In this document: piece after piece, positions 1 to 64,000 of the stretch | How positions within the stretch are numbered: position 1 is the first letter of the stretch | How the letters are laid out: every line of letters starts with the position of its first letter | Source of the DNA: Taklimakanibacter lacteus | Lineage (GTDB): Bacteria > Pseudomonadota > Alphaproteobacteria > Rhizobiales > Aestuariivirgaceae | DNA length: 64,000 nucleotides | Assembly (NCBI GenBank): GCA_003576695.1 | Contig: QOZQ01000001.1 | Coordinates: 310,001 to 374,000, forward strand | Direction: 5' to 3' | Translations under genes and position numbers: made by a program | The notes under the pieces: model-generated | Seen by the model: the letters and a program-made list of their open reading frames with translations, nothing else | Databases searched by the model: none | Told to the model about the DNA's origin: nothing

Positions 1-1143
1 GGTGACGAGGGAAGCGGTGATGTGGCCGAGATTGAGGAACTGCACGCCGCCCACCGCACCCGCCTCCTCGGCAAGACCGGTGGGCAGGCCGGTGAAGGCC
101 GGCCATTGCTGCTTGTGCACGCGCTCGCCAGCCAGATCGCACATCTTGGCCAGAGCCTGGCGCAAATGATCGGCGGCGAGGGTAAGCCTTGTGGTGTCCA
201 TATTGCCGTTCGATACGGCGTTGCCGCTGATGCGATCGATGATCGGGTTGTCATTTACCGAATTGAGCTCGCTGTTCCACACATCTGCGGCTGATGCGAA
301 GACTTCCGCTGCCGCGCCATGAACCTGCGAGGCGCAGCGGAAGGAAAGGGGATCCTGCAGAAGACGCGCCTCGCCCGGTTTCCACAGGCGGCTGTCGGCG
401 AGGTAATTGCGCATGCGCAGAGCGCTGCGGCGCTGGCCCCGGCGTTTATGGGCGCGATTGGCCTCTTCCGAGATGGCGCCGAGATTGCCGCGAAATCCTT
501 CCAGCGCCACCGCGGCGGCCAGATCGAAGGCCGGCATCAGGCGTTCGGCGGAGGCCAGCGCGATGGAGCCTTGGGCGAGCGAGACCGCATTGTTGTTGAT
601 GAGGGAGAGCGTTTCCTTCGGCCTCGGCAGACCGAGCTTCTTCGCCTCGGGGCGGTTGAGCAGCCAATACGACAATTGCGCATTGGGCACGAGGTCGGAG
701 GCGCCGACCGAGCCCGAGCCATCGATCTCCGGCATCTTCGCGCTGTTGATCGCGCCCGCAATCACTTCCACCAGCTCCGGCGAGACGCCGGAGAGGCCAT
801 GGGCGAACTGGTTGGCGAGAAAGAGCAGGGCGCCGTGCACGGCCTCGGGAGGCAGAGTCGGTCCCGGCACGCGCGTCGCATGCGCCGCGACGAGCTTGGC
901 GTTATAGGCAGCCGCCGTGGCCGGATCGACCTTGAAATCCTTCTGCGAGCCGACGCCGGTGGTGATGCCATAGGCAGGACGGTTCTCTTTCAGGATGGTC
1001 TCGACGATGTCGCGCGAGGCCCTGATCGCCGCGAAGGCCGAAGGGGCGACGGAGACGGCGAGCATACCGGAAGCAGCCCGCGCGAGTTCGCGGAAATCGA
1101 GATCGTGGCCGGTGATGACGAGGGACGGCATGTGCTGGGTCAT
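1..1143 (-). CDS. HutH-like aromatic amino acid ammonia-lyase paralogue, partial, altered MIO motif
   Basis: The frame opens at ATG 1143 on the minus strand and runs without a stop off the left edge, so the C-terminus is missing. About 381 residues are visible. It is clearly of the histidine/phenylalanine ammonia-lyase fold: YGITTGVGS near residue 60, LQDPLSFRCASQ, and ELNSVNDNP. The cofactor motif, normally GSVGASGDL, reads GSVGASDL here (A148, S149, D150). The glycine of the Ala-Ser-Gly triad that cyclises to MIO is absent. It lies 8 bases after hutU, so it is probably the last gene of the hutI-hutC-hutU transcript. The family normally makes urocanate or cinnamates using MIO; whether this paralogue is catalytic cannot be told from sequence. 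The canonical hutH is at 6196. Confidence 0.88.
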   Translation of the reverse strand, partial: MTQHMPSLVITGHDLDFRELARAASGMLAVSVAPSAFAAIRASRDIVETILKENRPAYGITTGVGSQKDFKVDPATAAAYNAKLVAAHATRVPGPTLPPEAVHGALLFLANQFAHGLSGVSPELVEVIAGAINSAKMPEIDGSGSVGASDLVPNAQLSYWLLNRPEAKKLGLPRPKETLSLINNNAVSLAQGSIALASAERLMPAFDLAAAVALEGFRGNLGAISEEANRAHKRRGQRRSALRMRNYLADSRLWKPGEARLLQDPLSFRCASQVHGAAAEVFASAADVWNSELNSVNDNPIIDRISGNAVSNGNMDTTRLTLAADHLRQALAKMCDLAGERVHKQQWPAFTGLPTGLAEEAGAVGGVQFLNLGHITASLVT

Positions 1144-1151
1144 CTCTGCTC

Positions 1152-2828
1152 TCAAACGCCGATGCCGAGCGACGGCAATTTGAGGCCCTGTTCTTTCGCG
1201 CAATTGATGGCGATGTCATAGCCCGCATCGGCATGACGCATGACGCCGGTGCCCGGATCGTTCCACAGAACACGCTCGAGCCTTCGCGCCGCATCGTCCG
1301 AGCCGTCGCAGACGACGACCATGCCCGAATGCTGCGAAAAGCCCATGCCGACGCCGCCGCCATGATGCAGCGACACCCAGGTCGCGCCGCTCGCGGTGTT
1401 GAGCAGCGCATTGAGGAGCGGCCAGTCGGAAACGGCATCCGAGCCATCCATCATCGCCTCGGTCTCGCGGTTGGGCGAGGCGACCGAGCCAGAATCCAGA
1501 TGATCGCGGCCAATGACGATGGGCGCTTCGACTTCGCCGTTCTTGACCATTTCATTGAAGGCGAGGCCCAGACGATGGCGCTGGCCGAGGCCGACCCAGC
1601 AGATGCGGGCGGGAAGGCCCTGGAAGGCGATGCGCTCCCTGGCCATGTCGAGCCAGTTGTGGAGATGCGGATCATCCGGGATCAGCTCCTTCACGCGCTG
1701 GTCGGTCCTGTAGATGTCTTGCGGGTTGCCGGAGAGAGCGGCCCAGCGGAAGGGACCGATGCCGCGGCAGAAGAGCGGACGGATATAAGCCGGGACGAAG
1801 CCCGGAAAGGCGAAAGCGTCCTTGAGGCCCATATCGAGGGCGACCTGGCGGATGTTGTTGCCGTAATCGAGGGTCGGCACACCGGCCTTGTGGAAAGCGA
1901 GCATCGCCTCGACATGGACGCGCATGGATTGCTTCGCCGCCGCTTCGACGGCCTTGGGATCGGAGACGCGCTTCTCTTCCCATTCGGCAATGGTCCAGCC
2001 GGCGGGGAGATAGCCATTGACCGGATCATGCGCCGAGGTCTGGTCGGTCACCGCATCGGGCCTGATGCCGCGCTTCACCATATCCGGGAGAATCTCGGCC
2101 GCATTGCCGAGCACGCCGACCGAGATCGGCTTGCCCGCTCTGTGCGACGTGTCGATCATGGCCAGCGCTTCATCGATGCTCGAGGCCCTGGCGTCGAGAT
2201 AGCGCGTCTTCAAACGCATCTCGATGCGGGACGGCTGGCATTCAATGGCGATCATCGAGGCGCCGGCCATGGTGGCGGCGAGCGGCTGGGCGCCGCCCAT
2301 GCCGCCAAGCCCCGCGGTCAGGAACCATTTGCCCTTGAGCTTGCCGCCATAATGCTTGCGCCCGACCTCGGCGAAGGTTTCATAAGTGCCCTGCACGATG
2401 CCCTGCGTGCCGATATAGATCCACGAGCCCGCCGTCATCTGGCCGTACATCATGAGGCCCTTGCGGTCGAGCTCGTTGAAATGGTTCCAGTCGGCCCAGT
2501 GCGGCACGAGGTTGGAATTGGCGATGAGGACGCGCGGCGCATCCTTGTGGGTGCGGAAGATACCGACCGGCTTGCCCGATTGCACAAGCAAGGTCTCGTC
2601 CGCCTCGAGCGAACGCAACGACGCCGTGATGCGGTCGAAGGCTTCCCAGTTGCGGGCGGCCCGGCCAATGCCGCCATAGACCACGAGCTCCTCGGGGCGC
2701 TCGGCGACGCCCGGATCGAGATTGTTCATCAGCATGCGCAAGGGCGCCTCGGTGAGCCAGCTCTTGGCGCTGATCTTCGTGCCGGTCGGCGATGTGATGA
2801 TGCGGCTGTTGTCGCGGCGGGTGTCCAT
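1152..2828 (-). CDS. hutU: Urocanate hydratase
   Basis: The 558-residue protein has the usual length of urocanase, the second Hut enzyme, which hydrates urocanate to 4-imidazolone-5-propionate with tightly bound NAD+. The N-terminus is typical ([14 protein letters not shown], then LMNNLDP). [13 protein letters not shown] is the dinucleotide-binding region, and ARICWVGLG near the C-terminal third carries the conserved active-site cysteine. An AGGAG Shine-Dalgarno lies just upstream of ATG 2828. It is 8 bases downstream of hutC on the same strand and followed 8 bases later by the HutH-like gene, so it belongs to the leftward hut operon. Confidence 0.97.
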
Positions 2829-2836
2829 AAAAACTC

Positions 2837-3562
2837 CTACTGGCTCAGCGTTCCGGAGGGCGATGTCTTGTAGCGGCTGTGAAGGGCATAGCGGCTGGCG
2901 GGATAGGTGAGCGTCACGACAGTGACGACATGGCCCTTGCTCCAGCTGCGCCGGTGCAGAGCAAGGCAGGGCTCATGCTCGCCGATATCGAGCAAAGCCT
3001 GCTGATCGGGCGTCGGCATGACGGCCTCGACCGTGTGCTCGAGCTCATCGACCGGCACCGCGGCGACGAGATAGCCGGTCGGCGTCACGGCCGAAAAATC
3101 CTGCTCGTTGAAGTGCGGCGCGGCGAAAGGATTCACATAGCGCTCTTCCAGCTGCACCGGCACGCCGTTCTCGCTATGCACCATCACCAGATGGAAGAGC
3201 TTTGCCGGCAGCCGGAGCTCGAATTCCTCGGTGAGCGCGGCTGAGGCTTCGATGGTCTCGCGCGTTTCGATGTGAGCGGTATGCCGGTGTCCACGCGTTG
3301 CGATCTCATCGGCGATGTTGCGCAGTTCGACGAGGCTCGAACGGGCCGGCGGCTCCTTGACGAAAGTGCCGACCCCCGGCACGCGGGAAAGGAAGCCATC
3401 GGCGGTGAGCTCGCGCAGCGCGCGGTTGGCGGTCATGCGCGAGATGCTGAAGGTCTCGACGAGCTCGTTCTCGGACGGCACGCGCATGCCGGGCGTCCAG
3501 GCGCCGGAGCGGATATGGCCGAGAATGTGCTCCTTGACCTTGGCATAAAGGGGCGCCGTCAT
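2837..3562 (-). CDS. hutC: Histidine utilisation repressor, GntR/HutC family
   Basis: The 241-residue regulator has an N-terminal winged helix (about residues 5-70, with the GntR pattern [20 protein letters not shown]) and a C-terminal UTRA ligand-binding domain (about 95-235). HutC proteins repress hut operons and are released by urocanate. The start codon overlaps the last base of the hutI stop, so the two are translationally linked. A perfect 10-base palindrome matching the HutC half-site pattern lies in the hutI/hutF divergent promoter at 4779. Autoregulation within the hutI-hutC-hutU operon is therefore likely. Confidence 0.95.
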
Positions 3563-4758
3563 CAGAGTTTTCCCCTGATGATTTCGCCATTGCGGATCAC
3601 CGCGGCGAGGGGATTGAAGCCGAGCGGGTAGGCGAGATCACCCGGGCGCTCGGCATTCCACAGAACGAGATCGGCCTTCATGCCGGGTGCGATCCGGCCC
3701 CTGTCCTTGAAGCCCAGCGCGCGGGCGGCATTCACCGTCACGCCGCGCAAAGCTTCTTCCGGGGTGAGGCCGAAGAGGACGCAAGCCATGTTCATGGTCG
3801 CGAGCAAGGAATGGACGGGCGAGGAGCCGGGATTGAGATCGGTCGCAATGGCGATCGGCACCTTGCGGGCGCGCAGGGCGGCAACCGGCGGGTGCTGCTT
3901 CTCTTTCAGGTAGTAGAAGGCGCCGGGCAGGAGCACCGCGACGGTGCCCGATTGCGCGATGGCAACGACGCCATCCTCATCCAGATATTCGATGTGATCG
4001 ACGGAGAGCGCCCCATAGCGCGCGGCGAGAATGGCGCCGCCCAGATTGGACAATTGCTCGGCATGGAGCTTGATCGGAATGCCGAGCTTCTGTGCGGTGG
4101 CGAAGACTTTCTCCGTCTCGGCGACGGAGAAAGCGATGCCTTCGCAAAAGGCATCGACGGCGTCGGCGAGCCTGGCTTGGGCGACGGCCGGCAAGGCCTT
4201 GCCGCAGACGAGATCGACATAGGCCGCGTGATCGTCGCGATATTCGGCCGGGAAAGTATGGGCGCCCAGATAGCTCGTCACCACATCGACCGGATGCTGC
4301 TTGCCGAGCGCGCGGGCGACGCGCAGCATCTTGAGCTCTGTCTCGACATCGAGGCCATAGCCCGATTTGATCTCGATCGTGGTGACGCCTTCGGCCAGCA
4401 GGCTTTCGAGCCGGGTCGATGCCGATTTGAGCAGCTCTTCCTCGCTGGCCGCGCGGGTGGCGCGCACCGTCGAGAGGATGCCGCCACCGGCCTTGGCGAT
4501 CTCGGCATAGGAGACGCCATTGAGGCGCTGCTCGAATTCCCGGGCGCGATTGCCGCCATAGACAATGTGGGTGTGGCAGTCGATCAGGCCCGGGGTGAGG
4601 AGGCGCCCGCCGCAGTCGATCGACTGAGCCGCGGGCGCTTCCTTCCGCGCCCCGGTCCAGGCGATCCGTCCATCCTTCACCAGCACCGCGCCATCCTCGA
4701 TCAGGCCATAGGGCCCGCCTTCCGTCATCGTCGCCAGTCTGAGATTGGAAAAAAGCAT
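3562..4758 (-). CDS. hutI: Imidazolonepropionase
   Basis: This enzyme hydrolyses imidazolone-5-propionate to N-formimidoyl-L-glutamate. The open frame extends upstream to 4971, but that part overlaps hutF. The start at ATG 4758 gives 398 residues, the normal family size, beginning [10 protein letters not shown]. Amidohydrolase features are present: the metal-binding HTH (H62 and H64) in [25 protein letters not shown], and the late acidic motif [10 protein letters not shown]. It is the first gene of the leftward hut operon, transcribed from the 43-base region shared with hutF. The ribosome-binding site is weak. Confidence 0.96.
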
Positions 4759-4767
4759 CGAAGCCAC

Positions 4768-4795
4768 TTGTATAAGGTTGTATATACAGTATAGT
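4768..4795 (+). promoter_or_regulatory. Candidate promoter for hutF within the divergent hut control region
   Basis: TTGTAT at 4768-4773 and TATAGT at 4790-4795 are separated by 16 bases and would serve hutF. The HutC palindrome sits inside the spacer. The predicted transcription start would fall at or next to the ATG at 4802, so the hutF message may be leaderless or nearly so. The hexamers are degenerate and the call rests on position and spacing only. Confidence 0.5.
4779..4788. promoter_or_regulatory. HutC operator palindrome
   Basis: TGTATATACA is a perfect 10-base palindrome in the 43 bases between the hutI and hutF start codons. It fits the GT-N-TA-N-AC core recognised by GntR/HutC-family repressors. 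A related half (CTTGTATA) lies at 4767-4774. One site could repress both arms because it overlaps the candidate promoters in both directions. Confidence 0.75.
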
Positions 4796-4801
4796 GAAAA
4801 G

Positions 4802-6187
4802 ATGAAACAGCGCAAGTTGAAATTCGCCTCCGCTTTGCTTTCCTCGGGCTGGGCCGAGGACGTCACGCTCACCATCGATGCCCATGGCATGATCGAAAAG
4901 GTCGAGGCCGGCAGCTCCGACAAGACCGCCAAGACCCTGAAAGGCATCGCCATTCCGGCCATGCCGAACATCCATTCGCATGCCCATCAAAGGCTGATGG
5001 CGGGGCTCGCCGAAGTGGCAGGGCCAGGGGCCGACAGCTTCTGGACCTGGCGGGAAGTGATGTATAGCTTCGCGCTCAAGCTCGGACCGGAAGATCTCGA
5101 GGCGGTCGCGGCCCAGCTCTATGTCGAGATGCTGAAGAGCGGCTCGACCATTGTCGGCGAATTCCAGTATCTGCATCACCAGCCCGATGGCTCGCCCTAT
5201 GACGAGCCGGCCGAGCTGTCGCTGCGCTGCCTTGCGGCGGCCGAGGAGGCGGGCATCGCCATCACGATGCTGCCGACGCTCTATGCCTATGGCGGCTTCG
5301 GCGGCCAGAAGCCGACAGAGGGGCAGCGGCGCTTCATCAATGATGAGACTCGCTATCTCAAAATCCTTTCGAGCCTCGACAAAGCCAGCAAGGGCCATAA
5401 TTTGCGCCAGCTCGGCATCTCGCCGCATTCGCTGCGCGCCGTGACCAGGGAGCTTCTCAACGAAGTGATCGCCGGGCTCGACCGCCTGGGGCGCAAGACA
5501 GCGCCGATCCATATCCATGTGGCGGAGCAGACCAAGGAAGTCGATGACTGCATCGCCTGGTCGAAGGGGGCGCGGCCGGTCCAGTATCTCATCGACAATT
5601 TCGCTCTGTCGCAGCGCTGGTGCGCCATCCATGCCACCCATATGACGGCGGATGAGACGGCACGCATGGCGGCCTCCGGCATGATCGCGGGGCTGTGTCC
5701 CACGACCGAAGCCAATCTGGGCGACGGCACATTCCCCGCCGATCTCTTCCTCAAGAACAAGGGCGCCATCGCCATCGGCTCCGACAGCCATATCAGCGTC
5801 AGCCCGGCGGAAGACCTGCGCCAGCTCGAATATTCGCAGCGCCTCAGGGACCGCACCCGCAATGCGCTGGCTTCCGGCCCCGGCAAATCGACGGGGCGCA
5901 CCTTGCTCGATGCGGCACTTACGGGCGGGGCCCAATCCATGGCGCAGAAGGTCGGCGCCCTGGCCCCTGGCTACCGCGCCGATATCGCCGTGCTCGATGA
6001 TGGGCATCCGGCGCTGATCGGGCGCTCGGGGGATTCGGCGCTCGATAGCTGGATATTCTCCGGCGGCAATGCCTGCATGCGCGATGTCTTCGTCGCCGGC
6101 GAACATGTGGTGCAGGAGCGTCGACATATAAGAGAAGAAGCGATCGAGAAGAAGTTCCGCGCCGCGGTGAAGCGGCTGACAAAATAG
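4802..6187 (+). CDS. hutF: Formimidoylglutamate deiminase
   Basis: The 461-residue amidohydrolase-superfamily protein converts N-formimidoyl-L-glutamate to N-formyl-L-glutamate and ammonia, the step that defines the HutF/HutG branch of histidine breakdown. Start MKQRKLKF at 4802 was chosen over the longer frame at 4745, which overlaps hutI and has no family resemblance. Metal ligands are visible in NIHSHAHQR (H58, H60), [10 protein letters not shown] and AIGSDSHIS. It is divergent from hutI and 8 bases upstream of hutH. Its partner hutG lies 7.6 kb downstream at 13794. Confidence 0.95.
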
Positions 6188-6195
6188 GTGTTGCA

Positions 6196-7728
6196 ATGAT
6201 CCGTATCGGAGAAGGACCGCTCACCCTCGATCATGTGAGCCAGGCGCTGGCGGGGCCGGTCACGGTCGAGCTCACCGGGAAAGCGCGCGCCGCCATCACG
6301 CGGAGCGCCGAGACGGTGACGCGGCTCCTCGCCACGGGCGATGCGATCTATGGCGTCAATACCGGTTTCGGCAAGCTCGCCAAGCAGCGCATCGCGCCGG
6401 CCGATCTCTCGGCGCTGCAGATCAATATCGTGCGCTCGCATGCGGCGGGCGTCGGGGCGCCGCTCGAGCCCTCTATCGTGCGCGCCATCCTGCTGCTCAA
6501 GATCAATGCCCTGTCGCAAGGCGCCTCGGGCATCAGCCTCCAGGCGATGGATACGCTGGCGGGTCTTCTCAACCAGGACATATTGCCGGTCATTCCTGGG
6601 CAGGGCTCGGTCGGGGCCTCGGGCGACCTGGCGCCGCTCGCCCATCTCTCGCTCGTCCTCATCGGCGAGGGCGAGGCTTTCGTCAAAGGAAAGCGCGTCT
6701 CGGGCGCCGAGGCGCTCAAGGCGGCAGGCGTCTCACCGGTGCCGCTCGGCCCCAAGGAAGGGCTGGCGCTGCTCAATGGCACGCAGGTCTCGACCGCGCT
6801 GGCGCTCAACGGCCTCATCGCCGCCGAGCGCAATGCCGCGGCGGCGATCCTGGCCGGCGCCCTTTCGGTCGATGCGGTGATGGGCTCCGACACGCCCTTC
6901 GACCCGCGCATCCACAGCTTGCGGCCGCATCCCGGGCAGCAGCTCGCGGCCGGGCACTACCGCCGACTGATGCAGGGCAGCGCCATCCGCGCCTCGCATG
7001 TGACCGGCGATGAGAGGGTGCAGGATCCCTATTCCTTCCGCTGCCAGCCGCAAGTGATGGGCGCCTGCCTCGATCTCCTCGGCAATGCGGCGAAGACCCT
7101 CGTCATCGAAGCCAATGGCGTCTCCGACAATCCCCTCGTCTTCGTCGAGGACGGCGCGGTGCTGTCGGGCGGCAATTTCCATGCCGAGCCCGTCGCCTTC
7201 GCCGCCGACATCATCGCCATGGCGGTCGCCGAGATCGGCTCGATCAGCGAAAGGCGGATCGCCGCGCTCATCGATCCCACCATCTCGCTCTTGCCGCCCT
7301 TCCTCATCCGCAATCCGGGCCTCAATTCGGGCTTCATGATCCCGCAATGCACCGCAGCCGCGCTGATGAGCGAGAACAAGCAGCTTGCGCATCCCGCCAG
7401 CGTCGACAGCGTGCCGACATCCGCCAACCAGGAAGACCATGTCAGCATGGCGACCCATGGCGGAAGGCGTCTTGCGCTGATGAATGCCAATCTTGCCCGC
7501 ATCATCGCCATCGAATTGCTCGCCGCCGCCGAAGGCATCGATTTCCGCCGGCCGCTCACCTCATCGAAGCCGCTGGAGGAGACCTACGCGCTGATCCGCG
7601 GCAAGGCTGCCGCGCGCGATATCGACCGCGAATTCGCCACCGACATCGAGAGCGTCGCCGGCATGGTGGAAGCGGGGACGTTTGCGCGTTTCGCGCCCGG
7701 ACTATTGAAGGAACTTGGCGCGGCCTAG
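6196..7728 (+). CDS. hutH: Histidine ammonia-lyase, canonical
   Basis: The 510-residue enzyme deaminates L-histidine to urocanate. It has the intact MIO-forming triad in [12 protein letters not shown] (A141, S142, G143), the catalytic tyrosine loop [21 protein letters not shown], and the C-terminal [10 protein letters not shown]. It follows hutF by 8 bases with an AGGTG ribosome-binding site. Its 3' end overlaps the convergent gene at 7702 by 27 bases. It is the only one of three HutH-type proteins here with a normal cofactor motif and is probably the working histidase. Confidence 0.97.
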
Positions 7729-9039
7729 ACCAGCCATGCGCCTGAGACGGGCGAAGAGGTCGTGCTCGGCCATATAGGCCTTGTACTTGCGATAGGCGGG
7801 ATCAGCGCTCAGATGGCGTTCCTCGGTGCGAGCGCGCAGATAGTAGATCATATTGGCAGCGCCGAGCATGAGGCAGGATTGCAGCGCGATCGGCCAGCCG
7901 GCGCCGGCGACGAAGGGCACCGAGATCATCCACCAGCTCAGATTCTTGGCCAGATAGGCCGGATGCTTCACCCATCGATAAGGCCCTGAGGCGATGATGC
8001 CGCGATTGGTGAGATTGGAAAACCGCAGGCCGAAGATCACGGTCGACCAGACATAGATGAAGGCCAGCACCAAAATGAGGCTGCCCCACAGCACATAGAC
8101 CCAAGGCCAGGGTGCGAACACATCACCCCAGTGCAGCTTGTCGAGCTCATACTGGATATAGGGCGCCTGCGCATCGACCAGAGGCCGATAGCAGATCACG
8201 CAGATGACCCAGCCGCCGATCGTCGGCTCGACGCTCCTTATGTGATTGTCGATGACGCGCAAGGTCAGCGTATAGGCGATGGCCGCCAGCAGCACGTCGA
8301 TCAGATAGAAGAGATCGATGAGACGCGGGAAGATGTGCTCGAATGCAAGCACCGGCAGCAGCGGCGCCGTCCACATCGCTTTCAGATCATCATGCACATA
8401 GACGAACATCAGCGGGATGAAGAAGGCTTTCACCAGCCAGCCTCGCGCATGAAGGGCAAGCGCCGCCCGGTCAACCGACCTGCGTCCGATGAGGAAGGCA
8501 GCAAGCTGCGCATAGGCATCTTCGGGATCGCGTTGCCGGCGATCGACCCAGGCGATATAGAAGGGCGAAGCGACGACGACACCCGGCAGCAGATATAGGG
8601 CTGCATCCTTGAAGGGGCGGTAGAAGGCGTTGGCATATTCCGGTATGAGCGCATAGAGTGCCGCGATCACGCCAATTGTGATCCAGAAGCCGGCAAGCTT
8701 CTGGAATAGCCTTAGCCAATTGAGCGGCCGGACCGGCTGCTGCGCCAGTTCCGTGGTGGGATTGAGCTGGACGCGATAGACGAAGATATCCATGGCAAGC
8801 ATGGTGGCCGCAGATATAGCCAGCACCGCAAGCGTCTTGATATAGACAACTTCGCTCCAGTCGCGCAGAAGCACCGCGCCTGCAATGGCGGCGGTTACAC
8901 CTGCGGCACCAGTCCATAGGCTGGCTGAGTCAGGGCGTGCGGGAATCAGAGGGCGGGGGCTCTCCTGGCGGCTTCGGTCGCAAGCATGACCATCCTGGCT
9001 CCGTTGAACATCCGTCCGCCCCGGTTGCCCGATATCCAT
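7702..9039 (-). CDS. Polytopic membrane protein with C-terminal isoprenylcysteine-methyltransferase-like domain
   Basis: The 445-residue protein has an approximately 35-residue polar N-terminus followed by many hydrophobic segments. The C-terminal third has the pattern of integral membrane ICMT/phospholipid methyltransferase-type proteins: [16 protein letters not shown], then a membrane segment, then [17 protein letters not shown]. In that family these segments bind S-adenosylmethionine. The acceptor is unknown; bacterial members are rarely characterised. It starts 21 bases after the repeat-protein gene on the same strand, so the two may be co-transcribed. The start at 9039 lacks a good ribosome-binding site and is uncertain. 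Confidence 0.7.
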
Positions 9040-9060
9040 TTTGATTTGATCAAGCCTCGC

Positions 9061-9762
9061 CTAGCCGCCCGACGTACCGCCGCTGGTGCCGCCCGACGTA
9101 CCGCCGCTGGTGCCACCCGACGTACCGCCGCTGGTACCTCCAGAAGTGCCGCCGCTGGTGCCGCCAGACGTACCGCCGCTGGTGCCGCCACTGGTGCCAC
9201 CAGATGTGCCGCCACTCGTTTCGCCAGAAGTGCCGCCAGACGTACCGCCGCTGGTGCCGCCAGACGTACCGCCGCTGGTGCCGCCACTGGTGCCACCAGA
9301 TGTGCCGCCACTCGTTTCGCCAGAAGTGCCGCCAGACGTACCGCCGCTGGTGCCGCCACTGGTGCCACCAGATGTGCCGCCACTCGTTTCGCCAGAAGTG
9401 CCGCCACTCGTGCCGCCAGATGTGCCGCCGCTCGTGCCACCAGAAGTGCCGCCACTCGTGCCGCCAGAAGTGCTGCCGCTCGTGCCGCCAGAAGTGCCGC
9501 CGCTGGTACCGCCAGATGTACCGCCGCTAGTTTGCCCGGAGGTGCCGCCACTCGTAGTTCCAGATTCTCCAGAGTTCCGTCCAGTGACTGAGTGGGATTT
9601 CTGTTGATTACTCAGATCCGAATGGTCGGTGCCGCCACAATGTTCTTTCTTCTCCGAGCACGGATTGAAGGCCGCTTCGGTCCTCGCAACCAGCTGTGGC
9701 AAACCTACGATGGCCACGGTCGCTGCCGCCGCCACTCCGATGAAATAGATCGCCGTCTTCAT
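9061..9762 (-). CDS. Exported low-complexity protein with about 41 TSGX tetrapeptide repeats
   Basis: The start at ATG 9762 (MKTAIYFIGV) is set by a GGGAGG Shine-Dalgarno 4-5 bases upstream; the open frame itself begins further upstream at 9858. The 233-residue product has a lysine-containing, hydrophobic N-terminus (residues 3-25) that looks like a signal sequence or anchor. A short polar linker with two cysteines (C35, C42) follows, then residues 70-233 consist solely of TSG plus G, or rarely E, Q or S. No functional domain is visible. Serine- and threonine-rich repeats of this sort often occur in surface or matrix proteins, but that is only an analogy. Confidence 0.75.
   Translation of the reverse strand: MKTAIYFIGVAAAATVAIVGLPQLVARTEAAFNPCSEKKEHCGGTDHSDLSNQQKSHSVTGRNSGESGTTSGGTSGQTSGGTSGGTSGGTSGGTSGSTSGGTSGGTSGGTSGGTSGGTSGGTSGETSGGTSGGTSGGTSGGTSGGTSGETSGGTSGGTSGGTSGGTSGGTSGGTSGGTSGETSGGTSGGTSGGTSGGTSGGTSGGTSGGTSGGTSGGTSGGTSGGTSGGTSGG
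9064..9555 (-). repeat. 12-bp tandem repeat array, about 41 units
   Basis: The coding repeat consists of 12-base units encoding Thr-Ser-Gly-X. Third-position variation separates the units. A higher-order pattern is visible: the unit encoding Glu-Thr-Ser-Gly (plus-strand CGTTTCGCC) recurs at 9217, 9313 and 9385, spaced 96 and 72 bases apart, both multiples of 12. Block duplication on top of unit duplication is the simplest reading. Changes in copy number stay in frame. Confidence 0.93.
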
Positions 9763-9850
9763 GAAACCTCCCTGGCAAGAGTCCGGCAGATGCGCATCGC
9801 GCCGCCGGAAACCACATTGGTTCAGCCCCAATGCGGAAAATCTGCCGGGA

Positions 9851-9896
9851 AATTGCAAGGCCGCCTAGCATCATATGATGCTAGGCGAGTGCAATT
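9851..9896 (-). terminator. Strong palindromic hairpin after the LuxR-type gene
   Basis: A perfect 26-base palindrome occupies 9862-9887 (arms CGCCTAGCATCAT/ATGATGCTAGGCG). It is flanked by outer complementary arms AATTGCA (9851) and TGCAATT (9890). It lies 10 bases beyond the stop of the leftward LuxR-type gene and upstream of the repeat-protein gene. The likely role is a terminator. A symmetric regulator site is an alternative, given the perfect dyad. Confidence 0.65.
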
Positions 9897-9906
9897 TTAT
9901 GGGTTG

Positions 9907-10989
9907 TCAGGGCTGAAGCGGATGAGCCGACTTCAGAAGCGCAATAAGTTGGCTCTGCTGATTAGTTCCCGTCTTGCGGAAGATGCGGTTCAGATAGGTG
10001 CGTACGGTCGAGAATTGCAGGCCGGCTTCGGTGGCGGCCGCCTTCAGGTTCAGTCCTTTGGCCAAAGCGGTGGCCAGCTTCACTTCCGCCGGCGTCAGGT
10101 CGAACAGGCCGATCAAGATGGTGGGCGAGGGCACTAGCATGCTGGCGCTGATGGCGGTGGCGACGATGAGCTGATCGCCGCCGCCGAAAAGATCATGCGC
10201 ATCGCGCCTGAGCGGGAGGACATGCAGCACGATCGGCGGCGGCAGGGTATTGCGCAGCGGAATCGAGCGCAGGACCGCCGCACCGCCCGGGGCCTGCAAG
10301 GCAAGCTGGAACAAGCGGTTGGCGTCAGGATGGGAAAGGGCGATGCCGCCGAAGGCCGTGGCGACAAAAAGCTCTTTCTCGCGGTCGAACAGGGCGTTCG
10401 TCACCCTGACGCGGCCATTTCCGGCGAGAACCGCAGCCGGGAGCCCGATCATCGCCAGAGCCTCCACTGAGCCACGCGCCTGTTCCAGCCTGAGCCGAGC
10501 GGCAGCGAGGCTGGCGCGTGCCATGTCGGGTCGCATGCCATCGAGGAAGGCCAAGCTCTCCGCCGGGTGGATACCCTCGTCCAGACCGCGCTCGAAGATG
10601 AACATCGCCACCTCGCCGCTCGGCATGGCTATGGCCGTGCAGGCTTGCCTGCCGAGACCGCGGGCGCGCAATCGAACGCGCAATGGATCGTCCCTGATCT
10701 GCTGCGGCGTCATGAAACTGTCCAGTTCGATGAAGCTTGCCGGCCGTACGCTATTCATGAGTTCGAGAGCGGCCACGGGGCTCACCCGCAACGCCTCGTC
10801 GGTAATGGCCGCATTCATCATGTCCTGCAATGATGGGACGGCCTGTCCTCGGATGCGCATGTTGTCCGCAAACACCAGAAGCACGCCGCCCTTCGCCGCC
10901 GCCACATCCGTAATACGTGTCAGAACGGCAGGCCACTTTTCCGCGATGAACGCGGCTTCATAAAGCGCGTCGATGATTTCCGCCGTCAT
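9907..10989 (-). CDS. LuxR-type HTH transcriptional regulator
   Basis: The 360-residue protein starts at ATG 10989 (MTAEIIDALYEAAF), preferred over the longer frame to 11076 that would run through a dispersed repeat. The C-terminal 60 residues form a LuxR/GerE helix-turn-helix: LTPAEVKLATALAKGLN, then AAATEAGLQFSTVRTYLNRI, then a lysine-rich recognition end. The N-terminal 280 residues have no recognisable signalling domain by eye and may sense a small ligand, as in other solo LuxR proteins. No receiver-domain aspartate pocket or autoinducer-domain pattern was seen. It ends at a strong hairpin. Confidence 0.8.
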   Translation of the reverse strand: MTAEIIDALYEAAFIAEKWPAVLTRITDVAAAKGGVLLVFADNMRIRGQAVPSLQDMMNAAITDEALRVSPVAALELMNSVRPASFIELDSFMTPQQIRDDPLRVRLRARGLGRQACTAIAMPSGEVAMFIFERGLDEGIHPAESLAFLDGMRPDMARASLAAARLRLEQARGSVEALAMIGLPAAVLAGNGRVRVTNALFDREKELFVATAFGGIALSHPDANRLFQLALQAPGGAAVLRSIPLRNTLPPPIVLHVLPLRRDAHDLFGGGDQLIVATAISASMLVPSPTILIGLFDLTPAEVKLATALAKGLNLKAAATEAGLQFSTVRTYLNRIFRKTGTNQQSQLIALLKSAHPLQP

Positions 10990-11038
10990 ATGCCTAAATT
11001 CCAGGCAGATGGATGCCCTATGCCGAAAAGCATTTACG

Positions 11039-11070
11039 TTAGAGCAAATCCCGCCGAAGTTGAAGGCTTG
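11039..11070 (+). repeat. Dispersed AGAGCAAATCCCGCC element, copy 1
   Basis: The segment beginning TTAGAGCAAATCCCGCC and continuing AAGTTGAAGGCTT recurs, inverted and nearly identical, at 46931-46964. Here it sits upstream of the LuxR-type gene. It looks like a member of an intergenic repeat family. Confidence 0.7.
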
Positions 11071-11090
11071 GGCCACGGCCCGTTGCAGAT

Positions 11091-11900
11091 TTAATCTGCG
11101 GCGAGACGCGCCAGAAAGGCCAGTGTCGCGCGATTGAAATCGTCAGGCCGTTGCAGCGGCGCAAAGTGGCTGACGCCCGAAAGCCGGATCAGCCTGGCAC
11201 CGGGAATGCTTCGGGCCAGGCATTCGGCATGTTCCGGCCTGATGAACTCGTCATGCTCGCTATGGACGATCGTAACGGGAACCGTGATCCGGGCAAGGTC
11301 GCCCGCCGCATAATTGGGCTCGGTCTTCATCATGAAACTGACCGCCGTTACAAAAGCATCGAAATCATCGGGCGTGGCCGAGAGAATGGCGTAGTCCTTG
11401 GCATGGCGGCTGAAGCAGCGCTCGACGATGGGTGTCATGACGAATTCCTTGGTGCCGCTCGAATCCATGTTGCAGCCGAAGAAGAAGACGCCGCTGACCC
11501 GTTGCGGCGCCCGCATGGCGAGGACGAGCGCAATACAGGCGCCATCGCTCCAGCCGATGAAAGCCGCCTTCTCGACATGGAGATGATCCATGACAGCGAG
11601 AACATCAGACGCCATCAGCTCATAAGTGTAAGGGCGGTGGTCGCGCGTGGAGCGGCCATGGCCTCGGCTGTCGATGGCGATGACGCGGTAGCCGGACGCG
11701 AGCAGGGGTCCGGCCTGATAGCCCCAATTGCCGCTGTGGCCGAGTCCGCCATGCAGCAGGATGACCGGCGGGCCCGATCCGTAAGATGCATGCCAGATGC
11801 GCGCACCGTCATGTTCGATGTGGCCTTCGCGTTCAGGTGCCGGCAGCGACGGTGCGCCGTGGGCGACGAAATTTTCGAGCGTGTCGTCGGAAAAGCACAT
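11091..11900 (-). CDS. Alpha/beta-fold hydrolase
   Basis: The start at ATG 11900 (MCFSDDTLENF) gives 269 residues; the longer open frame to 12359 only reads antisense-like sequence through the next gene. Family features are the oxyanion segment ILLHGGLGHSGNWG, the nucleophile elbow GWSDGACIAL, an acid in HSEHDEFIRPEH and a late histidine in SGVSHFAPLQ. The substrate is unknown. It starts 2 bases after the stop of the CGNR gene and is likely co-transcribed with it, divergent from an MFS transporter. Confidence 0.87.
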   Translation of the reverse strand: MCFSDDTLENFVAHGAPSLPAPEREGHIEHDGARIWHASYGSGPPVILLHGGLGHSGNWGYQAGPLLASGYRVIAIDSRGHGRSTRDHRPYTYELMASDVLAVMDHLHVEKAAFIGWSDGACIALVLAMRAPQRVSGVFFFGCNMDSSGTKEFVMTPIVERCFSRHAKDYAILSATPDDFDAFVTAVSFMMKTEPNYAAGDLARITVPVTIVHSEHDEFIRPEHAECLARSIPGARLIRLSGVSHFAPLQRPDDFNRATLAFLARLAAD

Positions 11901-11902
11901 GC

Positions 11903-12493
11903 TCAGGAGGTTTTGCGCTTGCGGAACATCGCTACATTGAAACGCGTGGCGCAGCGCTTGCCGCAGAAGCGCTGGCGGCCGGATTTGGAATGGTCGGCGA
12001 AGATCTCCTCGCAGGGCTGCGACTGGCATTGATGCAGGCGCTCCGGCCCCAATTCGGCGATGAGATCGGCGATCCCACGCGTCACCACCGCTTCGACATG
12101 CTGGACGGGCTTCAATTGCGGCGAGGGCACGAAAATCATGCGGACGGATTTCTCCTCCGCGACAGGCCGCGCGATCCAGGGCCAATGTTCGAGCTTGTGA
12201 TCGAGATAGCGAGTGAAGTCGGCGAGCGGGACCTCGGCGGTGATGAAACGGATGAGGTGTGTGCGCAGGTCGTCGCGAAAGAGCTGCAGCCGGCGGGCGA
12301 TCTTGCCCCAGTCGAGGTCCCAGTCGAGCTCGCACCATTCGCTCAGGAACACCCGGCAATGCTCGGGATTGGCGAGGAGATCGGTGACGGCGCGCACCGG
12401 GTCATAGGTGTTGACGAAGGCCAGAGCGAAGTCGGCCGGCAGGCGCTCGGGCCGAAGCCGGGCAGGGTGCTGAAATGTAATCTCAGATTTCAT
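11903..12493 (-). CDS. CGNR zinc-finger / ABATE-domain protein, putative regulator
   Basis: The 196-residue protein has the two-part layout of the CGNR family. An N-terminal ABATE-like domain begins with PADFALAFVNTYDP and is followed by a C-terminal four-cysteine finger (CQSQPCEEIF, then RQRFCGKRCATR). The name motif CGNR is varied here to CATR. These proteins are thought to bind DNA and often neighbour exporters. An MFS gene lies divergently 61 bases away, with overlapping inverted repeats between them. An alpha/beta hydrolase is coupled downstream. Confidence 0.85.
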   Translation of the reverse strand: MKSEITFQHPARLRPERLPADFALAFVNTYDPVRAVTDLLANPEHCRVFLSEWCELDWDLDWGKIARRLQLFRDDLRTHLIRFITAEVPLADFTRYLDHKLEHWPWIARPVAEEKSVRMIFVPSPQLKPVQHVEAVVTRGIADLIAELGPERLHQCQSQPCEEIFADHSKSGRQRFCGKRCATRFNVAMFRKRKTS

Positions 12494-12500
12494 TTTACAA

Positions 12501-12534
12501 GCTTACGCGATTCGATTAGTAAGCGACTATCGCT
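12501..12534. promoter_or_regulatory. Overlapping inverted repeats in the CGNR/MFS divergent promoter
   Basis: GCTTAC at 12501-12506 pairs with GTAAGC at 12519-12524. Overlapping this, AGCGA at 12522-12526 pairs with TCGCT at 12530-12534. Both lie in the 61 bases between the divergent starts. They are candidate operators for the CGNR protein or another local regulator. Confidence 0.5.
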
Positions 12535-12554
12535 AATATAGTGATTACGCGGCA

Positions 12555-13751
12555 ATGCGTCCACTCCATCTGATCGTGGCCTCGGTCACCGGCGCCGGCT
12601 TCGGCATCAATGCGGTGAAATATGCCGTGCCGGCCTTGCTGGCGCTGGGCGGCAGCGCGCCCTCGGCGATCGGCATGTTCGCCGCCTCGGTCGCCGCCGC
12701 CTGGCCGGCTTTCGGGCTGCTCGCCGGCCTGATACTCGACCGGTCGCGCAAAGTGCAGGTGCTGCGGGCCGGCGAAGCGCTGGCGGTGGCCGGCATCATG
12801 GTTCTCCTCGCGCTCTACGCCACGGGCACACATGCGCTCGTCCTCCTGTGCCTGGCCGGCTTCGCGGTCGGCGCGTCGGAAGTGCTGGTCGACACGTCGA
12901 GCCAGTCGATCCTTCCGGAGGTCGTGGCGAAGCAGGATCTGCGGTCGGCCAACAGCCTGCTCAATGGTGCCAAGACGGTGGGCGTCACCTTGCTGGCGCC
13001 GGTTCTGGTGACGGCCCTCGTCGATGTCGCGCCTATTGCCGCGCTGGCCGCCGCCGCCGTCATCCTGCTTGCTGGATTGCTGCTCATCGCCGGCGTCGCC
13101 GGTGCGGCGGCGCCGGCGCAGGCAGGCTTGCGTTTCGCCGATGTGACCAGCGGGCTCAGACTCCTGATCCAGGCGCCGGTCCTGCGCGGCCTCACCATCG
13201 TGCTCGCCGTCATGTCGATCGCCTGGGGCGGGTGGTTCGTGCTGATCGTCAGCTATGTGATCTCAGCCGAAGGCCTCGCCCTCTCGGCGACCGCCTATGG
13301 CTTCATCGTCACCACGCTGGGCTGCGGCAGCCTTGCCGGCGCCTTCGCCTATGGCCGCGTCCATCGCGTCATCGGCACGCGCCTGGTGCTGGCCGCCGAT
13401 GTCGTGGGGACCATCCTGTTCCATGCCATTCCGGCGCTCGGCTTCGGCTATGTCTCCACCGCCGTCGCGGCCTTCCTGGCGGGCTTTGGCGGCGTCTTCT
13501 GGGTGATCAGCGTCAGCGCCTATCAGCAGGCGGCGGTTCCGGTGAGCATGCTCGGCCGGGTGGTGGCGAGCTATCGCTGGATCGGCTGGAGCGCCTTCTT
13601 CGCAGGCTCGCTCATCGCCGGCCCGCTGGCGGACCGATGGGGCTTCGCCGGCGCCTTTGCCAGCTTCGCCGTGCTCAACCTCGTCCTGCTGATCGCATTC
13701 CCCATCGTCATCCCGAAAAGTGAGGTGCTGGACGAGCCGCTTGCCGCCTGA
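12555..13751 (+). CDS. MFS transporter
   Basis: The 398-residue hydrophobic protein has about twelve membrane segments and the general layout of the major facilitator superfamily, including AGLILDRSRKVQVLRAGE as a motif-A-like loop between TM2 and TM3. It resembles the enterobactin-exporter/macrolide-efflux branch in proportions, but the substrate cannot be read from the sequence. It is divergent from a putative CGNR regulator and upstream of hutG by 42 bases. It may be a drug-type exporter controlled locally rather than a Hut permease. Confidence 0.87.
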   Translation: MRPLHLIVASVTGAGFGINAVKYAVPALLALGGSAPSAIGMFAASVAAAWPAFGLLAGLILDRSRKVQVLRAGEALAVAGIMVLLALYATGTHALVLLCLAGFAVGASEVLVDTSSQSILPEVVAKQDLRSANSLLNGAKTVGVTLLAPVLVTALVDVAPIAALAAAAVILLAGLLLIAGVAGAAAPAQAGLRFADVTSGLRLLIQAPVLRGLTIVLAVMSIAWGGWFVLIVSYVISAEGLALSATAYGFIVTTLGCGSLAGAFAYGRVHRVIGTRLVLAADVVGTILFHAIPALGFGYVSTAVAAFLAGFGGVFWVISVSAYQQAAVPVSMLGRVVASYRWIGWSAFFAGSLIAGPLADRWGFAGAFASFAVLNLVLLIAFPIVIPKSEVLDEPLAA

Positions 13752-13793
13752 AACCGCTTCACAGGGGAGCGTTCGGTCGGTAGCTTCGGCGGC

Positions 13794-14582
13794 GTGAGCA
13801 AGCTCTTCGAACTGCAGCAAGCCGACGGTCCCCTCATCTTCTCCGTGCCGCATGCCGGCACCGATCTGCCGCCTGATATCGCGGCGCGGTTGACGGACCA
13901 TGCGCGGAAGCTTCCCGACACCGACTGGCATGTCGAGCAGCTCTATGATTTCGCGCCTGCGCTCAAGGCGACGGTGATCAGGGCCAATGTCAGCCGCTAT
14001 GTGATCGACCTCAACCGCCCGCCTGAAGATCAGAGCCTCTATCCGGGCCAGGCGACCACCGGCCTCTGTCCGCCGATCGAATTCGACGGCACGCCGATCT
14101 ATCGCGATGGCACGGAGGTTAAGGCCGATGAGGTGGCGCTGAGGCGCGAGACCTATTGGCGGCCTTATCATGAAGCTCTCGCCAGGGAGATCGCGCGGGC
14201 GAAGAAGCGCCATGGCTATGCGCTCCTGTTCGATTGCCACTCCATTGCGTCCCGCGTGCCAAGGCTGTTCGATGGCGTCTTGCCCGATCTCAATCTCGGC
14301 ACCGTCAAAGGCGAGAGCTGTGCGCCCGGGCTCGCGGCGCGGATCGCCAGGGTCATGCAGGAAAGCGGTCTCACGCAGATCGTGAATGGGCGGTTCATCG
14401 GCGGCCACATCACCCGCCACTTCGGCAAGCCCGCCGATCATGTGCATGCGGTGCAGATGGAGAAGGGCCAGGACTGCCATCTCATGGATGACGGGTCGAA
14501 CCGTCTCGATCCCGCCAAGGTGGCGAAGCTCAAGCCGGTGCTGCGCCGCATCGCCGAGACCATGCTCGCATGGCGGCCGTGA
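13794..14582 (+). CDS. hutG: N-formylglutamate deformylase
   Basis: The 262-residue protein is of the N-formylglutamate amidohydrolase family, the last Hut step, giving glutamate and formate. Diagnostic segments are LIFSVPHAGTDLPPDIA, DWHVEQLYDF, YVIDLNRPPED and LLFDCHSIASR. The start is GTG at 13794; no better start with a strong ribosome-binding site is seen. The next gene begins 13 bases before its stop, so the two are translationally coupled. It completes the pathway with hutF although separated from it by about 7.6 kb. Confidence 0.95.
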   Translation: MSKLFELQQADGPLIFSVPHAGTDLPPDIAARLTDHARKLPDTDWHVEQLYDFAPALKATVIRANVSRYVIDLNRPPEDQSLYPGQATTGLCPPIEFDGTPIYRDGTEVKADEVALRRETYWRPYHEALAREIARAKKRHGYALLFDCHSIASRVPRLFDGVLPDLNLGTVKGESCAPGLAARIARVMQESGLTQIVNGRFIGGHITRHFGKPADHVHAVQMEKGQDCHLMDDGSNRLDPAKVAKLKPVLRRIAETMLAWRP

Positions 14583-16069
14583 TCCTCGACGGACGCTCGC
14601 TCGATCCAAAGGGCGTCGAGCGCGTGGCGCGGGGCGAGACGGTCGTGATCGATGACATTGCGCGGGCCCTCATCGACAAGGGAAGGCGCATCGTCGACAG
14701 GCATCTGAGCGAAAGAATTCCGGTCTATGGGCTCAATACCGGTCTCGGCGCCCGGGCCGGGCAGATGCTGAAGCCCGACGCGCTGGCCGAGTTCAGTGTC
14801 CGCATGGTGCGTGGCCGCGCCCAGGGGCTCGGGCCGCCACTGCCGCCGCAGGAGGTGCGCGCCGTGATGGTGGCGCGGCTCAACAGCTTGCTCACAGGTG
14901 CGCCAGGTGCGAGCCCGGCGGTGGCCGACGCGCTTGTGCAGGCTCTCAACCGCAATGTCATTCCGGTCATGCCGCGCCATGCCTCGATCGGCGCCGGCGA
15001 CCTGGTCGCCATGGCGGCACTGCCGCATGCGCTGATCGGGGAAGGGGAGATGCTTGTCGAAGGCGAGCGCCAGCCGGCCGCACAAGTTCTGCAATCGGCC
15101 GGCCTTGCGCCGCTGGTGCTGGCGCCGAAGGATGGCCAGGTCCTGTGCAACTCGACCGCCTTCTCGGTCGGGCTTGCGGCTCTGGCGGCGGTGCAAGCGC
15201 GGCGGGCCGTCACGTCACTGCAGATTGCCGGTGCCCTGTCGTTCGTCGGGTTCCGCGGCAACCGCACGCCGTTCCAGAAGGCGGCGACGCGGATCAGGCC
15301 GCAGCCCGGCGAAATCGAGGCGGGCGATGAATTGCTGGCGCTCACCGATTGCGGCACGGCGGAGGTGAAGGCGCGGCGCTTCCAGGATCCCCTGTCCTTC
15401 CGCTGCATGCCGCAAGTCCATGGCGCGGCTTATGCGGAAGCGGCGCGGCTCGAAGCGGCGCTCGCGGTCGAGCTCAATTCGGTGGCCGACAATCCGGTCG
15501 TGCTTCTCGATGAGGAGAGGATCATCGGCACCAGCAATTTCCATATGCCGCATCTGACGCTGGCACTCGACGGCATGGCGCGGGCGCTGGCGCTCGTCGC
15601 GACCGACAGCGTGTCGCGCATCCAGCGCCTCATGAGCCCCTCATTCTCCGACCTGCCGCCGCTGCTCTCTTCCGAAAGCACCGACCGCGCCGGCTTCGGC
15701 CCGCTGATGAAGCCGGCGGAGGCGCTCCGGGCGGAGATCATCCATCTTGCCCATCCGGTGCCGATCCTCCCCAGCCACAATGCCGATGGGCAGGAAGATG
15801 CGGCGACTTTCTCCGCCCTGGCAGCGCAGAAGCTCGGGGAACTGCTCGACCGGATGGATCTCCTGATCGCGTTGGAACTGTTGGCCGGGGTGCAAGCGGT
15901 AGATCTGGCGGGGGTGAAGGAATTGCCGGTACGGCTGGCGCCGGTTCACAAGGCGGTCCGAGGGGTTTCGGGATTCATCGACGATGACCGGCCGTTGGGA
16001 AGAGAGATCGAGAGGATTGCCGCAGAGCTGGTGAAAAGTGGAAAGCTGCCGACCCTCGCCCCGCTTTAG
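14570..16069 (+). CDS. HutH-like ammonia-lyase paralogue with altered MIO motif
   Basis: The 499-residue full-length member of the HAL/PAL fold starts inside the hutG 3' end. Conserved elements are YGLNTGLGARAG, FQDPLSFRCMPQVHG, ELNSVADNPVV and a C-terminal NADGQEDAATFS. The cofactor motif reads ASIGAGDLVAM (A142, G143, D144), one residue shorter than GSVGASGDL; the serine position is missing. The protein therefore may not form MIO. The coupling to hutG suggests a role in histidine or related amino acid metabolism, possibly in binding or regulation. The final residues TLAPL and the stop codon are supplied by a dispersed repeat that begins at 16052. Confidence 0.9.
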   Translation: MAAVILDGRSLDPKGVERVARGETVVIDDIARALIDKGRRIVDRHLSERIPVYGLNTGLGARAGQMLKPDALAEFSVRMVRGRAQGLGPPLPPQEVRAVMVARLNSLLTGAPGASPAVADALVQALNRNVIPVMPRHASIGAGDLVAMAALPHALIGEGEMLVEGERQPAAQVLQSAGLAPLVLAPKDGQVLCNSTAFSVGLAALAAVQARRAVTSLQIAGALSFVGFRGNRTPFQKAATRIRPQPGEIEAGDELLALTDCGTAEVKARRFQDPLSFRCMPQVHGAAYAEAARLEAALAVELNSVADNPVVLLDEERIIGTSNFHMPHLTLALDGMARALALVATDSVSRIQRLMSPSFSDLPPLLSSESTDRAGFGPLMKPAEALRAEIIHLAHPVPILPSHNADGQEDAATFSALAAQKLGELLDRMDLLIALELLAGVQAVDLAGVKELPVRLAPVHKAVRGVSGFIDDDRPLGREIERIAAELVKSGKLPTLAPL

Positions 16070-16203
16070 CGGGGAGAGGGTAGGGGCCCGACGCGAAGCG
16101 TTGGGAAGGGTGAGGGGCCTGTGTCAGGTCACGCAGAGGCCCCTCACCCTCCCATTGCTGCGCAATGGGTCCCTCCCTCTCCCCGCTAAAGCGGGGCGAG
16201 GGT
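16052..16203. repeat. 152-bp palindromic dispersed element, copy 1
   Basis: The element begins ACCCTCGCCCCGCTTTAGCG and ends with its inverted counterpart, CGCTAAAGCGGGGCGAGGGT. Inner arms also pair (GGGTGAGGGGCC with GGCCCCTCACCC). It fills the space between two convergent genes and could form a long hairpin acting as a bidirectional terminator. A second copy in the same orientation is at 24953. It supplies the last codons of the upstream gene. Confidence 0.92.
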
Positions 16204-16204
16204 A

Positions 16205-17212
16205 TTATGCGTAAGTGAGTGTCTGGCCGATGCCGAGCGCCTTCGCCTTGTCGAGCATCGCGGCGCCGAGCGCGATGTCGGACAAAGACAGGCCGCGGTG
16301 CCAGAACAGGATCGTCTCCGCGTCACTCTCACGCCCGGGTTTCTTGCCGGCGACGATCTCGGCCAGCTCGCCATGCACGGTCGCCTCGCTGATGAGGCCG
16401 GCATCGATATGGGGTCTGAGCGCGCCGAACTTGCCGGCGCGGAACTGGCTGAAATCATCGATGACGACCTTGTCCATGATCGAGGTCATGGACAGCTCGA
16501 GCGCGCTTACCGTGCCATAGGGGATGACGCAGGCGCCCTTCCTGATCCAGGCGGTCTTGAAGATCTCGTCCCGCCGCTCGAGGCGCGAGGCCTCGACCAT
16601 GATGTCCGCACCTTCGAGGCAGCTTTGCCAGTCCTCGGTGACGATGATCTTCTTGCCGAGGTCGCGCTCGAGGGTCTGCGCGAAGGCTTCGCGGCTTTCC
16701 TTGCGGCGCGAATGGACGCGGATCTCGGCGAAATCGAACAGGTGGTCGAGCAGCCTGATATTCCAGTAGGAGGTGCCGCGGGCGCCGACATGGCCGAGGA
16801 TCTTCGAATCCTTGCGCGCCAGATGGCGGGCGCCGAGCGCGGTCAGGGCTCCGGTGCGCATCTCGGTGATCGCCGTCGCATCGAGAATGGCGACCGGCAT
16901 GCCGGTGCGCGGATCGAAGAGGTTGAGAAGCGCCATCTCGGAGGGCAGGCCCTTCCGCCAGTTGTCGACATAGTCGCCGACGATCTTGACGCCGGCGAGC
17001 GCAAGCGGCGCCACATAGCCGCGCAGCACATTGAAATGGCCGCGAAAGGCAGGGTCGGGGGTAAGATGCATGCGGGGCTCGATCACCGTCTGGCCGAGGC
17101 CTTGCGCGCGCAAGCCGCCCTCCACCGCGGCCAGGATCTCCTCATCCGTCATGGCGAGCCGGGCGATGTCAGGCCCGTTCAGCCAGGTGAAAAGGATGCC
17201 GGCCTCGCTCAC
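16205..17212 (-). CDS. Ornithine cyclodeaminase / mu-crystallin family protein
   Basis: The 335-residue protein has the family layout: an N-terminal dimer domain with the substrate segment RMHLTP and [15 protein letters not shown], a Rossmann domain beginning [13 protein letters not shown] near residue 140, and a late VIDDFSQF segment. Members include ornithine cyclodeaminase, ketimine reductases and delta1-pyrroline-2-carboxylate reductase, so the substrate is open. The start is GTG 17212, overlapping the cysNC stop by 4 bases (GTGA), which implies translational coupling to sulfate activation. The reason for that link is unclear. Confidence 0.85.
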
Positions 17213-19155
17213 TGGAAGCCCGGCGGATCGATGACCGGAATATCGGGCGTGAGCCGTCCGGCCTGGGTGAGATGGGCGATGATCTTCTGGGCCGCCTCCT
17301 CGGGCGAGAGCTTCGTCGTGTCGAGGCGCAGTTCCGGCGCCTCCGGCGCCTCATAGTCGGAATCGATGCCGGTGAAGTTCTTGATCTCGCCGCGCCGCGC
17401 CTTGGCATAGAGGCCCTTCACGTCGCGCGTCTCGGCCACGCTGAGCGGCGTATCGACGAAGATCTCGACGAATTCGCCCTTAGCGACCAGCTCGCGCGCC
17501 ATCAGGCGCTCGGAGCGGAAGGGTGAAATGAACGACACCATCACGATGAGACCGGAATCGACCATCAGCCGCGCCACCTCGGCGACGCGGCGGATGTTCT
17601 CGACCCGGTCGGCATCGGTGAAGCCCAGATCCTTGTTGAGCCCATGGCGGACATTGTCGCCGTCGAGAAGATAGGTCATGTGGCCGGCGGCATGGAGCCG
17701 CTTCTCGACCAGATTGGCGATGGTCGACTTGCCGGAACCCGACAGGCCGGTGAACCACAGGATGGTCGGCTTCTGTCCGGCCTTGGCCGCGCGGGAAGCC
17801 TTGTTCACATCGAGCGCCTGCCAATGGATGTTCGAGGCGCGGCGCAGCGCGAAATTGATGAGCCCCATGCCGACCGTGTTGTTGGTGAAACGGTCGATGA
17901 TGATGAAGCTGCCGAGACGTCGGTTCTCGCCATAGGGGGTGAAGGGAATGGCGCGGTCGAGATCTATGTTGACGACGCCGATCTCGTTGAGGCCGAGGGT
18001 CTTGGCGGCGACGTGCTCGAGCGTGTTGACATTGACCTTGTATTTCGGCGCCTCGAAGGCGCCGGGAATGGTGAGCGGCCCCGCCTTGATCAGATAGGGG
18101 CGGCCGGGAAGCATGGCCTCCTCGTCCATCCACAATATGCGGGTCTCGAACTTGTCGGCGACGGCGAGCGGCGAATTGGCGGCGCAGATCACATCGCCGC
18201 GGCTGATGTCGATCTCGTCCTCGAGCGTGATCGTCACGGCCTGGCCGGAGGCGGCTTCGGCGAGATCGCCGTCATAGGTCACGATGCGCTCGACGCGCGA
18301 GGTCTTGCCCGACGGCACGGCGCGGATCTCGTCGCCCGGCTTCACCGTGCCTTCGACGATGCTGCCGGAGAAGCCGCGGAAAGCCTGGTCCGGGCGGTTC
18401 ACCCATTGCACCGGCAGGCGGAAGTCGCCCTTGTCCGTCGCCTCGCCGATAGCCACGCTCTCGAGATGCGCCATCAAGGTCGGGCCGTGATACCAGGGCA
18501 TGGAAACGGACGGCTCGATGACATTGTCGCCCTTCAGCGCCGAGAGCGGGATGCAGGTGAAATCCTCGATGCCGAGTTGTTTCGCGAAACTGCGATAGTC
18601 TTCCGCGATCGCCTCGAAGACATCGCGGCGATAATCCATCAGATCCATCTTGTTGACGGCGACGACGATGTTCCGGATGCCGAGCAAGGTGGCGATGAAG
18701 GAATGGCGGCGCGTCTGGGTGAGGACGCCCTTCCTCGCATCGATCAGGATGATGGCGAGATCGGCGGTCGAGGCGCCGGTCGCCATGTTGCGGGTATATT
18801 GCTCATGGCCCGGCGTGTCGGCGACGATGAATTTGCGCTTGTCGGTGGTGAAGGCGCGATAGGCGACATCGATGGTGATGCCCTGCTCGCGCTCGGCCGA
18901 GAGGCCGTCGACGAGAAGGGCGAAATCGAGCGCGCCGCCCTGGGTGCCGACCCGCTTCGAATCCGCTTCGAGCGCCGAGAGCTGGTCCTCGAAGAGCATC
19001 TTGGCTTCATAAAGAAGCCTTCCGATCAGGGTCGACTTGCCGTCATCGACGCTGCCGCAGGTGATGAAGCGCAGCAGGTCCTTTTCCTCCTGCGAGCGCA
19101 AATAGGCCTCGACATCGCCGCCCTGGAACTCGATGAAACGCGTCGACGTCATCAA
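17209..19155 (-). CDS. cysNC: Bifunctional sulfate adenylyltransferase large subunit / APS kinase
   Basis: The 648-residue fusion has an N-terminal CysN GTPase (P-loop [35 protein letters not shown]), beta-barrel domains, and a C-terminal CysC APS kinase (about residues 460-640, P-loop [11 protein letters not shown]). It makes APS with CysD and phosphorylates it to PAPS. The fusion is like rhizobial NodQ/CysN. It is downstream of cysD on the same strand, separated by a 160-base gap filled with dispersed repeats. It may start at ATG 19155 or at the adjacent 19152. Confidence 0.96.
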
Positions 19156-19180
19156 CGACCGGCCTCCAGATTCCGCAAAC

Positions 19181-19300
19181 CGTCATCCCGGCGAAAGAAC
19201 GTCATCCCGGCGAAAGCCGGGACCCCCTGAATAGAATCAAGCGGGCGGCAGTTGTCATGTTTCACCGGTTTATTGGGCCCCGGCTTTCGCCGGGGTGACG
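19181..19300. repeat. GTCATCCCGGCGAAAGCCGG palindromic repeat, copy 1
   Basis: GTCATCCCGGCGAAAGCCGG begins at 19201 and pairs with the inverted CCGGCTTTCGCCGGGGTGAC in 19275-19300, with a short spacer between. A partial extra copy of the left arm sits at 19182. It lies between cysD and cysNC. Other copies are at 22777 and 58112, and a degenerate one near 61786. Confidence 0.92.
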
Positions 19301-19315
19301 GAAATGGGGAGAGCA

Positions 19316-20224
19316 TCAGAAATACCCCTCCTGCTTCTTCTTCTCCATCGAGGCCGACTGGTCCTTGTCGATGACGCGGCCCTGGCGCTCGGAGGAGGTC
19401 GTCACCAGCATTTCCTGGATGATGTCGAGGAGCGATGCGGCGCTGGATTCGATGGCGCCGGTCAAGGGATAGCAGCCCAATGTACGGAAGCGGATGAGCT
19501 TCATTTCGGGCGTCTCGCCCTGGTGCAGCGGCATGCGCTCGTCATCGACCATGATCATCTGGCCATCGCGCATCACCACCGGGCGCTGCCTGGCGAAATA
19601 GAGCGGCACGATGGGAATGTCCTCGAGGAAGATATATTGCCAGATGTCGAGCTCGGTCCAGTTGGAGAGCGGGAAGACGCGGATCGATTCCCCCTTGTTC
19701 TTGCGGGCATTGTAGAGGTCCCACAATTCGGGACGCTGGTTCTTGGGGTCCCAGCGGTGGCGACTGTCCCGGAAGGAGAAGATGCGCTCCTTGGCGCGCG
19801 ATTTCTCCTCGTCGCGGCGGGCCCCGCCAAAGGCCGCGTCGAAGCCGTATTTGTCGAGCGCCTGCTTGAGCGCGTCGGTCTTCATGATCTGGGTGTGCAG
19901 CGCCGAGCCGTGGTCGAAGGGATTGATCTTCTTGGCGAGCCCGTCCGGGTTGACATGGACGATGAGGTCGAGGCCGAGCCTGGCGACGGTCTCGTCGCGG
20001 AAGCTGATCATGTCGCGGAACTTCCAGGTGGTGTCGACATGCATCAACGGGAAGGGCGGCTTGGCGGGATAGAAAGCCTTCATGGCCAGATGCAGCATGA
20101 CGGCCGAGTCCTTGCCGATCGAATAGAGCATGACCGGCTTTTCGCATTCCGCCGCCACTTCGCGGATGATGTGGATGCTCTCGGCCTCAAGCCGTTCGAG
20201 ATGGGTCAGCTTTCTGGAGGTCAT
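19316..20224 (-). CDS. cysD: Sulfate adenylyltransferase small subunit
   Basis: The start at ATG 20224 ([19 protein letters not shown]) gives 302 residues, the usual CysD length; the open frame to 20386 overlaps the divergent regulator. CysD forms APS from ATP and sulfate with the CysN GTPase. PP-loop features are [17 protein letters not shown] and [12 protein letters not shown], then [16 protein letters not shown]. The C-terminus with GCYPLTGA is typical. The gene is transcribed leftward toward cysNC and is divergent from the XRE-cupin gene. The cysG and cysH partners are not in the window. Confidence 0.96.
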
Positions 20225-20320
20225 TCGAAAACTCGTAAAAGGGGCCTGCTTATGGCTCTTGTGCACCGCAAACACAAGCTTCTGTTGAGCACGGCAGGTC
20301 TTCCGTCCTATGTAGTTGAA

Positions 20321-20328
20321 AAGGAGGT
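20321..20328 (+). promoter_or_regulatory. Strong ribosome-binding site fixing a TTG start
   Basis: AAGGAGGT is a near-perfect Shine-Dalgarno, five bases before TTG at 20334. No ATG or GTG lies at a suitable distance, so it decides the start of the XRE-cupin gene. Confidence 0.85.
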
Positions 20329-20333
20329 AACCC

Positions 20334-20999
20334 TTGGACAAATCGAGCGGCGGCCGTGGAAAAAAATCCCGAAGGGACGGGGACACGCTGCCCTATCAGG
20401 AGCCGCATCAGACGACGCCCGGTGCGCACAAGTTGCTCGAGGAGTCGATCGGGCGCGAGGTCAAGCGCTTCCGCGAGAAACTGGGGCTCACCATCAGCGA
20501 GGTCGCCAAGGCCGCCGACATGTCGGCCGGCATGCTGTCCAAGATCGAGAATGGCGCGACGTCGCCGTCCCTGAGCTCGCTGCAGGCTCTCTCGTGGGCG
20601 CTGCATGTGCCGGTGACGGCCTTCTTCCGCGGCTATGAGGAATTGCGAGACGCCACTTTTGTCAAGTCGGGGCAAGGACTTACGATCGAAAGGCGGGGTA
20701 CCAGGGCGGGCCACCAATACCAGCTCCTGGGCCACAGCCCGCATGGGCCGGTGATGGTCGAGCCTTATATGATCACGCTCACCGCCCAGTCCGACGTCTT
20801 CCCGACCTTCCAGCATGCCGGGCTCGAATTCCTCTATATGCTGGAGGGCGAGGTGGTCTACCGCCATGGCGACAAGACCTATGCGATGCTGCCGGGGGAT
20901 GCCTTGTTCTTCGATGCCGATGCCCCGCATGGGCCGGAGGAACTGCGCAAGCTGCCGATCCGCTATCTCTCGGTCATCTGCTATCGCCGTGACGAATAA
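20334..20999 (+). CDS. XRE-family regulator with C-terminal cupin domain
   Basis: The 221-residue protein starts at TTG behind an exceptionally strong Shine-Dalgarno. After a basic, disordered N-terminus (1-30), a helix-turn-helix occupies about 40-95 ([18 protein letters not shown], then [14 protein letters not shown]). A cupin occupies about 135-215 ([19 protein letters not shown] and [17 protein letters not shown]). Such regulators often sense amines or amino acids. It precedes the unknown membrane protein and the glxBCD-glnT group, so it is a candidate regulator of them. It is divergent from cysD. Confidence 0.9.
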
Positions 21000-21002
21000 T
21001 CC

Positions 21003-21770
21003 ATGAAAATCATTCGCTTGCTGGTTATGGTCGTGGGGTTTGCCGGCAGTTTGCTGTTCACCGGCGCCTTCATCGCCTCGTGGACCAATGCGCATTTCAT
21101 CAGCCAGGCGGCGCGCGAGGTCATCCGCTACCGGGTTGCCCAGGAGATGGATGAGAAAGTCGAGGCGCTGGGCGCGGATTTCCTGGTCGAGAAGGCGAAA
21201 ATCCTGATGAAGGACAAGGCTGAAGAGATCGGCAGGATGAAGCTCCTGCTCAAGGCCAAGATTCCGGAAATCGTCGCCCTGGTCGCGAGCCAGATGGCCG
21301 ATCTCAACTGTGAATGCCGGAACAGGCTGTCCAGAGGGTTGCGTGACTTTGTGGTCGCGCAAATCGCCGATGCGGCCCAGCTCCAGGACCGACTGACCGA
21401 CCTCATCAAGACGAAATATCTCGAAGTGGAGGGCCAGCTCACGCGGGAATTCCGCATCTTCACCGGCACCAATGCCGCTGCCTTTATCCTGCTGACCCTC
21501 GCGGTGTTCATGCGGCGCCAGGCTGGGGTCCATTTCCTGCCCGTTGGCCTGGTGCTGCTGCTCGCGACGCTGGTGACGAGCTATTTCTATCTGTTCAACC
21601 AGAATTGGCTGCACACGATCGTGTTCGGCGACTATGTCGGATTCGTCTATACGGCCTATCTTGTCTTCGTCTTTGCCTGTCTCTGTGACATCGTGTTCAA
21701 CCGGGCGCAGGTAACGGCCACTGTTCTGGACGCAACCATCGGCAATCTGTTCCGCGTCCTTCCCTGTTAA
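21003..21770 (+). CDS. Hypothetical membrane protein
   Basis: The 255-residue protein starts 3 bases after the regulator stop. One N-terminal membrane segment (about 5-27) is followed by about 130 residues of charged, mostly helical sequence with MDEKVEALGADFLVEKAKIL and a CEC pair (NCECRNRL). Three further hydrophobic segments lie near 158-178, 182-204 and 213-235. I do not recognise a family. Its tight spacing to the XRE-cupin gene suggests co-transcription. It is 92 bases upstream of glxB and may be unrelated to it. Confidence 0.75.
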   Translation: MKIIRLLVMVVGFAGSLLFTGAFIASWTNAHFISQAAREVIRYRVAQEMDEKVEALGADFLVEKAKILMKDKAEEIGRMKLLLKAKIPEIVALVASQMADLNCECRNRLSRGLRDFVVAQIADAAQLQDRLTDLIKTKYLEVEGQLTREFRIFTGTNAAAFILLTLAVFMRRQAGVHFLPVGLVLLLATLVTSYFYLFNQNWLHTIVFGDYVGFVYTAYLVFVFACLCDIVFNRAQVTATVLDATIGNLFRVLPC

Positions 21771-21862
21771 TTCCTCTGGGGAAAAAATTATTCCCCCCAG
21801 TTGCAAGTTCCCCTGGCCGCTGTTACATGATCGGGAAACCTCACTGAACGGGAGACTTGGCC

Positions 21863-22762
21863 ATGTGCGGCATTGTCGGCCTCTATCTCAAGAACCCCAA
21901 ATTGCAGCCGAAGCTCGGCCAGCTGTTCAAGCCCATGCTCATCGAGATGACGAGCCGCGGGCCCGATTCAGCCGGTGTGGCCATCTATCGCAACCCGGCC
22001 AAGAAGGGCTTCACCAAATTCTCGCTCGCCCATGACGATGCGAAATTCGCCTGGAAGAAGCTGGCGGCGGCGCTCAAGGCGCATACCAAGAAGCAGGTCA
22101 GCGCCGAGCAGATCGGCAATCATGCCATCCTCACCACCAATGCCAGGGAAGAGGCGGTGACGGCGTGGCTCAAGGCGCATTATCCGGATGTGCGCGTCGT
22201 CGGCTCCGGCCAGGCGATCGAGATCTTCAAGGAAACGGGCTTGCCCGAGAAGGTCTATGAGAAGTTCGATCTGGCCAAGGCCAAGGGCAGCCACATCATC
22301 GGCCATACCCGCATGGCGACCGAGAGCGCCGTGACCACCGCCGGCTCGCATCCTTTCGCGACCGGCGCCGATCTCTGCCTCGTCCACAATGGCTCGCTTT
22401 CCAACCACAACCGCCTGCGCGAGAACCTCAAGCGCGAAGGCCTCGAATTCCAGACCGAGAACGACACCGAGGTCGCCGCCGCCTATATGACCTGGAAACT
22501 GCGCCAGGGCGCCTCGCTCAAGGAGACATTGGAAGACGGCATCAAGGACATGGACGGCTTCTATACGTTCTGCGTCGGCACGCATGACGGCTTTGCCGTG
22601 GTGCGCGATCCCATCGCCTGCAAGCATGCGATCCTCGCCGAGACCGACGACTGGGTGGCGATGGCGACCGAGTTCCGCGCCATCGCGCACCTGCCCGGTG
22701 CCGACAAGGCGAAGATCTGGGAGCCGGCGCCGCAGACGATCTATAATTGGGGTGGACATTAG
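21863..22762 (+). CDS. glxB: Class II glutamine amidotransferase, GlxB / MgsA type
   Basis: The protein has 299 residues from ATG 21863, which puts cysteine second (MCGIVGLYL); after methionine removal this is the N-terminal nucleophile cysteine of the class II (Ntn) glutaminase fold. A TTG two codons earlier is in frame but would bury it. SRGPDSAGVAIYRN, HTRMATESAVT and HNGSLSNHNRLRENL are conserved. In GlxBCD, the three domains of glutamate synthase are separate proteins and this is the glutaminase part. In methylotrophs the equivalent MgsA belongs to N-methylglutamate synthase. Confidence 0.93.
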   Translation: MCGIVGLYLKNPKLQPKLGQLFKPMLIEMTSRGPDSAGVAIYRNPAKKGFTKFSLAHDDAKFAWKKLAAALKAHTKKQVSAEQIGNHAILTTNAREEAVTAWLKAHYPDVRVVGSGQAIEIFKETGLPEKVYEKFDLAKAKGSHIIGHTRMATESAVTTAGSHPFATGADLCLVHNGSLSNHNRLRENLKREGLEFQTENDTEVAAAYMTWKLRQGASLKETLEDGIKDMDGFYTFCVGTHDGFAVVRDPIACKHAILAETDDWVAMATEFRAIAHLPGADKAKIWEPAPQTIYNWGGH

Positions 22763-22776
22763 TGCTCACTTATTTT

Positions 22777-22878
22777 CGTCATCCCGGCGAAAGCCGGGAT
22801 CCCCTAAATTCATTCGGGACGATGAGCGCTGCCCGCAGGGCATTTATTCAATGGGTCCCGGCTTTCGCCGGGATGACG
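22777..22878. repeat. GTCATCCCGGCGAAAGCCGG palindromic repeat, copy 2
   Basis: The left arm CGTCATCCCGGCGAAAGCCG begins at 22777; the inverted arm CGGCTTTCGCCGGGATGACG ends at 22878, with about 50 bases between the arms. It fills most of the 139-base glxB-glxC gap and could form a hairpin in the message, changing the ratio of the two subunits. Confidence 0.93.
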
Positions 22879-22901
22879 GGCAGAGGGAGAGTACAAGAAT
22901 C

Positions 22902-23585
22902 ATGATCGAGATCGATCTCGAAAAAGACGGCGTGCGCGGCGTCAATTCGCGCCTGCATGCGCTGCCCAAGGATACCAACGAGCGGCACTGGCTGATCCGC
23001 AATCCGATGGGCCAGCATGCCATTGCCTGTGGCCTCGATGCGCCGATCACCGTCGAGGTCGCCGGCCATGCCGGCTTCTATTGCGGCGGCATGAACAAAG
23101 AGGCCGAGATCCTCATCCATGGCCATGCGGGACCGGGCGTCGCCGAGAACATGATGTCGGGGATAGTGCGCGTCGACGGCAATGCCAGCCAGTCGGCCGG
23201 CGCCACCGGCAATGGCGGCCTCCTCGTCATCAAGGGCGACGCGGCGTCGCGCTGCGGCATCTCGATGAAGGGCATCAATATCGTGGTCGGCGGCTCGGTC
23301 GGCCATATGTCGGCCTTCATGGCGCAAAGTGGCCATCTCGTCGTCTGCGGCGACGCCGGCGAGGCGCTGGGCGACTCCATCTATGAGGCCAGGCTCTATG
23401 TGCGCGGCAAGGCCGACAGCCTCGGCGCCGACTGCATCGAGAAGGAGATGACCGATCATCATCTCGCCAAGCTGGCGCGCCTTCTCGACGAGGCCGAGAT
23501 CAAGGCCAATCCGAAGGACTTCCGCCGCTTCGGCTCGGCACGCAAGCTCTATAATTTCAACATCGATCACGCCGACGCTTACTGA
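22902..23585 (+). CDS. glxC: GlxC / MgsB protein, glutamate synthase C-terminal-like beta-helix domain
   Basis: The start at ATG 22902 (MIEIDLEKDGVRGVN) behind an AGAGGGAGAG ribosome-binding site gives 227 residues; the longer open frame reads through the repeat and glxB. The glycine-rich repeats (AGFYCGGMNKEAEILIHG, VGGSVGHMSAFMAQSGHL) are typical of the GXGXG right-handed beta-helix domain of glutamate synthase. That domain positions the active sites rather than doing chemistry. It is 7 bases upstream of glxD. The equivalent in the N-methylglutamate pathway is MgsB. Confidence 0.92.
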   Translation: MIEIDLEKDGVRGVNSRLHALPKDTNERHWLIRNPMGQHAIACGLDAPITVEVAGHAGFYCGGMNKEAEILIHGHAGPGVAENMMSGIVRVDGNASQSAGATGNGGLLVIKGDAASRCGISMKGINIVVGGSVGHMSAFMAQSGHLVVCGDAGEALGDSIYEARLYVRGKADSLGADCIEKEMTDHHLAKLARLLDEAEIKANPKDFRRFGSARKLYNFNIDHADAY

Positions 23586-23592
23586 GGCACAC

Positions 23593-24921
23593 ATGGATCC
23601 CAACACGCCGCGCACAACGCCCCGCAAATCGGCAACCTTCGACGACTATACCTTGTCGGAAATCCGCCGCGCCGCCACCACCGGCATCTATGATATCCGC
23701 GGCGCCGGCGCCAAGCGGAAGATGCCGCATTTCGACGACCTCCTGTTCCTCGGCGCCTCGATGTCGCGCTATCCGCTGGAAGGCTATCGCGAGAAATGCG
23801 GCACCAATGTCGTGCTCGGCACGCGCTTCGCCAAGAAGCCGATCGAGCTGAAAATCCCGATCACCATCGCCGGCATGAGCTTCGGCTCGCTCTCGGCGCA
23901 GGCCAAGGAAGCGCTCGGCAACGGCGCCACCCTCGCCGGCACCTCGACGACGACCGGCGATGGCGGCATGACGCCGGAGGAGCGCGGGCATTCGAAGACA
24001 CTGGTCTACCAGTATCTGCCCTCGCGCTACGGCATGAACCCGGACGACCTGCGCAAGGCAGATGCGATCGAGGTCGTGGTCGGGCAGGGCGCCAAGCCCG
24101 GCGGCGGCGGCATGCTCTTGGGCCAGAAGATCTCCGACCGCGTGGCGCAGATGCGCAACCTGCCCAAGGGCATCGACCAGCGCTCGGCCTGCCGGCATCC
24201 CGACTGGACCGGGCCCGACGATCTCGAGATCAAGCTGCATGAATTGCGCGAGATCACCAATTGGGAGAAGCCGATCTATATCAAGGTCGGTGGCGCCAGG
24301 CCCTATTACGATACGGCGCTTGCGGTGAAATCGGGCGCCGATGTCGTGGTGGTCGACGGCATGCAGGGCGGCACCGCCGCCACGCAGGAAGTCTTCATCG
24401 AGCATGTCGGCCAGCCGACGCTCGCCTGCATCCGCCCGGCGGTCAAGGCGCTGCAGGATCTCGGCATGCACCGCAAGGTGCAGCTCATCGTCTCGGGCGG
24501 CATCCGCAACGGCGCCGATGTGGCGAAGGCGCTGGCGCTCGGCGCCGACGCGGTGTCGATCGGCACCGCCGCACTGGTGGCGCTCGGCGACAATGACCCC
24601 CATCTCGAAGAGGAATACCAGAAGCTCGGCACCACGGCCGGCGCCTATGACGACTGGCATGAAGGCCGCGATCCCGCCGGCATCACCACGCAGGATCCCG
24701 AGCTTGCCAAGCGCCTCGATCCTAAGCGGGCCGGACGCAGGCTCGCCAACTATCTGAAGGTCATGACGCTCGAGGCGCAGACCATCGCGCGCGCCTGCGG
24801 CAAGAACCATGTGCATAATCTGGAGCCGGAAGACCTGGTGGCGCTCACCGTCGAGGCGGCCGCCATGGCGCAGGTGCCGCTGGCGGGCACGAACTGGATC
24901 CCGGGCAAGAGCGGCTATTGA
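23593..24921 (+). CDS. glxD: GlxD / MgsC protein, glutamate synthase FMN-binding domain
   Basis: The 442-residue protein is of the FMN-dependent glutamate synthase core. Visible segments are MSFGSLSAQAKEALGNGA, TTTGDGGMTPEERG, GQGAKPGGGGMLLGQKIS, VDGMQGGTAATQEVFIEH and SGGIRNGADVAKALALGADA. A compact cysteine-bearing region is absent from its C-terminus. It would transfer ammonia from GlxB to 2-oxoglutarate, or act on a gamma-glutamylmethylamide-type donor, as in N-methylglutamate synthase. It follows glxC directly. A palindromic dispersed repeat and osmC separate it from glnT. Confidence 0.93.
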   Translation: MDPNTPRTTPRKSATFDDYTLSEIRRAATTGIYDIRGAGAKRKMPHFDDLLFLGASMSRYPLEGYREKCGTNVVLGTRFAKKPIELKIPITIAGMSFGSLSAQAKEALGNGATLAGTSTTTGDGGMTPEERGHSKTLVYQYLPSRYGMNPDDLRKADAIEVVVGQGAKPGGGGMLLGQKISDRVAQMRNLPKGIDQRSACRHPDWTGPDDLEIKLHELREITNWEKPIYIKVGGARPYYDTALAVKSGADVVVVDGMQGGTAATQEVFIEHVGQPTLACIRPAVKALQDLGMHRKVQLIVSGGIRNGADVAKALALGADAVSIGTAALVALGDNDPHLEEEYQKLGTTAGAYDDWHEGRDPAGITTQDPELAKRLDPKRAGRRLANYLKVMTLEAQTIARACGKNHVHNLEPEDLVALTVEAAAMAQVPLAGTNWIPGKSGY

Positions 24922-24952
24922 TGGGAAGACGTGCAGATATCCTCGCCATCAG

Positions 24953-25101
24953 ACCCTCGCCCCGCTTTAGCGGGGAGAGGGGAGGGACCCGACGCGAAGC
25001 GGCGGGAGGGGTGAGGGGCATGCATGAAGTGAACTGGAGCCCCTCACCTTCCCATTGCTCCGCAATGGGCCCCTTCCTCTCCCCGCTGCGCGGGGCGAGG
25101 T
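24953..25101. repeat. Palindromic dispersed element, copy 2
   Basis: This is the same family and orientation as 16052-16203: ACCCTCGCCCCGCTTTAGCG, the inner CGACGCGAAGCG, then inverted arms ending GGGGCGAGGT. The middle differs from copy 1. It fills much of the 275-base gap between glxD and the OsmC gene, where no coding capacity is evident. Confidence 0.92.
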
Positions 25102-25196
25102 GTAAGAAGAGCGGATAGGAGACCAGGCCCAATGGGAATTTCCGCTCTTCCGATATTCGGCGATACTGCCGCCCTTGCGATGGCGACGAGGTAGTC

Positions 25197-25664
25197 ATGG
25201 CGCATCTGCACACCGCCCGGATCCTGTGGGAAAGCAACAGCGACAACTTCACCAAGAACACCTATTCGCGCGCCCATCACTGGTCGTTCGACGGCGGCCA
25301 GACGGTGCTCGCCTCCGCGTCACCGCATGTGGTGCGGGTACCCTTCTCGGACCCCGCCGGCATCGATCCGGAAGAGGCGCTGGTGGCGGCGATCTCGAGC
25401 TGCCACATGCTGACCTTCCTCTATCACGCGGCCAAGGCGGGCTTTACGGTCGAGCGCTATGAGGACAATGCCGAAGGCCAAATGGGCAAGATCGCGGAAG
25501 GACGCCTTGCCGTCACACGCTGCACCTTGAAGCCTCTCGTCCAGTTCGCGGGCAAGGCGCCGACGCGGCCTGAGCTCGACCATCTTCACCATCTGGCGCA
25601 TGAGGAATGCTTCATCGCCAATTCGGTCAAAACAGAAATCATCTGCGAACCGCAGGGTGTCTAA
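25197..25664 (+). CDS. OsmC-family protein, putative peroxidase
   Basis: The 155-residue protein has a GAGGT ribosome-binding site before ATG 25197. It has the OsmC/Ohr layout with two conserved cysteines, in AISSCHMLTFLYH and AHEECFIANSV. The helix preceding the first cysteine (DPEEALVAA) is typical. Family members reduce organic hydroperoxides through these cysteines. The protein ends 27 bases before glnT and seems co-transcribed with it, which would link thiol-based detoxification to amine assimilation. The substrate is unknown. Confidence 0.9.
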   Translation: MAHLHTARILWESNSDNFTKNTYSRAHHWSFDGGQTVLASASPHVVRVPFSDPAGIDPEEALVAAISSCHMLTFLYHAAKAGFTVERYEDNAEGQMGKIAEGRLAVTRCTLKPLVQFAGKAPTRPELDHLHHLAHEECFIANSVKTEIICEPQGV

Positions 25665-25691
25665 ATCTAGGGTTGGAAACAGGAGACCTTC

Positions 25692-26999
25692 ATGGCCGGC
25701 GATCTGGCTAAATATGCAAAAGACAAGAAAGTAAAATTCTTCCTCTTCAATTTCACCGACCTGTTCGGCACCCAGCGCGCCAAGCTGGTGCCGGCGGAAG
25801 CGGTGGGCAGCATGCAGAAATCAGGCGCCGGTTTCGCCGGCTTCGCCACCTGGCTCGACATGACGCCGGCGCATCCCGATATGTTCGTGATGCCGGATGC
25901 GGATTCGGTCATCCAGCTGCCGTGGAAGCCGGAAGTGGCGTGGGTGGCGGGCGACCCGTGGATGGAAGGCAAGCCGGTCGGCCAGGCGCCGCGCCTCGTG
26001 CTCAAGAACCTCCTCGCGAAATGCGCCAAGCGCAACATGAAGCTGATGGCGGGCGTCGAGCCCGAATTCCATCTCATCAATGCCGATGGCTCATCCGTCT
26101 CCGACCCGCGCGATACGCAGGAAAAGCCCTGCTACGACCAGTCGGCGGTGATGCGCCGCTTCGACGTCATCTCCGAGATCTGCACCACCATGATCAATCT
26201 CGGCTGGGGTCCCTATCAGAACGACCACGAGGACGCGAACGGCCAGTTCGAGATCAACTGGAACTTCAACGATGCGCTGACCACGGCCGACCAGCTGTGC
26301 TTCTTCAAGTTCATGGTCAAGTCGATCGCCGAGAAGCATGGGCTTCGGGCCACCTTCATGCCGAAGCCCTTCGTCAACCTCACCGGCAATGGCTGCCATG
26401 TGCATATCTCGGTGTGGGACAATGCGAGGAAGGCCAATCTCTTCCATGACAGGAAGGGCGAGCTCGGCTTGTCGCCCTTGTGCTACAACTTCCTCGGCGG
26501 CCTCATGCATCACGCCGAGAGCTTCGCCGCCATCACCAATCCGACGGTGAACAGCTACAAGCGCATCAATGCGCCGCGCACCATGTCGGGCGCCACCTGG
26601 TCGCCCAATACGGTGACCTTCGGCGGCAACAACCGCACCCATATGGTGCGCGTGCCGGATGAGGGGCGGGTCGAATTGCGGCTGCCCGACAATTCCGCCA
26701 ATCCCTATCTGATGATGGCGGTGATCCTGGCGGCGGGCCTGCATGGCATCGATGAGAAGATGGATCCGGGCAAGCGCCTCGACATCGACATGTATGCCGA
26801 AGGGCACAAGGTGAAGGGCGCCAAGAAGCTGCCGCTCAACCTCCTCGATGCGATCCGCAATTTCGAGAAGGACAAGTATATTCTCGAGGCACTCGGGCCC
26901 GAGCTGTCATCGGCCTATATCAAGCTCAAGTCGAATGAGTGGAACCAGTATTGCCGCCATCTCACCCAGTGGGAACGCGACACGACGCTGGATTGCTAG
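25692..26999 (+). CDS. glnT: Glutamine synthetase-like protein, GlnT / gamma-glutamylmethylamide synthetase type
   Basis: The 435-residue protein is of the glutamine synthetase superfamily, matching the length of rhizobial GlnT and of GmaS. The beta-grasp begins FFLFNFTDLFGTQRAKLV. Catalytic barrel motifs are MAGVEPEFHLI (metal-binding glutamates), NGCHVHISVWD (ammonia/metal region), and RVELRLPDNSANPYLMMA. It attaches ammonia or, in GmaS, methylamine to glutamate using ATP. The neighbouring glxBCD and the downstream soxBDAG favour the GmaS reading, but residue-level proof is not available here. It is preceded closely by the OsmC gene. Confidence 0.88.
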   Translation: MAGDLAKYAKDKKVKFFLFNFTDLFGTQRAKLVPAEAVGSMQKSGAGFAGFATWLDMTPAHPDMFVMPDADSVIQLPWKPEVAWVAGDPWMEGKPVGQAPRLVLKNLLAKCAKRNMKLMAGVEPEFHLINADGSSVSDPRDTQEKPCYDQSAVMRRFDVISEICTTMINLGWGPYQNDHEDANGQFEINWNFNDALTTADQLCFFKFMVKSIAEKHGLRATFMPKPFVNLTGNGCHVHISVWDNARKANLFHDRKGELGLSPLCYNFLGGLMHHAESFAAITNPTVNSYKRINAPRTMSGATWSPNTVTFGGNNRTHMVRVPDEGRVELRLPDNSANPYLMMAVILAAGLHGIDEKMDPGKRLDIDMYAEGHKVKGAKKLPLNLLDAIRNFEKDKYILEALGPELSSAYIKLKSNEWNQYCRHLTQWERDTTLDC

Positions 27000-27066
27000 C
27001 CCGCCTGCCTGACATGAAGCCTCGCCACTTCCGTCATCGTGGCCAGTGCGGGTGGTTGTCAGGATG

Positions 27067-27942
27067 TCAATTCCACCAGCCCTTGTGCTCTTTCTTGGGT
27101 TGCCGCGCAATGCCGTCGCCGGGCTTTGGCGGCTCGATCTCGAGCAAGTAGCGCTGCACCGGAGTCATGCGGCTGTAGAGCTCGGGCGTCAGGTAATCAA
27201 GCTGCAGAAGCTGCTGCGGCAGGTCGCGCCGCGTATAGGTGAGATGCAACATGCGGCGCGGCTTGTCGGTCTTCTTGAGCGTGCCTGCGTGCCACATCGA
27301 TGAATTGCAGATGATGACCGAACCGGCCGGTGCTTCGACCAGCACCTCACCCGGATAGGGAGCGGATAGGTCCTTCGGGATGCGTACCGCTTCCTCGGGG
27401 GTCAATGGTGCAGGCTCCCAGTCGCCGATGTTCACATAAGGCACATTAATCGGCGCCCAGTAGTGCGAGCCCGGAACGATGCGGGTCGGTCCATTGTCCA
27501 ATGTCATGTTGTCGAACATAACCATGGAGTTCACGACCCACCAATCATCCACGAACTTCTTGGGGACGTCGACATGCAGGTCCTGGTGGCCGTAGCCTTT
27601 CACGGGATCACGAAGATTGGCGCCATGCACTTTGATTTCGCCCAGCGCATGCGCCGAAACGGCGAGAACTTCGGGGATCCACAGGCATTTATCGAAGGCG
27701 TCGGTCTTGTTGAAGATGTTGGAGATGCGGCGGGCGCCCGGCTCCACATGCACTTCGTGACCGCCGTTCTCCCTCTCCTTGGCGTGGATGAGCTCGAAGG
27801 CGCCGCGCATCCGCTCGCAGTCCTCCGACGTCAGGACATTCTCGACGATGATGTAGCCTTGCTCATCAAATTGCCGCTTCTGGGCATCGGTAATGGTCGA
27901 GGGCGTGACGCCGAGCTCGCGCAGGGCTTGCTTCGTATGCAT
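27067..27942 (-). CDS. Phytanoyl-CoA dioxygenase (PhyH) family protein
   Basis: The start at ATG 27942 (MHTKQALRELGV) is set by AAGGAGGACC just upstream, giving 291 residues; the longer frame to 28068 would overlap the next gene. It is a non-haem iron, 2-oxoglutarate-dependent oxygenase of the PhyH fold: the iron-binding GHQDLHVDVPK, substrate segment GPTRIVPGSHYW, and distal histidine with arginine in SSMWHAGTLKKTDKPRRM. The substrate is unknown. It is convergent with glnT and has a 16-base inverted repeat 34 bases upstream of its start that may be its operator. Confidence 0.88.
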   Translation of the reverse strand: MHTKQALRELGVTPSTITDAQKRQFDEQGYIIVENVLTSEDCERMRGAFELIHAKERENGGHEVHVEPGARRISNIFNKTDAFDKCLWIPEVLAVSAHALGEIKVHGANLRDPVKGYGHQDLHVDVPKKFVDDWWVVNSMVMFDNMTLDNGPTRIVPGSHYWAPINVPYVNIGDWEPAPLTPEEAVRIPKDLSAPYPGEVLVEAPAGSVIICNSSMWHAGTLKKTDKPRRMLHLTYTRRDLPQQLLQLDYLTPELYSRMTPVQRYLLEIEPPKPGDGIARQPKKEHKGWWN

Positions 27943-27975
27943 CTGGTCCTCCTTCCAGTTTTTCTCCCCATTTAG

Positions 27976-27991
27976 ACGTTCAGGTGAACGT
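27976..27991. promoter_or_regulatory. Candidate operator upstream of the PhyH gene
   Basis: ACGTTCA at 27976 and TGAACGT at 27985 form a perfect inverted repeat with a GG centre. It lies between the end of the flavoprotein gene (28065) and the PhyH start, so it is positioned to control the PhyH gene separately from its upstream neighbour. The binding protein is unknown. Confidence 0.55.
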
Positions 27992-28064
27992 TTCATCAAG
28001 AGGTATTTCTGCTTGTGCCGAGCCAGGTATTGAGCCGTTTCGTGGTTGGTCAGCGGGTGGTGGA

Positions 28065-28853
28065 TCATGCTTCAGTATTCACGTGAAGGGCAAATCCGGA
28101 CATCTCCTGATCGCCAAGGCCGGGGCGGAGGGTCATACCCGGGATCAGATAGTCGCCGCCATTCTGCCGGCGATAGGGGATCGGCGGAGTGGTTGCGAGA
28201 GTGCGCATCCTTTCGCGCAGGCCTTCGGCCGCGGTCTCGAAACCCGACGCATCGAAGCGGTCGACCTTGTAGACCACGAAGGGCGGCAGCACGTCATAGC
28301 CCGGGTAATAGAGAATGCCGTGATTGATCGGGAACAGCAGGTCGTCGATCGGCCCGTTGACGCCGCGCGGCGTGTAATGCTCCTCCCAGCCGCCGGCGGT
28401 CACGATCAGCATGGCGCGCTTGCCGGCGAGCGTTCCCTCGCCATAGCGGTCGCCCCAGCGCCGATCGCTGTGCTCGCCGACGCCATAGGCAAAGCCATAA
28501 GCGAAGACGCGATCGACCCAGCCTTTCAGGATCGCCGGCATGGAGAACCACCAGAGCGGAAACTGCAGGATCAGGATATCGGCCCACAGGAGCTTCCCGA
28601 TTTCGGCTTTGACGTCTTCGGTGAGCGTATCGGCATCGAAAGCTGTCTTGGAGGCGGCGACCGGTATGAGCCGCGCCTGCGGGTCGAGCGACGGGAAGTC
28701 GGCCCGGTCGACCTCGGATTTCCAGCCATCGGCATAGAGATCCGACACGCGCACCTCATAGCCCTGGGATTCGAGCTCCTTGACGGCGACGTCGCGGAGC
28801 GCGCCGTTCAGCGAGCGGGGTTCGGGATGGGCAAAGACGAGCAGGACTTTCAT
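28065..28853 (-). CDS. NAD(P)H:quinone oxidoreductase-like flavodoxin-fold protein
   Basis: The 262-residue protein is of the NAD(P)H dehydrogenase (quinone)/modulator-of-drug-activity type: MKVLLVFAHPEPRSLNGAL forms the FMN/FAD phosphate-binding start, followed by QFPLWWFSMPAILKGWVDRV and TAGGWEEHYTPRGVNG. Such proteins reduce quinones or other electrophiles with two electrons. It is divergent from the LysR gene at 28945 across 91 bases, the usual arrangement for a regulator and its target. The PhyH gene follows on the same strand after 122 bases. Confidence 0.9.
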   Translation of the reverse strand: MKVLLVFAHPEPRSLNGALRDVAVKELESQGYEVRVSDLYADGWKSEVDRADFPSLDPQARLIPVAASKTAFDADTLTEDVKAEIGKLLWADILILQFPLWWFSMPAILKGWVDRVFAYGFAYGVGEHSDRRWGDRYGEGTLAGKRAMLIVTAGGWEEHYTPRGVNGPIDDLLFPINHGILYYPGYDVLPPFVVYKVDRFDASGFETAAEGLRERMRTLATTPPIPYRRQNGGDYLIPGMTLRPGLGDQEMSGFALHVNTEA

Positions 28854-28944
28854 GGGCTGGGCCTCCGGGATGGGACGGCCCCTAAGCTAGGCATGACCTG
28901 AGCAATCCACTATATGTGCATAATGAATAATATCATGCCGAAAA

Positions 28945-29871
28945 ATGGATAAATCGGGCGTCACCCTCGAGCGCCTGCGCAGCTTCGTGCGCGTCGCCGA
29001 ACGCAGCAGCCTGTCGGCAGTGGCGCGCGAGCTTGGCGTCGGGCAGTCGACCATCACGCGCCATGTGCGTGAGCTCGAGGAAGCGGTCGGCGTGCCGTTG
29101 CTCAGCCGGACGACGCGGCGCGTGACGCTGACCGAGGAGGGCAGCCGCTATTATGCCAACAGTGTGCAGATCCTGCGGCTCGTCGAGCAGGCGGGCGATG
29201 AGGCGCGCGGCACGCGCGGCGCGCCGGCGGGGACGATCCGGATCTCCTGCACGGTGGCCTTCGGGATCCGGCAGGTGACCCGGCTGATCTTCGCCTTCCA
29301 GGACCAGTATCCCGATATCGGCATCGATCTCAGCCTCTCCGATGAGCGCATCGACCTCGTGCGTGAAGGGGTCGACCTGGCCCTGCGCCTGGGGCCGCTC
29401 ACCGACAGCTCGATGAAGCTCAAGAGCCTTGGGCAAAGCCGGCGAATGCTCGTGGCGGCGCCCGACTATCTCGCGGCACGCGGGCGGCCTGTTATGCCGT
29501 CCGATCTCTCCGCCCATGAAGGAATCCGCCTGTCGAATGTCGCGGGCAGCGACATGCTCGCGCTCACCGGTCCCGATGGCGAGCGTCATATCGTGCCCTT
29601 CGGCGGACGCTTCCTGTCCGATCACGGGCTTGCCGCGCGCGAAGCCCTTGCCGCCGGGCGCGGTGTCGCGCCGGCCCATCACTGGCTGGTCGATGATCTC
29701 CTGGCCCACCGACGGCTGGAAGTGATCCTCCCCGAATACGAGCTGACGCCGGTTCCGGTGAGCATGCTGATCGTGCCCGAGCGCTCAGGCATCGCACGGG
29801 TGAGGCTATTGGTCGATTTCCTGGCCGAGGAGATCAGCCGGATTCCGGGAATCGAAAAGGCGCGAGCCTAA
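28945..29871 (+). CDS. LysR-family transcriptional regulator
   Basis: The 308-residue protein has a LysR helix-turn-helix at residues 8-65 (LERLRSFVRVAERSSLSAVA, then GQSTITRHVRELEEAVGVPL) and a typical periplasmic-binding-like effector domain. It is divergent from the quinone-reductase-like gene and probably regulates it, likely in response to a quinone or electrophile. The AT-rich intergenic sequence at 28905-28944 contains GCAT and ATGC halves that may be part of its site. Confidence 0.93.
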   Translation: MDKSGVTLERLRSFVRVAERSSLSAVARELGVGQSTITRHVRELEEAVGVPLLSRTTRRVTLTEEGSRYYANSVQILRLVEQAGDEARGTRGAPAGTIRISCTVAFGIRQVTRLIFAFQDQYPDIGIDLSLSDERIDLVREGVDLALRLGPLTDSSMKLKSLGQSRRMLVAAPDYLAARGRPVMPSDLSAHEGIRLSNVAGSDMLALTGPDGERHIVPFGGRFLSDHGLAAREALAAGRGVAPAHHWLVDDLLAHRRLEVILPEYELTPVPVSMLIVPERSGIARVRLLVDFLAEEISRIPGIEKARA

Positions 29872-29883
29872 TGCCAGCCTTTC

Positions 29884-30231
29884 TCAAGCGGCTTTGCGCT
29901 TGCGTGCGGCTGTGCCTGCCTTGCGCGCCGGTGTACGGCGTTTGCGCGGTTGATCAATAGGTGCGGCAGTCAGGCGCAGGCCCAGAGCATTGATGACTTT
30001 CAGGACGGTTGCGAATTCCGGATTGCCGTTTTCTCCGAGCGCCCGGTAGAGGCTCTCCCGGTTCAGGTGCGCTGCGCTTGCAATCTCAGCCATGCCGCGA
30101 GCACGTGCTATCAAGGAAAGCGCATCGCGCACTTCGTCGGGATCTCCGCCTTCCAGCGCCAGAGCAAGATAGTCGGCCTGGCGCCCAGGCGTATCGAGAT
30201 ATTCGGCGGCATCGAATGTCGTGGATTTCAT
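29884..30231 (-). CDS. HigA-like addiction-module antitoxin with basic tail
   Basis: The start at ATG 30231 (MKSTTFDAAEYLDTPG) overlaps the end of the toxin remnant (ATGA) and gives 115 residues. The N-terminal AAEYLDTPGRQADYLALAL and the HTH with GMAEIASAAHLNRESLYRAL are typical of the antidote family found with RelE/HigB-like toxins. The C-terminal 20 residues are unusually rich in lysine, arginine and alanine (PRKRRTPARKAGTAARKRK), longer and more basic than I expect for the family. Because its toxin is broken, it may now act only as a DNA-binding protein. Confidence 0.88.
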   Translation of the reverse strand: MKSTTFDAAEYLDTPGRQADYLALALEGGDPDEVRDALSLIARARGMAEIASAAHLNRESLYRALGENGNPEFATVLKVINALGLRLTAAPIDQPRKRRTPARKAGTAARKRKAA

Positions 30232-30377
30232 GATGTCCTTTCCTTCCAATGCCGCGCAAGCTCCTGGGCTTTCTCGATGTCTCGTTTCTGTGTTCGTTTA
30301 TCGCCACCAATCAGCAATACGACAATTTCCGAGCCGCGTCTGAGATAGTAGATTCGATATCCTGGACCGTAGTTCGG
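30228..30377 (-). pseudogene. Toxin remnant, C-terminal half of RelE/HigB-like toxin
   Basis: The minus-strand reading from 30377 to the TGA at 30228 gives 49 residues beginning PNYGPGYRIYYLRRGSE and continuing IVVLLIGGDKRTQKRDI. This is the second half of a HigB/RelE-type toxin. Two codons upstream is an in-frame TGA, there is no usable start, and the first half is not found in any frame. Just upstream is an intact-looking promoter, so about 55 codons and the start appear deleted. The stop overlaps the antitoxin start, as in intact toxin-antitoxin operons. Confidence 0.88.
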
Positions 30378-30386
30378 CGCGAGTCA

Positions 30387-30415
30387 TTTGTAGCCTATAC
30401 GCGACAGGCGGTCAA
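30387..30415 (-). promoter_or_regulatory. Promoter of the degraded toxin-antitoxin operon
   Basis: On the minus strand TTGACC (30415-30410) and TACAAA (30392-30387) are separated by exactly 17 bases, a good sigma-70 arrangement. The expected start of transcription is near 30380, immediately before the toxin remnant. The promoter thus still serves the antitoxin. Confidence 0.65.
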
Positions 30416-30419
30416 GAAT

Positions 30420-31376
30420 TCATGGACGTGTCGCGCTGGGCGACGCGCCGGTCTCGGCCTTGAAGGCGGTCGAGAAGTGGCTGGCATTGGCGAAGCCGCA
30501 AGCGATGGCGATCTCGGTGATGGTGAGGGCCGAATGGCGCAGCAATTCGCCCGCCGCCTCGATCCTGATAGTGCGATAGTGGTCGGCGAAGCTCTTATTG
30601 AGGTGACGCGCGAAGAGACGGTCGAGCTGGCGGGTCGACAGGCCGATCGACTTCGCCACCGAAGTGCGGTCCAGGGGATCGCCGAGATTGTTCTGCATGA
30701 GCTCGAGGGCGGCGATCAGGTCGCGGCGGTTGATGCGGTAGCGGTCGGCGAGCGAGGCGCGCTGCGGGCCGCCGCCGGGGTGGATTTCCGTGTGCAGGAA
30801 CCAGTCGCTTGTCCTTGTCGCGAGCTCGCTGCCGTGTTTTTCCGCGATCAAGGCATGCATCATATCGAGCGGCGCCACGCCGCCCGCGCAAGTGACGCGG
30901 TTGCGGTCGATGACATAGCGGGCGCGGGTCAACAGGAGATCGGGGAATTCCTCGGCAAAGGCCGGCGCGTGCTCCCAGTGGATGGTCATGCGATAGCCTG
31001 CCATCAATCCGGCGCGCGCCAGGATGAAGGGCCCGCCGGACACGCCGCCAATGCGCAAGCCCCGCTGCGCCAGCCGCCGCAGCCAGGCGAGGGTGGGGCG
31101 ATGGTTGAAGGTGGCGGGATTGCCACCGGCACAGACGAGTAGCAGATCGAGATGAAGGTCGTCGCCGACGCGCGCGGTGCAGGGCACGGTGGCGCCACCC
31201 GATGAGGACACGACCTGGTCCTTGTGCGAGATATGCACCCAGCGATAGAGGCTCTTGGCCGCAAAGAGATTGGCGGCGCGCAGCGGCTCGATGGCGGACG
31301 CATAGGACATGAGCGCGAAACCGGGTATGAGCAGGAAGCCGATGGTTTGCGCCTGATCGTCGGTCTTGGGAGGCAT
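30420..31376 (-). CDS. GlxA-family AraC-type regulator
   Basis: The 318-residue protein has an N-terminal DJ-1/PfpI-like amidotransferase-fold domain (about 10-190, IGFLLIPGFALMSYAS, then GGVSGGPFILARAG) and a C-terminal AraC domain (about 215-315, LDRTSVAKSIGLSTRQLDRL and ITEIAIACGFANASHFSTAF). This is the layout of GlxA, CdhR and GbdR-type regulators of quaternary amine, sarcosine and methylamine-type catabolism. It is divergent from soxBDAG across 91 bases and is the probable activator of that operon. Confidence 0.93.
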   Translation of the reverse strand: MPPKTDDQAQTIGFLLIPGFALMSYASAIEPLRAANLFAAKSLYRWVHISHKDQVVSSSGGATVPCTARVGDDLHLDLLLVCAGGNPATFNHRPTLAWLRRLAQRGLRIGGVSGGPFILARAGLMAGYRMTIHWEHAPAFAEEFPDLLLTRARYVIDRNRVTCAGGVAPLDMMHALIAEKHGSELATRTSDWFLHTEIHPGGGPQRASLADRYRINRRDLIAALELMQNNLGDPLDRTSVAKSIGLSTRQLDRLFARHLNKSFADHYRTIRIEAAGELLRHSALTITEIAIACGFANASHFSTAFKAETGASPSATRP

Positions 31377-31395
31377 GTCCTGAATTTAACAGGAT

Positions 31396-31412
31396 TTGTC
31401 TTTCTGAGACAA
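31396..31412. promoter_or_regulatory. Inverted repeat between the GlxA-type regulator and soxB
   Basis: TTGTCT at 31396 and AGACAA at 31407 flank a five-base centre, TTCTG. The dyad is followed by another GACA half (31414). It is central in the divergent promoter region and a candidate binding site of the AraC-type regulator. Confidence 0.55.
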
Positions 31413-31467
31413 GACAGCCGCGTCCCAGCTGGCACACTGCGCCATCCAACAGAGGTCAGGAAACCCC

Positions 31468-32718
31468 GTGCGCTATTCCGTCTTCTCGCTCCTCAAGAAT
31501 TCCCTTTCCGGCCACAGGAACTGGGCCCCGGCCTGGCGCGAGCCGACCCCCAAGAAGGAATATGACGTCATCATCGTGGGCGGCGGCGGCCACGGCCTTT
31601 CGACCGCCTATTACCTCGCCAAGGAGCATGGCATCACCAATGTTGCGGTGCTGGAGAAAGGCTGGCTCGGCTCCGGCAATATCGGGCGCAACACCACCAT
31701 CATCCGATCCAACTACCTGCTTCTCGGCAATAACCCGTTCTATGAATGGTCGCTGAAACTGTGGGAAGGGCTGGAGCAGGACTTCAATTTCAACGCCATG
31801 GTGTCGCAGCGCGGCGTGCTCAACCTCTTCCACTCCGATCCGCAGCGCGATGCCTATGCCAGGCGCGGCAATGCCATGCGGCTCGACGGCGTCGATTCGG
31901 AGCTGCTCGACCGCGAGGCGGTGCGCGAGATCGCCCCCTTCCTCAGCTTCGACAATGCGCGCTTCCCCATCCAGGGCGGGCTGCTGCAGCGGCGCGGCGG
32001 CACGGTGCGCCATGACGCGGTCGCCTGGGGTTATGCAAGAGGCGCCGATTCACGCGGCGTCGACATCATCCAGAATTGCGAAGTGACCGGCATACGTATC
32101 GAGAACGGCAAGGTGAAGGGCGTCGAGACCAGCAAGGGCTATATCGGCTGCAAGAAACTGGGCCTCGCGGCCGCCGGCAATACCAGCGAGGTCGCCGCCA
32201 TGGCCGGCATGAAACTGCCGATCGAGAGCCATGTGCTGCAGGCCTTCGTGTCGGAAGGTCTCAAGCCCTATATCGACAATGTCATCACCTATGGCGTCGG
32301 CCATTTCTACGTATCGCAGTCGGACAAGGGCGGCCTCGTCTTCGGCGGCGATCTCGACGGCTACAACTCCTATGCGCGGCGCGGCAACATGCCGACGGTC
32401 GAGCATGTGATCGAGGCGGGTGTCGCCATGATCCCGGGCCTCGCCCGCATCCGCGTGCTCAGGTCCTGGGGCGGCATCATGGACATGTCGATGGATGGCT
32501 CGCCCATCATCGACAAGACCCATATTGACGGGCTCTATCTCAATTGCGGCTGGTGCTATGGCGGCTTCAAGGCGACGCCGGCATCGGGCTGGTGCTTCGC
32601 CCATACGATCGCCAGGAACGAAGCGCACAAGCTCAACGCGCCCTACCGGCTCGACCGGTTCGAGCGTGGCTACATGATCGATGAAAAGGGCGTCGGCGCC
32701 ACGCCCAATCTGCACTGA
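31468..32718 (+). CDS. soxB: Sarcosine oxidase beta subunit / N-methylglutamate dehydrogenase subunit A type
   Basis: The 416-residue flavoprotein is of the DAO/SoxB family. The FAD-binding start is EYDVIIVGGGGHGLSTAYYL (about 31-50), with GSGNIGRNTTIIRSNY following. GGTVRHDAVAWGYARGA includes the histidine region that in heterotetrameric enzymes carries the covalent FMN. MDMSMDGSPIID and the cysteine-rich GLYLNCGWCYGGFKATPASG form the substrate pocket. It oxidatively demethylates an N-methyl amino acid. It is the first gene of soxBDAG, divergent from the GlxA-type regulator. Confidence 0.95.
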   Translation: MRYSVFSLLKNSLSGHRNWAPAWREPTPKKEYDVIIVGGGGHGLSTAYYLAKEHGITNVAVLEKGWLGSGNIGRNTTIIRSNYLLLGNNPFYEWSLKLWEGLEQDFNFNAMVSQRGVLNLFHSDPQRDAYARRGNAMRLDGVDSELLDREAVREIAPFLSFDNARFPIQGGLLQRRGGTVRHDAVAWGYARGADSRGVDIIQNCEVTGIRIENGKVKGVETSKGYIGCKKLGLAAAGNTSEVAAMAGMKLPIESHVLQAFVSEGLKPYIDNVITYGVGHFYVSQSDKGGLVFGGDLDGYNSYARRGNMPTVEHVIEAGVAMIPGLARIRVLRSWGGIMDMSMDGSPIIDKTHIDGLYLNCGWCYGGFKATPASGWCFAHTIARNEAHKLNAPYRLDRFERGYMIDEKGVGATPNLH

Positions 32719-32748
32719 TGGCCATGCACGCGCTCTTCGCCATTTCTT

Positions 32749-32917
32749 CTCCCTCAGCCGCGCGCAGCGCGGGGAGGGTGGCGCGCGAAAGCGCGACGGG
32801 TGGGGCGGCTCCGCGTGAGCAGTCTCGCTTGTACTTGCAAGATCACGATCGCCTCGACACCCCACCCGTCCGCGGCTTCGCCGCGGCCACCCTCCCCGCC
32901 TCCGGCGGTGGAGGGAG
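32749..32917. repeat. Palindromic dispersed element within the sox operon
   Basis: Paired arms include CTCCCTC (32749) with GAGGGAG (32911), GGGGAGGGTGGC with GCCACCCTCCCC, and ACGGGTGGGG with CCCCACCCGT. It fills most of the 223 bases between soxB and soxD; no other content was seen there. It resembles but is not identical to the elements at 16052 and 24953. Confidence 0.88.
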
Positions 32918-32941
32918 GTTCGACATCAGGAACACCCACTC

Positions 32942-33229
32942 ATGCTGATCAACTGCCCCTATTGCGGCCCGCGTCCCTCGGAGGAGTTCACCCAGCTGGG
33001 TGACGCCACGGTGCAGCGGCCGGCCTCGAACGATCCCAAGACGATGGATCAGTGGTTCGACTATGTCTATCTGCGCGACAACCCCAAGGGCCGGTTCAAG
33101 GAATACTGGCATCATGGCGGCGGCTGCCGCTCCTGGCTGGTGGTCGAGCGCGACACGCAGACGCATGAGATCTTCGGCGTCACGACGGCCAGGGATTTTG
33201 CGCAAGATCAGAAGAAGGGCAAGGTCTGA
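32942..33229 (+). CDS. soxD: Sarcosine oxidase delta subunit, zinc-binding
   Basis: The 95-residue protein has the delta-subunit zinc site: CPYCG (C5, C8), then WHHGGGC (H57 or H58 and C62). The body contains QWFDYVYLRDNPKGRFKEYW, typical of the family. It binds zinc and stabilises the complex. Its stop overlaps the soxA start by one base (TGATG). It is separated from soxB by a palindromic repeat element. Confidence 0.95.
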   Translation: MLINCPYCGPRPSEEFTQLGDATVQRPASNDPKTMDQWFDYVYLRDNPKGRFKEYWHHGGGCRSWLVVERDTQTHEIFGVTTARDFAQDQKKGKV

Positions 33230-36171
33230 TGGCCGGCTTCCGTCTCGACAAAGGCGGTCTCATCGACCGCGCGACCTCGCTCAATTTCACCTTCGACGGC
33301 AAGAGCTTCACGGGGCATGCGGGCGATACGCTGGCTTCCGCGCTCATTGCCAATGGCGTCCATCTGATGGGGCGCTCGTTCAAATATCACCGCCCGCGCG
33401 GGGTGATCGCTTCGGGTGCGGCCGAGCCCAATGCGCTGGTCGAATTGCGCGAGGGCGGACGCAAGGAAGCCAATACGCGCGCCACCGTGATCGAGCTCTA
33501 TGACGGGCTTGCGGCGCGCAGCCAGAATCGCTGGCCGTCGCTCAATTTCGACATCGGCGCCATCAATTCGCTGGCGGCTTCCGTCTTCGTCGCCGGCTTC
33601 TACTACAAGACCTTCATGTGGCCGAAGAGCTTCTGGGAGAAGATCTATGAGCCCCTGATCCGGCGCGCCGCGGGCTTAGGTGCGGCCACGCATGAGGCCG
33701 ATCCCGACAAATATGAGAAGTCCTATGGCCATTGCGATCTCCTGGTGATCGGCTCCGGTCCCGCCGGCCTCTCGGCGGCGCTGACCGCGGCGCGCGCCGG
33801 GGCGCGCGTGATCCTGCTCGATGAAGGCTCGCGCCTCGGCGGCTCGCTGCTCAGCGAGAATGAGGAGATCGCCGGCGGGAGCGGCTATGACTGGGCGCAA
33901 GCTGCGATCGCGGAGCTCGCGTCACTCGCCAATGTGACGCTGATGCCGCGCACCACCGCCTTCGGCTTCTATGACGGCAATGTCTTCGGCGCGCTGGAGC
34001 GGGTGAACGACCATGTGCTGGAGCCGTCGCCCTATGAGCCGCGGCTGCGCTACTGGAAGATCATGGCCCGCAAGGCGGTGCTGGCGGCGGGTGCCGAGGA
34101 GCGGCCGATCGTGTTCGGCGGCAATGACGTGCCGGGGGTGATGCTCGCCTCGGCCATGCGGACTTTCGCCAACCGCTATGCGGCGGCGGCCGGCAAGTCG
34201 GTTGTCGTCTTCACCAGCAATGATTCAGGCTATCGCACGGCGCGCGATCTCAAAGCCAAGGGCGTGCATGTCGAGGTGATCGTCGATTCCCGCAAGGAGG
34301 CTTCCGCCGACGCGGCCGGCATTCCGGTGCTGAAAGGCCGGACGGTCGCCGATGCGACGCCCGGCAAGATCGTTTCGGGCGTCGAGCTTTCCGACCACAT
34401 GCATATTGCCTGCGATGCGCTGGCGATGTCGGGCGGCTGGAGCCCGGTCGTCAATCTCATGTGCCACAAGGGCGCGAAACCCATCTGGAACGACAGGCTG
34501 CAGGCCTTCCTGCCGCCCGATATCGGCAGCGATTTCGTCGCCGCGGGCGCCGCCAATGGCGCGATGCTGCTCTCCGAAGCCCTGCGCGAGGGCGCCGAGA
34601 AGGCCAGCAGAGCGGTGGGCGAGCTCGGCTTCAAGACGAAGAAGGCGGCACCGCCCCCATGCCGCGACGAAGCCTATGCGGCGCAGGCGCTGTGGTGGGT
34701 GAAAGAGAGTCACGGCAAGGCCTTTGTCGACTACCAGAACGACGTGACGCCCAAGGACCTGCCGCTCGCGGCGCGCGAAGGCTACTCATCGATCGAGCTC
34801 GCCAAGCGCTACACGACCGCCGGCATGGCGACCGACCAGGGCAAGCTCGGCAATGTGAATGCGATCGCCATCCTCGCCGAAGCCGCGGGCAAGTCGATCG
34901 CCGAGATCGGCACCACGACCTTCCGGCCCTTCTACACGCCGGTGCCCTTCGCCGCCTTTGTCGGACCGTTTACCGGCCATCACTTCATGCCGGTGCGCAA
35001 GACGCCCCTGCATGACTGGGCCGAGGAGCAGGGCGCTGTCTTCGTCGAGACCGGCCTCTGGCTGCGCTCGAGCTGGTTCCCGCTGCCGCATGAGGAAGGC
35101 TGGCTCGATCCGGTCATCCGCGAAGTCAATGCGGCGCGCCAGAAGGTCGGCCTGTGCGATGTGTCGACGCTCGGCAAGATCGACGTGCAGGGGCCCGATG
35201 CGGCCGAATTCCTCAACCGGCTCTATTGCAACGGCTTCGCCCAGCTCGACGTGGGCAAGGCGCGCTATGGCCTCATGCTGCGCGAGGATGGCGTCGTCAT
35301 GGACGACGGCACCACATCGAGGCTCGCGGCCGATCATTTCTTCATGACGACGACGACCGCCAATGCGGCCAAGATCATGACGCATATGGAATTCTGCCAC
35401 CAGGCGCTGTGGCCCGAGCTCGATGTGCAATATGTGTCGGTGACCGAGCAATGGGCGCAAATGGCGGTCGCCGGCCCCAAGGCGAGGCCGACGCTGCAGA
35501 AGATCGTCGATGACGTGGTGCTCGGCGATGAGACCTTCCCCTATCTGGCGGCCAAGGAGATCTCGATCCTGGGCGGCATCACGGCGCGATTGTTCCGCAT
35601 CTCCTTCTCGGGCGAGCATGCCTATGAGCTCTCGGTGCCGGCCGACTATGGTAATCTGGTTGCTCGCGCGATCATGCAGGCAGGCGAGGAATTCGGCATC
35701 ACGCCCTATGGCATCGAGGCGCTCTCCGTCATGCGCGTCGAGAAGGGCCATGTGGCGGGCGGCGAGCTCAATGGCACGACGACCGCCGCCGATCTGGGCC
35801 TCGGGCGCATGATGTCGACCAAGAAGGACTATATCGGCCGCATGATGGCTGGCCGCGAAGGCATGGTGGCCAAGGACCGCGAGGCCGTGGTCGGCATCAG
35901 GCCGGTCGACAGGGCCGACCGCATCCGCGCCGGATCGCATCTCCTCAAGAAGAACGACAGGCCCTCGCTCGCCAATGGGCAGGGCTATATCACCTCCGTC
36001 GCCTATTCGCCGACGCTCGGCACTTGGCTGGGCCTCGCCCTCCTCAAGAACGGCCGCGAGCGCCATGGCGAGATCGTCAAGGTCTTCGACGGGATCCGCA
36101 ATATCCACATGTATGGCGAGATCTGCGATCCCATGCATTACGACAAGGAGAACAAGAAGCTCCATGCCTAA
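33229..36171 (+). CDS. soxA: Sarcosine oxidase alpha subunit / N-methylglutamate dehydrogenase subunit C type
   Basis: The 980-residue protein has the normal alpha subunit length. An N-terminal ferredoxin-like domain (NFTFDGKSFTGHAGDTLASA) is followed by an NAD-binding domain beginning DLLVIGSGPAGLSAALTAAR near residue 170. The C-terminal half (about 590-980) is a GcvT-type folate-binding domain, with DVSTLGKIDVQGPDAAEFLN and MRVEKGHVAGGELNGTTTA. It channels the methyl-derived formaldehyde to tetrahydrofolate. It overlaps soxD and soxG. Confidence 0.95.
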   Translation: MAGFRLDKGGLIDRATSLNFTFDGKSFTGHAGDTLASALIANGVHLMGRSFKYHRPRGVIASGAAEPNALVELREGGRKEANTRATVIELYDGLAARSQNRWPSLNFDIGAINSLAASVFVAGFYYKTFMWPKSFWEKIYEPLIRRAAGLGAATHEADPDKYEKSYGHCDLLVIGSGPAGLSAALTAARAGARVILLDEGSRLGGSLLSENEEIAGGSGYDWAQAAIAELASLANVTLMPRTTAFGFYDGNVFGALERVNDHVLEPSPYEPRLRYWKIMARKAVLAAGAEERPIVFGGNDVPGVMLASAMRTFANRYAAAAGKSVVVFTSNDSGYRTARDLKAKGVHVEVIVDSRKEASADAAGIPVLKGRTVADATPGKIVSGVELSDHMHIACDALAMSGGWSPVVNLMCHKGAKPIWNDRLQAFLPPDIGSDFVAAGAANGAMLLSEALREGAEKASRAVGELGFKTKKAAPPPCRDEAYAAQALWWVKESHGKAFVDYQNDVTPKDLPLAAREGYSSIELAKRYTTAGMATDQGKLGNVNAIAILAEAAGKSIAEIGTTTFRPFYTPVPFAAFVGPFTGHHFMPVRKTPLHDWAEEQGAVFVETGLWLRSSWFPLPHEEGWLDPVIREVNAARQKVGLCDVSTLGKIDVQGPDAAEFLNRLYCNGFAQLDVGKARYGLMLREDGVVMDDGTTSRLAADHFFMTTTTANAAKIMTHMEFCHQALWPELDVQYVSVTEQWAQMAVAGPKARPTLQKIVDDVVLGDETFPYLAAKEISILGGITARLFRISFSGEHAYELSVPADYGNLVARAIMQAGEEFGITPYGIEALSVMRVEKGHVAGGELNGTTTAADLGLGRMMSTKKDYIGRMMAGREGMVAKDREAVVGIRPVDRADRIRAGSHLLKKNDRPSLANGQGYITSVAYSPTLGTWLGLALLKNGRERHGEIVKVFDGIRNIHMYGEICDPMHYDKENKKLHA

Positions 36172-36772
36172 GGTCTCTTCAGCAGTTCAGCGCGTCTCGG
36201 CTCTGGCCGATGTCGCGGTGCAGGGCCGCTTCGGCGCCGACAAGGGCGCGCCTGGCGTGACATTGTCGGTGCGCCATCCGATGTCGATCGTCACCGTCAT
36301 TGCGCGTAAAGGCCGGTCGGACGATCTCGGCAAGGCCATCGAGGCTGCCTATAAATGTTCGCTGCCGGCTGTGGGCGCGAGCACGGGCAAGGGCGCCATC
36401 AGCTTCCACTGGTGCGGGGCGGAGCAATATTACGCCATCGCCGAGGGCAAGGCGGAAGGTGAGCTCTATCGCGATCTCAAAGCGAGGCTCGAAGGGCTTG
36501 CCTCCTGCTCGGACCAGAGCCATGGCCGCGTGATCCTGAGGGTCTCGGGTCCCAAGGCGCGGACACTCCTCGCCAAGGGCACGCCGATTGATCTCCACCC
36601 TGCCGCCTTCGGGCCGGGCAAATCGGCCGTCACCCAGATGGCGCATGTCGGCGTCCATCTCGTCCAGACGGGCAAGGACGAATTCGAGCTGTCGGTGTTC
36701 CGCGGCTTCTCGGAGAGTTTCTGGGAATGGCTCACCGAGCAGTCGGAAGAATACGGCTATCAGGTTCTCTAG
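36164..36772 (+). CDS. soxG: Sarcosine oxidase gamma subunit
   Basis: The 202-residue protein starts at ATG 36164, overlapping the soxA stop by 8 bases. VILRVSGPKARTLLAKGTPI and LHPAAFGPGKSAVTQMAHVG, with the late FELSVFRGFSESFWEWL, are typical of the GcvT-like gamma subunit. It completes the soxBDAG operon. Its last 4 bases overlap the 3' end of the convergent aldo/keto reductase gene. Confidence 0.94.
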   Translation: MPKVSSAVQRVSALADVAVQGRFGADKGAPGVTLSVRHPMSIVTVIARKGRSDDLGKAIEAAYKCSLPAVGASTGKGAISFHWCGAEQYYAIAEGKAEGELYRDLKARLEGLASCSDQSHGRVILRVSGPKARTLLAKGTPIDLHPAAFGPGKSAVTQMAHVGVHLVQTGKDEFELSVFRGFSESFWEWLTEQSEEYGYQVL

Positions 36773-37794
36773 ATCTCGGCCGAGCGCCCGAGAAGGCTCG
36801 CGATCTCCGTCATCTGGTCAGGCGACAGGGGACCGAATTCGATGGCGCCAATATTCTCTTCCGCCTGCGCGACGGTTCGGATGCCGGGGATAGGAATGGT
36901 GCAGGCGCTCCGGGCCCATATCCATGCCAAGGCTCCTTGCGCCAAAGTGCGGCCCTTCGCGGTGAGAATTTCGCGGACGGCATCCAGCGTGGCGCACCAT
37001 TCTCGCGAGGCCTGTCCCCCTTCTTCGAAATAGCGCAGCCACTGCGGAGGCTTGCTGCGGATATCGTCGTCGGGAAGCCGGCTATGCGGCGAATATTTCC
37101 CGCTCAGAAAGCCCATGGCCAAGGGAAGGCGGATGATGCCGGCGAAATGATGTGTTTCGCATGTCGCCAGCATGTCAGGCGCATCTTCGAACAGATTCAT
37201 GTCGAACTGGACAGTGGTTGCGGCAGGTCTACCGGCAAAGGCAGCAGCACGAAGCGGGTCGTCGGTGCTCCAGCCATAGGATCTGATGAGACCTTCTCTG
37301 GATAGGGCATCGAGCGTGTCCGCGACTGCGGGCGCCTGGTCGAGGGGAAGGTTGCCGACATGCAAGTGATAGACGTCGATCCAGTCGGTCTGGAGGCGCT
37401 TCAACGAGGCATGGCAGGCCTGGCGAATATAGCCGGGTGACGCATCCGGTCCTCGCAGCTCGCGGCGCGCCTCATCATAGGTGTTGCCGAACTTGGTCGA
37501 AATGACGACACGCTTGCGGATGTTCTTCAAGGCCTCACCCAGAATCCGCTCGCCATGCCCTGTGCCGTAGGCGTCCGCCGTGTCGAAGAGCGTCATTCCG
37601 AGTTCGGCGGCCCGCCGCAAAGCCTGGATCGAGGTTCTGTCGTCGGCTTTGCCGTAGCCCAGCGGAGCGCCCAGAGGGTAGTGACAACCCGGTCCACTGA
37701 AAAAGGGGCCTCCTATCGCCCATGTGCCCATACCCAAAGGGCCCGTGACGATGCCTGACCTGCCAAGCCGGCGCCTGTGGAAATCACTGCTCAT
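36769..37794 (-). CDS. Aldo/keto reductase
   Basis: The start at ATG 37794 (MSSDFHRRRLGRSG) gives 341 residues and is preferred over 37818, since typical members begin shortly before R-LG-SG. The (beta/alpha)8 reductase signature is present: GMTLFDTADAYGTGHGERI (with catalytic D and Y), then VISTKFG with its lysine, and IDVYHLHVGN. The NADPH site near the end reads CTIPIPGIRTVAQAEENIGA. It is divergent from the LysR gene across 106 bases and may be regulated by it. The substrate is unknown. Confidence 0.92.
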   Translation of the reverse strand: MSSDFHRRRLGRSGIVTGPLGMGTWAIGGPFFSGPGCHYPLGAPLGYGKADDRTSIQALRRAAELGMTLFDTADAYGTGHGERILGEALKNIRKRVVISTKFGNTYDEARRELRGPDASPGYIRQACHASLKRLQTDWIDVYHLHVGNLPLDQAPAVADTLDALSREGLIRSYGWSTDDPLRAAAFAGRPAATTVQFDMNLFEDAPDMLATCETHHFAGIIRLPLAMGFLSGKYSPHSRLPDDDIRSKPPQWLRYFEEGGQASREWCATLDAVREILTAKGRTLAQGALAWIWARSACTIPIPGIRTVAQAEENIGAIEFGPLSPDQMTEIASLLGRSAEI

Positions 37795-37900
37795 TGGTTG
37801 TAGTCTTCCTGCATTCAAAAATGAAAGCTAATGCCTCTGTCTCTGCAGATAACGCGATTATGCTCTGATTTTAAAGAAACAAGTATGGAACGATCATTTC

Positions 37901-38806
37901 ATGGATGAAACGTGGCAATGGGATGATGTGCGACTGTTTCTTGCCGTCGGCCGGGCTGGCGGGCTTGCAGGTGCCGCTCGGCTGTCGGGAATAAGCCCTC
38001 CCACATTGGGGCGCAGAATGGCCGCGCTGGAAACATGCCTGGGCCGTCAGCTCTTTGTGCGCCAGCGCGACGGCTATGTGCTGACGGCCAAAGGGAATGA
38101 ATTTCTGCGGCTGGCCGAGGCCCTCGAATTGAATGCGCTGGCTATCGATCGCTGGCGCACATCAGATGCGATCGGCTCTGTCGTGAAGATTGCCGCAGGC
38201 ACGTGGACGAGCGCATTCATCGCCCGTCACATGGGCGATCTGGTTGGCGAGGACGAGGACATCCAGATCGAACTTGTGAGCGGCGCAGGCATCGCGGACC
38301 TGCTGCGCCGCGAAGCCAATCTGGGGCTTCGCAATCACCGGCCGGAGATTCCGGGATTGGCCGGTCGCAAGCTGACGCGTGTGGAGTTCGCCATATTTGG
38401 CGGGCTTGCATATGTGGAAGGCAGGGTCGAGGCCAGGGACCATCGTCGATTCAAGGCATGCCGCTGGATCGCCTTCTCGCCGCCCGGGCCCAAAACGCCG
38501 TCAGGGGCCTGGATCGATGAACATCTGGAACATGCGCCCAATCTGAGATGCAGGTCGGGCCAGGAGGTGCTTGAAGCTGCACTGGCCGGCCGCGGCTTGT
38601 GTGTGCTGCCGTGCTTCATTGGCGATGTGCAGAGCGGTCTCGTGCGGGCATCGGACATCATCCAGGAATTGGGGCATGATCAATGGCTGGTGAGCCACGA
38701 TCAGGACAGAACTCAAAGACACATTCGCCGGGTCAGTGACAGGCTGCGGTCCCTGGCTAAAGAGCATCGCCGGCTTTTCCTCGGCCAGCAAGCTCGGCCT
38801 CTGTAG
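37901..38806 (+). CDS. LysR-family transcriptional regulator
   Basis: The 301-residue protein has an N-terminal HTH (WDDVRLFLAVGRAGGLAGAA, then SPPTLGRRMAALETCLGRQL) and an effector domain. It is divergent from the aldo/keto reductase gene across 106 AT-rich bases. The most likely target is that reductase. Confidence 0.92.
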   Translation: MDETWQWDDVRLFLAVGRAGGLAGAARLSGISPPTLGRRMAALETCLGRQLFVRQRDGYVLTAKGNEFLRLAEALELNALAIDRWRTSDAIGSVVKIAAGTWTSAFIARHMGDLVGEDEDIQIELVSGAGIADLLRREANLGLRNHRPEIPGLAGRKLTRVEFAIFGGLAYVEGRVEARDHRRFKACRWIAFSPPGPKTPSGAWIDEHLEHAPNLRCRSGQEVLEAALAGRGLCVLPCFIGDVQSGLVRASDIIQELGHDQWLVSHDQDRTQRHIRRVSDRLRSLAKEHRRLFLGQQARPL

Positions 38807-38839
38807 GAAGATCGAGCCCGACGGCTCGGTTGCGACGCC

Positions 38840-40384
38840 TCACGCGGCCTTGAGAAACCGCCGGTTGTCCGCCAGATTCGCGAAGGCCTCGCACGCCTTG
38901 CGGACGAGCTTCTTCTCTTTCGGGCGTTCGCTGGCGGTGAAGACGCCGGCGGCGAAGGCCGTGATGGCGGCGCGGCTGGCGGGCTCATCACCTGTCATGT
39001 TGGTGACGAGGGTCTGCAGGAACTGCGCCCGCGCCGCGCCATCCTGGATCTCGCCCAAGGCGGACTGGATACTCTCGAGCGCCCGCACGAATTTCCCGAA
39101 CCGGCGGCGCCGTTTCGCACCGGTAACAAGACCCGAAAAGAACTCGCACATATAGCGCAGCTTCTTTGCCGTGATCCTGATCTCGTGACGCTGCCCGGCA
39201 TCCGCCTCGACGAGATGGCGGGCGCGCTTGCGCAATTGCCTGAATCTCCTGGCGAGCAGCTTCGGCGCGCGCGCGAGCACCGGCTCCTTCGCCTCTTCCC
39301 GACCCAGCCATTCGCCATGGTCGAGCCAGCCGGCGAGATCGAAGAGAAGCTTGCGCATGCGGCTGGAATTGAGGGCATCATGCAAGGTGGCGCGGGCCGC
39401 GCGGCGGCGCTTGGCGACTTCGGCCAGGAGCGATGTGGCGCCCAGGGGTGCGCCACCGGCATCGACCTGGGGCGCGAAGGTCTTGACCTGCATCACATCG
39501 AGATCCCGGGCGGCGCCAAGAAGGCCCGACAGCCATGACAGCTCGCGGCGCAGCCGGTCATGGTCCCTGTCCTCGACGATCGGCCGGAACAGGCTGAAGG
39601 CGGCGCGCAGGCGGCGAATGGCGATGCGCGCCCGATGCACGCCCTCGATGTCGCCATCGTCCTCGATGGCCGGCTCATTGAGCATGAAGTCATAGAGGCA
39701 GGTGTGGCAGATGGTGCGAAAGGCCTGCGCCACCGTCATCTCGGCGGCGAGCCTGGGCGTCGATGCGCCGACCGGGTGTCCCCAGCTTCCATCCGCCAGG
39801 CGATCGCCGCGATCACCCTTGCTGATGAAGCTCAGCCGCAATGGCGCCTTCTCGATGAAGCGGCGGGCCAGCGCGAAGAGCTGGCGCGGCTCGCCCGACT
39901 TCAGCTCGAGCTCGAGCTCGCAGACGGGCAGCTCCTTGTCCCGGTGCTTGATCTCGCCGCGATCGACGGCGATCTCGATCTCGGCCGATCCTTCCTTGAC
40001 CAGGAAGGCGGCGCGGTCGACCGCCACCGTATAGAGCGGCGTCAGCTCGTCTCCGCTCTCGGCATTGGCCATCACCGCGCCGGCCGGCGTCGCTGCGAGG
40101 TCCTCAGCTTCGGGCCTGTCGCCCGAAATCGGGCTTTCCCATTCGCCCCGCGCCGTGCCGGAATACCCCGCCTGCTTGACCGAGAGCAGTTTTCCCTTTT
40201 CCTGTTTGCGCACACGCAGGGCGAAGCCGCCATCGGAGAATATCCGCTTCGGCGTGTCGAAATAGGTGGTCTCGATATGCTTGCGCGGCGCATGGCGAAG
40301 CCGCTTGCCAATGACGGGCAAGCTGTCGAGCATCGGAAGGCCGCCGCTTTCGATGAGGAATTTGAGCTCGATCTCCTGAGCCAC
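38840..40384 (-). CDS. CYTH and CHAD domain protein
   Basis: The 514-residue protein begins MAQEIELKFLIES, carrying the EXEXK metal-binding motif of CYTH (residues 1-205), whose members hydrolyse inorganic triphosphate. The C-terminal CHAD domain (about 215-510) is alpha-helical with conserved basic residues (VHRARIAIRRLRAAFSLFRP and RHEIRITAKKLRYMCEFF) and binds polyphosphate in characterised members. A role in triphosphate or polyphosphate metabolism is likely. It stands alone, convergent with the LysR gene. Confidence 0.93.
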   Translation of the reverse strand: MAQEIELKFLIESGGLPMLDSLPVIGKRLRHAPRKHIETTYFDTPKRIFSDGGFALRVRKQEKGKLLSVKQAGYSGTARGEWESPISGDRPEAEDLAATPAGAVMANAESGDELTPLYTVAVDRAAFLVKEGSAEIEIAVDRGEIKHRDKELPVCELELELKSGEPRQLFALARRFIEKAPLRLSFISKGDRGDRLADGSWGHPVGASTPRLAAEMTVAQAFRTICHTCLYDFMLNEPAIEDDGDIEGVHRARIAIRRLRAAFSLFRPIVEDRDHDRLRRELSWLSGLLGAARDLDVMQVKTFAPQVDAGGAPLGATSLLAEVAKRRRAARATLHDALNSSRMRKLLFDLAGWLDHGEWLGREEAKEPVLARAPKLLARRFRQLRKRARHLVEADAGQRHEIRITAKKLRYMCEFFSGLVTGAKRRRRFGKFVRALESIQSALGEIQDGAARAQFLQTLVTNMTGDEPASRAAITAFAAGVFTASERPKEKKLVRKACEAFANLADNRRFLKAA

Positions 40385-40530
40385 GTTTCTTTCCTCCCGC
40401 GGGTCGGCATTCTTGGCACAGGGAGGACCAGATGCAAGATGTAATATGGTCCAGACGGGATATATTGCGTTGCGCGCAGGAAAAACTACGCAGTGTCAAC
40501 GGGTTCAGCATTGTTCAAGAAAGATGACGA

Positions 40531-41364
40531 ATGATCGTTGTCACAGGTGCCAGCGGTTACATCGGAAGCCGGGCAATCCGCCGCCTCGCCGGGCTTGGAT
40601 TGCCGGTAACCGCGATGGCGCGCGACAGCGAGCGCCTGCGTGAAGTCATTCCGGAAAGCGTCCCCATCATCATCGCCGATTATGATGATCGCAAGAGCCT
40701 CGATCGCGCTTTCGCCAAAGCGAGGAAGCTGCTGTTCGTCTCGAGCGATGGTTTTGCCGATGACGTTATGCGTCACCACGCCCATATCATCGACGCGGCG
40801 AACCGAAGCCCGATCACGCATGCCGTCTTCACCAGCATCATCGATGTGGAAGAAGCCTCGCCTTTCTACTTCGCCCCAGCCTATCGCGACGCGGAACGGC
40901 GGTTGAAGGCGGCGCGCTTTGCCACGTCGGTCGTCAGATGCGGCCTCTATTCGGATTTCATCCTGCGTCACTGGCTGAAGGACAGGCTGATTTCGCTGCC
41001 GCTTGCCGATGCCCGCATCGCGCCCATCTCCCGCGACGACGTGGCGGCCTTCATTGCCCAGGCGATGCTCGATGAATCCGCGGCGAGCTGGGATCTGACC
41101 GGCGCCAAAGATTATTCCATGGCCGAGATCGCGGCGGCGGCGTCGCGCTCCTCGGGTGAAGCGTATTCTTACCAGCCCTGCGCCGACCAGGACTATCTCG
41201 AGCGGCTGCAGAGCAAGGTTGAGGATCCCTGGCCGGTGGCCTTCACGTCCTTGTGCGCGTCCATCCGGGAGGGAAGATTCGCGGCGACATCGACACATTT
41301 CATGAAGATGCTGCGACGGCCGCCGGAAGATTTCGAGAGCTTCCTGACGCGCTCTCAGCTGTGA
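40531..41364 (+). CDS. NmrA-like / atypical SDR NAD(P)-binding protein
   Basis: The 277-residue protein has an N-terminal Rossmann motif MIVVTGASGYIGSRAIRRLA and the layout of NmrA-like or QorB-like proteins, lacking a clear YXXXK catalytic pair. Its AAYRDAERRLKAARFATSVV-like stretch (near 110-130) and VEDPWPVAFTSLC are consistent with this. It may sense or reduce NAD(P)-linked substrates; the function is unknown. Its 3' end overlaps the convergent MFS gene by 10 bases. Confidence 0.86.
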   Translation: MIVVTGASGYIGSRAIRRLAGLGLPVTAMARDSERLREVIPESVPIIIADYDDRKSLDRAFAKARKLLFVSSDGFADDVMRHHAHIIDAANRSPITHAVFTSIIDVEEASPFYFAPAYRDAERRLKAARFATSVVRCGLYSDFILRHWLKDRLISLPLADARIAPISRDDVAAFIAQAMLDESAASWDLTGAKDYSMAEIAAAASRSSGEAYSYQPCADQDYLERLQSKVEDPWPVAFTSLCASIREGRFAATSTHFMKMLRRPPEDFESFLTRSQL

Positions 41365-42572
41365 CCGCGCCGCATCAGCGGGAAACGGCGCACCAGGCCT
41401 GCCATTACGGCCGCCACCGTGGCCGCGATGGCGACCGGCCAGGCAGCGGCGGGCCAGCCCGCCCAATCGACGGCAGCGCCGATCGTTACCGGCCCCACCA
41501 CCTGGCCCAGATTGCTGCCCTGCATCACGAGGCCAAGCGACATCGGCGCCAGACGCGGCATGGGAACCAGAAGCGGGGCGGAGGTCAGCAAGGTCGCGGG
41601 CAGCAGGCCGCCGATACCGGAAAAGATCACACAGAGCAGGAAGATAATGGCGGCAGGCAGGGGCGCGAGGAATATCGCGACACCTGAAAGGCCCATGACG
41701 ATGGCGGCGATGGCGATCAGCGACCAGCGCGCGGTGATGCCGCGGCCGAGCAGTATTCCCGCGGCGAGATTGCCCACAATATTCGCGGCGACGACAATGG
41801 CGCTGAGGACGCCCGCGGCAACGGGCGAGACCCCCATGCGCTCGGTGAGCAGGATCGGCAGGAAGCCGGCCAGCGCGAAATAGAGCAGGCTGTAGAGCGC
41901 GAAAGTGAAAGCCAGCAGCAGGGGGCCTGACGCGGTCAGCGTCGTCCAGGCATCACGCGCCAGCGCGCCCGTGGCGATGCTGCCTGCTTCGGCCTTTTTG
42001 CGCGGTACCATAAGCATCACCAGCAGCGCTGCCGCCGCGGTCAATGCGCCATTGGCGATCCAGAAGCCGCGCCAGCCTTCGACCCAGGCACCACAGAGCA
42101 AAGCGATGGCCATGCCGGCCGGCATGAAGGTGCTCCACAGGCCGAAGACGAAATCGCGATCCCCGGCTGCGACCGTGCGCTGAAGCAAAGCCGGCGCCGC
42201 GACGACGGTCACCAGGAAACCCACGCCCTCGACGATGCGCCCGGCGAGAAGCATGGCGAAGCTCGAAGCGAGCGCGCCCGCCAGGCCGCCGCAAGCCAGG
42301 ACGGCGAGACCCAATATGCACAGGAACCTGTCGCCGAAGCGGTTCACCGCCACGCCGGCCGGAATGCCGCTGACAACGCCGACAAGGGCGAAGACCGAGA
42401 TGATCCAGCCGGCCGCGGCAAGGTCGAGCGAGAAATCGGCGCGCAAAGCGGGAAGCGTGATGATGCCCTTGCCGACCTGGAGCGCCACGATCACACCGGC
42501 GGCAACGACAATGGCGACAGCACGCCAATCCGTTTCGGCAGTTGGTGCCGTGGTTCCCAAAGGTTTTTGCAT
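41355..42572 (-). CDS. MFS transporter
   Basis: The 405-residue protein has about twelve membrane segments in two halves, with GVAVNRFGDRFLCILGLAVL as the TM2-TM3 loop motif. It resembles the cyanate/nitroimidazole (CynX/NimT) type in overall layout, but the substrate is not predictable. GAGGAC precedes ATG 42572 by 4 bases. It is convergent with the NmrA-like gene and divergent from the serine hydrolase across 156 bases, where no feature was seen. Confidence 0.87.
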   Translation of the reverse strand: MQKPLGTTAPTAETDWRAVAIVVAAGVIVALQVGKGIITLPALRADFSLDLAAAGWIISVFALVGVVSGIPAGVAVNRFGDRFLCILGLAVLACGGLAGALASSFAMLLAGRIVEGVGFLVTVVAAPALLQRTVAAGDRDFVFGLWSTFMPAGMAIALLCGAWVEGWRGFWIANGALTAAAALLVMLMVPRKKAEAGSIATGALARDAWTTLTASGPLLLAFTFALYSLLYFALAGFLPILLTERMGVSPVAAGVLSAIVVAANIVGNLAAGILLGRGITARWSLIAIAAIVMGLSGVAIFLAPLPAAIIFLLCVIFSGIGGLLPATLLTSAPLLVPMPRLAPMSLGLVMQGSNLGQVVGPVTIGAAVDWAGWPAAAWPVAIAATVAAVMAGLVRRFPLMRRGHS

Positions 42573-42728
42573 GCAGGTCCTCTTCTGAGGATTACGCAGC
42601 GGTGACGCAAGGAGCAGTTCCGCATGCCGCCCATGCGCGGATGACTGGATGTGTCTGTTGTAGTCTGTTCATTCGCAAGGGCTAAATGCTAGCCTCGCCA
42701 TCGATATCAATTTCAACACAGGTTCGAC

Positions 42729-43739
42729 ATGCAAGATACACCGGATATTGCACGGAAACTCGCGGCAGGCATCGAGTCTGGCCTGTTGCGCGATCTGCAT
42801 ATCGTCGTCGCCAGCCGGGCCGGCCAGATCGTGCTGGAGCGCTATTTTGAGGGGTCCGATGTAAATTGGGGCTCGCCCTTGGGTCAGGTTTCCTTCACGC
42901 CCGACACGCTCCATGACCTGCGCTCGGTAACGAAGAGCATTGTCGGCGTGCTTTATGGAATAGCGCTCGATCGCGGGCTCGTGCCGTTGCCGGAAGCCCC
43001 GTTGCTCGTTGAGTTTCCGGAATATCCCGATCTCGGCAAAGACGCCAAGCGGTCAGGGCTCACCATCGAGCATGCGCTGACCATGACGCTCGGCTTGGAG
43101 TGGGACGAAAGCCTCCCTTACACCAGTCCGGCGAACAGCGAGATCGCCATGGAGCAGGCGGCGGATCGCTATCGCTTCATCCTCGAAAGGCCGATCGTCA
43201 TGGAGCCGGGCAAGCGCTGGACCTATTCGGGCGGCAGCGTTGCGCTGATCGGCGCGCTGATCGAGCGCGGCACGGGCAAGGCCTTGCCTGAATTCGCCAA
43301 AGAGGCCCTGTTCGCTCCCTTGGGGATCACCGAATTCGAATGGTCGGCCGGCAATGATGGAATAGCGTCCGCGGCATCGGGACTGCGCCTCACCGGCCGT
43401 GGACTGCTGCGCATAGGCAACCTCTTGCTTCAGAATGGCGAATGGGAGGGCAGGCGCATCGTTTCGCGAGCATGGATCGAACAGTCGTGGAAGCCCGCCA
43501 TTCCAACGGGCGACGGGGATCATTATGGTCGCCTCTGGTTCATTGGTCATGAGGGAAATCACCGGTGGCTCGGTGGCTTCGGTAATGGCGGGCAGCGTCT
43601 GTGGCTGATGCCCGATGCGGGCATTGCGGCAGTGACCTTCTCCGGCAGATACAATATGTGGGATTCATGGATCACGCCCATGCGCGTCTGGCGTGAGATC
43701 CTTCTCGCCAATTTGCTAAAAGCTGAGACGCTTGATTAG
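42729..43739 (+). CDS. Serine hydrolase of the beta-lactamase / penicillin-binding protein family
   Basis: The 336-residue protein has the SXXK motif in DLRSVTKSIVGVLYGI and a YXG-type motif in WTYSGGSVALIGALIERGTG. A third motif is plausible in GHEGNHRWLGGFGNGGQR. No signal peptide is obvious. Such proteins are esterases, D-aminopeptidases or amide hydrolases as often as lactamases. Its stop overlaps the convergent aminotransferase gene. Confidence 0.9.
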   Translation: MQDTPDIARKLAAGIESGLLRDLHIVVASRAGQIVLERYFEGSDVNWGSPLGQVSFTPDTLHDLRSVTKSIVGVLYGIALDRGLVPLPEAPLLVEFPEYPDLGKDAKRSGLTIEHALTMTLGLEWDESLPYTSPANSEIAMEQAADRYRFILERPIVMEPGKRWTYSGGSVALIGALIERGTGKALPEFAKEALFAPLGITEFEWSAGNDGIASAASGLRLTGRGLLRIGNLLLQNGEWEGRRIVSRAWIEQSWKPAIPTGDGDHYGRLWFIGHEGNHRWLGGFGNGGQRLWLMPDAGIAAVTFSGRYNMWDSWITPMRVWREILLANLLKAETLD

Positions 43740-44911
43740 GCGACGCGCTCGGCGAGCCTTCGGATGCGCCTGGCCGCCTCGGCGATCTGTGTTTCATCGA
43801 CCGTCAGGGCGATGCGCAAATGCCCGGCACCACCTTCGCCGAAGCTCTCGCCCGGCATGGTGACGACCGCTTCCTCGGCGAGCAGGCGGCGGGCGAACTC
43901 ATCGCCCGAGAGGCCGGTCTTGCGCACATCGATCATGACGAACATGCCGCCTTCCGGCATGCGCGCCGAAACAGCCTTTGAGCCGTTGATGCCGGCGATG
44001 AGCGCGCGGGCGCGCCGTTCATAGCTCACCTTCATCGCATCGACCTCGGGAAACTCATTGTCGAGCGCGAAGGCGGTGGCATCTTCGAGGAAAGGCTGCG
44101 AGCCGAACAGGATGGTCTCGGAGAGCGGCAGCACATGCTCGCAGAACTCCTCAGATGCGGCGATCCAGCCGCAGCGAAAGCCCGGCATGGCATGCGATTT
44201 CGAGACCGACGAGACCACGACGGTGCGCTCTTCCAGCGACTTGTCGTCGAAGGGCGAAACGAAGACCGTGTTGCCATAGGTCAGCGTCGCATAGACCTCG
44301 TCAGACACGATCCACAGGTCATGCTTGCGGCACAGAGCGCCGATGCCGGCGATCTCTTCGGCGGTGAAGACGGTCCCGGTCGGATTGCCCGGCGTGTTGA
44401 GGAGGAGCGCGCGGGTGCGGGGCGTGATCTTCTTCTCGAGATCGGCGGCGTTCAGGTGGAAGCCTCGGTCGGGGTCGGCGCGCACCGGCACTGCTACGCC
44501 GCCCGCGGCGGCGATCACGCCCTCATAGGTCGCGTAATAGGGATCAGGCAGCAGCACCTCATCGCCGATATCGATGGTTCCCATGAAGGCGACATAGAGA
44601 GCAGTCTGGGTGCCGGGCAGGAACAGGAACTGGCTGGGGGTCACATGGCGGCCGGTGCGGCGCGAATACATGGCAGACAAAGCGCGCAGGACCTGCGGCT
44701 CGCCCCGGCCATTGGAGTAGCGGGTGCGGCCGGCGCGCATCTGGCGCTCGGCGACATCCATGATGGCCTCGGGCACCGCCGCATCGGGCTCGCCGATCGA
44801 CAGGAAGATGAGCTTGTCGCCGCGTGCCTCGCGGTGCTTGCCTTCGATGTGAACAGCCCATTTGTCGGAGCCCAGGCCCTGGAGCCGCTCCGTGATCTTC
44901 GCAAAACGCAT
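43736..44911 (-). CDS. Class I/II PLP-dependent aminotransferase
   Basis: The 391-residue fold-type I aminotransferase is close in layout to aspartate/aromatic transaminases. Visible are FLSIGEPDAAVPEAI, RYSNGRGEPQVLRAL, NTPGNPTGTVF, VSDEVYATLTYG, and the PLP lysine in SSVSKSHAMPGFRCGW. GEGGAGHLRIALT carries the substrate-carboxylate arginine. The specificity is unknown; it has no operon partner. It ends overlapping the serine hydrolase. Confidence 0.93.
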   Translation of the reverse strand: MRFAKITERLQGLGSDKWAVHIEGKHREARGDKLIFLSIGEPDAAVPEAIMDVAERQMRAGRTRYSNGRGEPQVLRALSAMYSRRTGRHVTPSQFLFLPGTQTALYVAFMGTIDIGDEVLLPDPYYATYEGVIAAAGGVAVPVRADPDRGFHLNAADLEKKITPRTRALLLNTPGNPTGTVFTAEEIAGIGALCRKHDLWIVSDEVYATLTYGNTVFVSPFDDKSLEERTVVVSSVSKSHAMPGFRCGWIAASEEFCEHVLPLSETILFGSQPFLEDATAFALDNEFPEVDAMKVSYERRARALIAGINGSKAVSARMPEGGMFVMIDVRKTGLSGDEFARRLLAEEAVVTMPGESFGEGGAGHLRIALTVDETQIAEAARRIRRLAERVA

Positions 44912-45008
44912 GATTGCTTCCTCGGATACGGGCGGCTTTCTAGATCAAAGCCTCATCCGCGTCGAGGTGCGGCGCAAGAAACATGTTACCGCCGGCGAGA
45001 ACGCACGG

Positions 45009-45036
45009 GGGAATGCCGGCCAAGGCCGGCATTCCC
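45009..45036. terminator. Long perfect hairpin after the SPW gene
   Basis: GGGAATGCCGGCC and GGCCGGCATTCCC flank a two-base AA centre, 6 bases beyond the stop of the leftward SPW gene. No U-tract follows. It may be a terminator or a member of a dispersed repeat class. Confidence 0.6.
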
Positions 45037-45041
45037 ATCAT

Positions 45042-45410
45042 CTACCTCATGAGCCGGCCGGCCGTGCCGGTCGTCGCCATGACAGACCAGATCGCAAGGC
45101 CGGCAACAATGATGCCGACGACGGCCTGGTTTATGGTCGGGTTCATCATCATCTCAAATCCGAGAAGATAGGGCGAAACGACGAGCCAGGCGCCAAGCGC
45201 GATCTCGGCCCATTCCTCCCATTTGTTGAAAGCCACCATGGCCGCCAGTGCGGCGACGGCAATGATCACGCCCACGGCCCAGGCATTCCATGTCGGCGCA
45301 CGGTCCGTCACGAAACCAAGCGCCCATGGGGAAGCAATGAGCCAAAGCCCGAGAACGATGTTCACGGCATCTTTCCATTGAGCCGTCAGCCTTTTGCCGA
45401 TGTCCACCAT
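45042..45410 (-). CDS. SPW-repeat membrane protein
   Basis: The start is ATG 45410 behind AGGAG (a TTG two codons upstream is in frame but lacks such spacing). The 122-residue protein has four hydrophobic segments and two copies of the SPW motif (LGLWLIASPWALGF and LGAWLVVSPYLLGF), separated by a cytoplasmic-looking NKWEEWAEIA linker. Its function is unknown in any organism I know of. An EcfG-type promoter lies 37 bases upstream of its start, suggesting induction by general stress. Confidence 0.92.
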   Translation of the reverse strand: MVDIGKRLTAQWKDAVNIVLGLWLIASPWALGFVTDRAPTWNAWAVGVIIAVAALAAMVAFNKWEEWAEIALGAWLVVSPYLLGFEMMMNPTINQAVVGIIVAGLAIWSVMATTGTAGRLMR

Positions 45411-45446
45411 GACCAACTCCTGTCGCGCTGCGCGAGCAGGATACGC

Positions 45447-45471
45447 AACGCCGGTTGCTCATCTCAATTCC
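45447..45471 (-). promoter_or_regulatory. EcfG-type stress promoter for the SPW gene
   Basis: On the minus strand GGAAT and CGTT are separated by exactly 16 bases, one mismatch from the EcfG (general stress sigma factor) consensus GGAAC-N16-17-CGTT. The CGTT end lies 36 bases upstream of the SPW start. Confidence 0.62.
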
Positions 45472-45591
45472 GGGACAAGGGCGTTCGCGCGCCCCTGGCG
45501 CACGGAACAGACTGCTCTGCAAGCTACGTAGGAGCGAAAGACGCTGCGTCAAGATGGTGCGACGACAAGCCTGCCGGCGGGCTATAATGCG

Positions 45592-46734
45592 TCAGTCTTC
45601 CGCTGGCGTGGTTTCGTGACCATTCACCGGCTCGATGGTGAAATTGTTGCCGGAGAGGAATTCGCCGAATTTGGCCAGGCCCGGAAAGTGGTCACAGAAC
45701 ACTTTCACAACGACCAGGATCGGCACGGCGATCAGCGCGCCGACAATGCCCCATATCCAGCTCCAGAAAGCCAGCGAGATGAAAATGGCGACGACATTGA
45801 GCTCGAGCCGCTTGCCGACGACAAGCGGCGTGATGAAGGCGCTTTCGAGCGTGTGGAAGACGAGATAGGCCGCCGGCGGCAGCAGGGCCGGACCGATGCC
45901 GCCATAGGTGATGAGGCCGGCGATGAGCGCCGCACCGGTGCCGATGATGGCGCCGACATAGGGAATGAAATTGAGCATGGTCGCCGCCGCGCCCCAGAGC
46001 AGCGCGTTGGGCATGCCGAGGACCGCCATGGCGATGGCGACAACGATGCCGAAGCAGATATTGATGGCGGTGATGGTGAGAAGATAGCGCGAGACCTCGA
46101 ACTCGACGTCGTGGACGACGCGCACCGAGCGCTTCTTGTCGCTGAAGGTGGGCGAGGCGCGCACCAGCTTGTGCAGGAAGAGATCGCCCGAGGAGAGAAG
46201 GAACACCACGAGCACCAGGGTGGCGCCGAGCGTCGTCCCGAGCCCGCCCAGAGTATCGGCGGCCCAGGCGGCAAGGCCCGGCTGGGCCACGGTGACCTTT
46301 TCGGTCGTGGCACCCGACGCGTCGGCCATTTCCTCGAGCTGCGCCGAAGCGCTCATCATCTTGCGCAAGGGCTCACGCAAGGGGGCAAAACGCTCTTCGA
46401 TGCGCTGGGCGATCGCCGGCGCATCGGCAATGACCTGGCTCACCGGGTCGGAGAGATAGATGGTCGCCGAGCCGAAGACGGTGAAGATCGCCAGCACCAG
46501 GAGGATCGCCGAAGCGACGGAGGGAATGCCATGGCGGCGCAAATAGCGCACCATGGGCGAAAAGGTGAGGGTGATCAGGAGCGCCAGCATCACCGGCAGG
46601 AAAAAGCCGCGGGCGAAATAGAAGGCGCCGATCAGGAGGATCACGAATATGCCGATGATGGAGACGGATACCGGCTTGGACAGATGAAGCCGCGCCGCAA
46701 CCGCCTTGTTGCCCTCGACCGGGCTCATATCCAT
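45592..46734 (-). CDS. AI-2E family transporter / PerM-like permease
   Basis: The start at ATG 46734 (MDMSPVEGNKAV) has AAGGA upstream and lies below an EcfG-type promoter; the longer frame to 46851 reads through that promoter. The 380-residue protein has the family layout of two N-terminal membrane segments, a soluble portion (about 100-200), then several segments in the second half (NALLWGAAATMLNFIPYVGA, PALLPPAAYLVFHTLESAFI). Members export AI-2, sodium or other solutes, so the substrate is uncertain. Confidence 0.9.
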   Translation of the reverse strand: MDMSPVEGNKAVAARLHLSKPVSVSIIGIFVILLIGAFYFARGFFLPVMLALLITLTFSPMVRYLRRHGIPSVASAILLVLAIFTVFGSATIYLSDPVSQVIADAPAIAQRIEERFAPLREPLRKMMSASAQLEEMADASGATTEKVTVAQPGLAAWAADTLGGLGTTLGATLVLVVFLLSSGDLFLHKLVRASPTFSDKKRSVRVVHDVEFEVSRYLLTITAINICFGIVVAIAMAVLGMPNALLWGAAATMLNFIPYVGAIIGTGAALIAGLITYGGIGPALLPPAAYLVFHTLESAFITPLVVGKRLELNVVAIFISLAFWSWIWGIVGALIAVPILVVVKVFCDHFPGLAKFGEFLSGNNFTIEPVNGHETTPAED

Positions 46735-46771
46735 GTGACCATCCTTGCCGGTTCCCTCTGGGCCTACCAAT

Positions 46772-46796
46772 AACGTTTGGTCTCGATACCGGTTCC
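46772..46796 (-). promoter_or_regulatory. EcfG-type stress promoter for the AI-2E family gene
   Basis: GGAAC and CGTT on the minus strand with exactly 16 bases between them fully match the EcfG consensus. The CGTT end is 37 bases upstream of the ATG at 46734. This also supports the shorter start. Confidence 0.75.
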
Positions 46797-46930
46797 ACGA
46801 CGGCAAGGAGCTGAGCGATCCGGAAGAGACTTCACGGCGGCGTTTCGGCACCAGCGCGCATCCCGGCGAAGCGGCATCGCTTCGCCGAAAAGGATTCGCG
46901 CCATATCAATGTGTTGGAGCAAAGCCTCAT

Positions 46931-46964
46931 CGCCAAAGTCTTCAACTTTGGCGGGATTTGCTCT
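46931..46964 (-). repeat. Dispersed AGAGCAAATCCCGCC element, copy 2
   Basis: This is the inverted copy of 11039-11070. It contains its own perfect dyad, CGCCAAAGT and ACTTTGGCG (46931-46953). It lies in the 259-base gap between the AI-2E and aldehyde dehydrogenase genes, the rest of which holds the EcfG promoter and no other recognised feature. Confidence 0.75.
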
Positions 46965-46993
46965 AGCTTCCGAAGGCCTGCGAGAGTTCCTGC

Positions 46994-48565
46994 ATGACCA
47001 AAGCCCTGCCGCGCGTCACCTATTCCAACATCGCTGCCGATTTCGGAGCCCTGCATGACTGGCTCGATCAGGCCTTGCCGCGCTTTCGCAAGGCCTCCAT
47101 CGGGCAGGCATGGCCCAATGTCGTGGCCGGCCGCCACGATGTCAGCGGGCGTGCCTATGAGGTTCATTGTCCGTTCGATCACGATCTGATTGTGGCACGC
47201 CTCGTCGCCGGCGACCGCAAGGCGGTGAAGAGCGCCGTCGCCGCGGCGCGCGAGGCATTTCCGGACTGGTCGGGAATGGACTGGAAGGCGCGCCTCAAGA
47301 TCATGCGAAAATGGGCGAAGGAGATCGACCGGCGAAAATATGATCTCGGCATGGCCGCTCTCTATGAGGTCGGAAAATCCAGGCTCGAGGCCATTGGCGA
47401 GGCCGAGGAAGCCGTCGATCTCATCGAATGGTATTGCGACGAGATGGAGCGCAACAAGGGCTTCGTGCGGCCCATGGCGCGCGCCCTCAAGGCGGAGGAG
47501 ACGAGCTGCCAGCTCAAGCCGGTCGGCGTCTTCGCCGTCATCGCGCCCTTCAACTTTCCGGTGGCGCTGGCCTGTAACATGCTAGGGGCCTGCCTGGTGG
47601 CCGGCAATACGGCCGTGTTCAAGCCCTCCCCGCAATCAGGCCTGACGGCGGCGCTGCTGATGGAGACGGCCGAGGCCGCGGGCCTGCCGCCCGGCGTCGT
47701 CAACATGATCAATGGCGAGGAGGCAGGGCCGCTGCTGGTCGATTGCGACGGCGTCGACGGTGTCGCCTTCACCGGCAGCCACCAGGTCGGCATGCGCATC
47801 TTCCGCAAATTCGCATCCGGCCCTTTTGCGCGGCCGGTCATCTGCGAGATGGGCGGGAAGAACCCTGCCTATGTGTCAGCCAGGGCGGATCTCGAGCGCG
47901 CGGCCGAAGGGCTCGTCCGCTCGGCCTTCGGCCTGTCGGGCGAGAAATGCTCGGCCTGCTCGGTGGCCTATGTCGAAACCGCTGTCGTCGGCGACCTGCT
48001 CAAGCGCCTCAAGGTGCTGGCCGAGGCGATCGTCACCGGCAATCCGGAAGACCGGCGGACGTTCATGGGTCCGGTGATCAATGAAGCGGCTATCGAGCGG
48101 TTTCACAAAGCGGTGAAGGCTGCCCGGTCAAAAGGCCGCATCGTGCATGGCGGCGACAGGCTGGCCGGCGGAAGCTACGCCAAAGGCCATTTCGTCGCCC
48201 CCACGATCGTGGCGGAACTTCCCCCGGATCATTGGATTAACAAAGAGGAATTGTTCCTGCCCTTTCTCTCGGTCCAGGCCTGCGCTTCGCTGGACGAGGG
48301 CATCCAATTGGGAAATCGCAATGTTTACGGGCTGTGCGCGGGACTCTATTCGGAGGACCCCAGGGAGATCGAGAGGTTCCTCGCGATCGCCCAAGCTGGC
48401 GTTCTCTACGTCAACCGGCGGAGCGGGGCGACCACCGGGGCCTGGCCCGGCGTCCAGAGCTTCTGCGGCTGGAAGGGCTCGGGCGTCGACGGCAAAGGGG
48501 GCCTCGGCCCGTTTACCATCCCCCGCTATATGCGCGAACAAAGTCTCACCATCATGCGTGGTTAG
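46994..48565 (+). CDS. Aldehyde dehydrogenase, delta1-pyrroline-5-carboxylate dehydrogenase (RocA-like) type
   Basis: The 523-residue NAD(P)-dependent aldehyde dehydrogenase has FAVIAPFNFPVALACN, GNTAVFKPSPQSGLTA, VAFTGSHQVGMRIF, VICEMGGKNPAYV (with the general-base glutamate) and GEKCSACS (catalytic cysteine). Its length, N-terminal FGALHDWLDQAL, and the end GLGPFTIPRYMREQS resemble RocA-type P5C dehydrogenases, which convert P5C to glutamate. The assignment to P5C is by overall likeness only. It stands alone, with a large hairpin following. Confidence 0.85.
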   Translation: MTKALPRVTYSNIAADFGALHDWLDQALPRFRKASIGQAWPNVVAGRHDVSGRAYEVHCPFDHDLIVARLVAGDRKAVKSAVAAAREAFPDWSGMDWKARLKIMRKWAKEIDRRKYDLGMAALYEVGKSRLEAIGEAEEAVDLIEWYCDEMERNKGFVRPMARALKAEETSCQLKPVGVFAVIAPFNFPVALACNMLGACLVAGNTAVFKPSPQSGLTAALLMETAEAAGLPPGVVNMINGEEAGPLLVDCDGVDGVAFTGSHQVGMRIFRKFASGPFARPVICEMGGKNPAYVSARADLERAAEGLVRSAFGLSGEKCSACSVAYVETAVVGDLLKRLKVLAEAIVTGNPEDRRTFMGPVINEAAIERFHKAVKAARSKGRIVHGGDRLAGGSYAKGHFVAPTIVAELPPDHWINKEELFLPFLSVQACASLDEGIQLGNRNVYGLCAGLYSEDPREIERFLAIAQAGVLYVNRRSGATTGAWPGVQSFCGWKGSGVDGKGGLGPFTIPRYMREQSLTIMRG

Positions 48566-48572
48566 GGCACTA

Positions 48573-48620
48573 GATCACCATCCCCTCGGATCGGTCCGAT
48601 CTGAGGGGATAAAGGTGATC
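48573..48620 (+). terminator. Extended palindromic hairpin after the aldehyde dehydrogenase gene
   Basis: GATCACC, CCCCTC and GATCGG pair in order with CCGATC, GAGGGG and GGTGATC, covering 48573-48620. It begins 8 bases after the stop codon. It probably acts as a terminator or a palindromic repeat unit. Confidence 0.7.
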
Positions 48621-48636
48621 GAACTTATAAATTTGG

Positions 48637-48683
48637 CGCATGATCGGACGGAAAACCGGTACCCACTTTTCCCGATCACGCGC
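48637..48683. repeat. Rhizobiales-type dispersed palindromic repeat
   Basis: The sequence GCATGATCGGACGGAAAACC followed by GGTACCCACTTTTCCCGATC resembles the widespread GATC-x-AAAACCGG-x-CCCACTTTT-x-GATC intergenic element of Rhizobiales chromosomes. It lies in the 249-base gap before opgG. Confidence 0.75.
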
Positions 48684-48814
48684 CGCCGAGGGCTTTACAA
48701 ATCGTTCTTGGGGCTCCATGTTGCGGCGCACATCGGGGTGTGTTCCAGGTTCCAGAGAACTGGCAAAAAACCGTGATCCGGCATCGTGTTAAGTCGGGCG
48801 AGGAGTTGTGTTGA

Positions 48815-50359
48815 ATGAGCGTTACGCGGCGCGGTGTGTTGAACACGCTGCAAGGGCTTGCGGTCCTGGGGCTTGCGTCCAAAGCCGGCCTGCTTGAAGC
48901 AGCGGCACAGACGACCGAGCTGTTCGCCAAATCCGAGACCTTTAGCGACGACTATGTATTGGAGCTGGCGCGGGCGCGTGCCAAGAAGCCCTTCGTCGAA
49001 GAGAAGATCGCCATGCCGCCCGGCCTGGACAATCTGACCTACGATCAGTATCGCGACATCCGCTTCAATCCGGAGAAGTCGATCTGGCGCGGCCAGCCGC
49101 ATGGCTTCTCCTTCGACCTGTTCCATTCCGGCTTCTACTACACATCGCCGGTCGACATCTTCGTCGTGAATGACGGCGAGCAGGCCAAGCTCAACTACGT
49201 CCCCGATCTCTTCACCTTCGGTCCCCTGGTGCAGCAGCCCAAGGGCGATGTCGATCTGCACTATGCCGGCTTCCGCCTGCGCTATCCGATCAACAGCAAG
49301 GACTACAACGACGAGTTCTGCGTGTTCCAGGGCGCCTCCTATTTCCGCGCCATCGGCAGGGGCCATCTCTACGGGCTTTCGGCGCGCGGGCTGGCGATCG
49401 ACACCGGCCAGCCCAATGGCGAGGAATTCCCGTTCTTCCGCTCGTTCTGGATACGCACGCCGACGCCCGATGCGGTCTCGGTGGTGGTGTGGGCGCTGCT
49501 CGACAGCCCGTCGGCGACCGGCGCCTACCGCTTCACCATCAAGCCGGGCGCGGCGACGCAGATGGATGTCGAGATGACGATCTTCCCGCGCCGCGATCTC
49601 GAGCATGTGGGCATCGCTCCGCTCACCAGCATGTTCCTCTATGACGCCATGAACCATGCCGCCTTCGACGACTATCGTCCGGCGGTGTGCGATTCAGACG
49701 GGCTGATGATGCTGACGGGGGCGGGCGAGTATCTGTGGCGGCCGCTGGCCAATCCCAAGACGCTCCAGGTGTCGGCTTTCGTCGACAACAGCCCGGGTGG
49801 TTTCGGCCTGATGCAGCGCAAAAGGCGCTATGACGACTTCCTCGATCTCGAAGCCAAATATGAGAAGCGGCCCAGCCTGTGGGTGGAACCGATCGGCGAT
49901 TGGGGCCAGGGTGCGGTCGAGCTTTATGAAATCCCCTCGCAGCGCGAGATCAACGACAATATCGCGGTATTCTGGCAGCCGAAGCAGCGGCCGGCCAAGG
50001 ACGGCTCGGCCTCCTTCGTCTACCGGCTCTACTGGTGCGACGAGTGGCCGCTCGACCGCAAGGATTTCAAGGCAATGGCCCGTTTCTCGGGCGGCGGTCT
50101 CAATTTCGACCAGAACAAACGCCTTTATGTCATCGATTTCGAAGGCGGCTCTCTGACGGGCGATGTGGTCGCCGACGTGACCGCGAGCCAGGGTACGATC
50201 AGCAATGTCGTCACCCAGCCCAATCCGCAAAGCGGCGGCGTCAGGCTGTCTTTCGAGATTGATGTCGGAAGTGCCGAGATGGCCGAATTCCGGGCCGTGC
50301 TCAAGCGCGGCCAGGACAAGGTGAGCGAAACATGGCTCTATCGGTGGACAAAATCGTAG
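48815..50359 (+). CDS. opgG: Periplasmic glucan biosynthesis protein, OpgG/OpgD family
   Basis: The 514-residue protein of osmoregulated periplasmic glucan synthesis has a twin-arginine-type signal (SVTRRGVLNTLQGLAVLGLA), more typical of OpgD than of OpgG of enterobacteria. The mature part shows the beta-sandwich pattern, with YDQYRDIRFNPEKSIWRG near residue 70 and FPFFRSFWIRTP. It likely branches or modifies the glucan backbone made by OpgH, whose start overlaps its 3' end. GAGGAG precedes ATG 48815 by about 9 bases. Confidence 0.93.
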   Translation: MSVTRRGVLNTLQGLAVLGLASKAGLLEAAAQTTELFAKSETFSDDYVLELARARAKKPFVEEKIAMPPGLDNLTYDQYRDIRFNPEKSIWRGQPHGFSFDLFHSGFYYTSPVDIFVVNDGEQAKLNYVPDLFTFGPLVQQPKGDVDLHYAGFRLRYPINSKDYNDEFCVFQGASYFRAIGRGHLYGLSARGLAIDTGQPNGEEFPFFRSFWIRTPTPDAVSVVVWALLDSPSATGAYRFTIKPGAATQMDVEMTIFPRRDLEHVGIAPLTSMFLYDAMNHAAFDDYRPAVCDSDGLMMLTGAGEYLWRPLANPKTLQVSAFVDNSPGGFGLMQRKRRYDDFLDLEAKYEKRPSLWVEPIGDWGQGAVELYEIPSQREINDNIAVFWQPKQRPAKDGSASFVYRLYWCDEWPLDRKDFKAMARFSGGGLNFDQNKRLYVIDFEGGSLTGDVVADVTASQGTISNVVTQPNPQSGGVRLSFEIDVGSAEMAEFRAVLKRGQDKVSETWLYRWTKS

Positions 50360-52218
50360 ATCTCGCCCCCGCGAAGGACGATAGTCTGCCGCCGGAATCC
50401 CGGCTCGAAATGCCCGTTCAGGATCTCAGGCACTGGCCGCCGGGCGGGGCGCTCCCCGCCGGCCGGTCGCATCCCAGCATCCATGTCTGCCGCTGGTTCG
50501 TGTTCTCGGCGACGCTGGCTTTGACCGGCCTCGGTACCTATGAGATCTACCAGGTGATCAGCCCGGCCGACATCACCTGGCTGCAGGTCATCTTCGCGGG
50601 CCTCTTCGCCGTCACCTTCGCCTGGATCTCCTTCGCCTGCGCCAGCGCCGTCCTCGGCTTCCTGTGCCTGAGGCGGCAGCGCTATGTGCTGGCCGACAAG
50701 GACAAGATCGGGCGCACCGCGCTCCTGATGCCGGTCTATCACGAGGATCCCGAAACGGTGGCCGAAGCGCTGGGCCGCATGGGCCGGGCACTTGCCGCGG
50801 AAGATGCCGGCAAGTCGTTCGACATCTTCGTGCTGAGCGACAGCCGCGAGGCGGCGCATATCCGCAACGAGGTGCAGGTCTTCGCCAAACTGCGCGAGCA
50901 GCTCAGTGACGTGATCGCCGTCTATTATCGCCGCCGCGCCGACAATCATCACAAGAAGGCCGGCAATATCGCCGATTTCGTCACCCGCTGGGGCGGCACC
51001 TATGAGGCGATGATCGTGCTCGACGCCGACAGCATGATGGCGGGATCCACCCTCGTCACGCTGGCGCGGGCCTTGGCGGCCGACCCCAAGGCCGGCATCA
51101 TCCAGAGCCTGCCGCTCCTGCACAACCGCTGGACGCTCTATGCGCGCATGCAGCAATTCGCCGGCCGCGTCTATGGACCGATCGTCGCCAACGGGCTCGC
51201 CGCCTGGCACGGGCGCGACGGCAATTATTGGGGGCATAATGCGATCATCCGGGTGAAGGCCTTCGCCGAAGCCGCAGGGCTGCCCGAGCTCGAAGGCCGC
51301 AAGCCCTTCGGCGGCCATGTCATGAGCCATGATTTCGTCGAGGCGGCGCTGATGCGGCGCGCCGGATGGGCGGTCTATATGCTGCCGGGGCTCGGCGGCT
51401 CCTATGAGGAGACGCCGCCCAATCTCATCGAGCTCGCGGCGCGCGACCGGCGCTGGAGCCAGGGCAACCTGCAGCATATGAAGCTTCTCACCGTGAAGGG
51501 CCTGCATTGGGTGAGCCGCATCCACTTCCTGCAGGGCATCATGTCCTATCTGGCCTCGCCGCTGTGGCTGTTTCTGCTGATGACCGGTCTCGTTCTCTCG
51601 ACGGTCGCCAAATATACCGAGCCCAATTATTTCCCCGAAGGCTTCTCGCTGTTCCCGGCCTGGCCGGTCTTCGATCCGGAACGAGCGCTGAGATTGTTCA
51701 CCCTGACCATGGCGGTGCTGTTCGTGCCGAAGATCCTCGGCATCCTGGCGGCACTCCTCAATCCCGAGCTGCGGCGCGGCTGCGGCGGCGCCATCGGGTT
51801 GTTCAAGAGCCTGCTGGCCGAATCCTTCCTGTCGGCGCTGCTCTCGCCGATCATGATGCTCATCCAGTCGGGCTTCGTGCTCGATGTGCTGCTCGGACGC
51901 GATTCCGGCTGGAAGGCGCAGAAGCGCACCGAAGAGGCGCCGCCTTTCAACGAGCTCCTCTACAAGCATGCCTGGCATATCGTGACCGGCGTGCTGGTCG
52001 GCGTGCTCGCTTTCCTGATCACCACCCAGACCTTCCTGTGGCTGTCGCCGATCGTGCTGGGCCTCGCTCTGTCGGCCTATGTGTCCTGGGTTACGGGGCT
52101 CGTGTCGGTCGGCAAGCGCGCCTGGGCGTGGAACATCTTCCGCATCCCGGAAGAGGCGCAGCCGGTTTTCGGCGACCAGGACACTAGCCCCGAGGGACGG
52201 CTCGCGGCGGCGGAGTGA
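50332..52218 (+). CDS. opgH: Glucan beta-glucosyltransferase OpgH (membrane)
   Basis: The 628-residue inner-membrane GT2 enzyme builds the beta-glucan backbone from UDP-glucose. It has about two N-terminal membrane segments, a catalytic domain (TALLMPVYHEDPETVAEAL, VLDADSMMAGS and a RDRRWSQGNLQHMKLL QXXRW-like motif), then about six C-terminal membrane segments. It is shorter than the 847-residue E. coli form, as in other alphaproteobacteria. It starts 28 bases within opgG, coupling the two, and its tail overlaps the convergent aconitase X small subunit by 35 bases. Confidence 0.94.
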   Translation: MALSVDKIVDLAPAKDDSLPPESRLEMPVQDLRHWPPGGALPAGRSHPSIHVCRWFVFSATLALTGLGTYEIYQVISPADITWLQVIFAGLFAVTFAWISFACASAVLGFLCLRRQRYVLADKDKIGRTALLMPVYHEDPETVAEALGRMGRALAAEDAGKSFDIFVLSDSREAAHIRNEVQVFAKLREQLSDVIAVYYRRRADNHHKKAGNIADFVTRWGGTYEAMIVLDADSMMAGSTLVTLARALAADPKAGIIQSLPLLHNRWTLYARMQQFAGRVYGPIVANGLAAWHGRDGNYWGHNAIIRVKAFAEAAGLPELEGRKPFGGHVMSHDFVEAALMRRAGWAVYMLPGLGGSYEETPPNLIELAARDRRWSQGNLQHMKLLTVKGLHWVSRIHFLQGIMSYLASPLWLFLLMTGLVLSTVAKYTEPNYFPEGFSLFPAWPVFDPERALRLFTLTMAVLFVPKILGILAALLNPELRRGCGGAIGLFKSLLAESFLSALLSPIMMLIQSGFVLDVLLGRDSGWKAQKRTEEAPPFNELLYKHAWHIVTGVLVGVLAFLITTQTFLWLSPIVLGLALSAYVSWVTGLVSVGKRAWAWNIFRIPEEAQPVFGDQDTSPEGRLAAAE

Positions 52219-52612
52219 TCCGGCCATCCGGGGCAATTGCCAGCGTCGAAGCGACCGCCAGAGTTTCATAATCCTCCGTGTTCACGGAGAGAACCGGGCA
52301 GCTTCGGCCGTAAAGCTGTTGCGCCACCATCGCGCCAATGGCGAGATTGATATCGGGCCTGATCAGGATGATGGCCGCCGGCGCCGTGCCGAGCCTGATC
52401 GCTTCCGCCATGCCGCCAGGTGCTGTGCCGGAGCCGCGCGTCTCGCGCATCATCAGAACCTTGCCTGAGATGCACTGACCCCGTTGCGGGTGGTGGATGT
52501 CGATGATCACGCCGTTACGCGGATCGAAGGCGCCCCAGAAGCTCAAGGGTGCCGCGAGCGCCAGCACCTCGCCCTCCGCAGCACCCTTGTGAAGAATGCG
52601 GGCGCTGATCAT
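52184..52612 (-). CDS. Aconitase X small subunit (swivel domain, DUF126)
   Basis: The start at ATG 52612 overlaps the stop of the large-subunit gene (ATGA), giving 142 residues; the longer frame lies inside the neighbour. The swiveling-domain features are GEVLALAAPLSFWGAFDP, HPQRGQCISGKVLMM and GSGTAPGGMAEAIRLG. With the large subunit it forms a two-chain aconitase X, as in bacterial cis-3-hydroxy-L-proline dehydratases. The function remains inferred. Confidence 0.9.
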   Translation of the reverse strand: MISARILHKGAAEGEVLALAAPLSFWGAFDPRNGVIIDIHHPQRGQCISGKVLMMRETRGSGTAPGGMAEAIRLGTAPAAIILIRPDINLAIGAMVAQQLYGRSCPVLSVNTEDYETLAVASTLAIAPDGRITPPPRAVPRG

Positions 52613-53889
52613 GCGAGGCCGTTCGTCCACAGCCGAGGATCGCGCCATGTCTCGCCCCTGACGGCACTCTCCACGCATTCGGCAAGGCTGCCGAAACAGA
52701 CTTCAACACCCAGCATGCCGGGCGCGTAATAGGCCCATTTGGCGGCATTGGTCATGATGCGGCCGCGGCAGTTGCGCACGGCGGGCGAATAATAAGTGCA
52801 GGTATCGGCGATGACGATGGCGCCGAATTTTTCGAGATCGGCGATCCAGCCGCGCGACGCTGCCTCGTCTCGTACATAGCGGCTGGTCGAGACATAGAAG
52901 GCGAGGCCGGGCTTCGCCTTGCGGCCGGCAATGAGCGGCATGAGGCGGGCAAATTCGGTCAGCGAGAAATGCGGCGTGCCGAGCGCCACCATGTCGAGCG
53001 GGCCGTCGCGGGCGCTTGTCAGGTCGCGTCGAGCCCTTGCCAGGTCATCCGGCGTCAGATCCAGAATGCGGGTGGGAGTGCCGCCCTGGAAGGCGTGCTC
53101 GTTCGTTGCCGCCTCAGGGGTTACGCCGGTCGCGTGCCAGAGCTCGATGCCGCCGGAGGCGGCCGCGGCGGCGCTGAGCGCCTTGAGCCCGTCCGTCGTG
53201 TCCTGCGGCGGCAGTCCGTCGATCACCGGGATGGCCTGGCCCGCGAGCCTCCCCACATGATGGCCGAGCAGGTGATAGAAGATGTTCTCGCTCTTCCAGT
53301 CCGCGGCGATGCCGGTGGTGCGGATGAGGATATCGCCGCGCCGCGCCTCAACGAGATGGAGCCCGGCATAGGGCGCCTTGCCGATGAGCGCGCAGGCGAC
53401 ATCGAGATAATCGCCATATTTGTTGGTGCGGGCGCCGATGACGGAATTGTAGAAGGAGACCGCATTGGATTCACCGGCGACGATGTGCTCGCCGAATTTG
53501 GGGCCGCCCGGGAGCTGATAGGGCGCGCAGGTCCAGACCGGGCGGCAGCCGAGCTTCTCATAGAGCTGCATCAGCCGGCGCGCGCCCTTGACCATTTGCG
53601 GATCGCCCGCCTCGGGCCTGATCTCGGGATCCGCGAGGCTCACCACGCCATTGTTCGTCCAGGCCGGCACGGCAAGCCTGGCGTCGTGATCGAGCAGATA
53701 CTGCGCGAAATCGACATGCGCCTCGCCCGCATAGAAGCAGGCATCGATATGGGCGAAGGAGATGGGGATGAGGGAGCGGGCTTCCAGAATGTCGGCGGCG
53801 GCCAGCACGAGGCGCATGGCGAGCTCGAGCGCCGGGCCTTCGGCGCCCTCAAGGCGCCCCCGGTCCCTATCGTCGAGCGTGACGCTCAT
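52609..53889 (-). CDS. Aconitase X catalytic subunit (DUF521), cis-3-hydroxy-L-proline dehydratase-like
   Basis: The 426-residue protein is of the aconitase X large-subunit family. Three cysteines likely to ligate an iron-sulfur cluster lie in VWTCAPYQLPG, ADTCTYYSPAV and RNCRGRIMTN. FGEHIVAGESNAVSFYNSVI is typical. Known bacterial members of the two-chain type dehydrate cis-3-hydroxy-L-proline to delta1-pyrroline-2-carboxylate. The small subunit overlaps its stop; its start overlaps the stop of the upstream acyltransferase fusion, an odd pairing. Confidence 0.9.
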   Translation of the reverse strand: MSVTLDDRDRGRLEGAEGPALELAMRLVLAAADILEARSLIPISFAHIDACFYAGEAHVDFAQYLLDHDARLAVPAWTNNGVVSLADPEIRPEAGDPQMVKGARRLMQLYEKLGCRPVWTCAPYQLPGGPKFGEHIVAGESNAVSFYNSVIGARTNKYGDYLDVACALIGKAPYAGLHLVEARRGDILIRTTGIAADWKSENIFYHLLGHHVGRLAGQAIPVIDGLPPQDTTDGLKALSAAAAASGGIELWHATGVTPEAATNEHAFQGGTPTRILDLTPDDLARARRDLTSARDGPLDMVALGTPHFSLTEFARLMPLIAGRKAKPGLAFYVSTSRYVRDEAASRGWIADLEKFGAIVIADTCTYYSPAVRNCRGRIMTNAAKWAYYAPGMLGVEVCFGSLAECVESAVRGETWRDPRLWTNGLA

Positions 53890-56800
53890 GGCTCCGCCGC
53901 ATCGTCCTTCGGCTCGGCCCTCTCGCGCGCCATGCGGTTCAAGGTGACATAGTCGAACTTGCCGGTGCCGAGGATGGGCATGGTTTCCACGGGGATGATG
54001 ACTTTGGGCACCATCAGCTCCGTGGCGCCCTGCGCCCTGAGCCCGTCGGCCAGGCGCTTGCGGTCGAGCCCCTGGTCGGTGGTGAAGAGGACAAGCTGCT
54101 CGCCCTTCCTGGGGTCAGGAATGGCGACGACGGCCTGGACATGCTCCGGGAAGGCCTGCTGCAACTTGCTCTCCACCGCGGCAAGCGAGACCATTTCGCC
54201 GGCAATCTTGCAGAAGCGCTTGGCACGCCCGAGGATGGTGATATAGCGCTTCTCGTCGACCTTGACGATGTCGCCCGTGTCGTACCAGCCCTCGGCCGGC
54301 GGGTCGATGACGCCCGGCCTGTCGGCGCGCAGATAGCCTATCATGATATTGGGGCCCTTGACGACAAGACGGCCGCCTTCCTCGATGCCCTCGACCTTGT
54401 CGAGGCGGTAATCGATGCCGTCGAGGAGGCGGCCGACGGTGCCGGCGCGATAGTGGATCGGCGTGTTGACGGCGAGGACGGGCGAGCATTCGGTGACGCC
54501 ATAACCTTCGAGGATGCGCAGGCCGAATATGTCCATCCAGGTCTGGCGCGTCTCCGGCCGCACCCGCTCGGCGCCCGCCACGACAAAGCGCACCGCGTAG
54601 AAATCGTAGGGATGCGCGTTGCGGGCATAGCCGGTGAGGAAGGTGTCGGTGCCGAACAGGATCGTCGCATTGATGTCATAGGCCATCTCGGGGACAATCT
54701 TGTAGTGGAGCGGCGAGGGATAGAGGAAGGTGCGCACGCCGGCGAGGATCGGCAGCAAGGTGCCGGCATTCAGGCCGAATGTATGGAACATCGGCATGGC
54801 ATTGAAGACGATGTCCTTGGGCGTGAAGTCGATACGCGCCGCGGCCTGGTGGCGATTGGCCTGCAGATTGTGGTGCGAGAGGACGACGCCCTTGGGCGTT
54901 CCCTCCGAGCCCGAGGTGAAAATGACGACCGCCGGCGCATGGGCGTCGTCATTGTAGCCGAGGCGCGACAGAGCGGCTTTCGGGAAGAGGCCGGCATAGA
55001 GACCGTAGAGCTTGTCGCCCAGGCCCAGTTTCTCGCGCACATCCTCGATCCAGATGATGCGCGCCTCCTTTTCGAGGACGGCGATGTCGTCGGCGAAATT
55101 GCCCGCTTCGACGAAGCGGCGCGAGGTGATGATGGTCTTGATCTCGGCGGTGCGGCAGGCGCCGGCCATGTTGGCGGCGCCGGTCGAGTAGTTGAGCAAA
55201 GCCGGCACACGGCCCGAGGCGTGAAGGGCGAAGAGGGTGATGAAGCAGCCGGCGGCGGTGGGCAGGAGGACGCCCACCCGCTTCTCGCCGGGGGTGAGCT
55301 CGGCGAGGCGCCGGCCGAGGATGAAGCTCGCCATCACGATGCGGCCATAGGTCAGGGGCGTGCGCTGGATGTCCTCGAGTATGGCATGGTTGCGGCCATG
55401 GATGCGGCGCGCCTTGAGCAGCGACCTGAACAGGGTCTCGTCGGCGAAGCTGGTGCGGAACATCATGTCGGTCATGACGTCATAGAGCTTGTCGGCGAGG
55501 AACTCGCGCAAGGCGCCGCCTTTGAGATCGGCCGGCGCATCGGGCTTGATGGGAGGCAGGAAGGTCAGGGTGATCTTGGGGAACCAGCGCAGTCGGTGCT
55601 TGCCCTTCATCAGCGAGAAGGGCGTATATTGAGCGCCGTCGATGCGCACGGGGAGGATTTTCGCGCCTGCCAGATGGGCGATGACGCCCGGCCCCTCATA
55701 GACCTTCATCAGCGAGCCGGTGCGGGTGATGCGGCCTTCCGGGAAGATCACCACCTTGCGCCCGCGCTTCAGGCCGTTGGCCAGCGTCTTGATCGCCATC
55801 GGATTGGCGGGATCGATGGGCAGCAGGTCGAAGAGCTGGAAAGCCGGCCTTACCCACCAGCGATTGGCGATATGGGTGTTGATGGCGAAATGGCAGCGCT
55901 CCGGCAGGAAGGCCGAGATCAGAGGGCCATCGAGGAAAGAGGTGTGGTTGGCGACGATCAGCGCCTTGCGGCCGGCCTTGGCGAAGTTCTCGAAGCCCTT
56001 GATCTCGACCCGGTAGAACAGGCGGAACAGGCGGCGCGCCACATAGGCGGCGAGCTCCTGCGGCAAAAGCTGGCAGATCCAGGCGGCGGCGATCGCATTG
56101 GCGAGGCCGGTCACCAGGAAGAGGCCGCGCACCGACAGCCCGGCCCCCAGCGCCAGGAAGGAGATAAGCGTCGCCGCCGTCATGAAGATCGCGTTGATGA
56201 TGTTGTTGGCGGCAATGACGCGGGCGCGCTTCTGCGGCGAGGAGCGCGACTGGACGAGCGCGTAGAGCGGCACGGCGAAGAGGCCGGCGCAGAAGGCTAT
56301 TGCCGTGAGGTCGACCAGAATCCGCCAGCCGGAAAAGGTCGAGACGATATCGGCCACCGTGCGCGGCGTGCTGGCGTCGCTGGTGCGCAGCGCGCCGGTG
56401 GCGAAATAGAGGTCGATGATGAAGAGGGTGATCAGGATCGCGGCGACCGGCACATATTTGACCGAGACCTCGCCTTTCAAAAGCCGGTTGGTGACGATCG
56501 AGCCCATGCCGATCGCCACCGTGAAGGCGGCGATGATGAGGCTCGCCACCGTCTCGTTGGCGGCAAGCTCGGTCTGGGTGAAGAGCGGGATCTGGGTGAG
56601 GAAGACGACCCCCAGGAACCAGAACCAGGAAATGCCGAGAATGGCGAGGAAGACCTCTTTGCGCTCGCGCGCGATGCCGATCATCCGCCAGGTTTCCTCG
56701 GCGATATTCGGGTTGATCCGGAGATCGGGCTGGGGGGCGGGCGCTTCGGGAATCTGGCGGGCGCTCATATAGGCGATGATGGCAAGGCCGATCATCACCA

Positions 56801-57344
56801 CGCTCACCGCATGGCGGCCGAGCTCGGACTGGATGGCGAAGCTGCCGAACAAGGTGCCGAGCAGGATCGACAGGAAGGTACCCATCTCGATCAGGCCGTT
56901 GCCGCCCAGCAGCTCTTCGCGCTCGAGATGCTGCGGCAGGATCGAATATTTGATCGGCCCGAAGAAGGCCGACTGTATGCCGGTCAGGAGCACGGTCAGA
57001 AGCTGCAGCCAGACCTGGTCGGTGAACAGGCTGAAGGAGGCGAGCGCCACGATGGCGATCTCGATGAGCTTGATGCGGCGCGCCAGCAGCGCCTTGTCGA
57101 ACTTGTCGGCGATCTGGCCGGCGGTGGCCGAGAAGACGAAGAAGGGCAGGATCAGGAGGCCGGCGGAGACGGTGTTGAGAAGGGCGGCATTGAAGCCGAG
57201 ACGCGGGCCCAGATCATAGATGAGCAGGATCGACAGCGCATAGCGGAAGGCATTGTCGTTGAAGGCGCCGATCGCCTGGGTGACGAAAAGCGGCCAGAAG
57301 CGCCTGGTGCGCAAAAGCGCGAACTGATTGGGGTGGTGGTCCAA
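53886..57344 (-). CDS. MFS / PlsC acyltransferase / acyl-CoA (ACP) synthetase fusion (LplT-Aas type)
   Basis: The 1152-residue three-part protein has an N-terminal MFS domain like the lysophospholipid flippase LplT (about 1-415), a PlsC acyltransferase domain (about 430-630) with NHTSFLDGPL (HX4D) and FPEGRITRTG, and a C-terminal AMP-binding ligase (about 650-1140) with VVIFTSGSEGTPKGVVLSHH, ILEGYGVTECSPVLAVN and WYDTGDIVKVDEKR. It would import lysophospholipid, activate a fatty acid and reacylate. It overlaps the aconitase X gene by 4 bases. Confidence 0.93.
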   Translation of the reverse strand: MDHHPNQFALLRTRRFWPLFVTQAIGAFNDNAFRYALSILLIYDLGPRLGFNAALLNTVSAGLLILPFFVFSATAGQIADKFDKALLARRIKLIEIAIVALASFSLFTDQVWLQLLTVLLTGIQSAFFGPIKYSILPQHLEREELLGGNGLIEMGTFLSILLGTLFGSFAIQSELGRHAVSVVMIGLAIIAYMSARQIPEAPAPQPDLRINPNIAEETWRMIGIARERKEVFLAILGISWFWFLGVVFLTQIPLFTQTELAANETVASLIIAAFTVAIGMGSIVTNRLLKGEVSVKYVPVAAILITLFIIDLYFATGALRTSDASTPRTVADIVSTFSGWRILVDLTAIAFCAGLFAVPLYALVQSRSSPQKRARVIAANNIINAIFMTAATLISFLALGAGLSVRGLFLVTGLANAIAAAWICQLLPQELAAYVARRLFRLFYRVEIKGFENFAKAGRKALIVANHTSFLDGPLISAFLPERCHFAINTHIANRWWVRPAFQLFDLLPIDPANPMAIKTLANGLKRGRKVVIFPEGRITRTGSLMKVYEGPGVIAHLAGAKILPVRIDGAQYTPFSLMKGKHRLRWFPKITLTFLPPIKPDAPADLKGGALREFLADKLYDVMTDMMFRTSFADETLFRSLLKARRIHGRNHAILEDIQRTPLTYGRIVMASFILGRRLAELTPGEKRVGVLLPTAAGCFITLFALHASGRVPALLNYSTGAANMAGACRTAEIKTIITSRRFVEAGNFADDIAVLEKEARIIWIEDVREKLGLGDKLYGLYAGLFPKAALSRLGYNDDAHAPAVVIFTSGSEGTPKGVVLSHHNLQANRHQAAARIDFTPKDIVFNAMPMFHTFGLNAGTLLPILAGVRTFLYPSPLHYKIVPEMAYDINATILFGTDTFLTGYARNAHPYDFYAVRFVVAGAERVRPETRQTWMDIFGLRILEGYGVTECSPVLAVNTPIHYRAGTVGRLLDGIDYRLDKVEGIEEGGRLVVKGPNIMIGYLRADRPGVIDPPAEGWYDTGDIVKVDEKRYITILGRAKRFCKIAGEMVSLAAVESKLQQAFPEHVQAVVAIPDPRKGEQLVLFTTDQGLDRKRLADGLRAQGATELMVPKVIIPVETMPILGTGKFDYVTLNRMARERAEPKDDAAEP

Positions 57345-57372
57345 GTCGGGCCGTCTCCTTCAGATGGGCAAA

Positions 57373-58053
57373 TCAGATCTTAAGCGCGTCTTCTATATGT
57401 TTCAGCGTATCCTGGTGATGATTGCAAATGCGTTGCGCGCCCGCCGCGGCGAGCCGCCGGCATTTCTCCTCATCCAGCGAAAAGCCGATGAAATGGACGC
57501 CATTGCCCAGACCCGCCGCGACATCGTTGAGATTGTCGCCGATGAAGACGATACGGTCGCGCGGCAGGCCGAGCCGCGCCATGGCGCGGGCGAGGATTTC
57601 ACGCTTGGCGCCGCCGCCATTGGCGCCAAAGCCAGTGTCTTTCAGAGGTTCCCACAGGCCGCAGGCTGCGAGACGCGCCGCGGCGGCTTCGATGAGATTG
57701 GCGGTGGCGACACCAAGTGTCGTCCTGCCGCCGAGCGAGGCAAGGAGGGTGGCGGCTCCCTCAATGGGCTCGGGCACCAGCCGCCGCGCCTCTATGCCTT
57801 GCGTCAGATGAGCGAGATAGGTCTCGATCACGGCCTTGTGCTCGGCCGGGGACGGTGCCCGCCCGAAATGGCCTTCGAGGATCTCGGTGATGATGTCCTC
57901 GTCATTGCGGGTGCGGTAGCTGTCCCAGTCGCGCGACAGGCCGGTCAGCCGATGAAGCTTCTCGAAGGCCCAGAAGAAGGCATCCTCTTCGGCAGCCGTC
58001 AGATCGAGCAGCACGCCGTCGACATCGAAGATGACGGCTGAATCAGAGTGCAT
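57373..58053 (-). CDS. HAD-superfamily hydrolase
   Basis: The start at ATG 58053 (MHSDSAVIFDVDGVLL) gives 226 residues; 58074 is less likely because the family starts just before the catalytic DXDG. Motif I is FDVDGVLLDLT, motif II lies in TTLGVATANL, a lysine is in AKREILARAM, and motif IV is VFIGDNLNDVAAG. It is a phosphoglycolate-phosphatase-like (HAD-IA) phosphatase of unknown substrate. It lies 28 bases upstream of the acyltransferase fusion on the same strand and may share its transcript. Confidence 0.9.
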   Translation of the reverse strand: MHSDSAVIFDVDGVLLDLTAAEEDAFFWAFEKLHRLTGLSRDWDSYRTRNDEDIITEILEGHFGRAPSPAEHKAVIETYLAHLTQGIEARRLVPEPIEGAATLLASLGGRTTLGVATANLIEAAAARLAACGLWEPLKDTGFGANGGGAKREILARAMARLGLPRDRIVFIGDNLNDVAAGLGNGVHFIGFSLDEEKCRRLAAAGAQRICNHHQDTLKHIEDALKI

Positions 58054-58111
58054 CGATGATAGCCGGGTCCGCACAATGCGGGCGACACTTCTCGCGTTGA
58101 GAGGGTTTTGC

Positions 58112-58137
58112 GGGTCCCGGCTTTCGCCGGGATGACG
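58112..58137. repeat. GTCATCCCGGCGAAAGCCGG repeat, single arm
   Basis: CCCGGCTTTCGCCGGGATGA is one arm of the palindromic family at 19181 and 22777. It sits between the HAD gene and the downstream end of the ThDP enzyme gene. Confidence 0.85.
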
Positions 58138-58148
58138 AAAGTGGGTGT

Positions 58149-59756
58149 TCAGCCATTCAGCATGCGCGGCGTCATTTCGACAAGTGTCGGGCCGTCGGCC
58201 TTGAGCGCCCTGCCGATCGCCTGGGCGAGCGCTTTCAGCGAGTCCGGCTTCTCGGCATGACAGCGATAGGCCTTGGCGAGCGCCTGGAAATCGGGGTTCA
58301 CCAGCGTCACGGCATTGGGCTGGATGCCCTTGTTCACCATGTCGTCGCGGATCTGGCCCAGCGCGTCATTGTTCCACATCAGGATGACCAGCGGCAATTT
58401 GTGCTCGGCCGCGGTGCCGAGCTCGTTGATCGTGTACTGGATGCCGTAGTCGCCGATCATCACCGCGACCGGCTTGCCGGGAGCGCCGAATTTGGCGCCG
58501 ATGCCGGCGGGCAGCGCGAAACCCAGCGTGCCGAAGCCCACCGGATGGAGCCAGGTCCGCGGCTCAAAGACCGGGAAGATCTCGTTGGCGGCGTAAGCGA
58601 TCTGGGTCATGTCGGAGGCGATCACCGTTTCGGGCGGCAGGCTGTCGCGGATGACGGCCAGCACCTTGCCCAGCATCTTGCGCAAGGCGTCATCCTGGCT
58701 GCCTTCCATGGCGAGATAACCGGCGATCCGCTTCTCGTTCGTCCTGCGCCTGGCCTCATGGTCGGCGGCGGGAAGGCTGGCCTTGATCGCGGCGAGCGTG
58801 GCTGCGGCATCGGCCAGGATGGCGATGTCGGCGGCATGCGGCCGCGCCAGGGTCGCCGGGTCGAGATCGATGCGGATGAGTCCCTTGTCGAGGATGAAGC
58901 CCGAATCCCAGAAGTCGGTTTCGGAGAGTTCCGAGCCGACGCACAGGATGGTGTCGGCCTCGCGCAGCAGCTTGCGGCCGGACTCCCTCGCCAGACGGTA
59001 GCCCAGCACCAGAGGATGCGTCCCCGGCACGGCGCCCTTGCCGGCGGTGGTGGTGATGATGGGGGCGCCGAGCTGCTCGGCAATGGCCAGCGCCGCCCTG
59101 CCGGCATCGAGCGCGCCACCGCCGAGCAGGATCACCGGCGACTTGGCGGCGCCCAGGCGCTCGGCCGCCTCCTTGACCTGAACGGCATCCGGCTGCGGCA
59201 GCCGCGGGGTCTTGTGCGCGGTCCAGCCGGGTCCTGAGGGAACCTTGAGCAAATCGAGGGGCAGCTCGAGATAAGCGGGGCGCGGGCGCTGTGAAGCGAA
59301 AGCCGAGAAGGCGCGCGCCACGCCGTCGCGCACATCCTGGGGCGTATAGGCGCGCACCGCGAGATTGGTGATGGTGGCCGCCGCACCCAGCTGGTTCTGC
59401 ATCTCGTGCAGGCGACCGCGCCCCTGGGCGCTGTCGGCGATATCGAGGGCCGATGAAATGCACAAAACGGGGCTCGAATCGGACCAGGCCTGGCCCAGAG
59501 GCGTCATGATATTGGTCAGGCCGGGGCCGGTGATGGTGAAGCACACGCCGGGCTTGCCGGAGGCCCTGGCATAGCCGTCGGCCATGAAGCCCGCGCCCTG
59601 CTCATGGCGCACCAGCACATGCTTGATCCCGGAGCGCGGCAGAGCGCGGTACATCTCGACATTGTGGACGCCCGGAATACCGAAAATGGTGTCGACGCCA
59701 TAGGCCTCGAGCAGGCCAACAAGAGCTTCGCCGGTCGAGTGTTCAGCGCGGGACAT
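58149..59756 (-). CDS. ThDP-dependent decarboxylase/synthase, 5-guanidino-2-oxopentanoate decarboxylase (AruI)-like
   Basis: The start at ATG 59756 (MSRAEHSTGEALVGLLEAYG) is chosen because GGAG lies 6 bases upstream and the family starts here; the result is 535 residues. The acetolactate synthase-type fold is shown by FGIPGVHNVEMY, VRHEQGAGFMADGYARASGK (with the ThDP-activating glutamate), TGPGLTN and IGDYGIQYTINELG, then WNND. The best match by memory is the AruI type, which acts in arginine transaminase catabolism; the aruH partner is not seen. It follows dppF by 20 bases. Confidence 0.83.
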   Translation of the reverse strand: MSRAEHSTGEALVGLLEAYGVDTIFGIPGVHNVEMYRALPRSGIKHVLVRHEQGAGFMADGYARASGKPGVCFTITGPGLTNIMTPLGQAWSDSSPVLCISSALDIADSAQGRGRLHEMQNQLGAAATITNLAVRAYTPQDVRDGVARAFSAFASQRPRPAYLELPLDLLKVPSGPGWTAHKTPRLPQPDAVQVKEAAERLGAAKSPVILLGGGALDAGRAALAIAEQLGAPIITTTAGKGAVPGTHPLVLGYRLARESGRKLLREADTILCVGSELSETDFWDSGFILDKGLIRIDLDPATLARPHAADIAILADAAATLAAIKASLPAADHEARRRTNEKRIAGYLAMEGSQDDALRKMLGKVLAVIRDSLPPETVIASDMTQIAYAANEIFPVFEPRTWLHPVGFGTLGFALPAGIGAKFGAPGKPVAVMIGDYGIQYTINELGTAAEHKLPLVILMWNNDALGQIRDDMVNKGIQPNAVTLVNPDFQALAKAYRCHAEKPDSLKALAQAIGRALKADGPTLVEMTPRMLNG

Positions 59757-59776
59757 TCTTAACTCCGATTTGGATA

Positions 59777-60765
<989 letters not shown>

Positions 60766-60769
<4 letters not shown>

Positions 60770-61761
60770 GCGGCTTCTCCCTTGCCGGGATGGCCGAGCG
60801 CCACGCCATTCTTCAACGGATAGTGGCAGAGTGCATCACCCAGCTCCCTCTGTTGCGGCGGCACCTCGACACGGCATAGACTGGTGGCGAAACCGCAGCG
60901 TGGCGAGAACAAGCAGCCCTGCGGCCGGTCGAACTGACCCGGCACGACTCCCGGAATGGAGGGCAGGCGATTGGCGTGGGCGCGTTCGGGCAGGGCTGCG
61001 ATCAGGGCGGCAGTGTAGGGATGGTGCGGTTCCTTGAACAGGCCCCTGACCGGCTGCTCCTCGACTTTCTGGCCGGCATACTGCACCGAAACGCGCTCTG
61101 CGGTTTCGGCGACGACGCCCATCGAATGGGTGATGAGGACAAGACCCATGCCGGTCTCGCGCTGCAGTTTGAGCAGGAGATCGAGGATCTGCGCCTGGAT
61201 CGTCACGTCGAGCGCTGTGGTCGGCTCGTCGGCGATCAGGAGCTTGGGCTTGCAAGCGATGGCCATAGCGATCATCACGCGCTGGTTCATGCCGCCCGAT
61301 AATTGATGCGGGAAGGAATTGAGCCGGGTTTCGGGTGCGGGTATGCCCACTTCGCTCAGGAGCTCGATGGCGCGCTTGCGGCGCTCCGCCTTGTCCATGT
61401 CGAGATGGGTTTTCAGCGCTTCGGTCAGCTGATAGCCGACATTAAAGCAGGGGTTGAGACTCGACATCGGCTCCTGGAAGATCATGGCGATGTCCTTGCC
61501 GATGATCTTGCGGCGCTCTCTCTTGCTCATGCCGAGCAGTTCACGGCCCTCGAACTGCAGGCGGTCGGCGGTAACTGTCGCCGTCCAGGGGAGAAGCCCC
61601 ATGACCGCCAGCATCGAGACGGATTTGCCGGAGCCTGACTCACCGACAATGGCGAGGACCTCATGGGCGTCAACCTTGAACGATACCCCGTCGACGGCAC
61701 GGAACCAGCCGCTGGCGGTCTTGAACTCGACAGTGAGATTGCGGATGTCGAGCAGCGCCAT
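60766..61761 (-). CDS. dppD: Peptide/dipeptide ABC transporter ATP-binding protein DppD-like
   Basis: The 331-residue protein has Walker [16 protein letters not shown], signature [16 protein letters not shown], Walker [15 protein letters not shown], and the C-terminal cluster [13 protein letters not shown]. It pairs with the DppF-like ATPase to power the importer. A 158-base gap that holds a degenerate GTCATCCCGG repeat separates it from dppC. Confidence 0.94.
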
Positions 61762-61919
61762 TGGTCAGGTCGTCCCTTTTTCGTTCGTCACCCCGGCGCA
61801 AGCTGGAGGCCATTGATGAAGCGCAATCCGGGCCGAGCCGCTGCTGCGCCGAGAACTCGACTGAACCTGATCTTCGCCAGAAACCCGGACTCGAGACTGA
61901 TCGTTCCGTACCGTCATAG

Positions 61920-62828
61920 TCAGCTCCGCTTGAGACGCGGGTCAAGCGCGTCGCGCAAGCCGTCGCCCATGAGATTGATGGCCAGCACAGTAACGAGGAT
62001 GGCGATGCCGGGCATCGTCACGACCCACCAGGCGCGGGTTACAAATTCGCGGGAGTCGGCCAGCATCGTACCCCATTCGGGAGTCGGCGGCTGGGCGCCC
62101 ATGCCGAGAAAGCCAAGCGCCGCGGCGTCGAGAATGGCGGTGGAGAACGACAATGCTGCCTGAACAATGAGCGGAGCCATGCAGTTCGGCAGGATGGTGA
62201 CGAACATGAGTCGCAACCGGCCAACGCCGGAAACCTTTGCCGCCGTCACATAATCTTTCACCATTTCGCTCATCACGGCGGCCCGAGTGAGGCGGACGTA
62301 GTGGGGCTGCTGGATCAGCGCGATCGCGATCATCGCGTTGGTGAGGCTGGGCCCGAGCAGCGCCACCAGAACGAGCGCAAGCAGAAGGCTTGGAAACGAC
62401 AGGAATACGTCCATCACACGCATCACCGCATTGTCGAGCGGCCCGCGGAAATAGCCGGTGAAGAGGCCGATCGTGACGCCGAGAGTCAGTGAGATCGACA
62501 CCACAATCACGCCGATGAACAGCGAGTAACGGCTGCCATAGATCAGACGCGAGAGGATATCGCGGCCCACGGCGTCGGTGCCGAGGATAAAGCGATAATC
62601 CCCTCCCACCTGCCAGACGGGAGGCTTGAGGAACGCGTCTCGGTATTGCTCATGCGGCGCATGGGGCGCAATGACATCCGCGAAGACGGCCAGAATGACG
62701 ACGAAGAGGAAAACGGCGAGACCGGCGACCGCGCCGCGGTTCTCGCTGAAATAGCGCCAGAACTCGGTGAGGAGCGTCATGCGCCCTGTCTTCCGGGTGT
62801 CGGCAACTGTGGCGGCGGCGTCGCTCAT
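61920..62828 (-). CDS. dppC: Peptide/dipeptide ABC transporter permease DppC-like
   Basis: The start at ATG 62828 (MSDAAATVADTRKTG) gives 302 residues and avoids the antisense-like upstream extension, which overlaps dppB. Six membrane segments are present with the EAA-type loop KVSGVGRLRLMFVTILPNCM. The N-terminal soluble stretch and FILGTDAVGRDILSRLIYGS are typical of DppC/OppC. Confidence 0.94.
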   Translation of the reverse strand: MSDAAATVADTRKTGRMTLLTEFWRYFSENRGAVAGLAVFLFVVILAVFADVIAPHAPHEQYRDAFLKPPVWQVGGDYRFILGTDAVGRDILSRLIYGSRYSLFIGVIVVSISLTLGVTIGLFTGYFRGPLDNAVMRVMDVFLSFPSLLLALVLVALLGPSLTNAMIAIALIQQPHYVRLTRAAVMSEMVKDYVTAAKVSGVGRLRLMFVTILPNCMAPLIVQAALSFSTAILDAAALGFLGMGAQPPTPEWGTMLADSREFVTRAWWVVTMPGIAILVTVLAINLMGDGLRDALDPRLKRS

Positions 62829-62832
62829 GTCT

Positions 62833-63843
62833 CTACCTCCCATGCCGTATGCGCGGATCGATGAGGCCGTACAGCAAGTCGACGATGAGGTTGACCAGCA
62901 TGACGACGCCGGCAATGAGCAGAAGCCCGCTCTGCACGGAAGGATAGTCGCGGCGCGAAATGGCGTCGATCATCCACTTGCCGACGCCGGGCCAGGAAAA
63001 TATCGTCTCGGTGAGGATGGCGCCTGCGAGCAGTGTGCCGACCTGCAGGCCGATGGTGGTGATGACCGGGATCATGGCGTTGCGAAGTGCGTGGATGCCG
63101 ATGACCCGAAATGGCGCCAAGCCCTTGGCGCGGGCAGTTCGCACATAGTCATCGCCCAGCACCTCCAGCATGGCGGAACGCGTCTGCCGCGCGATGACGC
63201 CAAGCGGAATGGTTCCGAGCACCACGGTCGGCAAGATCAAGTGGCGGACGGCAGACGTGAAGGCGCCTTTCTGGCCCGACAGGAGACTGTCGATCAGCAT
63301 GAACCCAGTCACCGGCTTGAAGAAATAAACGAGCCCGATGCGGCCCGACACGGGCGTCCATTGCAGCGTCACCGAAAAGAAGATGATGAGCAGGAGACCC
63401 CACCAGAAGATCGGCATGGAATATCCGACGAGTGCTGTTCCCATCACCGACTGGTCGTAGACGCTGCCGCGCCGCACGGCAGCGACGACGCCCGCCGGTA
63501 TGCCGAAGATGACGGCAAAAAGCATGGCGCAAAATGCAAGTTCCACCGTCGCAGGAAACAGCGTGAGAAATTCGTTCAGAACCGGCGCCTTGGTCTTGAA
63601 CGAAATGCCGAAGTCGCCCTGCAGCAGTTTCCAGAGATAGGTAAAGTATTGTTCCCAGATTGGCCGGTCGAACCCGAACTGGCGGAGCAGTTCCTCATGC
63701 CGCTCGGGCGGAAGCGAACGCTCGCCGGACATGAGCAGCACTGGATCGCCGGGGAGAAGACGAATGAAGCCGAAGGCGACAATGGAGATGCCGATAAACG
63801 TCGGCACCAGCAGCAAAAGCCGGGAAGCGAGGAAGCGGAGCAT
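62833..63843 (-). CDS. dppB: Peptide/dipeptide ABC transporter permease DppB-like
   Basis: The 336-residue protein has the DppB start MLRFLASRLLLLVPTFIGIS, six membrane segments, and the EAA loop ARAKGLAPFRVIGIHALRNA. It begins 53 bases after the binding-protein stop and ends 4 bases before dppC, all leftward. Confidence 0.95.
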   Translation of the reverse strand: MLRFLASRLLLLVPTFIGISIVAFGFIRLLPGDPVLLMSGERSLPPERHEELLRQFGFDRPIWEQYFTYLWKLLQGDFGISFKTKAPVLNEFLTLFPATVELAFCAMLFAVIFGIPAGVVAAVRRGSVYDQSVMGTALVGYSMPIFWWGLLLIIFFSVTLQWTPVSGRIGLVYFFKPVTGFMLIDSLLSGQKGAFTSAVRHLILPTVVLGTIPLGVIARQTRSAMLEVLGDDYVRTARAKGLAPFRVIGIHALRNAMIPVITTIGLQVGTLLAGAILTETIFSWPGVGKWMIDAISRRDYPSVQSGLLLIAGVVMLVNLIVDLLYGLIDPRIRHGR

Positions 63844-63858
63844 GAAGCTATGGAAGGA

Positions 63859-63883
63859 GGGCGGCTCCGATGCGGGGCCGCCC
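63859..63883 (-). terminator. Intercistronic hairpin between binding protein and dppB
   Basis: GGGCGGC (63859) and GCCGCCC (63877) flank an 11-base loop in the 53-base gap. On the minus strand it follows the binding-protein stop. Hairpins at this spot commonly protect the binding-protein message and reduce downstream expression. Confidence 0.6.
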
Positions 63884-63896
63884 CCTCTGTCTCGTT

Positions 63897-64000
63897 CTAT
63901 TCGGCGATGTCAACGCCGTCGAAGCGATGCGAGCCCAATGGGTCCATCTTGTAGTTCGACACCTTCTTGCTCATCGGCATGAATACGACCGAGTGAGCGA
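63897..64000 (-). CDS. ABC transporter solute-binding protein, C-terminal fragment
   Basis: The minus-strand frame ends at TAG 63897 and runs off the right edge, giving 34 codons ending NYKMDPLGSHRFDGVDIAE. The fragment has the look of the C-terminus of family 5 (DppA/OppA) binding proteins, and its position directly before dppBCDF supports it. The ligand cannot be judged from the fragment. Confidence 0.75.
   Translation of the reverse strand, partial: AHSVVFMPMSKKVSNYKMDPLGSHRFDGVDIAE

Follow-up and report, generated by a model that had tools for sequence, protein, structure and literature searches.

The window analysed here, a 64,000-nucleotide stretch of Taklimakanibacter lacteus DNA, carries histidine utilization genes in the order hutU, hutC, hutI (minus strand), hutF, hutH (plus strand), about 6 kb of other genes, hutG and a lyase gene of the HutH family, which is the subject of this report and is called the right paralogue below. 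A second gene of this type, the left paralogue, adjoins hutU at the window edge. The features are as follows, with bit scores and cut-offs where a profile model was used:

1..1143, minus strand: left paralogue, MIO-less, 3' end cut by the window edge (whole gene, L005:13633-15144)
1152..2828, minus strand: hutU, urocanate hydratase (TIGR01228, 980.2 bits, cut-off 375)
2837..3562, minus strand: hutC, histidine utilization repressor (TIGR02018, 294 bits, cut-off 220)
3562..4971, minus strand: ORF that we take to be hutI, imidazolonepropionase (longest ORF start used)
4745..6187, plus strand: ORF that we take to be hutF, formiminoglutamate deiminase (longest ORF start used)
6196..7728, plus strand: canonical hutH (TIGR01225, 668.9 bits, cut-off 539.15)
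13794..14582, plus strand: hutG, N-formylglutamate deformylase (TIGR02017, 343.7 bits, cut-off 278.75)
14570..16069, plus strand: right paralogue, MIO-less, Arg83-type lyase, PF00221, 499 aa, ATG start
14726..14728, plus strand: its Tyr53 codon, invariant in 27 lyases
14816..14818, plus strand: its Arg83 codon (His in HutH and ergothionase), at least 90% conserved in the 27-member profile set
14981..15013, plus strand: its one-residue-short loop ASIGAGDLVAM (residues 138-148), which replaces the MIO-forming Ala-Ser-Gly motif
15401..15403, plus strand: its Arg278 codon, invariant in 27 lyases
15710..15712, plus strand: its Lys381 codon, invariant in 27 lyases, common to ergothionase and the C5 paralogue, absent from HutH and the left paralogue
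15794..15796, plus strand: its Glu409 codon, invariant in 27 lyases
16205..17212, minus strand: OCD/mu-crystallin-family oxidoreductase (PF02423), convergent with the lyase
17209..19155, minus strand: ORF named cysN-type by sequence, presumably correctly, overlapping the OCD start by 4 bp
21863..36171, plus strand, with a GbdR-like regulator on the minus strand: methylamine-type cluster, from profile matches

Between hutH and hutG, a low-complexity ORF with many GGTS-type repeats lies at 9061-9858 on the minus strand. At 16205-20386, also on the minus strand, cysD-type, cysN-type and OCD-family genes stand in one row, and G057, g5 and g3 show the cysN-OCD order as well.

Where the canonical HutH of the window reads [12 protein letters not shown], the right paralogue is one residue shorter in the alignment, as a preliminary description of this DNA had stated; that description placed the loop at 14981..15004, which is the right site, although the span covers ASIGAGDL only. 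The MIO-forming Ala-Ser-Gly triad is absent (GAG-DL), and a protein in which this motif is one residue short should not form MIO. All rows of the alignment except the canonical HutHs share the deletion. The Rhizobium members read GAA-DL and others GAG-DL, GAS-DL or similar, which indicates that across the aligned proteins loop length is the constant trait and the left-over residue varies (Gly, Ser or Ala). The description had also named serine as the missing member, and this did not hold: the left-over residue differs even between the window protein and L047, a congener's orthologue of the right paralogue that reads GAS-DL, so that a missing serine carries no meaning and was discarded as a mark that tells the right copy from the left. 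Other departures from the motif were met among HutH-like proteins. In L201, L202 and L203 the MIO triad is lost in another way, the sequence being GSVGYIVHGAH in place of the canonical [14 protein letters not shown]; of these, L201 and L203 are placed outside the MIO-less clade by the 58-row tree described below, which did not include L202. L034 is of the canonical HutH type, except that Cys replaces the MIO serine (GSVGACGDL), and one genome, G276, holds seven PF00221 matches.

The right paralogue scores well under the HutH models (348 bits with TIGR01225, cut-off 539.15; 350.9 bits with NF006871, cut-off 524), and none of the three proteins of its genome that were tested reaches the HutH cut-offs. 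The gene of the right paralogue is under purifying selection, with dN/dS of 0.16 against G057, 0.14 against G056 (partial) and 0.27 against G045; between its own genome (G000) and G057 the corresponding values are 0.16 for hutH, 0.14 for the left paralogue and 0.10 for the OCD gene. Since every non-canonical row is short by exactly one residue and dN/dS is 0.16, the short loop reflects neither chance nor decay, and a pseudogene was ruled out by a dN/dS as low as that of hutH.

The ATG of the lyase gene sits within the 3' end of hutG, whose stop ends at 14582, giving a 13-bp overlap that is identical in G057; in G056 the 3' part of hutG overlaps the lyase likewise, with the hutG match there split over two frames. 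This coupling had been read as a sign of a Hut-related role. The overlap itself is real in G000, G057 and G056, but it was not seen outside the genus and was therefore rejected as a conserved link. Two other genomes of the genus, G054 and G055, gave no close orthologue of the right paralogue among the 69 genomes compared.

HutH relatives that lack MIO are not wholly new, since ergothionase (PDB 6s7j) is already one, and to our knowledge it represents the one characterized MIO-less activity of the HutH family. We take Tyr53 to occupy the base position of the HutH family, and Arg278 and Glu409 presumably correspond by numbering to HutH Arg283 and Glu414. Y53, K381 and E409 align with residues of 6s7j, and Tyr, Lys and Glu are, we assume, the essential residues of ergothionase. 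The T. denticola enzyme (PDB 6s7j/6s7q) belongs to PF00221, has the loop SSIGE-GDI, one residue short as in the right paralogue, carries the same Tyr/Arg/Lys/Glu set and shares with it a Leu at the position of HutH Tyr280. PMC13405746 describes ergothionase as lacking MIO and releasing trimethylamine. Y53, R278, K381, E409 and D410 are invariant in 27 diverse members, down to 33% identity, in a set that leaves out the left paralogue and L117; these two do not have the shared Lys, which is thus not universal in the MIO-less group. With HutH the right paralogue has in common PF00221, Tyr53, Arg278, Glu409 and its location in a hut cluster, whereas it differs in the missing Ala-Ser-Gly, the replaced Tyr280, the presence of Lys381 and Arg83 in place of His83. 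It departs from ergothionase in the last of these too, ergothionase having His at 83, and in its setting, because its genome has no thiourocanate hydratase over the cut-off and its neighbours are Hut and OCD genes. The ergothionase 6s7j is also distant, its highest identity to any row of a 90-row tree being 37%, to L116. Searched against the PDB, a profile of the 27 members placed 6s7j first (458.8 bits; best HutH, 432.8), while the right protein alone matched HutH structures slightly better than 6s7j (211.8 and 204.0 bits); the left and C5 proteins alone had 6s7j as their best match.

The whole genome encodes four PF00221 proteins, namely the canonical HutH and three that are MIO-less. A single canonical enzyme does lie between the two outer paralogues of the window, as had been noted, and the third MIO-less copy is found on contig C5 (L006:8161-9651, loop GSLGA-ADLAPL). 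The left paralogue (loop SGSVGA-SDLVPN) and the right one had been thought to form a related MIO-lacking subfamily; both do belong to the large MIO-less group defined below, but at about 30% identity they are no close pair. The left copy forms a long separate branch and has no counterpart of the Lys common to the right copy, C5 and ergothionase, and the tree ruled out the two as sister paralogues. At L005:5343-15144 the left lyase gene stands beside an OpuAC/ABC set, a choline-kinase-like gene and a DAO/GCV_T (dimethylglycine-dehydrogenase-like) gene, and this neighbourhood, which adjoins hutU, is a candidate betaine catabolic set. The C5 lyase has His83, is 62% identical to the L066 lyase of the same clade, and reaches its highest identity in the 90-row set, 65%, with an Arg83 row from Rhizobium. 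It is a likely ergothionase, although its genome has no thiourocanate hydratase over the cut-off; carbamoylase and hydantoinase genes were not recognised beside it when the neighbourhood was read by eye.

In a 58-row maximum-likelihood tree (LG+G4), which held no PAL or TAL rows, kept the loop columns in and has 6s7j as a long branch, a branch with support 100/99 separates all 43 MIO-less rows, 6s7j included, from the others. Within these, a 39-row subclade (98/96) holds the right paralogue and C5, with 6s7j, L116 and the left paralogue outside it. The right paralogue carries both marks of this subclade, Arg83 and an OCD-family neighbour; five of the 39 rows carry His83. An earlier quick tree of 90 rows, from which three near-duplicates had been dropped, likewise separated the MIO-less rows from four canonical HutHs, with weaker inner support, and placed the left paralogue, 6s7j and L116 away from the remaining MIO-less rows.

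Residue 83 divides the family. It is Arg in 81 of 93 rows and His in the other 12 (the four canonical HutHs, 6s7j, the left paralogue and its G057 orthologue, L116, C5, L066, L096 and L103). A His83 clade (C5, L018, L066, L096 and L103; 100/99) is nested within the Arg83 group, and by the branching order of the tree Arg83 became His in the C5/L066/L096/L103 clade. Residues 82-83 of the right paralogue are Gly-Arg, which we take, from an alignment that held no PAL or TAL row, to be the selectivity pair of the aromatic lyases; in HAL this pair is Ser-His. Such a residue pair is described as governing substrate choice in aromatic lyases in PMC9002059 and PMC3992019. Among the nested His83 loci, that of Rhizobium setariae (L066) includes a thiourocanate hydratase gene (1024 bits, cut-off 930) together with M20-type (carbamoylase-like), amidohydrolase and S-Me-THD genes; carbamoylase and hydantoinase genes are present in L066 and L096 and not in L103. 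This thiourocanate-type ergothioneine operon thus resembles the right-paralogue locus in that its lyase, too, is MIO-less and comes from a clade within the Arg83 group, and differs from it by His83, by its thiourocanate hydratase, carbamoylase and hydantoinase genes and by the lack of an OCD gene. As an ergothioneine context is visible in two of the three named loci of the nested clade, residue 83 seems to follow the substrate, and the nested clade is the best evidence to suggest that the substrate of the right protein is not ergothioneine.

Neighbouring genes were compared over loci picked by two peptide patterns, with 80 of 136 relatives kept in a sample that leans to those patterns. Scored by tblastn with score thresholds, the 80 loci comprise 76 with Arg83 and four with His83 MIO-less lyases; they are not independent counts, because many are close relatives (Rhizobium) and some stretches are short. 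An OCD-family gene lies near 54 of the 76 Arg83 lyases and none of the four His83 lyases; in the other 22 Arg83 stretches no OCD match exceeded the threshold, although L052 and L113 among them show a partial match. For the remaining gene types, the Arg83 and His83 counts are, respectively, 24/76 and 1/4 for OpuAC/Pro-type (betaine-type) transport, 7/76 and 1/4 for Hut genes (U, F, I or G; the His83 case is the L066 thiourocanate hydratase), 7/76 and 0/4 for MTTB, 6/76 and 0/4 for FlK, 0/76 and 2/4 for carbamoylase with hydantoinase, and 2/76 and 0/4 for DAO/GCV_T oxidoreductases. A typical Rhizobium locus comprises CoA-transferase, SDR, MaoC, GntR, lyase, OpuAC, OCD, phosphonate-binding protein and ABC genes, and in both Streptomyces loci the OpuAC, permease and ATPase genes point away from the OCD and lyase genes. 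Near the lyase of the window no gene for a betaine transporter could be recognised; an MFS gene precedes hutG there. Conserved genomic linkage, on which the preliminary description had wished to see its proposal checked, therefore reaches well beyond this genome, but it runs through OCD, betaine-type transport and, in several lineages, Hut genes.

Hut genes were seen near lyases of this kind in the window clade with g5 and in four further branches, L062/L110, L101, L105 and L174. In L062 the lyase and OCD genes have hutF, hutI, hutG and hutU as neighbours, in a stretch that lacks a canonical hutH, and L110 has hutF, hutI and hutG near the lyase; in the L061, L062 and L110 genomes the canonical hutH lies on another contig, with no Hut gene within up to 1.5 kb on each side (L214 ends at a contig edge). 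Because only four of 92 lyases, clustered from 87 loci, are closest to the HutH of the window, most relatives do not stand beside a canonical hutH in the stretch examined. Each of the six g3 genomes (Anderseniella-like, G038-G043) encodes the lyase as a fusion with an N-terminal FlK-type thioesterase domain, and the two g5 genomes (G045 and G046) have a separate FlK-type gene just upstream of the lyase; Pfam confirmed FlK for one g3 and one g5 protein. The FlK-lyase loci are L040, L041, L042, L043, L045 and L046, and in the genus of the window hutG occupies the FlK position.

The closest solved relatives of the OCD-family protein are alanine dehydrogenase and pyrroline-2-carboxylate reductase. 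Its group was found in 26 of 387 class-wide genomes (E at most 1e-90), and a lyase match lies within about 1.5 kb at five of 27 class-wide OCD loci, the window locus and one weak match included; among 20 wider OCD stretches, five contain a match of the lyase type, which is diverged in two cases (L168 and L170). An obligate OCD-lyase pair was thus ruled out, most class-wide OCD loci having no neighbouring lyase. The L168 and L170 products are PF00221-like proteins whose loops resemble neither canonical HutH nor the short-loop group. EutB/EutC, BhcB/BhcD and SbnA/SbnB are pairs of an elimination-type and an OCD-family enzyme, and the lyase loci recall them in placing such genes side by side. The partners in those pairs have folds other than that of the HutH-type lyase, however, and unlike them the OCD gene of the window is convergent with its neighbour and often occurs elsewhere without a lyase.

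The genome encodes a TMAO demethylase over the cut-off (1253 bits against 1100). This enzyme occurs in 36 of the 387 genomes (E at most 1e-200; 32 over the cut-off), with 13 of the 26 OCD genomes having it against 23 of the 361 others (Fisher p = 2e-8, kinship uncorrected), or 12 of 25 when the own genome is left out (p = 1e-7). Among OCD genomes, however, it is found in 5 of 13 with a MIO-less lyase against 8 of 13 without, where lyase-positive genomes were judged by PF00221 score band and loop motifs were read for part of them only. TMAO demethylase goes with OCD and not with the lyase and therefore lends no support to a trimethylamine product, for which its co-occurrence was discarded as evidence. 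A PF10017 search of the own genome found no EgtD-type match, which ruled out ergothioneine biosynthesis as the context. Nor does this genome contain a thiourocanate hydratase over the cut-off, its sole match being the HutU locus at 669.5 bits, under 930; the hutU product itself, scored with NF058530, gives 669.8 bits under the same cut-off and is not a thiourocanate hydratase. The cluster at 21863-36171 comprises glutamine-amidotransferase-like, glutamate-synthase-like, type III glutamine synthetase (GmaS-like), SoxB-family and SoxA-family genes. TIGR03105 (666.6 bits, cut-off 469.6), TIGR01373 (726, 529) and TIGR01372 (1393, 1164) are over their cut-offs and the remaining genes are under theirs, GbdR scoring 274.9 under 480. 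The cluster looks like the N-methylglutamate route for methylamine.

Our preferred reading, at a probability of roughly 0.5, sees in the right paralogue a working HutH-family lyase that is independent of MIO, is no histidine ammonia-lyase and releases a tertiary amine from a betaine-type amino acid. The elements of this proposal are not equally secure. The lost MIO motif, the conserved residues, the purifying selection, the clade and the linkage are results of the analysis; an active enzyme without MIO is very likely, and the elimination of an amine, which we infer, is probable, whereas a tertiary amine and a betaine-like substrate have about even chances. A mechanism is proposed where Tyr53 would take the proton from the substrate beta carbon, as in ergothionase, while Lys381, Arg278 and Glu409 would bind and polarise the substrate. 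The alpha-carbon amine, already a good leaving group and most likely a tertiary amine such as trimethylamine, would then depart without the MIO electrophile, so that a betaine-type amino acid would be turned into an acrylate. Arg83 would point to a compound that is not ergothioneine and whose side chain is perhaps negatively charged or becomes so. Within this genus and in a small number of other lineages, a tie to the Hut pathway would exist through the product or through its regulation, and the simplest candidate would be a histidine betaine such as hercynine, yielding urocanate and trimethylamine; hercynine itself is a guess, and a doubtful one. In favour of this scheme are the likeness to ergothionase in loop and residues, the 27-member profile, the tree, the invariant residues, the nested His83 clade, the betaine-type transport, MTTB and Hut genes near part of the Arg83 loci, and the TMAO demethylase of the genome with the methylamine-type cluster of the window. 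Against it are the slightly better score of the right protein alone with HutH structures, Arg83 itself, the Lys missing from the left paralogue and L117, the window locus with no recognised betaine transporter, the TMAO demethylase counts, the OCD genes without a lyase and the Arg83 loci without an OCD match, as well as the Rhizobium operons with CoA-transferase, MaoC and SDR genes, which fit an acrylate other than urocanate. The OCD enzyme is assigned no role in this scheme.

An alternative that gives the OCD enzyme a task builds on argininosuccinate and EDDS lyases, in which a side-chain carboxylate is held and the beta proton is acidic without MIO. Arg83 could hold such a carboxylate, acidifying the beta proton, and the amine released, an amino acid or an amine, could be oxidised or cyclised by the OCD enzyme. 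The prevalence of Arg83 (81 of 93 rows), the presence of OCD genes near Arg83 and not His83 lyases (54/76 and 0/4), and the two dehydrogenase and reductase structures closest to the OCD protein all point this way, yet we consider it unlikely because betaine-type transport and MTTB genes lie near some loci and Hut genes near others, and because OCD genes often occur without the lyase. That the right paralogue is an ergothionase acting on ergothioneine itself would account for a short loop and catalytic-type residues like those of 6s7j. This appears distinctly improbable with Arg83 in place of the His that the clade of the carbamoylase/hydantoinase loci has, with no thiourocanate hydratase over the cut-off in the genome, and with the C5 protein as the better ergothionase candidate.

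The lost MIO motif, together with a HutH copy in the same cluster, could also reflect a catalytically dead protein that regulates HutH, for example via mixed tetramers. Against this, Tyr, Arg, Lys and Glu are invariant in the 27 members, dN/dS matches that of hutH, and the relatives are mostly placed away from canonical hutH (4/92, and another contig in the L061, L062 and L110 genomes), so a dead regulator is very improbable; no evidence was found for a regulatory role, which had been raised beside an enzymatic one when the locus was first described. Least credible of all, and close to negligible, is that the gene is nothing but a decaying hutH copy about to be lost: close orthologues are indeed confined to 11 of the 69 family genomes, the own genome included, but the gene is under purifying selection and full length in G057, and its relatives occur in Actinomycetota and Pseudomonadota.

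If the preferred reading, a MIO-independent betaine lyase, is extended to the family, the large Arg83 branch, often near OCD genes, might tentatively be seen as removing tertiary amines from betaines other than ergothioneine, with a side entrance to the Hut pathway in this genus and three lyases for three betaines in this genome. We did not find an Arg83 or OCD-linked HutH-like lyase described in the openly licensed (CC0, CC BY, CC BY-SA) PMC literature, and the branch is apparently widespread and undescribed. Members of the group lack the MIO triad, and those that were scored, three proteins of this genome, do not reach the HutH cut-offs, so any that are named histidine ammonia-lyase are likely misnamed. 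If these proteins are betaine lyases, soil and marine bacteria would have in them a neglected source of trimethylamine and acrylates. As residue 83 changes from Arg to His between the Arg83 relatives and the ergothionase-type members, the way in which MIO-independent catalysis selects its substrate can be tested directly.
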